This document shows positions 1-36,841 of a DNA stretch of 36,841 nt, piece by piece. The position numbers and the translations under genes were made by a program. The stretch comes from a virus. The notes below the pieces were generated by a model. It was not told where the DNA came from and did no database searches. It saw nothing but the letters and a program-made list of their open reading frames with translations. The stretch spans positions 1-36,841 of the IMG/VR virus record IMGVR_UViG_3300020159_002162; one strand, given 5' to 3'. Each line of letters begins with the position of its first letter. Position 1 is the stretch's first letter.

Positions 1-279
1 AATAGAAAGCGGTAGAGCAAGTCCTTGACTCAATGTTCCTTTTAGCCGAATTGTTTTAATACGCAACGGCTTATTTGCTTCTTTACGCAAATGGTCATTC
101 CAACTTGCTATTGGCAACACAGAGTCAATTTCAAAAAACACACAGAGGTCATTGACTTTGAATTCCGTCTTCAATGCTACACATTGCCATCCAAGAATTT
201 TTACACAAACAATCTTGTCCGCACCTTCAATGGGTAGGATTTCCGTTATTTTCTGTATAGAAGCGAGTTTACGGTCCAT
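1..279 (-). CDS. RNA ligase, DraRnl/Rnl5 (DRB0094) family, N-terminal part only
   Basis: This partial gene runs off the left edge; 93 codons are visible from an ATG at 279. The product begins MDRKLASIQKI and continues with PIEGADKI, LGWQCVALK, EFKVNDLCVFFEIDSVLP, RIKTIRLKG and SQGLALPL. This is the N-terminal OB-fold module that precedes the nucleotidyltransferase domain in RNA ligases of the Deinococcus DRB0094 type. The catalytic lysine motif KxDG would lie outside the window. Family enzymes seal 3'-OH/5'-phosphate RNA ends in nicked duplexes. A strong promoter (TTGACA, 16 bp, TATAGT) ends 8 nt before the ATG, so the mRNA would be nearly leaderless. The kinase at 6113-6562 and the 2H protein at 1439-1834 suggest a shared role in RNA repair. 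Confidence 0.85.
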   Translation of the reverse strand, partial: MDRKLASIQKITEILPIEGADKIVCVKILGWQCVALKTEFKVNDLCVFFEIDSVLPIASWNDHLRKEANKPLRIKTIRLKGTLSQGLALPLSI

Positions 280-287
280 AATAGATC

Positions 288-315
288 ACTATACATTATT
301 ATGGACCGATGTCAA
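288..315 (-). promoter_or_regulatory. Promoter of the RNA ligase gene
   Basis: On the minus strand TTGACA (315-310) is followed by a 16-bp spacer and TATAGT (293-288). The ATG at 279 is 8 nt further on, so transcription would start within about 2 nt of the start codon. It is one of the best members of the promoter family in this window. Confidence 0.75.
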
Positions 316-324
316 CTACTTTTA

Positions 325-1143
325 TTAACCGTTCCAACCTTTTGGTGGAGTGCAATAATTTCCAAACGCTTGTGGCATTCCTACCTGCTTCTTTGGTTTT
401 ACCTCCACTCCCATTTCAACAAGAGCGTCCTTGCTAGCATAATACATTGTCATTTCACAAACCATTACTCCCTTATCAAAACTTACTCTTTTAACTTTGT
501 CTTCTTGCTTCTGTCCCCACCCAGTTCCAGTATCAAAGTTAGTTGACCTTAATACATTTAATGTTGATAGATTGCGGATAGGAGCACTACTATTCACATA
601 ACAATTATATGATGTTGGTACAGATGCGGCTGACCAAGAGTCACAAGTTGCGTTGATTAAATTTGGGTTTGTATTGCTTGTGTATGTGACGGGTTGAACA
701 GTATATGGAACGGTTGTATATGTTGCAGATGATATATATGGCAATGTAACAACATTGACTAATTCTTTTTCACGAAAAGCTCTTACTCCAATCACACCAC
801 AGTTTTGTGCATCTCCCTTTACATTTTGAACATAGCTCTTGCCTTTGCCTGTAAACACAAATGCAGCAGAGTCATTGTCGCTAATTCTATATCCTTTGAT
901 TTCAATAGTATCATATGCATCAATGATATATCCTGTGTCTGTTTCGGCGGCGTTTTTTCCGCTCACTACATCCAATCCATCGACAGATACAACAACCATT
1001 GTTCGGTTGCCAGTATTGTTCTTCAATTTTATGGTATAGTTCGTACCATCCCTTGCTTCGATAAAACTCATTCCTTGATGAGTATATTCCTTTACACTAC
1101 GTCCATTTACATGGACGGTCATTTCAATGCCGTTGTTTTGCAT
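325..1143 (-). CDS. Conserved phage protein of unknown function (272 aa)
   Basis: The product has a recognisable N-terminal region of about 130 residues: VNGRSVKEYTHQG, FIEARDGTNY, VVVSVDGLDVVSGK, ETDTGYIIDAYDTIEIKGYR and GVIGVRAFREKE. I know this pattern from hypothetical proteins of phages and some bacteria, but it has no assigned function that I can name. The region is predicted mostly beta, with no transmembrane segment or signal peptide. The C-terminal half is Ser/Thr/Asn-rich with a few cysteines (CDSW, NCYV) and ends near a YCTPPKGWNG motif. The ATG at 1143 has a Shine-Dalgarno-like AGAAAGG 8-9 nt upstream (1152-1158), unlike most genes here. A structural or accessory virion role is possible but not shown. 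Confidence 0.85.
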   Translation of the reverse strand: MQNNGIEMTVHVNGRSVKEYTHQGMSFIEARDGTNYTIKLKNNTGNRTMVVVSVDGLDVVSGKNAAETDTGYIIDAYDTIEIKGYRISDNDSAAFVFTGKGKSYVQNVKGDAQNCGVIGVRAFREKELVNVVTLPYISSATYTTVPYTVQPVTYTSNTNPNLINATCDSWSAASVPTSYNCYVNSSAPIRNLSTLNVLRSTNFDTGTGWGQKQEDKVKRVSFDKGVMVCEMTMYYASKDALVEMGVEVKPKKQVGMPQAFGNYCTPPKGWNG

Positions 1144-1220
1144 ATATCAAACCTTTCTTATTTAGTTGTCTAGCCCACACCATGCGGGACTTCAACAAAT
1201 AACTATGATTTAAAATATGT

Positions 1221-1439
1221 TTATAACCACTCTTTCACTTCTTTATCGTTTTTATATCCACCAACTTTTGCGGCTGCTTTGATTTTTTTGAGTTCATCAC
1301 CCTTATATTCTTCTGCCATAACATTGCTAGGATGCATGTCATATACCTTACCGGCATCAGTTAGATAATACTTCTTTTCACCAACTTCGAGGCGCACTAC
1401 CTTGTTGTCTGTGAAGAACACAGCGTCTGTAATTTTCAT
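1221..1439 (-). CDS. Small hypothetical protein (72 aa)
   Basis: I do not recognise this protein. It is charged and Lys-rich, with an N-terminal beta-like segment (VVRLEVGEKKYYLTDAGKVYD) and a helical, Lys/Glu-rich C-terminus ending KEVKEWL. Its ATG (1439-1437) overlaps the TAA of the preceding 131-aa gene by one base in a TAATG junction, which implies translational coupling and supports the gene being real. About 77 bases separate it from the next gene; they hold a weak short hairpin (CCCGCA/TGTGGG) with no T tract, so I do not call a terminator there. Confidence 0.7.
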   Translation of the reverse strand: MKITDAVFFTDNKVVRLEVGEKKYYLTDAGKVYDMHPSNVMAEEYKGDELKKIKAAAKVGGYKNDKEVKEWL

Positions 1440-1834
1440 TAGACTTCTTTTACTTCTCCACTCAACTTGATAGGAGTCTCAAGAGCTTTCCACTCCTTTA
1501 TATCGTTACTCATTACTGGCTTGCCACCATTCTCGATATTAACAGCCATAGTAACGTGTGGAATTTTATTTTTACTTTCAAATCCAGTTACACGAACCGC
1601 AACTGCCATTGGACTAGTTCCTACATGAGTAGCTTCAAGCTTTTGCTTTGTTCCCAAATACTGCTTCAAGTAATTTGGCAACTCGCCCATGTTTATTGTC
1701 ATGTGGTGATTATACATCTTCCATCCACTGTCTCTTACTAGCAATGAAAGTTTCACGCCGTTAACTTTAACATCTTCTACCAATTTTTCCAACTTCAATT
1801 GTGAAGCTTCATCCAATACAATTGCCGAGTACAT
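1439..1834 (-). CDS. Probable 2H phosphoesterase (131 aa)
   Basis: Two His-x-Thr motifs stand about 50 residues apart, each in a hydrophobic beta-strand context: HMT at residues 44-46 (NHHMTINMG) and HVT at 93-95 (IPHVTMAVN). This is the signature of the 2H phosphoesterase superfamily, which includes the cyclic phosphodiesterase domain of fungal tRNA ligase and the RNA ligase/CPDase LigT/ThpR. Members usually open 2',3'-cyclic phosphates on RNA ends. The length is short but workable for a single 2H domain. The ATG at 1834 lies 3 nt after the clamp-loader stop. In T4 this slot downstream of gene 44 holds gp62, but nothing here resembles gp62. The family call rests on motif recognition; the substrate is inference. 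Confidence 0.6.
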   Translation of the reverse strand: MYSAIVLDEASQLKLEKLVEDVKVNGVKLSLLVRDSGWKMYNHHMTINMGELPNYLKQYLGTKQKLEATHVGTSPMAVAVRVTGFESKNKIPHVTMAVNIENGGKPVMSNDIKEWKALETPIKLSGEVKEV

Positions 1835-1837
1835 ATG

Positions 1838-2791
1838 TTATTTGATTGATTTTAAGATCTTGATTATTGTGGACATGAAGCAAATCTCCTTGTCCACCAC
1901 AGAAGCGTCCTGAAATTGTCCGTCTGCAAGTATAACTATAACTTCCGCAGTCTTATTCGGGGCATAATCATCCACTTTTTCAAACAATACTGTGTAGAAG
2001 TCTGCAAAGTTTCTGATATTATTGTCGGCAAGAAGTTGACGGATTGCTGTGAATGCTTCATGCGTGTCGTCGATCTTGAGCATTTCAATGATCTTTGCTT
2101 TTACATCACCCTCAAGAATATCTTCTTTGGCCAACTTTAATTCACCATGTACAACATTTCGTTGAGCGGTATTAATCACGGCGCGAATATCTGGATAATG
2201 AGTGTTGACAAGAAGCACTACACCATCCTTGTCAAATGATACATTTTCATTTTTCAGAATGTTCACAAGATTGGCGGCGACATCCTTTTTACTCGGAGGC
2301 ATGACTCCGAAGGATTGACACCGAGAATGAATAGGCTCAATGATTCGCTCGTGAAAATTACAGGTAAGAATGAATCTGGTATGCTCGCTGAATGTTTCCA
2401 TCATGTTTCTTAATCCAGCTTGAGCAGCGGGAGTAAAGTAATCAGCTTCATCGAGAATGATGACCTTGAGAGGATTGAATCCGATGTTACATGCAAAGTT
2501 CTTGATCTTAACTCGGATGGTTTCAATACCATTCTCATCAGATGCATTGATATATAACACATCGCATTTGATGCTACTTGTAATCAGCTTGGCAAGTGTG
2601 GTCTTACCTGTTCCTGCGCTGCCATACAAAAGCAGATGCGGAATGTCATTGGTTTCGATATACTGTGCCACCTTATTCTTGAGAGTGTCGTTGCCAACAT
2701 AATCTTCCAGTTTGCTTGGACGATATTTTTCTGCCCAAATAGTATGATGACGAACTTCTTGTTCGGGTTGTTCTTCAATTAGAAAGCTCAT
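1838..2791 (-). CDS. 44: Clamp loader ATPase subunit, gp44-like
   Basis: This AAA+ protein of 317 aa (T4 gp44 is 319) has the RFC-small-subunit layout. It starts IWAEKYRPSKLEDYVGN, then Walker A GSAGTGKTT (57-65), Walker B LDEAD (113-117) and the SRC arginine-finger motif (156-158). It would form the ATP-driven complex that opens the sliding clamp and places it at primer-template junctions. It lies 7 nt downstream of the clamp gene and in the same operon as polymerase B, as in T4. The start has no good Shine-Dalgarno; an A-rich AATAAAAACACC precedes the ATG. No gp62 partner is visible next to it, so either gp62 lies elsewhere, has diverged, or the loader is built from one subunit type. Confidence 0.95.
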   Translation of the reverse strand: MSFLIEEQPEQEVRHHTIWAEKYRPSKLEDYVGNDTLKNKVAQYIETNDIPHLLLYGSAGTGKTTLAKLITSSIKCDVLYINASDENGIETIRVKIKNFACNIGFNPLKVIILDEADYFTPAAQAGLRNMMETFSEHTRFILTCNFHERIIEPIHSRCQSFGVMPPSKKDVAANLVNILKNENVSFDKDGVVLLVNTHYPDIRAVINTAQRNVVHGELKLAKEDILEGDVKAKIIEMLKIDDTHEAFTAIRQLLADNNIRNFADFYTVLFEKVDDYAPNKTAEVIVILADGQFQDASVVDKEICFMSTIIKILKSIK

Positions 2792-2798
2792 GGTGTTT

Positions 2799-3527
2799 TT
2801 ATTTGTTGATCTTGACCAAATAATAATTGGCCTCGTATTCAGGTGTTTTGAAATTTACAGACGCAAGTCCGTTGGAATTAACCTTGAGAACAGAACCAGC
2901 CGATCCACGATTCTTGAGTAGAATTTCCTTGAAGTAATTGGCGTTGAAACTAATTGAATTGGATGGCTTGTCTTTTCCATCAACAGGCTTGATTTCCATT
3001 CTCACACGATTTGTGTTTGTATCTCCATCTCCAATCACCAATTCAACCTTATCTCCTTTCTTGTTCATACCAAGTGTGAACGCAGTTACATCAGGAAGAG
3101 CATTCTTAGCCCTTACAAATCGCTCAATGAAATCCTCCGTCAGTTCAATTTCAAGGTCAAAATTACCATCGCTCTTTACCGTAGGAACCTTGGGAATAAC
3201 AGAACTGTCTGCAAGAATAACAAGCGACTCTGTATTGTTGTCTGATACAGAAAGACTGACTGCTCTATCGTCGTCCATTTTATTTACGGAGACTTGTATC
3301 TCTTCGTCCAAAATACCAAGCATCTTTTTGAACTGTTGAGTATCGTGAATACAATATTCACCCTTTTCGATTTCAAGTCCATTGAATTTTACATTACCCG
3401 CCATTGTACGATCATCAGCGATGATTCCAGTTTTTAGATGTTTACCATCAGACTCAAGCTTGACACGTTCAACAGTACCATTGAGGTTGTATAGTTCAAT
3501 GAACTTTAACAGATTTGTTTTATTCAT
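2799..3527 (-). CDS. 45: DNA polymerase sliding clamp, gp45-like
   Basis: The 242-aa protein matches the T4-type processivity clamp in overall pattern: an N-terminal LLKFIELYNLNGTV, an alternating beta-rich body, the central segment TEDFIERFVRAKNALPDVTAF, and a C-terminal ISFNANYFKEILLKN followed by ANYYLVKINK. T4 gp45 is 228 aa. It would form a trimeric ring that tethers polymerase to DNA and, in T4, also activates late transcription. It lies between polymerase B and the clamp loader gp44; T4 has 45-44-62-regA-43, so the order here differs in having the polymerase first. A promoter candidate with TTGACA (3565-3560) lies just upstream of the ATG at 3527. Confidence 0.93.
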   Translation of the reverse strand: MNKTNLLKFIELYNLNGTVERVKLESDGKHLKTGIIADDRTMAGNVKFNGLEIEKGEYCIHDTQQFKKMLGILDEEIQVSVNKMDDDRAVSLSVSDNNTESLVILADSSVIPKVPTVKSDGNFDLEIELTEDFIERFVRAKNALPDVTAFTLGMNKKGDKVELVIGDGDTNTNRVRMEIKPVDGKDKPSNSISFNANYFKEILLKNRGSAGSVLKVNSNGLASVNFKTPEYEANYYLVKINK

Positions 3528-3536
3528 ATGCTTATA

Positions 3537-3565
3537 ATATTGGCAGAAAAGTATAGACCTGTCAA
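3537..3565 (-). promoter_or_regulatory. Candidate promoter of the sliding clamp gene
   Basis: TTGACA (3565-3560), a 17-bp spacer and CAATAT (3542-3537) preceded by an extended TGC. The ATG is 9 nt after the -10, the same near-leaderless geometry as several other genes here. The -10 is weak; a better TATTAT lies too far from the -35 (20 bp). Confidence 0.45.
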
Positions 3566-3566
3566 A

Positions 3567-6077
3567 TCAGAAACTAAAGAACTCATCAATCGCGGCAGCA
3601 TTTTCACTATACATTTGCCATCTCATTGCTGTATAGAAATCTGCAATTTTCTTTTCCAACTCCGCATCCCAGATACGATTGCGGTCAATATTGTTGTTGA
3701 TGAAATTCATAATCTCTTTTGGATCCTTACCATCATCCTTGAATGCCATACCGTCGAGTCCATATGAATTGCTCTTAAGATATACCCACTTGATTTTACC
3801 ACCATGCATAATAGGCTCTGTCTCGGATAGATTATGCTTCTTGAGCATATCATTGTATGCAAGCGCAGCTTTGCATTGTGCGGTTGATCCGTCAATAAAC
3901 TGAAATAATTCTCGGCTATTCGGATTAAAGTTGGTATGTGCTTCTGTGTTACTTATGAATTTTACTGAAGTATTCTTGGCGATATCTTCGATAGCAAACT
4001 CATTCATTTTGCTCTTGAATTCAACAATCTTCTTGTTTACTTGTTCATTTGGCACTCCCTTTAGAATATCAGTTAAGATGCCTTTCATGAAATCTCTGAA
4101 CTTCTTTGGATAGCTTGAGCGAACAACATCAAGACCTTTGATTTCAATATCATTGATGTCCTTGTTCAGTTCCATGTTGTATACTTTCAACATAGCATAT
4201 CTCTTCTTTACTACCCAAAATGCAGACTGTGCCACAACATCCGATGCAATCTTGATTCTATTGTCGGTGGAGTTGAAAAACTTCACCATCATTATCTTAT
4301 AGAAGTTGTTGAGATCTTCGGATACTTCACCAATGGTCTTGATGGCAAATGGCTTTATATCTGTTATTTTCTCATAAATGGCAAGCGAATTAATATCAAG
4401 ATACAATGAATCCGTGTCGATATACACGACATAGTCTTTGTCTCTTGTATTACAACGCTTGTTGAATTTATTATTTACAAATCTGGCGCTGGTCTTAATG
4501 ATTTCTTGACCAGTCAATGTGACGGCGGAGGCATTATCCAAATCATAGAATCTAAAGATTGGCAGACCGAGCACACCGTATAGAGAGTTAAGAAGAATCT
4601 TTTGTACTTGTTGACGGCGCTTCCAAAATGCATATCCAACTTTATCTCCTACCTTGTCGGCATCTCGCATCTTACCTTGAAATTCTTTACGTTCGGTAAA
4701 CCATTTCTTAAGAATGTCGGGTACACAGCCCAGTTTCTTTTGGTCATATACAACACCATTCGCGCTTACTGCCAAATTATTATCTACGATGAACTGAGAG
4801 AAATCTTCGTAGGTATACACTTCATTGTCAAAATGAATCTTTTCGTCAGACTTCTTGACAAGGTTCTCTGGTTCCCAGTTTTTGATTACACCAAGCTTTG
4901 TCTCGGGACTGATATTAAGAGACATAATCACACTTGGATACAGCGAGTTGATGTCGGCAGAACAAATCCAATCGTATCTGCCGGGAATTGGATCTTTTAC
5001 ATATGCGCCTTCAAACCCAACATCATCGTCCAAGTCATCATCCCTATCCGCATCTTGTTCTGGAGCTTTCTTATTTGGTGCAACAAGCTTCTTTCTACGC
5101 AGATATGTTAGCAACGCTCCTTCAAGAATCTTGGATGATACACTGAACTCTTCATATCCCGTGTGACAAACATGACAAATACTCTGTGCAAGTTCAATAA
5201 ATTGCAACAGGTCGTTCATCTTCTTGACAAGAATAACGTCATGCAAGTTGTATTCGATGAACTTGTTGATGTCTGTCTTCTTAAGATTGTCCAACGATCC
5301 TTCAAACTCAACCTTACCAATCTTTAGTTCTTCCTTGGCAACAGTATCCAATCGATAGTTGGGAAGACTCTTGCCGCTGTATTTCTTGTAAAGAAGAAGA
5401 TAGTCGAGACAGTTAACACCGGCAATTGTCATCTTGTTCTTGTATTTGTTCCAATAGCAAATACCAATTGAACTAAGCTTATTGGCAGTTTCTTCACCAA
5501 CAACTTTTACAAGACGAGCATGTAAGTATGGAAAGTCAAAACCATCAATGTTCCATCCTGTGCAGATAGTGGGCTTGATCTGGTCCCACTTGGTCAAGAA
5601 TGCATTGAGCAAATCTTCTTCTGCAAGATATGCTGTGATAATTTGGTCATTCTTTGTTTCATCCTTTACTGCACCATCTTCATCAAGAACAAAGCAATGA
5701 TACACATTCTTTGCGCCGTCATATAGTGCAATAGCCGTTATCTTCTGCTTTGGATCTTGAACGTTTGGATATCCGCCAGTGCTATCCACTTCAATGTCAA
5801 GCACGGCGAGTCTATGATTTTTGGATACATCATCGCTGTCGGAATATGCATCAATCAATACTTTTGTATCCCAAGGAACATCCGCTTCAAATAGCTTTGG
5901 GTCGCGTGGATTAAACTTTTCTATGCGCTCAAGCTTGTCTCCATAAATGGAAGTATATTTTCCATCCCTTGATTTCTTGTATGCATGTGGGCGATACTTG
6001 AAAGAAGTGTAGCCGTGTTCATCGTCCCATAGATGAACGGCGCTGGTCTTTTTGTCCGTATAGATAGCTTGATACAC
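3567..6077 (-). CDS. 43: Family B replicative DNA polymerase, gp43-like
   Basis: The protein has 836 aa (T4 gp43 is 898) and a complete set of family B motifs. Exonuclease: Exo I DIE (94-96), Exo II NIDGFD (176-181), Exo III YNLHD (276-280). Polymerase: motif A DINSLYPS (375-382), motif B KILLNSLYG (493-501), motif C DTDS (554-557). Both proofreading and synthesis should be active. An acidic stretch at about 339-352 (PEQDADRDDDLDDDV) sits between the exonuclease and palm domains. The start is a GTG at 6077, preceded at 6 nt by a -10-like TAATCT. It is the first gene of a transcript that continues into the clamp and clamp loader. It is the main replicase; a second, family A polymerase is encoded at 31431-32798. 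Confidence 0.97.
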   Translation of the reverse strand: MYQAIYTDKKTSAVHLWDDEHGYTSFKYRPHAYKKSRDGKYTSIYGDKLERIEKFNPRDPKLFEADVPWDTKVLIDAYSDSDDVSKNHRLAVLDIEVDSTGGYPNVQDPKQKITAIALYDGAKNVYHCFVLDEDGAVKDETKNDQIITAYLAEEDLLNAFLTKWDQIKPTICTGWNIDGFDFPYLHARLVKVVGEETANKLSSIGICYWNKYKNKMTIAGVNCLDYLLLYKKYSGKSLPNYRLDTVAKEELKIGKVEFEGSLDNLKKTDINKFIEYNLHDVILVKKMNDLLQFIELAQSICHVCHTGYEEFSVSSKILEGALLTYLRRKKLVAPNKKAPEQDADRDDDLDDDVGFEGAYVKDPIPGRYDWICSADINSLYPSVIMSLNISPETKLGVIKNWEPENLVKKSDEKIHFDNEVYTYEDFSQFIVDNNLAVSANGVVYDQKKLGCVPDILKKWFTERKEFQGKMRDADKVGDKVGYAFWKRRQQVQKILLNSLYGVLGLPIFRFYDLDNASAVTLTGQEIIKTSARFVNNKFNKRCNTRDKDYVVYIDTDSLYLDINSLAIYEKITDIKPFAIKTIGEVSEDLNNFYKIMMVKFFNSTDNRIKIASDVVAQSAFWVVKKRYAMLKVYNMELNKDINDIEIKGLDVVRSSYPKKFRDFMKGILTDILKGVPNEQVNKKIVEFKSKMNEFAIEDIAKNTSVKFISNTEAHTNFNPNSRELFQFIDGSTAQCKAALAYNDMLKKHNLSETEPIMHGGKIKWVYLKSNSYGLDGMAFKDDGKDPKEIMNFINNNIDRNRIWDAELEKKIADFYTAMRWQMYSENAAAIDEFFSF

Positions 6078-6083
6078 GTAAAC

Positions 6084-6111
6084 AGATTAGCACAACCAAC
6101 ACAGTTGTCAA
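6084..6111 (-). promoter_or_regulatory. Promoter of the family B DNA polymerase gene
   Basis: TTGACA (6111-6106), 16 bp, then TAATCT (6089-6084) with an extended TGC directly before it. The GTG start is only 6 nt further, which predicts a leaderless or almost leaderless mRNA. Confidence 0.6.
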
Positions 6112-6112
6112 C

Positions 6113-6562
6113 TCATATCACAGTGACGCCGTCAAATCCTTCAATCCTTGTGGGAGAATATAATTTGTTTGCTTGCTTGTCTATTACCCATTCTGGCACT
6201 TTTCTTGCACGCTTACTATTCTGTGATTTGCAAATACTTATGGGAGTATCAATGAAATATGCACGAACTTCGGCATTATTTGCTTTGCCGATTTCGATCC
6301 AATCTTTACGATCTCTTATGGTAAGACTTGTAGCATCAATTATTGTGTTCTTACCTTGTGCCAAATAATCATTTACACGCTTGCGTGCAATTTCAAAAAC
6401 TTTTGCATTCTGGCTTTGATCCTCGGAGTTTCCAGTAAGTTCTTCTCTAATAGCATCAGTTTCAACAAGTTGTGCGTTTAGTGATGTCTTTAATCCATTT
6501 GCATATGTGCTCTTTCCGGATCCACTTATACCAATCATAACTGCTAATATAGGCTTGTTCAT
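6113..6562 (-). CDS. P-loop 5'-polynucleotide kinase-like protein (kinase domain only)
   Basis: The N-terminus LAVMIGISGSGKSTYANGL carries a Walker A motif (residues 11-19). It is followed by ETDAIREEL (substrate-site acid near D36), DATSLTIRDRKDW, and NSKRARKVPEWVID, which match the Arg-lid region and core of the T4 PseT (Pnkp) kinase domain. The protein is 149 aa, so it has the kinase half and lacks the 3'-phosphatase half of T4 Pnkp. It would phosphorylate 5'-OH ends of RNA or DNA. I place the start at the ATG at 6562 rather than a TTG at 6574. The reading frame closes 35 nt before the polymerase gene. A TTGACA element lies upstream. It may feed the RNA ligase at 1-279. Confidence 0.78.
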   Translation of the reverse strand: MNKPILAVMIGISGSGKSTYANGLKTSLNAQLVETDAIREELTGNSEDQSQNAKVFEIARKRVNDYLAQGKNTIIDATSLTIRDRKDWIEIGKANNAEVRAYFIDTPISICKSQNSKRARKVPEWVIDKQANKLYSPTRIEGFDGVTVI

Positions 6563-6571
6563 ATCTTGTAA

Positions 6572-6599
6572 CAATTATTTGATTTTTGAAATTTGTCAA
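6572..6599 (-). promoter_or_regulatory. Candidate promoter of the kinase gene
   Basis: A perfect TTGACA (6599-6594) is followed after 16 bp by TAATTG (6577-6572), then 9 nt to the ATG at 6562. The -35 and spacing fit the promoter family of this genome, but the -10 is poor. Confidence 0.4.
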
Positions 6600-6602
6600 G
6601 TC

Positions 6603-6794
6603 TTATGGAAAAGATTCAACTCCGTTTGCTTTATTGATCGCAAATCCTGCATAAATTGTAGGCGTTGGTGTTGGCGTTGACGTTACCGTTGGTGCTGGCG
6701 TTGATGTTGGTGCTGGTGTTGACGTTGGTGCTGGCGTTGGTGTTGGCGTTGACGTTACCGTCGGTGCTGGCGTTGATGTTGGTGCTGGTGTTTA
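6603..6794 (-). other. In-frame continuation of the Pro/Thr-repeat gene beyond a premature TAA
   Basis: The TAA at 6794-6792 lies where the repeat pattern predicts TCA (Ser), one base different. After it the same frame stays open for 62 codons, first as more Thr-Pro/Ala-Pro/Thr-Val repeats and then as a unique end [18 protein letters not shown], and stops at a TAA at 6605-6603. The unique C-terminus in the same frame suggests the full gene is 6603-7445 (280 codons before the stop) and that the internal TAA is a recent mutation, a population variant or a sequencing error. Confidence 0.7.
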
Positions 6795-7146
6795 CGTTGG
6801 TGCTGGCGTTGACGTTGGCGCTGGCGTAGGTGTTGACGTTGGTGCTGGCGTTGCCGTTGGTGCTGGCGTTGATGTTGGTGCTGGCGTAGGTGTTGACGTT
6901 GGCGTAGGTGCTGGGGTTGATGTTGGCGCTGGTGTAGGTGTTGACGTTGGCGTAGGTGCTAGTGTCGGCGTTGGCGTTCTAGTCGGTCTCGGTGTGTTGG
7001 TAGGAGTTGACGTTGGTGTATTTGTTGGGGTTGGACTTGGTGTAGAAGTTGGTGTAGGGCTGGGTGTAGGAGTAAGTGTTGCGGTTGGTGTTGGTGTAGG
7101 AGTAAGTGTTAATGTAGGGGTTGGTGTTGGGGTTGGTGTAGTCGGA
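6657..7146 (-). repeat. Low-complexity Pro-Thr/Pro-Ala/Ser coding repeat
   Basis: About 490 bases of short-period repeat, reading GTTGGTGTTGGTGCTGGCGTT-like units on the plus strand and coding Thr-Pro-Thr-Pro, Ala-Pro-Thr-Ser-Thr-Pro and Thr-Val on the minus strand. The left half has longer, nearly identical units (about 24-60 bases) and the right half is a simpler TP repeat. Such tracts expand and contract easily by slippage and are also prone to assembly error. Confidence 0.9.
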
Positions 7147-7445
7147 ACAAATGGAGTTTTGGTCGCCAATAACACCCAACCATATAAATTTCCAATATTT
7201 GTAGTTTTTAGATACAAGAATGAACCAGTCTCTACTGTTTGAACTCTTATATCCTCCAATGTTACAGCAAAACTTGATATACCCAACGAATTGATATATA
7301 CCTGCTCCCAGTTCGTTGAATTAGAACCGCTGTAATTTATCTTGTAAAAACTTCCAGTTTTATAGAATAGCGCAGCTTTGGGTGCATCAATTACACCATT
7401 TGGGTTTCCTTTTGAATCTAAACTGGCTTTGAGTATAATGTCCAT
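6792..7445 (-). CDS. Pro/Thr-repeat protein, probable virion or cell-surface-binding protein
   Basis: The N-terminal globular part (about residues 1-97) starts [20 protein letters not shown], has [12 protein letters not shown], and ends in [15 protein letters not shown]. It is followed by more than 115 residues of PT/PA/ST repeats. This layout, a small beta-rich head plus an extended Pro-rich stalk, is common in phage fibres or decoration proteins; I cannot assign a family. No signal peptide is visible. The ATG at 7445 is preceded at 5 nt by TATAGT (7456-7451), the -10 seen in other promoters here, but without a matching TTGACA. The frame is cut at 6792 by a TAA within the repeat and continues in frame to 6603. 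It lies next to the glycosylation operon, so it could be a substrate for O-glycosylation, which is speculation. Confidence 0.7.
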
Positions 7446-7450
7446 GTATC

Positions 7451-7456
7451 ACTATA
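7451..7456 (-). promoter_or_regulatory. -10-like TATAGT element of the Pro/Thr-repeat gene
   Basis: TATAGTGATAC runs directly into the ATG at 7445, very like the TATAGTGATCTATT-ATG of the RNA ligase gene. The position for a -35 16 bp upstream reads ATACGG, so only the -10 supports a promoter. Confidence 0.4.
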
Positions 7457-7504
7457 AGTATATAATAAATTACCGTATTTACCGTTGAGAATTAGATTTA
7501 TGTC

Positions 7505-7588
7505 TTAGATTTGCAATTTATTATAAAATATGGTCTGATGGTTGATGCATAGATATACATCATCGGGATTCATCACTTCGATATTCAT
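7505..7588 (-). CDS. Possible 27-aa peptide coupled to the glycosylation operon, or a gene remnant
   Basis: An ATG at 7588 overlaps the TGA of the preceding dehydrogenase-like gene in an ATGA junction, the same junction that joins other genes of this operon. It encodes MNIEVMNPDDVYLCINHQTI and seven more residues before a TAA at 7507-7505. It may be a real short peptide or the surviving start of a deleted downstream gene. No other coding sign is visible in 7446-7584. Confidence 0.3.
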   Translation of the reverse strand: MNIEVMNPDDVYLCINHQTIFYNKLQI

Positions 7589-8286
7589 AATTTATTATTT
7601 TGTTTCAATACAAAATTGGCAATGTCCGTATTCAGCAATTTACAATTAGGTATCAGACAATGTCCTCCAATTTTTCCATCCTTGTGATTCAGTACGTATT
7701 TACTATACTGTGGGAACCCCAGTTTTTCATATCCTTCGTTATATGTTCTGTTACATTTAGTGTATACTATACCAAAATCTAAACCATTATCTTTGCAATA
7801 TTTCCATATTTCTTTTTCGGCTATTACATTTAAAGCATATAACGTAGTACAATACAATTTCATCACTTCCAAAGTTTGTGTTTTATACGTTTGCTCTGTC
7901 TGTATACCCGCTTGATTAAAATAATTGAAAAGAAATTTATTTTTTGGAGCGAGATATTTTACAAACGTGGTCAGACTTTTTTCCAAGTGCGGATGTATTC
8001 CTCGTACTGGTGAATAATATGCATCACATTTATCACTGGTTCCGACTGGTACCGTTGAATGTATTACGACATATTTTGGATTATATATTTTTTTATACTG
8101 ATTTACGGTTCTTACAAATTTTTTATTGTATGGAAAACATATATGCATCACATTTATTTCATCGGAGATTTCTATATCTTCCAAATCGCGAATCTTTACA
8201 TCGTAAACTTTATTCAGCACTTTAAACAATGCAGAGCCTATTTCTCCAGCGCCGATGATTATATCTATTTCAGTTTTGTTTTGCAT
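7585..8286 (-). CDS. Nucleotide-sugar dehydrogenase-like (Rossmann) protein
   Basis: The N-terminus DIIIGAGEIGSALFKVL is a Rossmann NAD-binding loop (GxGxxG, residues 12-17). VVIHSTVPVGTSD (73-85) matches the STVPxGT segment of UDP-glucose/UDP-ManNAc dehydrogenases, and KIGGHCLIPN (205-214) matches their catalytic-cysteine motif GGxCxPKD, with C210 as the candidate nucleophile. At 233 aa it is roughly half the usual 400-450, so it is a compact or divergent relative and may oxidise a different sugar or act on a different substrate. I use the ATG at 8286 rather than a TTG at 8292. It overlaps the end of the previous gene by 22 nt, and it closes the glycosylation operon. Confidence 0.62.
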   Translation of the reverse strand: MQNKTEIDIIIGAGEIGSALFKVLNKVYDVKIRDLEDIEISDEINVMHICFPYNKKFVRTVNQYKKIYNPKYVVIHSTVPVGTSDKCDAYYSPVRGIHPHLEKSLTTFVKYLAPKNKFLFNYFNQAGIQTEQTYKTQTLEVMKLYCTTLYALNVIAEKEIWKYCKDNGLDFGIVYTKCNRTYNEGYEKLGFPQYSKYVLNHKDGKIGGHCLIPNCKLLNTDIANFVLKQNNKL

Positions 8287-9665
8287 AACCAAGCAATTTG
8301 TTGAAAGTCATTAAAATTGTAATGCAATAGTTTATTTCTTACGGAAGAGTGAAATATATCTTCTTCGATAATTTCACAACTATTCCATATATTACCCTGT
8401 ACTACGTCTTTGAAGTACTTTTCAGAAAGACAGTAATCATGCGCCATAATAAAATCTCCGGGGTTAAGATAATTACTTAAACAGTTAAATTCTGCGGCTT
8501 TATCCCCGCCGTCGCAAAGTATAAGTTTACGTCCGGGCTCTTTTAAAAAATTTAAGGCATAATCATCAATTACTTCGCTATAAGTTTTATCAAAAATATT
8601 TTTTATTTTAACATCTATACTTTCTCTTCTAAGAGCAGCATATTCCGGCTGTTCTTCTATATCATAAGAAAGTATTTTAGGGTTTAAGGGACAGCGTAAT
8701 TTTAAATACATTGTAAATCCACCTCGATAGGTACCTATTTCAAGAATATGAGTGAATTTATGTAATTTTAAAAACGGGTTAAATACTTTTTGAAAATCTT
8801 TATGTTGAGCTATAATATGCCCTTTTATTTTTGAAGCTCTTAATCCTCTAGCTATTTCTTTAATTTTAATAGGGTTTAATATAAAATTTAAATTTACTGC
8901 TGTATTGCTTTTACCTTCCCCTCTAGTACGTTTACCAGCCCACAAGTCGAATACGCTTCCGATATCTATTGCAATGCCTCCAGCTTTTTTAAAATGATTA
9001 CCGAACCCTTTGCCTATAAACCCTGCGCCGAATAAACAAATTTGCCCTCTCCTATCTTTTTCATAAATTTTTTCTATAATATTTTTATAAATTGTAGGGT
9101 ATAGAGTGTTTTCAGATGGTGTTTGTTCGTATATATGCTCTCCTGGTACTAAATAATACTCAATATTTTCTAAATGAGGAAATCTTTTAAGAAAATCATC
9201 TTTTAAATCTCGACTAGAAATTATAACAACATTATTAATTTTTGCGAGAATTTTATACAAAAGCCCGTATTGTAGTAAATCTAAGTGTATATCTAAAGAG
9301 CAGTACTTAGTATTATTAGTTTGAATGTTATGCTGTAACTGTATCTTGTTAACTAATAAATGCTGCGCGTCCCAAAATTCATTAGTTTCTCTATGTTTCT
9401 GCGGGGCTAAACCTAAAACATTACTATTAACTATAGCATCTTCAATAATTTCTTTTATTTCTATTTTTTCCGTATACTGTAGCACGTGTCCTAAATGATT
9501 ATTACAAACTCTTTTATAGTTTTCTTGCCATTCTATTTTTTCAGGGCACATTGCTATAGTTTCTCCGTCTCCTACTCTTAAGAGAGAGTATGGGGTTTTA
9601 TCTTTCAAGCACCGTATAATACCATCGTAGATTTCTTTAGCGGTAAAAATACTATCTATATTCAT
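8265..9665 (-). CDS. Fusion of a GT-D type glycosyltransferase (DUF1792-like) and a class I methyltransferase-like domain
   Basis: N-terminal half (about 1-270): SLLRVGDGE (28-35), IISSRDL (148-154), LFGAGFIGKGFG (211-222) and AIDIGSVFDLWAGK (232-245). These are the conserved blocks of GT-D fold (SP_1767/DUF1792) glycosyltransferases, with the DGE as the metal/nucleotide-site motif. C-terminal half (about 300-466): THILEIGTYRGGFTMYL (SAM-binding-like motif I), LSYDIEE, LILCDGGDKAAEFN and GDFIMAHDY, which resemble Methyltransf_24/cephalosporin-hydroxylase-type proteins. The gene is visibly more AT-rich than its neighbours, with many TTT, AAA and ATT codons, suggesting separate acquisition. It starts in an ATGA overlap with the upstream gene at 9665. 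Confidence 0.7.
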   Translation of the reverse strand: MNIDSIFTAKEIYDGIIRCLKDKTPYSLLRVGDGETIAMCPEKIEWQENYKRVCNNHLGHVLQYTEKIEIKEIIEDAIVNSNVLGLAPQKHRETNEFWDAQHLLVNKIQLQHNIQTNNTKYCSLDIHLDLLQYGLLYKILAKINNVVIISSRDLKDDFLKRFPHLENIEYYLVPGEHIYEQTPSENTLYPTIYKNIIEKIYEKDRRGQICLFGAGFIGKGFGNHFKKAGGIAIDIGSVFDLWAGKRTRGEGKSNTAVNLNFILNPIKIKEIARGLRASKIKGHIIAQHKDFQKVFNPFLKLHKFTHILEIGTYRGGFTMYLKLRCPLNPKILSYDIEEQPEYAALRRESIDVKIKNIFDKTYSEVIDDYALNFLKEPGRKLILCDGGDKAAEFNCLSNYLNPGDFIMAHDYCLSEKYFKDVVQGNIWNSCEIIEEDIFHSSVRNKLLHYNFNDFQQIAWLCKTKLK

Positions 9666-10210
9666 AATAAATGAGATTTATCTTTATAATTTGGCCATCG
9701 ATACCAATGATATAAGTAAACTCCTCGCATCAAATATAATTTCTCGTTTGATTTTATTACTTTCGTATGCAAGTCGGTGTCAACTCCCAGCATTCCATTC
9801 TCCAAAAATCCTCCAATTTTTTTCCAAAGGCGCTTTTGGATCAGAATCATACAACCACTCATTAAGTTTCCACTTTTTGTTTTTGTAATATCTTCACATG
9901 AAGTACCATATATGGACTCCATCATCAGTCCAAAATTCCTATGATATGCCATATCATTTGATTTGGTATCAACACCCGGAGCAATTTGCTCGGGGCAATA
10001 TACTCGGTTTGTGTAACAAGTATAGCAAGATATATTTGGGTTTTGCTCGATTACATTTTCAATGGTATATCCGTAAAATGGAGTGGTAAATATGGTATCT
10101 CCATCTACAAAACAAGAAAAATCTTGATCACTGGGAATTGTTTTCATTACATCATTGTAATATTTACCAATGTTTTTTTCAGTACTATATGGTATAGAAT
10201 AATATATCAT
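9662..10210 (-). CDS. Short GT-A fold glycosyltransferase (182 aa)
   Basis: The sequence carries a DxD-type metal site in FVDGDTIF (D36, D38) and the block SGCMILIQKRLWKKIGGF, followed by GMLGVDTDLHTKV and YLYHWYR. This is the typical second half of family 2-like GT-A enzymes, where the acceptor loop and a late Asp/His coordinate the sugar nucleotide. It is shorter than most GT2 proteins (about 230-300). It starts in an ATGA overlap with the three-domain glycosyltransferase upstream and ends in another with the GT-D fusion downstream, so translation of the three is coupled. Donor and acceptor cannot be told. Confidence 0.72.
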   Translation of the reverse strand: MIYYSIPYSTEKNIGKYYNDVMKTIPSDQDFSCFVDGDTIFTTPFYGYTIENVIEQNPNISCYTCYTNRVYCPEQIAPGVDTKSNDMAYHRNFGLMMESIYGTSCEDITKTKSGNLMSGCMILIQKRLWKKIGGFLENGMLGVDTDLHTKVIKSNEKLYLMRGVYLYHWYRWPNYKDKSHLL

Positions 10211-12474
10211 ACTTTTATTCCGTCGATATAATTTTTAATGCAAACTTCCGACAATGGCTGTTTAAATTTTTCAATTTCAGCATTTGAATGTTTCCACAAT
10301 TGAAAATATTTTCCGGAAAATTCAATCGGATCGAATACTTCAATCTTTGCGAGCTTGTTCCATATCACAAAATTGAACGATAGTTGATCTCGACATGAGC
10401 CGACCAACACTTCTTTCCACCAGTCCTCACAGAGTTTTTTACATTCAATAGTGTTATGCTTTCTAACTATAATTCCACTTTGAATTAAACCATGATTCTT
10501 AGGATATCCAAGTTCTTTGTATCGAAGAATCTGACTTACTACCGTGTCAGCAAGGTCTTTTTGTCGATGCAGAACTGCTACAGCTTCTTCGTATATACAA
10601 TTTCTAAGCGGATGTTTTGATATGGAGAAGTAACCATTCATACTTTTAGATATAAACTCATTTGTATCTCTAAGAACTTCAATACTACCATCTATCCAAA
10701 CCGAAACATCATATTCGCTCAAAAAAAGATGCGGCATTATTTTTAAACATCTGGCAATCTTTTGCTTCGATAGCAAATTTAGCATACCGGGAATTTCTTT
10801 TATTTTCCACGTTTTGCTTGTGATGGGTTTGTCCGAAAAACACACATAATCAATGTTTGGATTTGGAGACTGAATCTCTTTCAAATAGTCATATCCGCCG
10901 GTAATACAAGTGTATACTACTATCTTATTGCTTGTTTGTGATTCGCCGTCTTCTTTTCGGTTGCGAAAGTAAGAATTTATTTTTTTATAAAATTCTTGAC
11001 TCACATTAGAGAATTCTATCAAGCCTTTTTCTCCAATTGATACGTTATTATCAATGTTTATATCGGAATATATATTCCATCTATGATTATATTTTCTATT
11101 GTGAAATTCCCCATGCCACCCATGAATTACATCTCCGTCCAAACACGCCACTTTTTTGTCTATGTATTTTGTAACCGCCGCTTTCCATATCTGGAATTTT
11201 TCACAATTTTCATTTTTTCCATATATTCCAATTATATTTCGTATTGGAATTTGATTTTCAAATCCGAGCACAGATGCAATAAATGCAACATCGCCTCCTC
11301 CCACAAAACAATAAGGGTACAATCCTCCGTTATTCCACAATTCCCTCAAAGCCGCCCACGCTCCTCCCGGAAGACCTGTTAAACCAATCTCCCCCGATAC
11401 CCCGCAATTCTTCATGATCGAATTCTTGTTTCCAACAACTTTTTCATTTTCGTCGGTATATAAATAGTTGGAATATAACTGTATAAGTTTATGTTCATCC
11501 AGTGCTTTACTTGCCTCGTCGTACCAATTTGCATTCAAAAACTCTAGATCCGCATCTATCCATGCAATCTTCTTGTAAGATTTTGGAACCAATTCTTGGA
11601 CAGCTAAATTTATACATGCTTCTTTTTGAAAGCAAACGTTTTCTTTGCTTATCAATATCTGTGTCCATCCCTCTAGACCCATCGTAACAAATTTATCAGT
11701 CTCGGAAAGCTCTATTCCAAACAATGGAACTGACTTCAATTCCATATTTCTAATAAACCTGTTTAAATTTTTTGCCGTATTTTTGTAATTACACCAATTG
11801 AAATGACAGGTAACTACTGCCATATCTTTCTTTTTTTCCAATTCCGTCGGATGCCATAGATGAATTCCCTTTATATCTATTTTCTGAACTTTGGATTGCT
11901 CGTTCACCCGCTTTGCTAGTTCCATATCCTCATACCCCCATCCGTATATCGATTCATCCATAGCGCCCATCGAAATAAACGTACTTACCTCGAATATAAA
12001 AGACAATGCTCCATACATGGAAATATATTTCACTCTGTCGTCTGAGAAATTTACATCTAATTTTTTTCCAGAACGAATAATATCACTATCTCTTTGATTT
12101 AGTTTTTTTGCAATCTCATATGGTTGTATAAAAGATGCTGTCCAGTCATGTTCAAAAACCGACTTAAACCTCATATAATAATCTACATCGTTCACCCATG
12201 CATATTTTGTATGCACGTGTTGTAAAACTGCATGATTTATTATTCCTGTTTTATGAAATCGCTTCTCTGGAGTCTTAAATAATATATGCTCAACTTTACT
12301 AAACTTAGAAAGAATTTCGAACAGGTTTGAAGTATCGTTTTCGATCTGTTCAACTACAAGTATTCTACATCCAGTGGACTGGATATATGGGAGTATGAAC
12401 TTAAGATTCTCAATACGGTCTTCCTTAAGATCGTATACTGGTATTATAAATGTAATATCATTGGGACTTGGCAT
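10207..12474 (-). CDS. Three-domain glycosyltransferase (GT2, GT-A, DUF616/TOD1-like)
   Basis: I read three catalytic modules in 755 aa. Module 1 (about 1-210): ITFIIPVYD, KTGIINHAV, AWVNDVDYY (metal-site D96/D98), then SIYGWGYEDMELAKRV and GIHLWHP, a GT2 with a galactosyltransferase-type C-terminus. Module 2 (about 218-470): AVVTCHFNW, KIAWIDADLEF (D307/D309), GGGDVAFIA and GWHGEFHNRKY. Module 3 (about 517-755): IVVYTCITGGYDYL, DYVCFSD, VSVWIDGSIEV, HPLRNCIYEEA and GSCRDQLSFNFVIW, which fits the DUF616/TOD1 glycosyltransferase-like family. I place the start at the ATG at 12474 (MPSPND) because the ATG at 12495 lies inside a putative -10. It heads the glycosylation operon and may build a multi-sugar chain on a virion protein, DNA base or host surface. 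Confidence 0.75.
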   Translation of the reverse strand: MPSPNDITFIIPVYDLKEDRIENLKFILPYIQSTGCRILVVEQIENDTSNLFEILSKFSKVEHILFKTPEKRFHKTGIINHAVLQHVHTKYAWVNDVDYYMRFKSVFEHDWTASFIQPYEIAKKLNQRDSDIIRSGKKLDVNFSDDRVKYISMYGALSFIFEVSTFISMGAMDESIYGWGYEDMELAKRVNEQSKVQKIDIKGIHLWHPTELEKKKDMAVVTCHFNWCNYKNTAKNLNRFIRNMELKSVPLFGIELSETDKFVTMGLEGWTQILISKENVCFQKEACINLAVQELVPKSYKKIAWIDADLEFLNANWYDEASKALDEHKLIQLYSNYLYTDENEKVVGNKNSIMKNCGVSGEIGLTGLPGGAWAALRELWNNGGLYPYCFVGGGDVAFIASVLGFENQIPIRNIIGIYGKNENCEKFQIWKAAVTKYIDKKVACLDGDVIHGWHGEFHNRKYNHRWNIYSDINIDNNVSIGEKGLIEFSNVSQEFYKKINSYFRNRKEDGESQTSNKIVVYTCITGGYDYLKEIQSPNPNIDYVCFSDKPITSKTWKIKEIPGMLNLLSKQKIARCLKIMPHLFLSEYDVSVWIDGSIEVLRDTNEFISKSMNGYFSISKHPLRNCIYEEAVAVLHRQKDLADTVVSQILRYKELGYPKNHGLIQSGIIVRKHNTIECKKLCEDWWKEVLVGSCRDQLSFNFVIWNKLAKIEVFDPIEFSGKYFQLWKHSNAEIEKFKQPLSEVCIKNYIDGIKV

Positions 12475-12491
12475 GATAGCAGTCGAGTAAA

Positions 12492-12520
12492 ACATTAGAC
12501 AAATATTTACATTTCGTCAA
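12492..12520 (-). promoter_or_regulatory. Candidate promoter of the glycosylation operon
   Basis: TTGACG (12520-12515), overlapping the last codons of the upstream gene, then 17 bp and TAATGT (12497-12492). It would place the transcript start just downstream and favours the ATG at 12474 as the true start of the three-domain glycosyltransferase. The -10 is weak. Confidence 0.4.
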
Positions 12521-13178
12521 CTCTTTTGTCCTCTTCTTTTTCTTTTTTCTTCTCGCTCATCGTCTCTCGTTTATCTTTTGCTTCAACTTTCCAATTTGGA
12601 ATTCTTGGTACCTGTTTATGTTCCCAAATATCTTCATCGCTGTTTCTTTTAAAATACCAAAGTATATATTTTGATTGCACTCCATCCCGTATATATTTGT
12701 CTATGTTGTTGAATGTTTTATTAACAAATCCAACATTACCATATGATACAGGCGTTCCCATGTCTGAATCATATACAATATGCTGCCCTGCACTATATTC
12801 AAACCAGTAAAATTGTTTTTCATCAAGAGAAATTTTCTTTAACCGTGGCGTTTTTATGTTTGAAGAATTGCTATTTGGTTTTGGAAATTTGTCCAGAATT
12901 CCGTTGGCCGAGTATCCTTTTGGCTTTTGATTACTTTCTTTCCATCCTTTTACCGCATCTCGTACCATCCAATACACTTTGAATGTGTTTCGTGTTTTAT
13001 TCAGTGCATCTTTTGCTTGCTTATCCAATTCTCCCAGAATCAACTTTTGACTGCCATATTTAATAGGATCGCCCAAACCAGAGTCATATAATACAAACTT
13101 AGATGTACTAATTTCAAACACAAAAAATATTGTATCAGTGCTTGAAATTTTCTTGTATGATGTTGGTCTTTGATCCAT
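12507..13178 (-). CDS. Tandem-duplicated protein of unknown function (223 aa)
   Basis: Two similar segments of about 65 residues occupy roughly 8-74 and 113-178. They line up as KKISSTDTIFFVFEI / KKISLDEKQFYWFEY, KFVLYDSGLGDPIKYGS / QHIVYDSDMGTPVSYGN, and VYWMVRD / ILWYFKR. A charged tail rich in Lys/Glu ends the protein (SEKKKEKEEDKRVDEM). I recognise no family. The frame stays open upstream to 13229, but that extension is coded by the terminator hairpin of the preceding gene, so the start is the ATG at 13178 (MDQRPTS). The 11-mer TATTTATATAT abuts this ATG and may be a late-type promoter. A virion role is possible; no function can be claimed. Confidence 0.75.
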   Translation of the reverse strand: MDQRPTSYKKISSTDTIFFVFEISTSKFVLYDSGLGDPIKYGSQKLILGELDKQAKDALNKTRNTFKVYWMVRDAVKGWKESNQKPKGYSANGILDKFPKPNSNSSNIKTPRLKKISLDEKQFYWFEYSAGQHIVYDSDMGTPVSYGNVGFVNKTFNNIDKYIRDGVQSKYILWYFKRNSDEDIWEHKQVPRIPNWKVEAKDKRETMSEKKKEKEEDKRVDEM

Positions 13179-13189
13179 ATATATAAATA
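13179..13189 (-). promoter_or_regulatory. TATTTATATAT element before the duplicated-protein gene
   Basis: The 11-mer ends directly at the ATG at 13178 and follows the terminator at 13191-13222. The same 11-mer precedes two other genes (20867 and 31370). It resembles an AT-only late -10 box; T4 late promoters use TATAAATA, which is the sequence of the other strand here. Confidence 0.35.
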
Positions 13190-13190
13190 G

Positions 13191-13222
13191 AAAACCGTTG
13201 GGATTTTTGTCCCAACGGTTTT
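13191..13222 (-). terminator. Rho-independent terminator after the winged-helix-like gene
   Basis: A perfect 13-bp inverted repeat (AAAACCGTTGGGA / TCCCAACGGTTTT) with a 6-nt loop, ending in T residues on the minus strand. It lies 21 bases past the stop of the gene at 13244-13618. The reverse direction also ends in T residues, so it could work both ways. Confidence 0.85.
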
Positions 13223-13243
13223 TACACAAGTATTCCTTATGTA

Positions 13244-13618
13244 TTAGGAGGCAGTCACAGTTGCAGTTGTGCTCTGCTCTGTTGGAATAATAGTCTTGAT
13301 TTTATTATCAGACTTTACTTCTGCCACGGTAATCGCCGCCTTGGGTTCATCGCCGAACAATACTCCAGCGGACTTTGCAGCTTCAATCAATTCCTTGCTG
13401 GGGTTTGCACGAGCAAACACGAGCTTCGGACGACCGATGGCAGGTTTGATCTTTCCAATCGACACGATCTCCTTGCTTTCAACTGCCTTCTTAACTCGAA
13501 AGCGCAGTGTGATGTTTACAACATCAGGATACTTACCTTGCACATCATCGATGGTAAAATGGCTTGTGGGCCAATCAATGGTCAGTGCATTCTTCTTATT
13601 TGTTTTATCATTACTCAT
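13244..13618 (-). CDS. Small putative winged-helix DNA-binding protein (124 aa)
   Basis: Residues about 18-72 fit a winged helix-turn-helix outline: a helix FTIDDVQGKYP, a possible recognition helix VVNITLRFRVKKAVES, and a two-strand wing EIVSIGKIKPAIGRPKLVFA. A second helix NPSKELIEAAKSAGV follows, and the C-terminus is Thr/Ser/Ala-rich and probably disordered. I do not recognise a named family, so the fold is my reading and regulation is inference. The ATG at 13618 is preceded by an A-rich leader (AACAAATAAACAAATAAAACAT) without a Shine-Dalgarno. It follows rIIB by 48 nt and is closed by a strong terminator, so it is probably the last gene of the rII transcript. Confidence 0.6.
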   Translation of the reverse strand: MSNDKTNKKNALTIDWPTSHFTIDDVQGKYPDVVNITLRFRVKKAVESKEIVSIGKIKPAIGRPKLVFARANPSKELIEAAKSAGVLFGDEPKAAITVAEVKSDNKIKTIIPTEQSTTATVTAS

Positions 13619-13666
13619 ATGTTTTATTTGTTTATTTGTTAATATTTAACTTATTCTTTACCCAAA

Positions 13667-14701
13667 TTATAAGACATCATTGAAACCGTCGTCGTATCCA
13701 TTTTTATACGCATCGGTTGCATTAGAATGAAGATTGGTTTGATACTCCAATCCAAAGTTTCGATCATGAGACCCTCGGTCGTAACCTTCCTTGTATTCAT
13801 CCTCGCGCTCACAGTCACACATGGAGTCATCGCAGAAATCATCGGATTTATCGGAACAATCACTGTCCCAGTTACCACTTTGGTCATCAGACCCGTTGTT
13901 ATAATCAGGCTCAAACGATTGTGCATTACTCGTATAAACAACCTTGTCGAGTTCCTTTACAACATCCTTGATTTCAGAAACCACGGTATATTCGCATACA
14001 CGCATCTTGGTGTGGCCCTCGTACTTAGGAACGCTAACAACGTCCTTGGGGTTAACCTTTACTAGCAGAAGTCGATTGCCACCGTCGGCAATCGGCTGGC
14101 CCTTGACAAAGTGGCCATATCCTACGACATAATCAAGAGCACCAACGTGAAGACCATGACTACAATCGATGCCATAGTTGTCATCAACTTGATTACGAGA
14201 CATGCTCACAACGCTACCAATCGTGTTGTTAAACTTGCCACTATAGATATCAGTGTAGTTATTACGAACTGCCTTATAAGCAATGAAGCATCCGTCATCT
14301 GTGATAGGAAGACCATAGTTCTCAAGGAACCAATATGTCTCATCGACCGCACGCTTGCTGCTATTCTGCATGAGATTTTCAAGAAACTTGATCATGTGAT
14401 CAAACTTGAAACCTTCACCCATCATCTTAATGATACGGTCGGTAAGAGTATTATGAACAGCAAAATCGCCGTAAAAGATCTCGCCATTGATGATCTTGAC
14501 GCGACCAGAGGTATATTGGGTCACGGCCTTTGCTACATTAACAAGAGTTTCGATCTGACTAAAATCATTGCTCTTGATAGCGTCAATGATCTTATTGTAG
14601 TTGGGGTGGTCAGTAGCCACAGTAAGACACTCATCGTTTAGATAGAGTGTTACGGAACCATTTGTCTTGATTACATACGGGATGTTTTGTGTATTACTCA
14701 T
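13667..14701 (-). CDS. rIIB: rIIB-like protein
   Basis: The central block is clear T4 rIIB homology: MIKFLENLMQNSSKRAVDE, TYWFLENYGLPITDDGCFIAYKAV, YTDIYSGKFNNTIG, SMSRNQVDDNYG and CSHGLHVGALDYV. The length is 344 aa against 312 in T4. The extra part is mainly a C-terminal tail: a Cys-containing acidic stretch (DSDCSDKSDDFCDDSMCDCE, about 280-299) and a Gly/Tyr/Asp segment. In T4, rIIA and rIIB protect against the RexAB exclusion system and influence lysis; the molecular activity is not settled. The gene follows rIIA, the same order as T4, but has its own promoter (14735-14762) with a 33-nt leader. The ATG at 14701 begins MSNTQNIPYV. Confidence 0.9.
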   Translation of the reverse strand: MSNTQNIPYVIKTNGSVTLYLNDECLTVATDHPNYNKIIDAIKSNDFSQIETLVNVAKAVTQYTSGRVKIINGEIFYGDFAVHNTLTDRIIKMMGEGFKFDHMIKFLENLMQNSSKRAVDETYWFLENYGLPITDDGCFIAYKAVRNNYTDIYSGKFNNTIGSVVSMSRNQVDDNYGIDCSHGLHVGALDYVVGYGHFVKGQPIADGGNRLLLVKVNPKDVVSVPKYEGHTKMRVCEYTVVSEIKDVVKELDKVVYTSNAQSFEPDYNNGSDDQSGNWDSDCSDKSDDFCDDSMCDCEREDEYKEGYDRGSHDRNFGLEYQTNLHSNATDAYKNGYDDGFNDVL

Positions 14702-14734
14702 AAGATTTGATTAGTTTGATTAAGATGGTTATAT

Positions 14735-14762
14735 ACTATGCAGATATTTTATGTTTTGTCAA
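14735..14762 (-). promoter_or_regulatory. Promoter of rIIB
   Basis: TTGACA (14762-14757), 16 bp and CATAGT (14740-14735), located in the 70 bases between rIIA and rIIB. The leader to the ATG at 14701 is 33 nt after the -10. Confidence 0.7.
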
Positions 14763-14771
14763 CTATATATT

Positions 14772-16967
14772 TTAGGACTTTTCATCAACATAGTTGATGA
14801 TATTATAATAAATGGAAGCAGTCTCGCCATATCCAGTTCCCAACTCAAGTACCTTCATATATTTCTTGGTCACGGTTTCATTGAATTTATTAAGATCACA
14901 ATTAAGTGCGATATGACACACCGCAGATACATTGAATAGTCGCATAATATCAGAACAAGCAGAGTTTGCATTGTTGCTCAGAAAATTATAAGTCTCAACA
15001 AAATCGCTCAAAAGTTTCTTGGTAGCATCTGATTTGACACCGCGAATGATATCCTTATTGACATACAACTTATTGTGAAGATAACTGCAAGTTTTAAACT
15101 TTTCAAACTCATTTACCATATAAACATAGTTCTCATATTGAGACTTGTTGGTATCAATGACCTTGGATTTCACAAGATCAATAATGTTGACCCAATTCCC
15201 AACCTTAAGAAGATGTTGATTCTTCTTGTTGATGCCATAGATTTGGTCCGCAGTGCCATGAAGATTAGCTTTGACAAACATATGTACAATTTCTGTCAAT
15301 TGTTCATTACCGATTGGGTTATTATTCCAAACAGGATCGTTGTATAGAAAATCAACATAATAATATGTTTCAGCGCCATTAAATGTGGCGGGTGTATGTG
15401 TCCAACCAAGACGCGGAACGGAATAACGAGAATTTTTCGACGCATTGATATAATAGGACATTTGAGCAAGCGCACATGTATGTACCTCGTTGGTCGCTGC
15501 CGTCTTCTTTTCACGTGGAGTAGGAGGAGGCTTTGGCAAAGATTCAATATTAATTACCTGTGATTTGCTCCAACCAAAATGATTAGTTAATGCGTGAACA
15601 TTCTTTGCGCCAGAAGAAGTATCGATGAATACAAAGATATTACGCTTTTCCATGAAACCATTGCTACGAATATGGTGCATCGCTCTAGCCTTCTTGATAG
15701 ACGCTTCGTTGGTATAATATACCAACACTTCTTTGTCGATACTGGTGTACAGTGTAGAAGTTCTCTTAAACTTTTGGACGACACGACCTTCGAGATGTAG
15801 CACATCAAAAACATGAGGTTCATTCTTCTTGTCTACCAAAAGGTTTGCAGTATTGAAAGATGAAGAAAAACTAAATCCACCGGCATCAACTTTGACACCA
15901 TTAAAGTAAATAGGAATATCCCCAAGGATGCTGCGAACGGCGTGATGAGCACTGTTATGAGAATTGTACTTGAGGTACATACCCATAGCCTCCCAGCGTG
16001 TGTTGGGAATTTCAATATTCTTCTTTACTGCGGCTTCAAGTTCATTGCGAGCAATCTTGAGTGCGGCGATGATCGCGTTGGCGGTTTTGTTGCTGGTATC
16101 GTCATACTGAAGCTGTTCCTTATTTGGTGCAACTTCAAGATCACCAATATCAAAGAAGAAATCAAAATTTCCATAATGCGTCAACGAAGCGTATTTATGA
16201 TCTCCATCATTCTTGTAAAGCATATTGGCGATGATAGTGCTTGAAATGGGATAGCAATAATTTCCCATGAAAGCATAAGACACGTGAGTGTGATCTCTAT
16301 TTTCACGCATGGCCCAACCAGTACCCTGATAGATATACTTACGTTCAGGATACTTGATGTTGGCACCCTTGATAATAGGACGATAACGGAACGGTTCATA
16401 TGCACGAGAGATCTTATCGATCCACATGCTGATGTCGGCAATCTTTACACCAAACTTGATTTCCAACCCACTGTGTTCAGTGGTATCAACAGATGCGATC
16501 TGCATGATATTAGGCGAACCTGTTTCATCAATGAAACAGTTATAGACATGCTTCTTACCATTGTAGAAAGAAGTAACATTGAAATTGTCAGTGTAATTAA
16601 AGGGAGTCTTGCTGCCTAGACCCATACAACCATCACTATCATTATCAGTTGTCTTGGTAGACTCAAAATATGTGGTATAAATGGTGTCAATGTCCTCGGG
16701 ACTAAGACCAGTACCAAAGTCACGAATAGCAAACCAAGGTTCAAGAGTATTGGGAGCATGAACTTCAAACATCTTGTTTGTATTTCGAGCCTTGACATGA
16801 CTGTCCCAAGCATTTGCGCCAAGTTCACGAGGAATAGCTAGAATAGGCTCGCTGTAAAAGCCAGAAAGAATCTTGAACGCCTTGGCACTTGCCTTGATCT
16901 TGAATCGGCTAGGTGCGGCGGCGACGTTGCTGACGACGAGAGTGGATGTTGTGTCGGTGATGATCAT
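14772..16967 (-). CDS. rIIA: rIIA-like protein with GHKL ATPase domain
   Basis: The N-terminus has the three motifs of the GHKL (Hsp90/MutL/histidine kinase) ATPase fold: N box RELGANAWDSH (E48, N52, D55), G1 RDFGTGLS (D83, G85, G87) and G2 DGCMGLGSKTPF (112-123). The length is 731 aa, close to the 725 of T4 rIIA, and the partner rIIB follows at once. The start is the ATG at 16967 (MIITDTTS). The longer frame beginning with GTG at 17003 starts inside the -10 box TATAGT and cannot be translated from this promoter. In T4, rIIA and rIIB act together at the membrane and in exclusion of RexAB. The gene lies directly downstream of the MoxR/VWA pair. Confidence 0.92.
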   Translation of the reverse strand: MIITDTTSTLVVSNVAAAPSRFKIKASAKAFKILSGFYSEPILAIPRELGANAWDSHVKARNTNKMFEVHAPNTLEPWFAIRDFGTGLSPEDIDTIYTTYFESTKTTDNDSDGCMGLGSKTPFNYTDNFNVTSFYNGKKHVYNCFIDETGSPNIMQIASVDTTEHSGLEIKFGVKIADISMWIDKISRAYEPFRYRPIIKGANIKYPERKYIYQGTGWAMRENRDHTHVSYAFMGNYCYPISSTIIANMLYKNDGDHKYASLTHYGNFDFFFDIGDLEVAPNKEQLQYDDTSNKTANAIIAALKIARNELEAAVKKNIEIPNTRWEAMGMYLKYNSHNSAHHAVRSILGDIPIYFNGVKVDAGGFSFSSSFNTANLLVDKKNEPHVFDVLHLEGRVVQKFKRTSTLYTSIDKEVLVYYTNEASIKKARAMHHIRSNGFMEKRNIFVFIDTSSGAKNVHALTNHFGWSKSQVINIESLPKPPPTPREKKTAATNEVHTCALAQMSYYINASKNSRYSVPRLGWTHTPATFNGAETYYYVDFLYNDPVWNNNPIGNEQLTEIVHMFVKANLHGTADQIYGINKKNQHLLKVGNWVNIIDLVKSKVIDTNKSQYENYVYMVNEFEKFKTCSYLHNKLYVNKDIIRGVKSDATKKLLSDFVETYNFLSNNANSACSDIMRLFNVSAVCHIALNCDLNKFNETVTKKYMKVLELGTGYGETASIYYNIINYVDEKS

Positions 16968-16994
16968 AATATGTGCTCTAATTAAGATACAACC

Positions 16995-17022
16995 ACTATA
17001 CACGAAGTATATAATATGTCAA
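16995..17022 (-). promoter_or_regulatory. Promoter of rIIA
   Basis: TTGACA (17022-17017), exactly 16 bp, then TATAGT (17000-16995). The leader to the ATG at 16967 is 27 nt after the -10. It is among the strongest promoters in the window, and it fixes the rIIA start. Confidence 0.8.
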
Positions 17023-17041
17023 CTACTTTTTATGAAAAAGC

Positions 17042-19063
17042 TCAATTATTTTCCTTAGACAAAAACTTGGAATTGAGTGTATGCGCGATTTTCACAACAT
17101 TCTTAACATCAATGAATTGTGCATCTTTGCCATACATTGTTTTAAAAAGTTTAAAATTAACAGGCGATTGCACTTGATCGCTTTCCAAGTAATAACTGAT
17201 TACTTCTACACCATTTCCAGTCATCTTAGATACTTGCTTGCGAGTATGTCTTGCAGCAATCTCACCAAAATATCCCGGATTAAATGCAGGTTCACCATCG
17301 GACAAATTCACAAAATAGCTGTCCATCTCATAATTGGAGTGGGGAATATGATCCATAATTGCTTGAAAAGCAAGACCTTCTGGTGTTGATCCATTAGGAT
17401 AAAGCAATGGAAACAGTTGTGTAATCTTGCTAAACTTGTCTTTACGAGAATCGTAAGCAATAACAACATATGGAACTTCTGAATTTCTATTTTTGGAGAT
17501 ATAAACTCCACTTCTAAATGAAATACTAACACTGACATTGTTGATCATGGAGGCCGCTTTAGCAATTGCTACCAATGTGGTCATGGTCTTTTCCCACTTA
17601 ATTTGCATGGAAGAAGATGCATCTACGGAAATATGCAAATGTATATTCTTATATTTGTCTACATGAGTTTGGTAAAAAAGATTCTCTCCTTGGTATCCAA
17701 GTGCGGAAATAATACGACGATCAATTTTTCCTTTTTCCAAACGAGTAAACTTTGTGGTTTTAATTTCAGATCTGATCTGCAATCTACGACCTAGCATTGC
17801 TCCCAAAACAACCCCTTCTCGAACTCCTCTTGCCGACATTGGGTTTTCTGCGGTGGTTCTGAAATTAGACTTATATGGAAAGTCCGAACTTTCCATAAGT
17901 TCTCTTGTGAGATTATTCACAACAATACAATCAACAGAAGGCACACCTTCCTCCTTACCAACGGGAACAATATTAACTCCACTCTTCTCCAATGATTGCA
18001 GCTTGTTGAGCGTCTTGATATCAAATGGAGACTTGATGTTGGTTCGATTGATAAGATCTTCCTGCTTCTTGATCAGTTTTTCAATTTTTTCTTTTTTATT
18101 TTTGGACAAATCAGAATCTTCGTCTTCGGTAATTTCATCCTTAGATTCTTGTTTTTGTGAGGAAGATCCGTCCGTTCCTCCCAAAATATCATCAACCGAA
18201 TCATCATCCGAGTTGCCGTTATTGGTATTATCACCATCGTTGTTGGAATCGTCCTCTGAAAATTCGTTATTATCCGATCCAGTTTCTTCTGAAGTATTGT
18301 CTTCTTTCTTTTCCTGCTTGTCATTAACAGCGCTGGAAATGATTTCATATGCAATGTCAAACGAAAGTTCCAACCGCTTTTGCGGCGTAGACATTTCATC
18401 ACGAAGAATATTATGCAAGTCAAGCATAGTTGCAATCTTTCGCAATCTTGGTAGCGCATCCAAGTCAGTATTCTTGTTCACAAGATTTGTGAAGCGAAAC
18501 TTGTAGTTCTTTACAGTGGGTGTGCGATACGATTGAGACTTCAATCCATGACCAATATCAGGAAGATTAAAATAACGATTATATAATGCATCATAGTATC
18601 CACGATAGCCCGGCGCAGTATAATACGCCCAAGCATCGATATAACGATCCTCTACGACATTCAAAACAAACTTACAAAGTTCGGAAAGTTCATTATTGGT
18701 GAATTTTCCATTGGCAGCTTCGCTGATTTTCTTTGGAAGCTTCCCCCAGATAGTCTTGATTAAGGCAAAATCAGACTTTACAATATGTGATGCTTCATGT
18801 AAAGCAAGTCCAACTGTAGGATCAAATTGACCCTTGGCAAGCTCACCTCCAATATAAACAACCTTGCCGTCTGTCATGGAGGTTGAATTTTCGGCAAATC
18901 TCACAGGAATATTTTTGCCTGTGAGAATATACACAAAGTTTCCAATAGCTCTGCGATATGCAGACAACTTAAGCAGACCATATGTATCGTCCGTGTCAAG
19001 TTTCTCGGAAAAAAATTCTTCTCCAAGCCAAAACTTGGAATACTCTGTGTATTTTTCCTTCAT
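17042..19063 (-). CDS. Metallopeptidase-like and VWA-domain protein (CobT/CoxE-type partner of MoxR)
   Basis: N-terminal domain (about 1-245): GLALHEASHIVKSD contains HExxH (H89, E90, H93), and NVVEDRYID (E138) is a plausible third zinc ligand, as in DUF2201-type putative metallopeptidases joined to VWA domains. A linker of about 75 residues (249-325) is extremely acidic and Asn/Ser/Asp-rich. The C-terminal VWA domain (about 470-673) has the MIDAS motif DASSS (480-484), preceded by IHLHISV, and further NLSDGEPAF. VWA proteins of this kind work with MoxR ATPases as metal-insertion or remodelling machines. The MoxR gene ends 3 nt upstream, so the two are one transcript. In cyanophages similar genes are labelled cobS/cobT, but a cobalamin role is not implied. 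Confidence 0.8.
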   Translation of the reverse strand: MKEKYTEYSKFWLGEEFFSEKLDTDDTYGLLKLSAYRRAIGNFVYILTGKNIPVRFAENSTSMTDGKVVYIGGELAKGQFDPTVGLALHEASHIVKSDFALIKTIWGKLPKKISEAANGKFTNNELSELCKFVLNVVEDRYIDAWAYYTAPGYRGYYDALYNRYFNLPDIGHGLKSQSYRTPTVKNYKFRFTNLVNKNTDLDALPRLRKIATMLDLHNILRDEMSTPQKRLELSFDIAYEIISSAVNDKQEKKEDNTSEETGSDNNEFSEDDSNNDGDNTNNGNSDDDSVDDILGGTDGSSSQKQESKDEITEDEDSDLSKNKKEKIEKLIKKQEDLINRTNIKSPFDIKTLNKLQSLEKSGVNIVPVGKEEGVPSVDCIVVNNLTRELMESSDFPYKSNFRTTAENPMSARGVREGVVLGAMLGRRLQIRSEIKTTKFTRLEKGKIDRRIISALGYQGENLFYQTHVDKYKNIHLHISVDASSSMQIKWEKTMTTLVAIAKAASMINNVSVSISFRSGVYISKNRNSEVPYVVIAYDSRKDKFSKITQLFPLLYPNGSTPEGLAFQAIMDHIPHSNYEMDSYFVNLSDGEPAFNPGYFGEIAARHTRKQVSKMTGNGVEVISYYLESDQVQSPVNFKLFKTMYGKDAQFIDVKNVVKIAHTLNSKFLSKENN

Positions 19064-19066
19064 GTG

Positions 19067-20023
19067 TTAAAAAGGAGGTTGATCTGCATAACGGCTGGTG
19101 TTCTGATTTCCATACAGTGCATCAGATTTTCCATCTGCCGCAACATATTTCTGAACAATCTGTTTGACCATTGTTCGCTCACTGTCAACTCCACCATCAT
19201 CTGGATAGTCGGGGTAGATGATCATTTCGGCAAGTTCAATGAGATTGAATCCATCAATTGTAAGTTCTGCCATTTCCTTGACACTGCGTGTGGACAAGAA
19301 CTTGGAAAGCTTACCCTGATGAGTAAATTCTCTTGTAGCAGCGGCGATTTCAACAATAGACAGCATGATGTTCATGTCTGCATTCGGACAATGCTCCTTG
19401 ATGAATTCCATCTCAGAGTTTTGATTGAGAATATCCATTTCAATCTTGACCGTAAAACGATCAAGTAGGGCTTTATCCATCACACGAGTTGCGGTATATT
19501 CATTGCCTACATTTGCCGTGGCAACGAAGCAAACTCCTTCCGCGACTTGAACTTTTTCACTACCAAGCTTTTCATCAAGACGAAGATATCGTTGAATATA
19601 ATCAAGCGGAGTAAGAAGAATATTCCATGCATCAGGATGGGCGCGAGAAAGTTCATCAAGGTGGATGATGCTATTAGGAGTACGAAGTGCTTTTACAAAT
19701 GGAGATTCATCAAATAGTGTACCAGACTCTTTGTTGAAATGAGTATTTCCAATAAGTGCAGCACGCGGATCTTGAGTCGCGCCCATATTGATATAGAAAT
19801 ATCTGTCACGAATATCCAATGCATCTACAAGCGATTGCACAGCAAATGTTTTTCCAGAACCAGATGGACCAATAATGAGAATATTCTTTCCACGCAATGC
19901 ACTGCGAACAAGATATCGCCACTTCAAGTCTTTGAGAAACAACTTCTTGGGCTTGATTTGAGCCGCAGCATCAACCGTGGCCTTGATATCAGTGGTCATA
20001 TAAATCTTATTGGTCTTATTCAT
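19067..20023 (-). CDS. MoxR/CobS-type AAA+ ATPase
   Basis: The 318-aa protein has Walker A GPSGSGKT (52-59), a MoxR-like loop GATQDPRAALIGNT, Walker B IIHLDELSRA (D123, E124), VATANVGNEYTATRVMDKALLDRF (sensor 1 and the arginine-finger region) and a C-terminal lid. It would use ATP to remodel a target together with the VWA protein encoded 3 nt downstream. The pair resembles RavA-ViaA and CobS-CobT in layout. The gene opens a transcription unit: a terminator of the previous gene lies directly upstream, and its T tract runs into the -35 of this gene. The ATG at 20023 is 8 nt after the -10, so the mRNA would be nearly leaderless. Confidence 0.88.
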   Translation of the reverse strand: MNKTNKIYMTTDIKATVDAAAQIKPKKLFLKDLKWRYLVRSALRGKNILIIGPSGSGKTFAVQSLVDALDIRDRYFYINMGATQDPRAALIGNTHFNKESGTLFDESPFVKALRTPNSIIHLDELSRAHPDAWNILLTPLDYIQRYLRLDEKLGSEKVQVAEGVCFVATANVGNEYTATRVMDKALLDRFTVKIEMDILNQNSEMEFIKEHCPNADMNIMLSIVEIAAATREFTHQGKLSKFLSTRSVKEMAELTIDGFNLIELAEMIIYPDYPDDGGVDSERTMVKQIVQKYVAADGKSDALYGNQNTSRYADQPPF

Positions 20024-20031
20024 ATGTAGTC

Positions 20032-20059
20032 ACTATGAACACTTTTTATACAAAGTCAA
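20032..20059 (-). promoter_or_regulatory. Promoter of the MoxR-type ATPase gene
   Basis: TTGACT (20059-20054), 16 bp, CATAGT (20037-20032), then GACTACAT and the ATG at 20023. It is almost the same layout as the RNA ligase promoter and begins right after a terminator T tract. Confidence 0.7.
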
Positions 20060-20066
20060 CAAAAAA

Positions 20067-20083
20067 CCCCGCGTATTGCGGGG
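20067..20083 (-). terminator. Rho-independent terminator after the acidic-protein gene
   Basis: CCCCGC-AATAC-GCGGGG on the minus strand, a 6-bp all-GC stem with a 5-nt loop, followed by six T residues (20066-20061). It lies about 70 bases past the stop at 20154. Confidence 0.9.
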
Positions 20084-20153
20084 CTTTTGTAAGTTGCTCA
20101 TACAATCACAGTTGAGCAAGACTGTATTATATTGTGTCTCTATTCAAAACGCT

Positions 20154-20867
20154 TTATGCCTTCTTTTCTTTAAGAGAAGGAGTGTCCTTGAGCTTTGTTG
20201 TCAATTTGTTTGGACTTTCTGTGTCTGTGTCGTGTTTCAAATATGCAGACTTTGCATCGGCCTTTGTCTTGTCTTTCAATACTTTGTCAATGATCTTTTC
20301 AATCTTGTCAACAAGTTCACCACCAAGTGGTGCAGATGTATCTTTGCTTACTGGGGCAACTTCTTTATCTCCTTTGCCGTCGCCTTTTTCAGTTGTATCG
20401 TCTGCGATATCAACTTGCTTTTCTTCGTCAACATCATCCATCTTGTCTGCTTCTTCTTTTTCTTCTTTCTTATCTGCCTTTAGTCCATGACCTTGGTATG
20501 TTTTGTCGTATGCTTTTTGAACATATGTTTTTTCAGAATCCTTGGCATGCTGCTTTACAAGTTCCATTGCAGCTTCAAGTGAAACACCGCGAGCAATCTT
20601 ACGCTCTGATTCATTTGTTACTGATACAACATCATAACAATGATCGCAATTTTTACTCAACTGAACAACTTGTTTATCCGTGATTCCTGCCGTTTTTCCT
20701 GTGCCAAGTATTTTACTTACATGAGCATCTTTTCCCATAGCCTTGCTCAGTTCTTTTTCTCCAATAGGATCCTTCTTGTCTATTTGTGTAGGAATACCAA
20801 ATTGATTATTAGTGATTTCTTGTAGTACGATTTTCTTGATAGCTTTTTTTAGAAGATCTCTGTTCAT
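20154..20867 (-). CDS. Highly charged protein of unknown function (237 aa)
   Basis: I do not recognise a family. The N-terminus is amphipathic and basic (MNRDLLKKAIKKIVLQEI). A middle segment has two close cysteines (NCDHCYDVV, about residues 73-81) and RGVSLEAAMELVKQHAKDSEKTYVQKAYDKTY. The C-terminal half is a long Lys/Glu/Asp-rich, probably disordered region. Scaffold and core proteins of T4-type heads have similar composition, but nothing more specific supports that. It is a single-gene transcription unit: terminators lie on both sides, and the TATTTATATAT element lies 21 nt before its ATG. Confidence 0.7.
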   Translation of the reverse strand: MNRDLLKKAIKKIVLQEITNNQFGIPTQIDKKDPIGEKELSKAMGKDAHVSKILGTGKTAGITDKQVVQLSKNCDHCYDVVSVTNESERKIARGVSLEAAMELVKQHAKDSEKTYVQKAYDKTYQGHGLKADKKEEKEEADKMDDVDEEKQVDIADDTTEKGDGKGDKEVAPVSKDTSAPLGGELVDKIEKIIDKVLKDKTKADAKSAYLKHDTDTESPNKLTTKLKDTPSLKEKKA

Positions 20868-20888
20868 AAATGGATGTATATATGTTTA

Positions 20889-20899
20889 ATATATAAATA
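20889..20899 (-). promoter_or_regulatory. TATTTATATAT element before the charged-protein gene
   Basis: The same 11-mer as before the genes at 13178 and 31370, here preceded by CGTTTAC and separated from the ATG at 20867 by 21 nt. It lies just after the nrdA terminator, as a promoter would. Confidence 0.35.
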
Positions 20900-20914
20900 G
20901 TAAACGGCAATAAA

Positions 20915-20938
20915 AAACCACCGATAATACGGTGGTTT
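20915..20938 (-). terminator. Rho-independent terminator after nrdA
   Basis: A 9-bp stem (AAACCACCG / CGGTGGTTT) with loop TATTAT and a T tract on the minus strand, about 20 bases past the nrdA stop at 20960. Confidence 0.88.
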
Positions 20939-20959
20939 GTTTTGTTTTTATAAGTTAAC

Positions 20960-22609
20960 TTATGCTTCACAACTCTTGCATTCAAGAATGCTGCGCCCTA
21001 GTTCTTGGGCTGGGTTTGTGCCGCGTTGATAATAGAGACACTTTACACCCTGTTCCCATGCGAATATAAGCAGTTGGTTTACATCTTTGACTGAAACCTT
21101 GGGGTGAATCATAAGGTTGATAGATTGCCCTTGATCGATGTACTTTTGGCGTGCAGCCGCTTGAATGATGATTTCTTTTTGGGAAATTTCACCAAATGTC
21201 TTGAACACTTCCTTTTCGTGGTCAGATAAGAATTCAAGATGTTGGACCGAGCCGCCTTTGATAAGAATGGTCTTCCACACTTCTTGAGTGTTCTTATTAT
21301 GCTTTTCCAATACAGCTTCAAGATATGGATTACGATATGTGAATTTTCCTTTGGCAAGATCCTTTGTGTAGTAATTGCTGTTAAGCGGTTCAACACTTGG
21401 AGATACTTGACCAAGAATAAATGAACTACTCGTTGTAGGAGCAATAGCCATTGTGGTCACATTTCTCATTCCATAGCCTTTGAGTAGTGCCGGTTCACCA
21501 TATTCCTTTGCCATTTCTTTGCTTGCTGCATAACTCTTGTCGCGAATTGTACGATGAATTTGTGTATTAAGCATTTTGGCTTCCATACTTTCAAAAGCAA
21601 TCATCTTGCTTTGCAGATAAGAATGCCAACCCAATACTCCGATACCAAGCGCTCGTTGATTCTTAGCAAAGTTATGAGCAGTCTTTAAGAATGGAATATT
21701 TTCAGTTGCGTGAATATAATCTTCCATTACAGCATCAAGGAAATATGTAAGCGTCTCAACTGCGTCTGTTGTCTTCCAATCATCATAATGAAGAAGATTC
21801 ATAGATGATAGATTGCACACAAATGTTTCATCAGGAGATGAACTTAGACAGATTTCAGAGCAAAGATTAGAAGCATGAATCTTCATTTTCTTGTCCTTAT
21901 ATACTTGAGGAGCATTATCATTTACATTATCGCTGAAGAAAATGTATGGATAACCAGATTCAAACCGTTTCTTTAACACTTTTGCCCAAACAGCACGAGC
22001 ATCCTTGTCTCCATCAATCATCTTCTTCATAAACTTATTATTGACGCAAACGCCAATACTCAAGTCTTGAATGGCATGTCCTTCTTCACGAATACCAAGA
22101 AATTCCATGATATCGGGATGATCAATGGGAAGATAAGCTGCAAATGATCCACGACGAACATTTGATTGAGACACAACTCTTGTAACAGAGTCAAACATCT
22201 CCATAAAATGGATAGGACCAGAACTTGTTCCTCCAACACTAATTGGAGTTCCGCGAGCACGTAGATCACCAAAGTAACCAGATGTACCAGCACCATATTT
22301 GGTAAGCATGCCAACTTCAGCAGTCTTTTCCAAAATACTATTCATTGTGTCGGATATATACGAACCATTGCATGAAATAGACAATCCACGTCCATTTCCA
22401 AAGTTTGCCCATACAGGAGATGACAAACTATACCATCCCTTGTGCATATAAGACTCAAACTTTTCAGCAAAGCCTTTTTTCTTTAAGATTTTTTCAGCAG
22501 CCTTTGCAATTTCGTGGATTCTCTCAAGGGCGGTTTGGCCCTTGGGAAGATATCCTCGTTCCAAAAAGGTAATGCTATCCTTGTTTAACCAGTATATATC
22601 CTTACTCAT
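20960..22609 (-). CDS. nrdA: Class I ribonucleotide reductase, large subunit (short form)
   Basis: The catalytic barrel is complete: SCNGSYISD (C80), NLCSEICL (N248, C250, E252), FVCNLSSMNL (C265, the redox partner of C80), APTTSSSFILGQVSPSVEPL, and a C-terminal CKSC pair (544, 547) that relays electrons. At 549 aa it is much shorter than T4 or E. coli NrdA (about 755) and has no N-terminal ATP cone, so overall activity would not be switched off by dATP in the usual way. It reduces ribonucleoside diphosphates to deoxyribonucleotides with NrdB. The ATG at 22609 follows the nrdB stop within 3 nt, so the subunits are coupled. A strong terminator follows the gene. Confidence 0.95.
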   Translation of the reverse strand: MSKDIYWLNKDSITFLERGYLPKGQTALERIHEIAKAAEKILKKKGFAEKFESYMHKGWYSLSSPVWANFGNGRGLSISCNGSYISDTMNSILEKTAEVGMLTKYGAGTSGYFGDLRARGTPISVGGTSSGPIHFMEMFDSVTRVVSQSNVRRGSFAAYLPIDHPDIMEFLGIREEGHAIQDLSIGVCVNNKFMKKMIDGDKDARAVWAKVLKKRFESGYPYIFFSDNVNDNAPQVYKDKKMKIHASNLCSEICLSSSPDETFVCNLSSMNLLHYDDWKTTDAVETLTYFLDAVMEDYIHATENIPFLKTAHNFAKNQRALGIGVLGWHSYLQSKMIAFESMEAKMLNTQIHRTIRDKSYAASKEMAKEYGEPALLKGYGMRNVTTMAIAPTTSSSFILGQVSPSVEPLNSNYYTKDLAKGKFTYRNPYLEAVLEKHNKNTQEVWKTILIKGGSVQHLEFLSDHEKEVFKTFGEISQKEIIIQAAARQKYIDQGQSINLMIHPKVSVKDVNQLLIFAWEQGVKCLYYQRGTNPAQELGRSILECKSCEA

Positions 22610-22612
22610 AAA

Positions 22613-23587
22613 TTAAAATAGATCGTCGGCTTGAATTGATTGTGTTTTCTTAGCATATTCAACAGGTCTCTTATGGAAGAAGTCTGTCATAGTATTACCC
22701 ATTACATCCTCATCCATCCAAGTAGTCAACTCAATAATTGATGGATCGACATTGAAAATTTTATGGAACCCAATCATTTCCAATGAATCATTTAGACGGC
22801 GCTGTACATATCCTTTTAGAATGTCTGCGCTGATTTTTTCATCAGAATAGTTGCCAATCATCCAATCGATGATTCTACACTCTGCATTATATGACTCAGT
22901 AGCTTCATGAAGGATTCTTTCCTCTAACGCAGCATCAAATAGTTCTGGGAGTTCTTCTCTGATTGTATTCACGATCTTTACCCCAGCAAAAGCATGAAGA
23001 GTTTCCTCTTTTGCTGTATAAGCTACTTGCTGTGCTGTATCTTTTAGCAGTCCCTTGTAACGATTAAACCAATTAATAATGTAAAACTGGCTAAATAGAG
23101 ACACGTTCTCTACATATAATGTGAAAAGAATGAGCGAGTATATATACTGCTTACGATTGTCCGTATATACCTTATCCAAATATTTACGAAGATACTTTAC
23201 TCGGCCTTGAATGATATCAAGTTTTAGATTCTCTTCAAATACATCTTGCATTTGAAGCACATCAAGCAGTTTTTCATATGCATTGTTGTGAATCACTTCA
23301 ATATTTCCCATTGTGATTCCAAGGTCACTTAGTGCAGGATGTGGAAGAGTGTCGCCTAGCTTGGTCCAAAACTTCTTTACAGATATTTCAATCTGACCAA
23401 TTGCGCTAAGTGCGTTCTTGATGATGATTTGCTCTTGTGGAGTCAATTCAGTTTTGTATTGCTGAAGATCGCTTGTGAATGTGAACTCGTTTGGAGTCCA
23501 ATGTCCAGCCCACATGGCGTCTATATATTCTTGTGCCCAAGGATAGCGATTTGGTTTTCTGGCAATTTGCTCATCAAATATAGTCAT
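22613..23587 (-). CDS. nrdB: Class I ribonucleotide reductase, small (radical) subunit
   Basis: The 324-aa R2 protein has metal-ligand motifs EVIH (E97, H100), E160 in LYVENVSLF, and EETLH (E194, H197), plus a tyrosine at the radical position (Y104, four after H100). Counting from the preceding conserved Glu, the residue at the place of E. coli Asp84 is Glu (E67 in QIEISV). I have seen this pattern in R2 proteins of Bacteroidota and related groups. The protein ends QADDLF, a C-terminal peptide suited to docking on NrdA. The ATG at 23587 has the best Shine-Dalgarno in the window (GGAAGGAAA at 23600-23592), and a TTTACA/TAAAGT promoter lies upstream. Confidence 0.94.
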   Translation of the reverse strand: MTIFDEQIARKPNRYPWAQEYIDAMWAGHWTPNEFTFTSDLQQYKTELTPQEQIIIKNALSAIGQIEISVKKFWTKLGDTLPHPALSDLGITMGNIEVIHNNAYEKLLDVLQMQDVFEENLKLDIIQGRVKYLRKYLDKVYTDNRKQYIYSLILFTLYVENVSLFSQFYIINWFNRYKGLLKDTAQQVAYTAKEETLHAFAGVKIVNTIREELPELFDAALEERILHEATESYNAECRIIDWMIGNYSDEKISADILKGYVQRRLNDSLEMIGFHKIFNVDPSIIELTTWMDEDVMGNTMTDFFHKRPVEYAKKTQSIQADDLF

Positions 23588-23627
23588 AAAATTTCCTTCC
23601 GTTCGGTTAGTTGTGTGAGGAATAAAT

Positions 23628-23655
23628 ACTTTATATAAAAAATAAATCTTGTAAA
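23628..23655 (-). promoter_or_regulatory. Candidate promoter of nrdB-nrdA
   Basis: TTTACA (23655-23650), 16 bp and TAAAGT (23633-23628), with a leader of about 40 nt carrying a strong Shine-Dalgarno. The spacer matches the promoter family here; both boxes depart from it slightly. Confidence 0.45.
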
Positions 23656-23674
23656 AAAATTTTAGAAAATTTTC

Positions 23675-25072
23675 TCACAAATATGCATTTTCGCCATTTT
23701 CCTTTTGGCGAGCAGCATTCCATTTACTTCTCAATGTATTCTTTACACTATTGTCCGAGTCCTGCATTTCTGCTTGAATTTGCATCGACTCTGAAGATTT
23801 TGAATCATACAATTCAATTTGACCTTTGCTTGTATCCATTCGCGCATACAATGTGATGCCATCTGGTCCAAATCTGTTCTTGATTACATGGCAGCGAGCA
23901 GTATTGTTCGCTTTGTCGTTTGTGTTACGAGAAACGCTGATAACAAAGTCGGCAGTCATGATCTTGCGATATGAGTCGGCAATGTTATGAGCCTGAACAA
24001 CATCTTCTTGTCCACCACTTCGGTTTGTCTGTGAAGCAGTCCATACAGGAATCTGAAGTTCACCAGCGGCTTGGCGCAGTTCTTCATAGATACCACCAGC
24101 TTCACTATAACTGTTGCTGTTGCTATCTTTTTCAAGCGGACGAAGAATGTCGGCATAATCGACAACCATTTCATCAATCTTGATCCCTTCAAGTGCTTGA
24201 ATGCGTTCAATATGAAACTTAAGAGACTGGGCACTAACTGTCTTGAGTGGGAAATACTTTACAAACAGTTTTCCATCAATTTGCTTGATTGCTTCTTCAA
24301 CATCACTTTGACGATGCTTGATTTCCTGAAAATCAATTCCAGTAAAACAGCAGTCATAGCGCAGACCGACATAATTTTCATTAAGCTCAAGTGTGAAGTG
24401 AGCAATATTCTTACCCTGCTTCATTGCTTTTGCGCCAAGACTGCAAAGCAGCCAAGACTTGCCGATGCCAGCGGGTGCAACGACAATCCCAAGTTCTCCC
24501 GGTCCAAGACCACCATCCATGAGCGAATCAACAACTTCCCATCCAGTCGAGATCGTCTTACGGCACATTTCACTCATGCGCCCAGCAACTTCCTTGTGAT
24601 AATTGTGACCAAGATTACGTTCCATACCAGCCTTCATGGCACGATCAATCAACGCCTTGATTCTATCATACTGTCCAGATTGAAGATGATCAACCGACTG
24701 CATGATAGCACCCTTGAGCTTTTGATTCTTGCAAAATTCAAGAAATTGTTCACGTACAAACTGAAGATCTGTTTCGCTGACCTTGCTATATACACGACGA
24801 AGTTGTTCAGTTACAGATTCCTTCAATTCGGCGTTTTCAATGGTATCAACACGGACCTTGAATACTTGCATAGTAGGCAATTCCTTATAATCCATGTGAT
24901 AATGGATGATTTCCTTCAGTATCCATTGATGGGCGGAATTTTCAAACGCCTCCACATCAATGATATCTACCACACGCTCTAGGAAAGATCTATCCGTGAG
25001 AATGCTCGCGATGATTTTAACTTGGAAATCCAAGCCAAACTTATGTAGGTTGTCTATAATTACTGGTGCCAT
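23675..25072 (-). CDS. 41: Replicative DNA helicase, gp41/DnaB-like
   Basis: The 465-aa protein (T4 gp41 is 475) has an N-terminal helical domain (DFQVKIIASILTDRSFLERV) and a RecA-like domain with Walker A APAGIGKSW (199-207), TLELNENYVG (E229), Walker B MVVDYADIL (302-310), ASQTNRSGGQ and the Arg-finger region KNRFGPDGI. It would form the hexamer that unwinds DNA 5' to 3' ahead of polymerase B. The C-terminal tail of about 50 residues is polar. No gp61 primase is visible in the window. The gene has its own promoter (25092-25118), with the ATG at 25072 after 19 nt. It lies between nrdB and the FEN nuclease. Confidence 0.93.
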   Translation of the reverse strand: MAPVIIDNLHKFGLDFQVKIIASILTDRSFLERVVDIIDVEAFENSAHQWILKEIIHYHMDYKELPTMQVFKVRVDTIENAELKESVTEQLRRVYSKVSETDLQFVREQFLEFCKNQKLKGAIMQSVDHLQSGQYDRIKALIDRAMKAGMERNLGHNYHKEVAGRMSEMCRKTISTGWEVVDSLMDGGLGPGELGIVVAPAGIGKSWLLCSLGAKAMKQGKNIAHFTLELNENYVGLRYDCCFTGIDFQEIKHRQSDVEEAIKQIDGKLFVKYFPLKTVSAQSLKFHIERIQALEGIKIDEMVVDYADILRPLEKDSNSNSYSEAGGIYEELRQAAGELQIPVWTASQTNRSGGQEDVVQAHNIADSYRKIMTADFVISVSRNTNDKANNTARCHVIKNRFGPDGITLYARMDTSKGQIELYDSKSSESMQIQAEMQDSDNSVKNTLRSKWNAARQKENGENAYL

Positions 25073-25091
25073 ATGATTAAGTGAATATAAA

Positions 25092-25118
25092 GCTATACGA
25101 CTGTCGTCGCTCCGTCAA
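25092..25118 (-). promoter_or_regulatory. Promoter of the gp41 helicase gene
   Basis: TTGACG (25118-25113), 15 bp and TATAGC (25097-25092), 19 nt before the ATG at 25072. The spacer is one base shorter than the usual 16. Confidence 0.55.
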
Positions 25119-25137
25119 CGATTAAATATTGAAACAT

Positions 25138-26247
25138 TTAAGATGCTGCAAAAACCGACAACGGATAAAATACTTCCTGAAGCCATACATGGAAATTGGG
25201 AATACTGGAGTGCATTCCATGTGTGGTTAATTTCTGAATGAAATGAAATTTATTGAAAGCATAAATGTGCTCTGTGCCTTCTTGTATCTTTAATTGAAGT
25301 GAAGGAGAAAAATCTGGGTTCTTCAATTGCATCAGTGTGTAATTTCTTTGAACAATCTCGGCATGTTCAACCACAGATGCATATGCTTTCTTTTCATTGA
25401 CGCAATCTTTTGCGCGTAATAGAATTTTTTCCACAGATGTTTCTTCTGCTTCAGTAAGCATAGGAAAATTCTTGATCGCTGTCTTTAATCCGATTCCTTT
25501 TACTCCATCAATATTATCAGATGAATCTCCTTCAAGTATGCGATAGTATATGAAATTCGTAGGATGAATACCATATTCATTGATTACATCGGCAATTCCA
25601 TACACCTTCTTCTTGATTGGACTCCAAATCTGGACACGGTCATTAATCAACTGCATAAAGTCTTTGTCGCCACTCATGATTGTGACTCGACCATCTTTAT
25701 ACATTTGTGTAGCAATATATGCAATAGCATCATCAGCTTCAATATGATCAATTGAAATTACACTCACAGGAAGTTCTTGTAGGAATGATACAAGTTTACC
25801 CATTTGTTCGACCACTGATTTCTGTTCAGTTTCAGTGTCAGACATTTCCTCGTATGCACGATTAAGACGCTTCATTACTTTGCGTCCTTCTTTGTATTGT
25901 GGATATAACTTTCTGCGTCTTTCACTTCCGCCCTTACCATCAAATACAATGATGACTCTGGTCGGGCGTAATAGTTTTATTGTATAACCAAGACTGCTCA
26001 AGAAACCAGAAACTCCACCAACATGATCACCATTATCACTTAATGTTGGAACCACAGTCCAACAACGAATGAAATTATTTGTTCCATCAACAACGAGAAC
26101 ATCGCTGTTCTTTTCTTTCTTCGTGTTTACAGGCAAAGCAGCATGCTCCGCTTTTATCTGAGAAAAGATGGATGAGAATTTCTTTTTTGTTTCCTCTTGC
26201 TTCATGATATGATAACCGTGTGGAGGTATTTCACTCCACATGGTCAT
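25138..26247 (-). CDS. rnh: 5'-3' exonuclease/flap endonuclease, RNase H-like (FEN family)
   Basis: The FEN nuclease metal residues are present: VVDGTNNF (D54), VIIVFDGKGG (D103), IEADDAIAY (E170, D172, D173), SGDKDF (D194, D196) and GDSSDNIDGV (D241, D244), followed by a helix-hairpin-helix GVKGIGLKTA (248-257) and the basic arch segment ERRRKLYPQYKEGRK. The length of 369 aa exceeds T4 RNase H (305), partly through an N-terminal extension of about 45 residues. It would remove RNA primers and 5' flaps. The ATG at 26247 is 6 nt after the uvsX stop; a later ATG (MKQEE, residue 15) is a possible alternative start. Confidence 0.9.
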   Translation of the reverse strand: MTMWSEIPPHGYHIMKQEETKKKFSSIFSQIKAEHAALPVNTKKEKNSDVLVVDGTNNFIRCWTVVPTLSDNGDHVGGVSGFLSSLGYTIKLLRPTRVIIVFDGKGGSERRRKLYPQYKEGRKVMKRLNRAYEEMSDTETEQKSVVEQMGKLVSFLQELPVSVISIDHIEADDAIAYIATQMYKDGRVTIMSGDKDFMQLINDRVQIWSPIKKKVYGIADVINEYGIHPTNFIYYRILEGDSSDNIDGVKGIGLKTAIKNFPMLTEAEETSVEKILLRAKDCVNEKKAYASVVEHAEIVQRNYTLMQLKNPDFSPSLQLKIQEGTEHIYAFNKFHFIQKLTTHGMHSSIPNFHVWLQEVFYPLSVFAAS

Positions 26248-26253
26248 TTGTTT

Positions 26254-27486
26254 TTATTCGTTGGAACCTTCAGATGCTTCGTCATATTCAACGTCATCCG
26301 AGATTTCAGAATTTGGAGCCTTGTACTTCATTACGAAGTTTTCACACAACTTGGTATACAAGTATTCTCTACATTCTGGACGATCCTTCAACAATTTTGG
26401 CAAGTCCTTCTTTTCAAACACGACTGTCTCTGGTTCTTTACCAGCGACTTCCATGATGAATTGTAGGTTTTTTGCCTTCTTGTCTTCTTCTTTTTCCTCT
26501 TCAATCTGTTTCTTTGTTTTCTTTTCTCCGGCGACTTTCACCTTTTTAGCATTAGTAATAATATCCCATTCAATGAGATGTTCCAACCAATTACTATAAT
26601 TGTCGATACCGCGATCAAAGTAGATATCAAATTCAACCGTTCTCATAGGTGGACCCATGCGGTTCTTGACAACTTTGCACTTTGTGCGGATACCAACAGT
26701 TTGTTTGTCGGCATTCTTGATCTGGTTCATCTGCTGCAACCGCAGACGAAGGGAGGCGTGGAAAGCAATAGCCTTGCCACCGCTTGTTGTCCAAGGATCA
26801 CCGAGGCCAACAAATCCAACCTTCTGACGAAGTTGGTTAGTGAAACACAGGCAGATGCGCTGCTTGCCGATCAATCCTGTGACCTTTCGCATCGCCTTGC
26901 TGATGGCGATAGCTTTGCCCGTTGCATAACCATCGGCACCATGATCGCTAGCCAATTCCTTCTTTGTAGAAGCAGCGGCAACAGAATCAACAAGAATTGT
27001 AACAAGACGATTCTTGTTTGACTTGCGAACAAGTGCAATGATCTCTTCAACTTTGTCAAATACATCCTCCACCGTGTCTACGTTGATATACATCATCTTT
27101 GGTATATCAACTCCAATCGCAGTTAGAAAGTCGGTGGACACAGACGTTTCAGTGTCAATAAATACCGCCAATCCTCCTTTGCGTTGTGTTTCAGCAAGAA
27201 GATGTGCTCCCATAAGACTCTTACCAGATGCTTCTAGTCCAGTTAGTTCGGTAATACGACCAACGGGTAGTCCTCCATTAGGACGATTTGCGATTGTAAG
27301 ATCAACCAAGCTATTGCCAGTTGATACCCAATCGGTAATTTGTGACGGGTCATCTTCGGCATCAAGAAAAAACGCAACCTTGCCATCACTGTTTTTATTC
27401 AGTGATTCAGCAATAGATTCCGCCAATTCATCTCTACCAGAAGTCAATTCTACTTCAACAGACTTTTTCTTTTTTTCTTTTTCCAT
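26254..27486 (-). CDS. uvsX: UvsX/RecA-family recombinase
   Basis: The 410-aa protein has Walker A GLEASGKS (83-90), the catalytic Glu in DTETSVS (E113), Walker B LVDSVAA (D167), loop segments QLRQKVGF and KVVKNRMGPPMRTV, and a long Lys/Glu-rich C-terminal region ending in an acidic tail. T4 UvsX is 391 aa. It would form the presynaptic filament for strand exchange and recombination-dependent replication. The frame remains open upstream to 27540, but I choose the ATG at 27486 (MEKEKKKKS), because the upstream part lies in a strong hairpin (27509-27536). It follows SSB and precedes the FEN nuclease with a 6-nt gap. Confidence 0.94.
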   Translation of the reverse strand: MEKEKKKKSVEVELTSGRDELAESIAESLNKNSDGKVAFFLDAEDDPSQITDWVSTGNSLVDLTIANRPNGGLPVGRITELTGLEASGKSLMGAHLLAETQRKGGLAVFIDTETSVSTDFLTAIGVDIPKMMYINVDTVEDVFDKVEEIIALVRKSNKNRLVTILVDSVAAASTKKELASDHGADGYATGKAIAISKAMRKVTGLIGKQRICLCFTNQLRQKVGFVGLGDPWTTSGGKAIAFHASLRLRLQQMNQIKNADKQTVGIRTKCKVVKNRMGPPMRTVEFDIYFDRGIDNYSNWLEHLIEWDIITNAKKVKVAGEKKTKKQIEEEKEEDKKAKNLQFIMEVAGKEPETVVFEKKDLPKLLKDRPECREYLYTKLCENFVMKYKAPNSEISDDVEYDEASEGSNE

Positions 27487-27508
27487 AATGTTTATAGTTG
27501 AGATTAAA

Positions 27509-27536
27509 GGTGTGCCGCGCACCCACGCGGCACACC
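27509..27536 (-). terminator. Strong hairpin between SSB and uvsX (partial terminator or processing site)
   Basis: An 11-bp GC-rich stem (GGTGTGCCGCG / CGCGGCACACC) with a 6-nt loop, followed on the minus strand by TTTAATC. The short T tract makes it a weak or leaky terminator, which would lower uvsX relative to SSB; a role in mRNA stability is also possible. Confidence 0.6.
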
Positions 27537-27566
27537 CCACTTAATCATTTCACCAACATCCAACTC

Positions 27567-28388
27567 TTACGAGTTGAACAAGTCGTTGAATTCGTCAGCA
27601 ATTGCCTTGCTGGAGTTAGCTGGCTTGATAGCCGCCTTTGCTGTTGCGCTCTGAACAGGCTTTGCAGAAGCTTCTTCGGATGTTTCAGTTGTCTCGGAGG
27701 TTTCCGGTGCAACTTCACCATCAGGATTTGCTTCGGATGCATTAAGCCAAGTATCCATCACAGCAGCAAGTTCTTCGTAAGTCAGTTCAGGGAACAGTTC
27801 TGTGACATTCTTTTGATTCTTGATCTTCTCTTTCACTGCATTTTCACTTGGATCGAATGCAATGCTAGTGTTTGGCTTGACACGGATTGTGGTCTCGGGA
27901 AAACTCTTTCCAGTTTCCTCCGCTGTCTTGAACTCGACAGTGATGTCGCGTCCAGTCTTGAGATCAGTGATATCACCGTAATCGGGATCGGCAATGATCG
28001 CGAGTAGTTCCTGATAAACCTGCTTGCCCATGCCCCAGAACTTCACACCCTCGGACTCTTGTCCGCGAACGAGAATAGGAACATATGTGCGAAGCTTTGG
28101 TTCAAGTGCACGACCTTGCTTCCAATCATCCTTGGATCCACTCTTCTTGAGTTTGTTGGCAAACTCAACAATGGGGTCGGGACGACCAAATGAGGACGGA
28201 GACAAATATGTCTTTCCGTTCATGTTATAATGGAAAAGCAGTTCAATGAACGGATTTTCGAGATTGTGAGAATAGGGAACAATACGGATCGTTTGTTTGC
28301 CCTGCGGCTTCCACAGCGCGGTGGACTTTGTAGTGTTGTTCTTGAGTGTATCAAGACGCGACTTAATTTTGTTTAGATCTAATGGCAT
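27567..28388 (-). CDS. 32: Single-stranded DNA-binding protein, gp32-like
   Basis: The 273-aa protein (T4 gp32 is 301) begins with the basic N-terminal region MPLDLNKIKSRLDTLKNN, then KQTIRIVPYSHNLENPFIELLFHYN, SPSSFGRPDPIVEF, YVPILVRGQESEGVKFWGMGKQVYQ and GRDITVEFK, matching the OB-fold core of T4-type SSB. The C-terminal 60 residues are Ala/Ser/Thr/Glu-rich and end IADEFNDLFNS, the acidic tail that recruits replication partners. There is no cysteine in the whole protein, so the zinc finger of T4 gp32 is absent. The leader is about 65 nt with an inverted repeat and an A-rich stretch, resembling the translational operator of T4 gene 32. Confidence 0.92.
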   Translation of the reverse strand: MPLDLNKIKSRLDTLKNNTTKSTALWKPQGKQTIRIVPYSHNLENPFIELLFHYNMNGKTYLSPSSFGRPDPIVEFANKLKKSGSKDDWKQGRALEPKLRTYVPILVRGQESEGVKFWGMGKQVYQELLAIIADPDYGDITDLKTGRDITVEFKTAEETGKSFPETTIRVKPNTSIAFDPSENAVKEKIKNQKNVTELFPELTYEELAAVMDTWLNASEANPDGEVAPETSETTETSEEASAKPVQSATAKAAIKPANSSKAIADEFNDLFNS

Positions 28389-28418
28389 AATTTTTTATTC
28401 GTTAATGTTTAATGTTGT

Positions 28419-28450
28419 TTGACCAATTTGAAAGTACTCAACTCGGTCAA
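28419..28450 (-). promoter_or_regulatory. Possible autoregulatory leader hairpin of the SSB mRNA
   Basis: TTGACC and GGTCAA pair across about 20 nt; inner bases can add a short TTGA/TCAA helix. About 30 nt of A-rich unstructured sequence follows, up to the ATG at 28388. T4 gene 32 mRNA has a pseudoknot followed by an unstructured A/U-rich region that gp32 coats to block its own translation. The layout is similar, but a pseudoknot is not shown. Confidence 0.4.
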
Positions 28451-28458
28451 TGTTGAAT

Positions 28459-28487
28459 ACTATGAACTAATAAATGGCAATCGTCAA
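28459..28487 (-). promoter_or_regulatory. Promoter of the SSB gene
   Basis: TTGACG (28487-28482), 17 bp and CATAGT (28464-28459). It gives a 5' leader of about 65 nt before the ATG at 28388, the longest leader among the promoters in this window. Confidence 0.55.
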
Positions 28488-28587
28488 TCTATAAATAACC
28501 CAAGGTCATTTTTTTCAATCGTTAATTGTTCATTCGTTAATTCGGATATAACTATATCCCATATGAACAATCCGTCAAGTATATATG

Positions 28588-28986
28588 TTAATTTATACGA
28601 TAAATTTTCAGCAATTTTGTTGGAGTGATTTTCACTTTTCCATCTCTTGCTGATATGAAACAATTGCTGTAATTTTCCCAAGCTATCTTGTGGCTTGATG
28701 ATTGTACTCCGTTGTTCTCATGAAGTATCAATCCGTTCAATGCATTTATACTGTATATGATATTATATTCTTTTTTACGATGTACTGAAATTGTATTGGG
28801 ATAAAATTGCCCACCATTCTTTACTACATTGTATGTAAGAAATATTTCGTTTGAGTTTGATTTGCTTTCTAGCACATACACTTTTCCATCAACTACCTGA
28901 TAATATTCGGAGATAGATTCTATCTCTTGCATATACGTGTCCTTTTTGGAAAAAGTACACAATAGTTGTGTGTTATGCTCTGGCAT
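28588..28986 (-). CDS. Hypothetical protein (132 aa)
   Basis: I do not recognise this protein with confidence. It looks beta-rich: YYQVVDGKVYVLES, EIFLTYNVVKNGG, FYPNTISVHRKKEY, IIYSINALNGLI and KIAWENYSNCFISARDGKVKI. The mix of aromatic residues and Lys suggests a small globular protein. The ATG at 28986 lies 5 nt after the stop of the upstream 286-aa gene, so it shares that transcript. A gap of 199 bases to SSB follows; it holds the SSB promoter and leader and no other clear feature. Confidence 0.7.
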   Translation of the reverse strand: MPEHNTQLLCTFSKKDTYMQEIESISEYYQVVDGKVYVLESKSNSNEIFLTYNVVKNGGQFYPNTISVHRKKEYNIIYSINALNGLILHENNGVQSSSHKIAWENYSNCFISARDGKVKITPTKLLKIYRIN

Positions 28987-28991
28987 ATGTG

Positions 28992-29852
28992 TTATACTTT
29001 AGGCATATTCTTTTCTGCAAAGATTTTATATTCTTCGCGATCATTTGACCTTATAGGAACAACTTCTCCAGTTAACCCAGTAACCGCAACAGGGTTGCCT
29101 TCGGCATCTCTATATTCTCCATATGGAGTAGATGTCCATCCTTTCTGGGATGCAAACTTCTTTGATACAGATGCATATTGATCTGGCGGTGTGGTGACTA
29201 CTGGTACATCAATTGCAGGTACTTCCGCTGGCTTTGTAGCTGCCTGTTTATCTGCTGGAGCGGCGGCTGTGGCGGATGATGGTTCGGTTGTATCGGCTGG
29301 AGCTTGTTCGGGAGCTTGTGAAGGTTCCTTTGAAGCTCCTGACTTTGCTGTCAACGATGCCAATCTTGCTGATCTTGTGGCTGAATCTTCTGCTCCACCA
29401 GCTGTCGTTGGTTTTGCTTGAGGCGCAGTTGCTGGTTTTTTCTGCGGAGTAGGTTTTCCAGTTGCAGGTTCTACTTGCTGGGTTGCCGACACCGCTTGCT
29501 GAGTTTGTCTCTTTTGTTTGCCACGCTTTTTATAATACAAGTTCATTCCACCTTTACCGTGTGTTGGATCGGATGAAAAATGCGTTCCTTTTTTAATTGC
29601 CTTCTGTTTATATTCGGCTGATGGGAATGTTACGAGCCATCCATCTTTATTGTACGCTTGGCGTTCAGGGTGCTTACCTTCCTCCATAAACGCCTGAACA
29701 AACTCGTTCACAATCTTTTCGTCTCCACACGCATCATACATGGCTTCAGCAACAACCTGTAGATGTTCTGTATTTTTCAAATCTACCATTCCATCTGGTA
29801 TTCTGGCATCCAGCGATGCTTCTGTTATTATGTTGTCTATGAAATTATTCAT
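28992..29852 (-). CDS. Probable virion protein with a shared N-terminal module and Pro/Ala-rich linker (286 aa)
   Basis: Residues about 12-75 (ASLDARIPDGMVDL, EHLQVVAEAMYDACG, VNEFVQAFMEEGKHPERQ, DGWLVTFP) line up with the N-terminus of the 503-aa protein encoded just upstream. A basic patch GKGGMNLYYKKRGKQKRQ is followed by about 110 residues of Pro/Ala/Thr/Ser linker, then a C-terminal domain with KKFASQKGWTSTPYGEYRDAEGNPVAVTG. Before the module, IITE (8-11) resembles the (L/I)-x-E site cut by T4-type prohead protease, which would suit a head-internal protein. This location is inference; no enzymatic motif is visible. The ATG at 29852 lies 6 nt after the upstream stop. Confidence 0.7.
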   Translation of the reverse strand: MNNFIDNIITEASLDARIPDGMVDLKNTEHLQVVAEAMYDACGDEKIVNEFVQAFMEEGKHPERQAYNKDGWLVTFPSAEYKQKAIKKGTHFSSDPTHGKGGMNLYYKKRGKQKRQTQQAVSATQQVEPATGKPTPQKKPATAPQAKPTTAGGAEDSATRSARLASLTAKSGASKEPSQAPEQAPADTTEPSSATAAAPADKQAATKPAEVPAIDVPVVTTPPDQYASVSKKFASQKGWTSTPYGEYRDAEGNPVAVTGLTGEVVPIRSNDREEYKIFAEKNMPKV

Positions 29853-29858
29853 TGTATT

Positions 29859-31370
29859 TTATGAAGTTGGTTTTTCGTTTGCACCGATATCTCCAGCAGC
29901 TTGTGCTTTGCTCTTACCCATTCCCGGTACATACATATACAATTTTCCAAATCCAAGTGCCACGAACTCCAACGTCTTAATCTTGTTTTCATCATATAAT
30001 TGAGCGTCGTTGGTTCCCTTCTTTTTGCTGATGATGATCATTCTCTTGTACTTATCCGTTATGAGTTCCATTACTTCTCCCTGTACTCTTTTTTCATCCC
30101 AATTTTCTTTGAAGAAAGAAAGCTTCATACATTTTTCCGCAATCGTCGCGTCATCTTTTTCTACCTTTGGTTCAACTGGAACATCTAGTACTGCCTTTTC
30201 GCCAGTTACGTTGTCTATCTTTGCATTCAATGCTGCAACTTGATCGTCTGGAACTTTGAATTCGCGGTGTTTGTTTCCGATATCAATTTCAATCGATCCA
30301 ATATCTGGCTTCTGTCCTGATATTGGACTTTTTATTTTTTCCGATACAATGAAGATTGCATCAAACAAGAATTGAGAAACTTCTCCCACCTTTGGATCTT
30401 CGAAAAATGAATCGATTGCAGTCTTATACTTTTCCATTTTGTCAAATGGACCCATTTTCTTATACAATTTGCCATCATCTTCCAATACTTTTTTAACGAA
30501 GTCTTTCATTCCATCAGTTTTATTCGCGGCAAGTGCAAGCTCGTGAATTGCAATATTGAAATCCGAGTTTGAGAATCCGGTCAAAGTTGGCGCACTTATT
30601 GCAATTGTTGCACCAATAACTTCCTTAACTTCAACTCCACCTTTTTTATCAGCAAGTTCAGCGAATAAAATGTCCATTTCTGTTCCACCACCCGATCTTG
30701 CTCCTTTTAGAATAAAAACAATAGGTATTTCTCCACGACCACCACCCGCAAATTTAACATCATCAATTGCATTGATAAGCGGCTGAAACTCTGGGTATAC
30801 TTTTCCTTTGTATATTTCAATTGCTTCCTCAATCGTCGGCACAGTGTCATACATAGCCTTGTATTTGTTTACCAACGATTGGTTTGGGAAATTTTCAAAT
30901 ACTCTCTTTAACTTTTGAACATTTGCTATGGATACTGATTTTTGATTTCTTAGCAACTTTAGCTTTGGATCTTTTTCGGCTTTTACCAAAGCATCGCTCA
31001 TATTTTGAGTGTTCGCTCTCTTATAGCTCTTGTCTGGAAATTGTCTTTTTCCAGTGTAAATTGACTTATCTGCGTGATTGTCCTGATCAGGATGTCCTAC
31101 CGATATAAAATGTTTTATTTGTCCTTTTTTGGTTGGGTCCATTACCTTAAAAATATAATCGCGATCATCGCCATATATTTCTGGCTCTTTTCCTTCATTG
31201 AATATTGGACCCATTACCTCTACAACTTCTGGCTCAGACAATCCACATTCAAGCAATATATCTTCAAACGCTTCGATGTTTTCAAGTGTTTTATGTCCAC
31301 TGGCCAAACCGTCGTGAGAACGCAGTGCCCACTCGCTTAGAATATGCTCTATAATCTTGCTTTTATCCAT
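29859..31370 (-). CDS. Probable virion-associated protein with PD-(D/E)XK-nuclease-like motif (503 aa)
   Basis: The N-terminal module (about 11-70: LSEWALRSHDGLASGHKTLE, EAFEDILLECG, GPIFNEGKEPE) is shared with the next gene. The central part has GGGRGEIPIVFILKG (E214), GTEMDILFA (E231, D233) and GGVEVKEV (E247, K249). The order E, D, ExK across 36 residues fits the PD-(D/E)XK nuclease fold. A helical domain, a Lys/Glu linker and a beta-rich domain with KRMIIISKKKG and EFVALGFGKLYMYVPG follow. Nuclease activity is unproven; a packaged virion protein acting on DNA is one option. The ATG at 31370 is preceded after one base by TATTTATATAT. Confidence 0.65.
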   Translation of the reverse strand: MDKSKIIEHILSEWALRSHDGLASGHKTLENIEAFEDILLECGLSEPEVVEVMGPIFNEGKEPEIYGDDRDYIFKVMDPTKKGQIKHFISVGHPDQDNHADKSIYTGKRQFPDKSYKRANTQNMSDALVKAEKDPKLKLLRNQKSVSIANVQKLKRVFENFPNQSLVNKYKAMYDTVPTIEEAIEIYKGKVYPEFQPLINAIDDVKFAGGGRGEIPIVFILKGARSGGGTEMDILFAELADKKGGVEVKEVIGATIAISAPTLTGFSNSDFNIAIHELALAANKTDGMKDFVKKVLEDDGKLYKKMGPFDKMEKYKTAIDSFFEDPKVGEVSQFLFDAIFIVSEKIKSPISGQKPDIGSIEIDIGNKHREFKVPDDQVAALNAKIDNVTGEKAVLDVPVEPKVEKDDATIAEKCMKLSFFKENWDEKRVQGEVMELITDKYKRMIIISKKKGTNDAQLYDENKIKTLEFVALGFGKLYMYVPGMGKSKAQAAGDIGANEKPTS

Positions 31371-31371
31371 A

Positions 31372-31382
31372 ATATATAAATA
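31372..31382 (-). promoter_or_regulatory. TATTTATATAT element before the 503-aa gene
   Basis: The third copy of the 11-mer, one base before the ATG at 31370. It is a candidate late promoter with a leaderless transcript. Confidence 0.35.
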
Positions 31383-31387
31383 TCATC

Positions 31388-31414
31388 ATATATCACAAAC
31401 CCACAGTGATATAT
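31388..31414 (-). other. 9-bp inverted repeat downstream of the family A polymerase gene
   Basis: GTGATATAT / ATATATCAC arms (31406-31414 and 31388-31396) with a 9-nt loop, in the 60 bases between polymerase A and the 503-aa gene. It has no T tract, so it is more like an operator or RNA stability hairpin than a terminator. Confidence 0.45.
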
Positions 31415-31430
31415 ACACTTATTATAAATA

Positions 31431-32798
31431 TTAGTCTATGGATATTTGCTTCATGTCCTTGTAGTTGTTTCCTACATATATTTTGACAGGAAACTTGCCT
31501 CTCTCCATTATGTTTTTTAGCTTTTTGATTGTGTCCATCTTGTCTGCTTTATGGGCATCAAAAAGAATGCTGTCATATGTGTACAATATTGGTTGTGTTT
31601 TCCTGTCATCTAGTTCAGATAGAATATCTCCAAGTACTTCAACGGCTGTTTCTGTTTCAAATGCCTGTAGAATATAGTTGAATAGCTTGCTTGGATTGGC
31701 GTCTGGAATATGGCACTCTTTGATTTTTCTCTTGTATTTTGGCGTTTCAATATACCCGTTCTGCTCAAAGAATTTCCAACGATGGTCAATATATTCTTGG
31801 ATTTTATAGAAATATGGAATATGTAGCCATTTCTTGTCTATACCGCCATATAGTTGTGTGAATGTAAATCCCTTAGCAACAGCAATATCTTCATCATTTG
31901 CTTCCTTCTTATTGAAGAAATATTTGGCAAGATATGCATATGGATTTTCTTCGGCGCTCATGTTGAAGTTCACAAGATGCGCAATCAGTCTGGGATGAAA
32001 TGCATTATAATCCATCATGACTAGCATACCATTGTTTTTGTGTCTGCTGATAAAACATTCTCTACTACCATCATTCTTGTTAAGCGCAGCATAATTTACT
32101 CCACCAAATCTGTTACTTGGTCTACCTGTGCTGGTAAGAAGATTGTATTGTGAGAATACCAAATTATTTTTGATGTGTTTGGTTTGGTCGTTTCCAAATT
32201 CATCTGTGAAATTTTCATTTATACACAATCCAATATTTTCCAATTTGGCAAAACACTTTGTCATGGTGTTGTTGACAAACTTGAAACCATCGTCACGAAT
32301 CATGTCGTTGTTAATCTTACCAAGATTGTTTACTTTTTCACTGAACGATCTGATGTGCTTATAGATTGGCGTGCATGCATTTATGTTTGATACATCTCTA
32401 AAGTTTGATCGTATAAAAGTATGCGCGTTTGTTTCATGTTGCTTTTGATCATGCATTCCCTCGTCGAGATACTTAAGTATGCTTATATCAATGAAATCAT
32501 AGTCTTCATCAAAAAGTTGTATGATCGATTTCTTGTCAAAAACAAACTTGTTATGAATTGAGAACTTGAGATGTTCCTTGACCTTGTTCAGTGAATTGGC
32601 AATGGGAAGTGCCTCATTATGATGCAAAGGTAAACACCATAAACTCTTGGACGACATAAAGTAAAACATCAATAGACTTACAGTATTATTTTTTGCATGT
32701 TTTTCATGATCAACACATACAGCGTCCATCACAAAAGCATCGCTGCCAATGTGACTACACATCAAAATAAGCTCGTCTTGTGTTTCTACAATATGCAC
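31431..32798 (-). CDS. Compact family A (Pol I-like) DNA polymerase with decayed exonuclease domain
   Basis: All family A palm/finger motifs are present in 455 aa. LLTSTGRPSNR (220-230) matches TATGRLSS of E. coli Pol I. Motif A is MMDYNAFHPRLIAH (D263, R270, H274) for DYSQIELRILAH. Motif B is AKGFTFTQLYGG (K309, F313, Y317). NYILQ (374-378) matches the NxxxQ motif. Motif C is YTYDSILFDAHK (D409). The two catalytic Asp are kept. The steric-gate Glu (Pol I E710) is His268, R754 is Ile305, and HDE of motif C is YDS. The N-terminal 120 residues look like a decayed 3'-5' exonuclease: DAVC for DTET and no clear Exo III. The start is GTG at 32798. The gene has an early-type promoter although its neighbours are structural genes. 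Confidence 0.85.
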   Translation of the reverse strand: MHIVETQDELILMCSHIGSDAFVMDAVCVDHEKHAKNNTVSLLMFYFMSSKSLWCLPLHHNEALPIANSLNKVKEHLKFSIHNKFVFDKKSIIQLFDEDYDFIDISILKYLDEGMHDQKQHETNAHTFIRSNFRDVSNINACTPIYKHIRSFSEKVNNLGKINNDMIRDDGFKFVNNTMTKCFAKLENIGLCINENFTDEFGNDQTKHIKNNLVFSQYNLLTSTGRPSNRFGGVNYAALNKNDGSRECFISRHKNNGMLVMMDYNAFHPRLIAHLVNFNMSAEENPYAYLAKYFFNKKEANDEDIAVAKGFTFTQLYGGIDKKWLHIPYFYKIQEYIDHRWKFFEQNGYIETPKYKRKIKECHIPDANPSKLFNYILQAFETETAVEVLGDILSELDDRKTQPILYTYDSILFDAHKADKMDTIKKLKNIMERGKFPVKIYVGNNYKDMKQISID

Positions 32799-32806
32799 AT
32801 TTACAT

Positions 32807-32833
32807 ATTGTACGACTGTTCTTAAAAAGTCAA
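32807..32833 (-). promoter_or_regulatory. Promoter of the family A polymerase gene
   Basis: TTGACT (32833-32828), 15 bp and TACAAT (32812-32807), then 8 nt to the GTG at 32798. Both boxes match five of six consensus bases. It predicts a nearly leaderless mRNA, as for polymerase B, and separates this gene from the surrounding late genes. Confidence 0.65.
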
Positions 32834-32837
32834 GAAC

Positions 32838-33221
32838 TCAATGTCCGCGCCAATATTCAAGAGGATTGTTCAACGCTTTTGAAAGATCAATGTCCTCTTC
32901 TTTTCTTATGCGCTCAATCTCATATTTGTTTGACTGTATGACTCCATACTCAAGTATACCGTTGAGCATTCTGTTTTCTCTTGGCCCTGATATTGTCCAT
33001 TTTGCCACTACCACCTTGTATAGTTCAGAATTTAAACGATTTGCCTGTTCCATGCTGACTTCAGTTATGATGTTTCCATTTATTCTTTTTGAAAAAGCAC
33101 GATTAAATACTCCATTGTCATAATCTTTTTTATTTGGTGATGGCTTTGATGGAAGTGGATACTCGCCATTCAATTCAGTGAATGAACCATATTCAGATGG
33201 TATGTTGTCGTTGTACTTCAT
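32838..33221 (-). CDS. Hypothetical protein in the tail gene cluster (127 aa)
   Basis: I do not recognise a family name. The N-terminus is Pro/Asn/Ser-rich (PSEYGSFTELNGEYPLPSKPSP). The middle has EVSMEQANRLNSELYKVVVAKWTISG, and a charged end YEIERIRKEEDIDLSKAL finishes in LEYWRGH. The start overlaps the stop of the large baseplate-like gene in an ATGA junction (33221), which ties it to the tail transcript. A small structural or assembly protein is likely. Confidence 0.72.
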   Translation of the reverse strand: MKYNDNIPSEYGSFTELNGEYPLPSKPSPNKKDYDNGVFNRAFSKRINGNIITEVSMEQANRLNSELYKVVVAKWTISGPRENRMLNGILEYGVIQSNKYEIERIRKEEDIDLSKALNNPLEYWRGH

Positions 33222-35701
33222 GGTTTTTCACTTACTGTTATGAAAGGTCTAGCTTGAGCAGTTATACTGGTGCTCCATACTTTGTTTTCCACCTTGTGTC
33301 TGACATCTGATATTTGCCACACGGCATTTTTGTAGCTATATGCTCTTGGTACATGATCCAATGTGAATTGTGAAAGGAATGTTATTCCAGATAGTCCCAA
33401 AAAGTCCATCTTGAAATCTGTGCCGGGCATTATTCCATTATTGGTATACACAGCCTTGCTTGCGCTCTTCATATCAAGAAGTATTGTTTTTAGGAAATTA
33501 GAATTTGTTTCTGTGAGTATGAATACTTGATTTGGTACGTCTGTTCCAGTACCGACCAGTCTTTCCAAAAAACTCTGCCCTTTCTTGGTTGGATTGTATG
33601 TGTAAACATAAAAATCTGGATTTTGCTCTGTGAACATTCTGGTGAATTTCTGTTTTTCACTTTCAGTTGATCCATTTGATTTTTCACTCTGATCTGGTGT
33701 GAATACTCCACAGTTAAACAACCTATCTCCGCGTTGGAAAGTGCTATATTTCATACTCTTTGGATCGTATGTGGCAGTTCCATATTCAGAAGGTATTGGT
33801 TTTTTGTTTGCACTCTGCATCACCATCTGATTCATCATGTCTGTGCTGATCTTTATGGTGATGGAATTACTTTTCATGAATGCACTGTTTGTTGCATTCA
33901 ATACAAATCTTGGAAGCTTTTCTGCACTTCTATCGTCACCGATTGGAGTGAAATTGTTATCAATGACAAACTTTGTGGTATTTCCTTTTGTGTCTGGCTT
34001 CAATTGAAGCTGCGCGATGTTGCACATGCATTCTGATATTCCTTGTAGAAGCTCTTCAATAAGACGAAGCACGGTTTCGTTCTTCTCCACTAATCCTTTT
34101 AAGTATTTCACCGATACAAATATATCCTCAAGATATCCCCAGTATCCTGCTTGTGGATATCCCTTGTTTCCATTGTTATCGTTATAATCAATATATTGAG
34201 GAAATGAACCATATTTTGCTCTAGCGCCACCACTGGTCAGTGCTTCAAGAAGATTGTCATACGAATCATCCAATTTATTATCCACCAAAACTTTTAAGAT
34301 GTTTGGAAATAGTTTGAAGTATTCTCCATTAGGTGAAGGATTTTGGCTCGGAGGCATACTTCCTACTTTTTGCATAGTGCTTAATTTTCTTCTTCCTCGC
34401 GGCTCTAGTCCATCATCCGTTGTGTCCCGTGATATGAATCTTGGAGCGTATTGATTTGGTATGATGAAATTCTTGTTTGTTGATTTTATTGCAGGGTGCG
34501 CACAAATAGGAACTTCTCTGATATCAAGTTCACCTGCTCTTACATCAACCTCTTTGTTGTTTGCATCTAAAAACTTGATCGAAAAGAACTTGTTTATTAT
34601 TTCAGCAACAAGATCCATTCTCATCCATTGGTCGTCTTCATTCTTGAAAACTCTGTTTTTCACATTGAGTTTTATGTCGGTTGAAGTGTCTCTTACATCT
34701 GTGTATGACGGATTGTAATTTCCAGCATATACGCCCGCTCCATATGGACCAGAATATGTTGGGGTTGGAGTTTTTATTGTTTTTGCGTTTGTATTCTTGA
34801 TGGTCAAGTTTTCCATATCATCAAATACAAATTCCTTAAAATCTTTCAGCTTCAATGAACCAGATGGATCTGAACTGTCTGTTTTTGAATCTTGTCTATT
34901 TTGATACGACTTTCCTTCCGTCAAATAATTAGCATTGGTTATGGTAGTGTATCCATCAAACCCACCAAAGTCATTCATAGTATATCCATAATCGGTTATA
35001 AATCCAAGCGCCAAGTCATAATTGCCATGCGATCTTCTTATTCTGTCATCTATCTCCTCTTTATCTCCTTTGAATATCTTGTATAATGTCTCTTTGGATG
35101 TAAGATCAACCAACGATGATGCATCATAATTGTTCCATCCCCATTCTGCCAATACAGTTATTCTTGGTGAGAGAAAATATGGAGCAAGATATTCAAGTTG
35201 AGAAAGTGAATAACATTTCCATGAAATCTTTGTTTTTCTGCACGTGGCATTGAATCCAGAATTATTACCGCCCGAAAATTCTGTTTCTAATGATACTATG
35301 GATGGTGGTGGGCGATGTGGAGTATCAGAACCAATTCCCAATTCTGGATCTGTTGGTGTGGCTGATATTTCGTGTTTATCTCCCCAACAATCAACTCCGA
35401 TTGTTACTTTTCCATCCGTTGATTCCATATCATATGCAGATGGTGCAAATCCATAACTCTCGTCAAATCCTTCTGTTCCTCCAAGAACAAATCCATTTGG
35501 AGTACTATTTTCTTCGTCGTCCTTTGATATACCATTTGAAAATACACGTACCCACGCAGTTCTTGGTCCTGAGTATGGTTTATCGTCGGTTGGAGAAGAT
35601 GTTGGATTTAAATTGTAATCCTTGATTCTTCTTTGAAATTCTTTTTCCACCATTGGATCCAATGGTTTTAGACCCCAAGGAAATTTATATGGTTCTGGCA
35701 T
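33218..35701 (-). CDS. Large tail or baseplate structural protein (827 aa)
   Basis: The protein begins MPEPYKFPWGLKPLDP and contains ISWKCYSLSQLEYLAPYFL followed by SPRITVLAEWGWNNYD, a pattern I associate with large tail/baseplate proteins of marine T4-like phages. The body is beta-rich, Gly/Asn/Tyr/Ser-rich, without signal peptide or membrane segments, as expected for virion proteins. Near the C-terminus, SGITFLSQFTLDHVPRAYSYKNAVWQI and NKVWSTSITAQARP suggest a gp27/P2 gpD-like tail-hub module, which is only an impression. It sits between the LysM wedge protein and a small protein with an ATGA overlap, in a tail operon. The exact baseplate role is unknown. Confidence 0.72.
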   Translation of the reverse strand: MPEPYKFPWGLKPLDPMVEKEFQRRIKDYNLNPTSSPTDDKPYSGPRTAWVRVFSNGISKDDEENSTPNGFVLGGTEGFDESYGFAPSAYDMESTDGKVTIGVDCWGDKHEISATPTDPELGIGSDTPHRPPPSIVSLETEFSGGNNSGFNATCRKTKISWKCYSLSQLEYLAPYFLSPRITVLAEWGWNNYDASSLVDLTSKETLYKIFKGDKEEIDDRIRRSHGNYDLALGFITDYGYTMNDFGGFDGYTTITNANYLTEGKSYQNRQDSKTDSSDPSGSLKLKDFKEFVFDDMENLTIKNTNAKTIKTPTPTYSGPYGAGVYAGNYNPSYTDVRDTSTDIKLNVKNRVFKNEDDQWMRMDLVAEIINKFFSIKFLDANNKEVDVRAGELDIREVPICAHPAIKSTNKNFIIPNQYAPRFISRDTTDDGLEPRGRRKLSTMQKVGSMPPSQNPSPNGEYFKLFPNILKVLVDNKLDDSYDNLLEALTSGGARAKYGSFPQYIDYNDNNGNKGYPQAGYWGYLEDIFVSVKYLKGLVEKNETVLRLIEELLQGISECMCNIAQLQLKPDTKGNTTKFVIDNNFTPIGDDRSAEKLPRFVLNATNSAFMKSNSITIKISTDMMNQMVMQSANKKPIPSEYGTATYDPKSMKYSTFQRGDRLFNCGVFTPDQSEKSNGSTESEKQKFTRMFTEQNPDFYVYTYNPTKKGQSFLERLVGTGTDVPNQVFILTETNSNFLKTILLDMKSASKAVYTNNGIMPGTDFKMDFLGLSGITFLSQFTLDHVPRAYSYKNAVWQISDVRHKVENKVWSTSITAQARPFITVSEKP

Positions 35702-35717
35702 AAATTATGTAACGATT

Positions 35718-36029
35718 TTAAACTGCGTTTGCTTTATTGAAATTTGTAACTATTAAATCCACTCGTTGTGGAATTCTCATTTGTTTTCCTGTTGGTGCTT
35801 TTAGTGTTCCTTTTACTCCGTTAGCTTGGGCAAGTATCCACCAAAGTGATGGATCTTTGTAATACTTCTGTGCCATACTATCCAAATAATCAGTTTCTGT
35901 TGCTATTATGTATATGTCATCATAATAGTATGGTATTTTTGGATATCTCGTAGTTCTAAATACCCTTTTACCATCATACCTGTTAAATACATTATTACTG
36001 GTTGGAGTATATCTGTTCATAGTACCCAC
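35718..36029 (-). CDS. 53: LysM-domain baseplate wedge protein, gp53-like
   Basis: The C-terminal half has the phage baseplate LysM pattern: TDYLDSMAQKYYKDPSLWWI (46-65), LAQANG, then TGKQMRIPQ (80-88). T4 gp53 and P2 gpX use such domains to hold baseplate subunits together. The protein is 103 aa, shorter than T4 gp53 (196), so only the LysM part is certain. Its N-terminus (NRYDGKRVFRTTRYPKIPYYYDDIYI) is basic and aromatic. The start at 36029 overlaps the previous gene by 13 nt, and the stop is 16 nt before the large tail gene. The gp53 equivalence is by domain and context. Confidence 0.7.
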   Translation of the reverse strand: MGTMNRYTPTSNNVFNRYDGKRVFRTTRYPKIPYYYDDIYIIATETDYLDSMAQKYYKDPSLWWILAQANGVKGTLKAPTGKQMRIPQRVDLIVTNFNKANAV

Positions 36030-36841
36030 CTCTTGGTTTCATTACCCGATAGATCATATTCAGTCTTTCCAAAATGTGCATTCTTTCCTAGTGAAAGTGC
36101 CTTTTCAAGAATCTTCAGTGTGACAGAAACATCAACTTGTAATGGCAGTTGACGAGACTTTGTTCCTTCCAAATTGATTGTGTTTGATGGACTTGATGTA
36201 TAATAGTAGTCATCTGATCTTAATGATTCCCAATTTGCATCATCAGAAACATTCACGCCAACACTGCTGATGATACAAGGTTGATCAACATACATGTCAC
36301 CAAGTCTAAATGTTGTCATCGGAGGATATATGAATTTTCCTTCTCTTCCCGTTGTTTCGTTTGTGTTTATTTTGTTTAATTCTTCTATTCTGGTGTTTGC
36401 TGCTTCTTGCCCACCAACATCACCAACTTCATCTGCCAAGTTTAGTGCTTCGGTTGCATTCCCCAAAAGCTCTTTCTTTTGTTTTGCAGATATTGGTTTA
36501 TCTGGTAGCGCGGTATACTTGCTTGGTCTGGTCAATCCAACCAAATAATTTATTCTTTCCCACATTGGCAGCATCTCAATCGCGCTGTTTGCGTATACAG
36601 TAAATGAGAAATTAACATCTCTTGAAAATCCTTTGTACATGAAAAGCTTGTCTGCTCTGCCAATATATGAAACTTCTTCCCACTCGGCACTATGTTGATC
36701 ACTCAACCCTTTGATTGTCGCTCTGAAAGGTATATATACTTCATTGATGAGATCATAGAAGTAGAAAAAGATAACATCCTTGGATTGGTTTGGATCTTCA
36801 TCAAGTAGGTCGCTTGGAATCTCGTCTCTTTTGCCACTCAA
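36017..36841 (-). CDS. Virion structural protein, tail or baseplate (partial, 5' end outside the window)
   Basis: The frame is open to the right edge, so the true start lies beyond 36841; the first visible codon is TTG. The visible 274 residues include FYFYDLINEVYIPFRATIKG, AEWEEVSYIGRADKLFMYKG and RDVNFSFTVYANSAIEMLPM, then WERINYLVGLTRPS. This is typical of tail/baseplate proteins of T4-like marine phages, where a beta-rich gp54- or hub-like domain meets a repeated structural scaffold. A helical region (KQKKELLGNATEALNLADEV) interrupts it, and a C-terminal region FIYPPMTTFRLGDMYVDQP follows. I cannot assign an exact subunit. Confidence 0.72.
   Translation of the reverse strand: MSGKRDEIPSDLLDEDPNQSKDVIFFYFYDLINEVYIPFRATIKGLSDQHSAEWEEVSYIGRADKLFMYKGFSRDVNFSFTVYANSAIEMLPMWERINYLVGLTRPSKYTALPDKPISAKQKKELLGNATEALNLADEVGDVGGQEAANTRIEELNKINTNETTGREGKFIYPPMTTFRLGDMYVDQPCIISSVGVNVSDDANWESLRSDDYYYTSSPSNTINLEGTKSRQLPLQVDVSVTLKILEKALSLGKNAHFGKTEYDLSGNETKRWVL

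Follow-up and report, generated by a model that had tools for sequence, protein, structure and literature searches.

A Trl1-type 2H phosphodiesterase, a kinase and an RNA ligase encoded separately in a T4-like phage probably form an RNA-repair set

Does a phage carry the working parts of the fungal tRNA ligase Trl1 divided among separate genes, and would these parts act together on broken RNA? The question is raised by a virus record in which a polynucleotide kinase domain, a 2H protein and the beginning of an RNA ligase lie within 6.6 kb. The window, meaning the whole stretch of DNA analysed, is the complete virus record of 36.8 kb. Because a gene leaves its end and relatives reach up to 297 kb, the record is itself most likely a fragment. 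Judged by its T4-like genes, which encode a family B DNA polymerase (polB), a clamp loader, rIIA/rIIB, a RecA-like protein and ribonucleotide reductase, the source is a large T4-like phage. The nearest named phage by polymerase is Microcystis phage Mel-JY01, at 41% identity. Nine viral contigs are far closer, with clamp loader identities of 80-96%, and one of them (L059), 297 kb in length, was analysed whole.

Gene layout and conservation

The locus contains the following features.

1..279, minus strand: N-terminal OB-fold module of an RNA ligase of the DraRnl/NgrRnl type (Rnl5), 93 aa; PF21189, E 1.3e-27; PHROG RNA ligase, E 1e-26
325..1143, minus strand: orf272, in the variable stretch separating 2H and ligase; sub-threshold DUF7918 match only
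1221..1439, minus strand: orf72, 72 aa; without Pfam match; one-base overlap with the 2H stop
1439..1834, minus strand: 2H phosphodiesterase of the Trl1-CPD/CNPase type, 131 aa, assigned by PF08302 above cut-off and by fold
1838..2791, minus strand: clamp loader large subunit (gp44-like); PHROG 168, E 1e-77; 3 bases upstream of 2H
2799..3527, minus strand: probable sliding clamp (gp45-like), from its position between polB and gp44, kept in relatives; without significant family match
3567..6077, minus strand: family B DNA polymerase (gp43-like); PHROG 262, E 9e-174
6113..6562, minus strand: polynucleotide 5'-OH kinase domain alone, 149 aa; AAA_33; PHROG 505; P-loop GISGSGKST

As the original prediction had it, the kinase, the 2H protein and the ligase occupy three separate reading frames, and a single LIG-KIN-CPD chain in the style of Trl1 was not found in the window. 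None of the three lies next to another: the kinase is separated from 2H by the genes for polB, clamp and clamp loader, and 2H from the ligase by the variable stretch, a spacing that counts against reading them as one set. The 2H gene is tightly packed amid the replication genes, starting 3 bases past the clamp loader stop and sharing one base between its own stop and the next start. A promoter scan returned 27 matches where 26 were expected, which is chance level, and a TTGACA-16-TATAGT pair seen directly before the ligase is given little weight.

Conservation of the trio in related phages, proposed in the original prediction as a check, was found. The order PNK-polB-gp45-gp44-2H-orf72-(variable)-ligase is kept in all nine closest relatives, in each of which orf72 directly follows 2H (65-82% identity); orf272 is present in seven of the nine at varying positions, and the distance from orf72 to the ligase varies as well. 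In relatives whose clamp loader is at most 58% identical, kinase, 2H and ligase are absent from the same place, and 2H is absent from 12 more distant relatives, each record of which was searched whole. Within the relatives that carry it, 2H identity falls to 57% with both HxT motifs retained. The Nei-Gojobori dN/dS of 2H is 0.05-0.08 for most pairs and 0.17 for the most divergent pair computed, so that 2H is under purifying selection; the value for the kinase is 0.08. Because these ratios are well below 1 and both order and motifs are kept, 2H and kinase are maintained genes, and the fixed order in 9/9 relatives together with the low dN/dS of 2H makes the association of the trio more than chance.

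The kinase matches Pfam AAA_33 (E 8.5e-26 in a profile search) and the T4-type polynucleotide kinase family PHROG 505 (E 2.6e-23), the latter over profile positions 4-141 of 295 only, which is the kinase half. The reading frame ends before any phosphatase, and the C-terminal HAD (DxDxT) 3'-phosphatase of T4-type Pnkp was not found in it; the original prediction of a Pnkp-like kinase lacking the phosphatase thus stands. The same half alone of the profile is matched in all nine closest relatives. Among solved structures, the best relative is the kinase domain of Clostridium thermocellum Pnkp (4gp6, E 6e-14), a bacterial RNA-repair enzyme. Truncation in place of a T4-like Pnkp was also considered. 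Upstream of polB, Mel-JY01 encodes a complete Pnkp together with an Rnl1-type ligase, but its kinase shares just 24% identity with that of the window, so that simple loss of the phosphatase half is unsupported. A strict replacement of phosphatase by 2H is likewise unsupported, because, of the 12 more distant relatives, just one (G059) clearly matches the phosphatase part of the PNK profile without the kinase part.

The window holds only part of the ligase, whose gene continues past base 1. What is present is the OB-fold N-terminus of 93 aa, less than a third of the protein; about two-thirds are missing, and a catalytic RNA_ligase domain was not found within the window. A complete ligase of about 340 aa with a KMDG lysine motif is encoded by all nine closest relatives. 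In the sister contig L001, whose 2H protein is 93% identical, the ligase is complete at 342 aa and has the KMDG motif; its nearest match is the RNA ligase of Naegleria gruberi (NgrRnl), at E 3e-69. For this reason the earlier designation "DraRnl-type" is right as to family, although the window itself holds the OB-fold N-terminus only. The domain composition of the clade ligase is PF21189 plus PF09414, and it does not belong to the Rnl1/Trl1 type. NgrRnl has been described as a nick-sealing enzyme (PMC9931718).

Family and fold of the 2H protein

The roles of 2H proteins are many, and the kind of 2H protein therefore matters. The 131-residue protein of the window bears its two HxT motifs, as had been predicted, at residues 44-46 (H44-x-T46) and 93-95 (H93-x-T95). 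It scores 23.9 bits against Pfam tRNA_lig_CPD (PF08302), barely above the cut-off of 23 bits (E 3e-5). Of 45 family members scanned singly, 42 match the same Pfam family (E<=0.1; best 2.4e-7), and none of the 45 matches another 2H Pfam such as LigT or 2'-5' RNA ligase. Among 2.9 million viral contigs 47 loci were found, and with later searches the total came to 58 domains distinct at 90% identity. The family signature reads YSAVVLDE...HHMTINMG...PHITxAVN...GGKPxxSN. H44/T46 and H93/T95 are invariant in alignment A2, and both HxT/S motifs are found in 77 of the 83 domains found. The six exceptions comprise a real loss (L011), a domain truncated where its contig stops (L127), and four loci in which the 2H examined was a second, LigT-like one.

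The original prediction had named the lack of a 2H fold in this protein as a refuting point. The AlphaFold model (mean pLDDT 96.9) has a 2H fold. Among solved structures CNPase comes first (Z 12.8 over 125 residues, 2.5 Å), and the comparison with the CPD part of Candida albicans Trl1 KIN-CPD (6u05) gives Z 10.7, that with Acb1 Z 7.1 and those with LigT-type enzymes Z of about 6.5-6.6. In a Foldseek comparison with viral models, a marseillevirus "RNA ligase" came out on top. Searches of the PDB by phmmer and by profile returned no matches to 2H, and only fold comparison worked. No anti-CBASS family match was seen with the libraries used, though these are not known to include an Acb1 model. A scan of genome contigs with a few peptide patterns found no cellular homologue, and with so few patterns this counts for little. 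Taken by family and modelled fold, the window protein is a 2H phosphodiesterase of the Trl1-CPD/CNPase type and not a generic LigT.

The same 2H family in other phages

At four loci (L007, L013, L014 and L017) the 2H domain forms the C-terminus of a kinase, giving the domain order AAA_33 plus tRNA_lig_CPD. A fusion search with one query found kinase-2H fusions in 16 contigs, one of them 362 kb long. An Rnl1-type ligase (PF09511) lies 0.5-5 kb downstream of the fusion in 15 of these; in the sixteenth, the stretch examined ends short of the expected ligase place. The best solved relative of the fusion-linked ligase is T4 Rnl1 (E 9e-12). The best PDB match of the fusion by Foldseek is fungal Trl1 KIN-CPD (6u05, E 4e-6), with both domains spanned, and taken separately its kinase half resembles T4 PNK (Z 13.7) and its 2H half CNPase (Z 11.8). 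By homology and modelled structure, the fusion with its downstream ligase is a split Trl1. "Polynucleotide kinases" of Streptomyces and Pseudomonas phages that align to most of the fusion were considered as isolates carrying it. Because they have a DIDGT/DVDGT motif and no HxT pair, they were set aside as ordinary kinase-HAD Pnkp proteins.

A CCA-adding enzyme is fused to or near 2H in 24 of the 47 records, with both in one reading frame at 18 loci; at some of these the gene is split or broken off by the end of the contig, and the shared frame is evident rather than directly seen. In E. coli, the HD domain of the CCA enzyme itself acts as a 2',3'-cyclic phosphodiesterase. A related idea is that the CCA-2H fusions may mend the 3' ends of tRNA. 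A HAD_SAK ("Swiss Army Knife") RNA-repair phosphatase occurs in 16 of the 47 records, L004 among them, and in 14 it is encoded within about 1 kb downstream of 2H. Cultured crAss-like Bacteroides phages have a diverged 2H relative (first motif DHCT) and, elsewhere in the genome, a kinase-only PNK; in PhiCrAssBcn4 a TROVE protein is near the diverged 2H relative.

According to a 2017 survey, the phage 2H domains surveyed were never seen with RNA ligases (PMC5512222). As judged from gene content, the Trl1-CPD-type phage family is an exception to that survey, and an earlier mention of the fusions is possible. That phage 2H enzymes aid RNA ligases was proposed earlier for jumbo phages (PMC7824862, PMC9503650). 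The prediction of an RNA-repair set is supported, 2H being of the Trl1 phosphodiesterase family and, in independent phages, fused to a kinase with an Rnl1-type ligase gene nearby.

Proposed RNA end healing and its alternatives

That the kinase and the 2H protein heal RNA ends is well supported. Together with the ligase they probably constitute a phage RNA-repair set, in which 2H and kinase would heal the ends and the ligase would seal them. In the proposed course, a host ribonuclease would cut RNA to leave a 2',3'-cyclic phosphate and a 5'-OH; 2H would open the cyclic phosphate to a 2'-phosphate/3'-OH end, as in fungal Trl1; the kinase would phosphorylate the 5'-OH; and the 5'-3' RNA ligase would join the 3'-OH to the 5'-phosphate. 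The 2'-phosphate left behind would have to be tolerated or taken off by another enzyme, either ahead of sealing or following it. The purpose is probably the mending of RNA cut by the host as a defence. We infer this counter-defence purpose along with the reactions, a substrate common to the three proteins and tRNA as that substrate. An anticodon-loop target of the set is unproven, because the clade ligase is of the nick-sealing type. The original comparison with T4 Pnkp/Rnl1 acting against PrrC is an analogy only, the ligase being Rnl5 and not Rnl1.

The fungal ligase requires the 2'-phosphate, which Tpt1 takes off later. The yeast and plant CPDs convert the 2',3'-cyclic phosphate to 2'-phosphate/3'-OH, whereas T4 Pnkp leaves a diol (PMC3400036), and human RLIG1, which is NgrRnl-like, does not join 2'-phosphate ends (PMC9931718). 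In view of these two observations, the earlier claim that 2H replaces the missing phosphatase half is chemically incomplete and not supported as worded. Because CPDs leave a 2'-phosphate and RLIG1 rejects such ends, an additional phosphatase step, or a ligase tolerant of 2'-PO4, is by analogy probably needed. Tpt1/KptA (PF01885) was found in 0 of 50 and 0 of 17 records, in searches where the positive controls were recovered, and HAD_SAK was not found in the nine closest relatives; these absences are weak because most of the records are fragments. A role of 2H as hydrolase of the KptA by-product was considered and dropped, no KptA having been found in the records searched. The 297-kb relative L059 has a second repair region that encodes RlaP (E 1.6e-16), cREC (E 3.7e-23) and an Rnl1-type ligase (E 2.3e-15), with a weak Macro match below cut-off. 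Adjoining cREC is a reading frame without Pfam match in which the metallophosphoesterase-like motifs SDLHLGH, GD and GNHN were seen by eye. The same genome encodes a tmRNA, and 36 tRNA genes were predicted in it; together with RlaP, cREC and the Rnl1-type ligase these count in favour of RNA repair. From their sequences, the proteins of the second region are candidates for the missing 2'-phosphate step and for an anticodon-loop ligase.

Other explanations must be weighed against this RNA-repair reading. The three genes could be a chance sum of a DNA 5'-end kinase beside polB, a 2H protein of other function beside the clamp loader and a ligase for nicks in RNA/DNA hybrids, serving replication or other tasks. 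The kinase and 2H do lie within a replication gene block, PNK kinases act on DNA too (as T4 Pnkp does) and Rnl5 ligases seal duplex nicks, but in unrelated phages without this replication block the same 2H is linked to a kinase, a ligase, a CCA enzyme and an RNA-repair phosphatase, and we hold this explanation to be very unlikely. Only slightly better are the prospects of 2H as a degrader of a host immune signal (a cyclic oligonucleotide or ADP-ribose derivative), acting like Acb1 and unrelated to kinase and ligase. Among the structural matches of the 2H model, CNPase and Trl1 are joined by Acb1, a 2H enzyme of T4-like phages that has a comparable size and an HxT/HxT tetrad (PMC9117128), and RNase or 2'-5' oligoadenylate-type roles have been proposed for stand-alone phage 2H proteins (PMC5512222). 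Against such a role, CNPase and the Trl1 CPD rank far above Acb1 (Z 12.8 and 10.7 against 7.1), PF08302 is the only 2H Pfam that the family matches, and fusion or linkage of 2H to RNA-repair enzymes recurs.

The trio might also be self-sufficient, with the ligase sealing the 2'-PO4/3'-OH end directly in Trl1-like fashion, so that the junction would keep its 2'-phosphate and no phosphatase would be needed. Such a course has the logic of Trl1 on its side and fits a clade in whose searched records neither HAD_SAK, Tpt1 nor a Pnkp phosphatase half was found. Its ligase, however, is of the NgrRnl/DraRnl kind and not Trl1, the structural relative RLIG1 rejects a 2'-phosphate (PMC9931718), and the phosphoesterase-like frame beside cREC in L059 could remove that phosphate; we consider direct sealing unlikely, if the least so of these alternatives.

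At the centre of the RNA-repair reading is one family that matches the Trl1 phosphodiesterase and occurs with RNA ligases in several architectures. The reading predicts a missing 2'-phosphatase, with HAD_SAK and the frame beside cREC as candidates, and it makes it possible to ask, concretely and at low cost, whether phage healing of RNA ends follows the yeast route, in which a 2'-phosphate is left, or the T4 route, which leaves a clean diol. The family also bears on the origin of the fungal tRNA ligase. Tentatively, and with the balance somewhat against it, tailed phages may hold a modular Trl1-type toolkit around one small phosphodiesterase family (stand-alone with a kinase-only PNK and Rnl5; kinase-fused with an Rnl1-type ligase; CCA-enzyme-fused with a HAD phosphatase beside it), and the kinase-CPD half of the fungal enzyme might share its origin with, or have come from, such cassettes.

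Among the known systems closest to the putative set is fungal Trl1, with which it shares a CPD-family 2H domain (PF08302, Z 10.7), a P-loop 5'-OH kinase and an ATP-dependent 5'-3' ligase. The kinase-CPD chain of other phages follows Trl1 order with an Rnl1-type ligase gene downstream, whereas the window has three separate genes, an Rnl5 ligase, a much smaller CPD (131 aa) and no Tpt1 2'-phosphotransferase that was found. T4 Pnkp and Rnl1, which repair PrrC-cleaved tRNA-Lys, are likewise phage-encoded healing and sealing enzymes of T4-like phages with a related kinase fold; there, a HAD phosphatase fused to the kinase leaves a clean diol, while the window lacks it, has 2H and differs in ligase family. 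Bacterial Pnkp/Hen1 systems (CthPnkp; Pnkp1-Rnl-Hen1) also serve RNA repair, and the window kinase is closest to CthPnkp, but in them kinase, calcineurin-type phosphatase and ligase are joined or complexed, whereas here the kinase stands alone with 2H in place of the metallophosphatase. DraRnl of Deinococcus and NgrRnl share with the phage ligase an N-terminal OB module and a nucleotidyltransferase domain, the latter seen in relatives of the window; here the enzyme is phage-encoded and genetically linked to kinase and 2H. Acb1 is similarly a small phage 2H protein with HxT/HxT, and differs by its lower fold score (Z 7.1), the lack of a sequence match and another gene context. Among animal proteins, vertebrate CNPase is the closest solved structure to the window 2H (Z 12.8), and the lancelet system of BfRNL with a separate PNK/CPDase resembles the locus in keeping kinase and CPD apart from the ligase; the animal kinase and CPD are fused, whereas in the window all three are apart.

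The gene beside the 2H phosphodiesterase
The 2H gene is directly adjoined by a short reading frame that is conserved in this position in all nine of the closest relatives and that may encode a partner protein of the 2H enzyme:
1221-1439, minus strand: orf72

Variants of the 2H family and of the kinase-2H fusion
One family member (L011:9986-10369, plus strand) has lost the second catalytic motif, with PYIIIAVN replacing the usual PHITxAVN, and is perhaps a decayed or binding-only version. Four contigs (L019, L020, L033 and L035) encode proteins of 730-2419 aa that combine the Trl1-like 2H domain with a CCA-adding enzyme and a second, LigT-like 2H domain carrying the motif HPHITIAY. In one version of the kinase-2H fusion, the P-loop is interrupted by an in-frame TAA (GVP*PGSGKS) near 5108, read directly in contig L117 and apparently common to L117, L118 and L119, which come from different samples.

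Other genes of the phage and of a large relative
In the 297-kb relative L059, ARAGORN predicted a tmRNA gene at 107.8 kb (L133:7795-8185, plus strand; L133 denotes part of L059) alongside 36 predicted tRNA genes. In the window, tandem repeats of 18, 24 and 30 bases (6657-7130 and 6792-7445, minus strand) encode a Pro-Thr repeat tail, and the opposite strand of this repeat DNA also retains long open frames. Three further genes were noted:
19067-20023, minus strand: MoxR-type AAA+ ATPase-like gene, first of a pair beside rIIA/rIIB
17042-19063, minus strand: protein with a VWA-like stretch, second of the pair
31431-32798, minus strand: second polymerase-like gene (PHROG 17, E 1e-13)
The pair (17042-20023) looks like a MoxR-type AAA+ ATPase with a VWA-like protein; the product with the VWA-like stretch had no match to PHROG. 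The polymerase-like gene is present in addition to the family B polymerase, and its product resembles the C-terminal part of a DNA polymerase of a family other than B.

Follow-up and report, generated by a model that had tools for sequence, protein, structure and literature searches.

A second, small family A DNA polymerase encoded alongside gp43 in an environmental T4-like phage

Introduction

The replication of phage T4 is a textbook system with one polymerase. The locus described here raises the question of what a T4-like phage would do with a second one. The DNA that was analysed, called the window below, is a virus record of 36,841 bases with the larger open reading frames on the minus strand. 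It encodes a T4-type replication set (clamp loader, gp43, helicase, exonuclease, UvsX, and gp32) and also rIIB, rIIA, and ribonucleotide reductase. An initial annotation of this DNA had reported a complete family B replicase and a 455-aa family A polymerase with motifs A, B, and C, and had called the presence of two polymerases in one T4-like phage unusual. Both genes were borne out (Table 1), and the combination turned out to have been described already. Divergent phage PolA proteins were named divPolA1 from 14 phages by Yutin et al. 2024 (Virol J 21:200, PMC11348598). According to the available part of that text, a regular polymerase of the A, B, or C family occurs alongside, replication genes lie downstream, the thumb is truncated, and the exonuclease is inactivated; polymerase activity is considered most likely kept, and the biological role is given as unknown. 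A literature search on the name divPolA1 returned this paper and its preprint only.

We propose, with a probability of roughly 55%, that the small polymerase is an early-expressed, non-proofreading gap-filling or repair enzyme that works beside gp43, together with gp32, UvsX, and a 132-aa partner. The small polymerase is encoded in addition to gp43, and gp43 remains the replicase in this scheme. Early expression would be driven by a sigma70-type promoter, in the class to which the gp43 promoter belongs. RNA synthesis would start at the start codon or right beside it, which would give a leaderless or nearly leaderless mRNA. Wherever gaps, nicks, or recombination intermediates offer a short primer end, the enzyme would extend it by distributive synthesis without proofreading. 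The DNA would be that on which gp32, UvsX, and the neighbouring exonuclease also act, and the 132-aa protein would be the partner of the enzyme. Repair, gap filling, translesion synthesis, and priming had all been suggested earlier; what stands of this is a second, probably accessory polymerase, and the four tasks are indistinguishable by sequence. In one branch of the environmental T4-like phages, a second polymerase has been kept, apparently without proofreading, and the invariant His, the 132-aa companion, and the gp43-type promoter element described below make its role testable through sugar selectivity, the effect of the partner, and the timing of expression.

Table 1. Positions of the genes, motifs, and promoter-like elements in the window.
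Feature	Position	Strand	Remark
Clamp loader subunit	1838..2791	-	
gp43, family B replicase, 836 aa	3567..6077	-	PHROG_262, E 8.6e-174
gp43 promoter-like TTGACA	6106-6111	-	
DnaB-like replicative helicase	23675..25072	-	
Exonuclease	25138..26247	-	phrog_107; gene at the same place in phage immuto annotated 5'-3' exonuclease
UvsX-like recombinase	26254..27540	-	
gp32-like single-strand DNA binding protein	27567..28388	-	
132-aa protein	28588..28986	-	linked to the polymerase gene in nearly all testable loci
503-aa protein without assigned function	29859..31370	-	adjoins the polymerase gene downstream
TATTTATA element	31375-31382		before the 503-aa gene
Small family A DNA polymerase, 455 aa, assigned to divPolA1	31431..32798	-	GTG start at 32796-32798
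Motif C, residues 404-414	31557..31589	-	Tyr-Asp-Ser replaces His-Asp-Glu
Motif B / O-helix, residues 305-318	31845..31886	-	K309, F313, and Y317 kept; Arg754 equivalent lost
Motif A, residues 259-271	31986..32024	-	D263 = E. coli D705
His268 codon	31995..31997	-	steric-gate position (E. coli E710)
Vestigial 3'-5' exonuclease domain, residues ~1-165	32304..32798	-	ExoI and ExoIII acidic residues lost
-10-like TACAAT	32807..32812	-	15-nt spacer; weakly conserved in relatives
-35-like TTGACT	32828..32833	-	first base 35 nt upstream of GTG
127-aa protein	32838..33221	-	adjoins the polymerase gene upstream
Baseplate wedge protein, presumably gp25-like	35718..36029	-	phrog_7145, E 2.8e-7

Results

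Family Assignment and Predicted Fold

The small polymerase matched PHROG_17 ('DNA polymerase') at E 1e-13 and Pfam PF00476 (DNA_pol_A) at E 4.9e-8 with 32.8 bits, which is 1.5 bits below the cut-off of 34.3. A family profile of 111 sequences was aligned to residues 330-928 of E. coli Pol I (E 2.4e-11 in a single comparison). When the PDB was searched with one sequence, repeat proteins came on top and Klenow appeared at E 0.87; with the family profile, Klenow was found at 1e-5.

The AlphaFold2 model was built from an alignment of 108 members and reached a pLDDT of 94.8 and a pTM of 0.92. The predicted structure has the fold of a Pol I large fragment with palm and fingers. The structure prediction and the profile comparison with Pol I, both proposed in the initial annotation, thus agreed with family A. 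Among solved structures, the best matches of the model were the Klenow fragment 1kfd (E 1.6e-18, TM 0.74 by query) and the large fragment of a bacterial Pol I, 6vdd_A (Z 27.4, rmsd 3.7, 416 residues). The match to Pol I large fragments covers model residues 1-451, so the N-terminal part is included, and domain order and fold are predicted to be those of E. coli Pol I over residues 1-450 or so. The best 50 PDB matches shown are DNA polymerases. Human Pol theta and Pol nu are among the structural matches, and bacterial Pol I ranks above both.

Relatives and the Regular Polymerase Alongside

A tblastn search of 50,697 phage records with the small polymerase gave six matches: four records belong to Flavobacterium phage immuto, one to Microcystis phage Mel-JY01, and the last is the uncultured LR756508. 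The immuto protein is 33% identical to the window copy over 86% of the query (E 9e-53). The Mel-JY01 protein is annotated 'hypothetical protein', and a literature search by the name 'Mel-JY01' found no paper. In IMG/VR, 64 loci were found by a single-sequence search, and an alignment search gave at least 578 confirmed loci out of 600, of which 80 were kept. Searches with the immuto and Mel-JY01 copies confirmed 312 of 316 and 109 of 110 loci, respectively, with 80 kept in each case; the sets obtained with the three queries overlap. For the LR756508 copy, none of five candidate relatives in IMG/VR was confirmed. Homologs were also present in 5 of 59 candidates from bacterial and archaeal genome contigs, all in metagenome bins. 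These bins (L303-L307) carry the names Flavobacteriales, Winogradskyella, Flavobacteriaceae, Rickettsiaceae, and one further bacterium, and the contigs are probably those of phages. In a tree of 111 rows, the window-like, immuto-like, and Mel-like sequences each fall on one side of a branch with SH-aLRT of at least 98; the groups were labelled by best BLAST query, and, with long branches, the deeper order is unsure. Homologs reach down to 24% identity with the window sequence.

A regular polymerase was found in 19 of the 23 records with the small polymerase. Twelve hold PolB, and seven others hold a full-length PolA (open frame of 778-796 aa, E ~1e-57). The remaining four, contigs of 74-114 kb that may be partial, show neither. 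In the annotations of phage immuto, both PolA genes are present. An origin by recent duplication of the regular PolA was considered and rejected, as the profile did not match the full-length PolA of immuto in any meaningful way; the test is weak, because T7 polymerase was not matched either. The C-terminal [E/Q/K]FFxF end of gp43, which is presumably clamp-binding, was present in 10 of 11 listed gp43 sequences and in none of 261 small polymerases, which fits a distributive enzyme. Two gp43 genes have the look of an intein or other insertion: that of LR756508 is split over separate frames (259363-267278), and that of L127 seems interrupted near motif C (about 12976-13833).

Judged from its sequence, the small polymerase of the window belongs to divPolA1. 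It is homologous to named members, including the one in immuto, it is a second polymerase in a record with gp43, its thumb is truncated, its ExoI and ExoIII acidic residues are lost, and replication genes lie downstream. A divergent PolA beside a regular polymerase is therefore already known, and this copy is a further member; hundreds of environmental contigs carry the small polymerase, which corrects the initial annotation on this point. Compared with the divPolA1 description, the window copy sits in a T4-like phage with gp43 and has an Asp (D88) at the ExoII place. The available part of the divPolA1 text (PMC11348598) is silent on the promoter and on the two active-site changes, namely the invariant His and the loss of the Arg, and does not name the 132-aa gene. 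These are additions of the present analysis, and we do not claim that the 132-aa gene was previously unnoticed: a conserved downstream arrangement was noted for divPolA1 by Yutin et al. in the same part of the text (PMC11348598). There, divPolA2 is presented as another divergent second PolA in phages; going by this description, it differs in having an unrelated N-terminal domain and in occurring in 80-85 kb phages also with PolB (PMC11348598). The genes shared within one large aquatic phage lineage include, in the available part of its description, both a PolB family and a family under the name 'DNA polymerase I', which may be a polymerase or a 5' nuclease (PMC12619734).

Gene Order and the Linked 132-aa Gene

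The gene had been placed inside a late-gene block. A baseplate gene does lie upstream, but the place is better described as a junction between a baseplate block and a gp32-UvsX-exonuclease-helicase block. Downstream of the small polymerase, genes for 503-aa, 286-aa, and 132-aa proteins are followed by gp32, UvsX, exonuclease, and helicase. The same four are found downstream in immuto, and RecA, exonuclease, and helicase in Mel-JY01. Position near gp32 does not show a shared task. No function was assigned by matches to the 503-aa and 286-aa proteins. By eye, one stretch of the 503-aa protein resembles a PD-(D/E)XK nuclease core and is a candidate for it.

On the upstream side, the 127-aa protein had no PHROG match and no Pfam match; to call it gp53-like is a guess made by position only. 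Of 104 window-type loci, a number that includes some contigs twice, 91 have an upstream protein with the same short motif at its C-terminus. In the window, the TGA of the upstream gene is in the frame of the polymerase, and a fusion or stop readthrough was considered. It was rejected because the spacing of 37, 39, 40, or 42 nt between the two genes, as seen in the window-type rows shown, does not maintain the reading frame among relatives.

The 132-aa gene was found downstream in 148 of the 149 distinct polymerase genes that have 2.5 kb of downstream sequence (window-type 53/54, immuto-type 43/43, Mel-type 51/51, LR 1/1), the sole exception being L127. In immuto and Mel-JY01 it lies directly 3' of the polymerase gene, and tblastn with the 132-aa protein gave exactly the same six phage records, representing three lineages. 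The reverse search was made on the 80 of 578 loci that most resemble that of the window, which are therefore not a random sample. The polymerase was upstream in 68 of these, and in the other 12 the upstream DNA is no longer than 2,483 nt; by upstream length, the count is 57/57 for at least 2.6 kb and 9/15 for 1.5-2.6 kb. The linkage may come from the common descent of one phage branch instead of joint function.

The model of the 132-aa protein (pLDDT 89.5) has a predicted alpha/beta fold, and a comparison with the PDB gave no match at E 0.001 or better. Its best Z of 6.3, to a spliceosome chain, is at chance level, and so is the likeness to polyomavirus origin-binding domains (Z 6.1, rmsd 4.8, 84 residues; rmsd range 4 to 6). 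Pfam returned no family for the window copy and weak, scattered matches to 15 families among 60 members.

Exonuclease Domain, Thumb, and Selection

The N-terminal exonuclease region had been called decayed. The profile alignment to E. coli Pol I showed that the acidic residues of ExoI and ExoIII are replaced in the window copy. D88 aligns with the ExoII Asp, and this position is unconserved (Asp 54, Asn 56, Arg 1; n = 111). Unlike in E. coli Pol I, a working proofreading site is not expected from these residues. In this sense the description stands, but the fold of the domain persists and the gene is kept by selection. Because H34, H60, K89, K90, and D104 of the N-terminal domain are invariant in 111 homologs, the domain is probably kept for some role other than proofreading. 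The small polymerase gene is under strong purifying selection, with dN/dS of ~0.05 against two close homologs (0.053 vs. L004 and 0.047 vs. L005); six further comparisons were near or at saturation of silent sites. In L067 the frame of the small polymerase is broken (10001-11365) and in L064 the gene is partly missing (9995-11143), through sequencing error or decay.

The thumb is shortened as well. By alignment only, about 80 residues of E. coli Pol I (561-640), which we take to be the thumb, remain unaligned. This short thumb, the lost exonuclease residues, the missing [E/Q/K]FFxF end, and the regular polymerase alongside suggest short distributive synthesis.

The lost exonuclease residues and the ~80 missing thumb residues could instead serve the bypass of damaged bases, and the presence of Pol theta and Pol nu among the structural matches is in line with a translesion polymerase. 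However, bacterial Pol I outranks both, an unsystematic look identified no lesion-bypass feature, and the promoter element common with gp43 suggests routine and not damage-induced use. We consider such a function unlikely.

Active Site

The active-site positions were taken from the profile alignment to E. coli Pol I, and a HMMER alignment gave the same mapping; for the E. coli residues we use the numbers that we take to be the standard ones. D263 (D705), K309 (K758), Y317 (Y766), and D409 (D882) were present in 111 of 111 homologs, as were R226 (R668) and Q378 (Q849), while F313 (F762) and N374 (N845) were found in 110. Both metal-binding Asp, the Lys and Tyr of motif B, and the equivalents of R668, N845, and Q849 are thus common to the small polymerase and E. 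coli Pol I. The differences lie elsewhere in the site. The steric-gate position 268 (E710) is His in 111/111. Position 305 (R754) is Y in 76, I in 26, V in 5, L in 3, and Q in 1, and Arg in none of the 111. Motif C reads Y-D-[A/S] in place of H881-D882-E883, with Tyr at position 408 in all 111 homologs and Ala (75) or Ser (36) at position 410. The canonical steric-gate Glu, O-helix Arg, and HDE motif, which are typical and not defining residues of Pol I-type PolA, are absent from the small polymerase family (111/111). A strict motif A pattern fits 163 of 172 distinct long proteins, and eight of the other nine show the His by eye; it is present in 171 of the 172, i.e., in all that hold the region, which is missing from L064.

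The PolA of phage Tt72 offers a comparison, as far as the available part of its description goes (PMC9324360). That enzyme depends on the two matching Asp, whose mutation leaves 4% activity, a mutant of the E710 equivalent retains 35% activity, and Ala at the E883 position, where Ser is natural, leaves 76%. The Tt72 enzyme is thus active with the Ser that is also found in the window copy; it differs in its length of 703 aa, in the kept steric-gate Glu, and in strong proofreading (PMC9324360). These activities indicate that an enzyme can lack two of the three missing residues and still be active, and the residues kept in the small polymerase would be the ones that cannot be spared. No precedent for the loss of R754 was found in the literature, and this residue is unnamed in the available part of the Tt72 text (PMC9324360). 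With the normally kept steric-gate Glu and R754 gone, the enzyme may act on a different substrate or have very little activity.

If the substrate is different, it may be ribonucleotides. A primer-making or ribonucleotide-tolerant polymerase would admit NTPs through the His gate and make or extend RNA/DNA primers that serve gp43, at sites recognised by the 132-aa protein. The His is found in every one of the 111 homologs, and the Glu of the HDE motif is missing. Solved structures of Bst Pol I E658A contain rCTP, judging by their titles, and E658 is presumably the counterpart of E. coli E710. The likeness of the 132-aa model to origin-binding domains would also fit, at its chance-level Z of 6.1. 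The steric-gate Glu is said to exclude ribonucleotides in Pol I, in the available part of the Tt72 text (PMC9324360). On the other side, His is not a small residue, and the exclusion of NTPs may persist; F313 is kept in 110/111, and the 50 best PDB matches shown are to DNA polymerases. Moreover, a DnaG primase is annotated in immuto and a primase-like match (E 2.8e-5) was found in a 365-kb contig, so a primase can coexist with the small polymerase. In a search for primases that the enzyme might replace, the HTVC008M primase matched 2 of 9 records, and this search is too insensitive to show absence elsewhere. On balance, we find a primer-making or ribonucleotide-tolerant enzyme quite unlikely. 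We are just as doubtful about a two-part enzyme, in which the polymerase and the 132-aa protein would use ribonucleotides, or both sugars, through the His gate to make or extend primers or repair patches for gp43. If true, it would be a new mode of priming or patching in T4-like replication.

A catalytically dead protein, kept as a scaffold or regulator for DNA or protein binding, could also have lost the equivalents of R754, E710, and E883. Such a protein could do without the pair of Asp that binds metal and without K309 and Y317 of motif B, yet all four are invariant down to 24% identity, which makes this reading improbable.

Promoter-Like Elements

For the gap-filling or repair polymerase that we favour, early expression is suggested by the upstream sequence. 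The TTGACT-15-TACAAT element that had been noted before the GTG start is present (Table 1). In the window's clade, 46 of 47 distinct upstreams (36/36 with a GTG start and 10/11 with ATG), many of them from close relatives, contain TTGAC in the 60 nt that precede the start, vs. 38 of 425 other open reading frames of at least 120 aa of the same loci, whose starts were assigned mechanically, which may lower the control. At -45 to -20, it was found in 36/36 distinct GTG-start homologs and in 13/425 of the other frames, which is more than chance would give. The element is absent from the immuto (0/51) and LR-type (0/1) upstreams and nearly absent from those of the Mel-JY01 clade (2/50), and thus characterises the window's clade and not the family. 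In 41/47 upstreams its first base is at a distance of 34 or 35 nt from the start codon, at which the RNA of a standard promoter would begin with that codon. The -10 part is less convincing: at least 4 of 6 positions match in 30/46, compared with ~21 in shuffles.

The promoter had been described as unlike those of the neighbouring genes. This is so for three genes on each side, which have no TTGAC within 60 nt, but 7 of the 29 listed window genes have it, gp43 included. TTGAC stands at -34 to -37 of gp43 in 8/8 cases, i.e., in the window and in 7/7 relatives of the clade with a full start; the Mel-JY01 gp43 is without it. Because gp43 carries the same element, the small polymerase looks co-regulated with the replicase.

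We then surveyed 140 kb (L312-L318, contig G001) of a 297-kb relative with a T4 portal protein. TTGAC was found 33-37 nt before the start of 16 of 160 called genes, compared with 0-5 for eight other pentamers. Two of the 16 are the small polymerase and gp43. Ten others were scanned for matches and comprised a polynucleotide kinase, two RNA ligases, a nucleotidyltransferase, an endonuclease, an exonuclease, a weak ATPase match, a GtrB-like protein, a dehydrogenase, and one without a match. This suggests a class of leaderless early mRNAs with many genes of nucleic-acid metabolism. At the level of a sequence pattern, the early promoter of the initial annotation is therefore upheld. It falls into the class of the replicase promoter and is not unique to the small polymerase. 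The tail region of this relative was taken as the first 36 kb of the contig, where tail sheath and baseplate hub were identified among ten proteins scanned. None of the 24 genes of this region had TTGAC in front, vs. 25 of the 132 genes outside it (p 0.015); the counts were 1/24 and 31/132 when 30 nt inside the gene were included.

These counts bear on a last reading, a late virion-linked protein, packaged or acting at packaging. It would account for the baseplate-gene neighbours, such as the one at 35718, and TATTTATA, which we take to be the reverse complement of the T4 late consensus, precedes the next gene downstream in 33 of 39 distinct intergenic stretches. However, the small polymerase has TTGAC, which was absent before the tail-region genes of the 297-kb relative, and we regard this reading as very improbable. 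In that relative, TATAAATA, looked for as a late promoter, preceded 2/24 tail-region genes and 2/132 others. For TATTTATA, the counts were 6/24 and 8/132 (p 0.009, uncorrected, with the motif chosen after looking), and this element is perhaps the late promoter of the window's clade.
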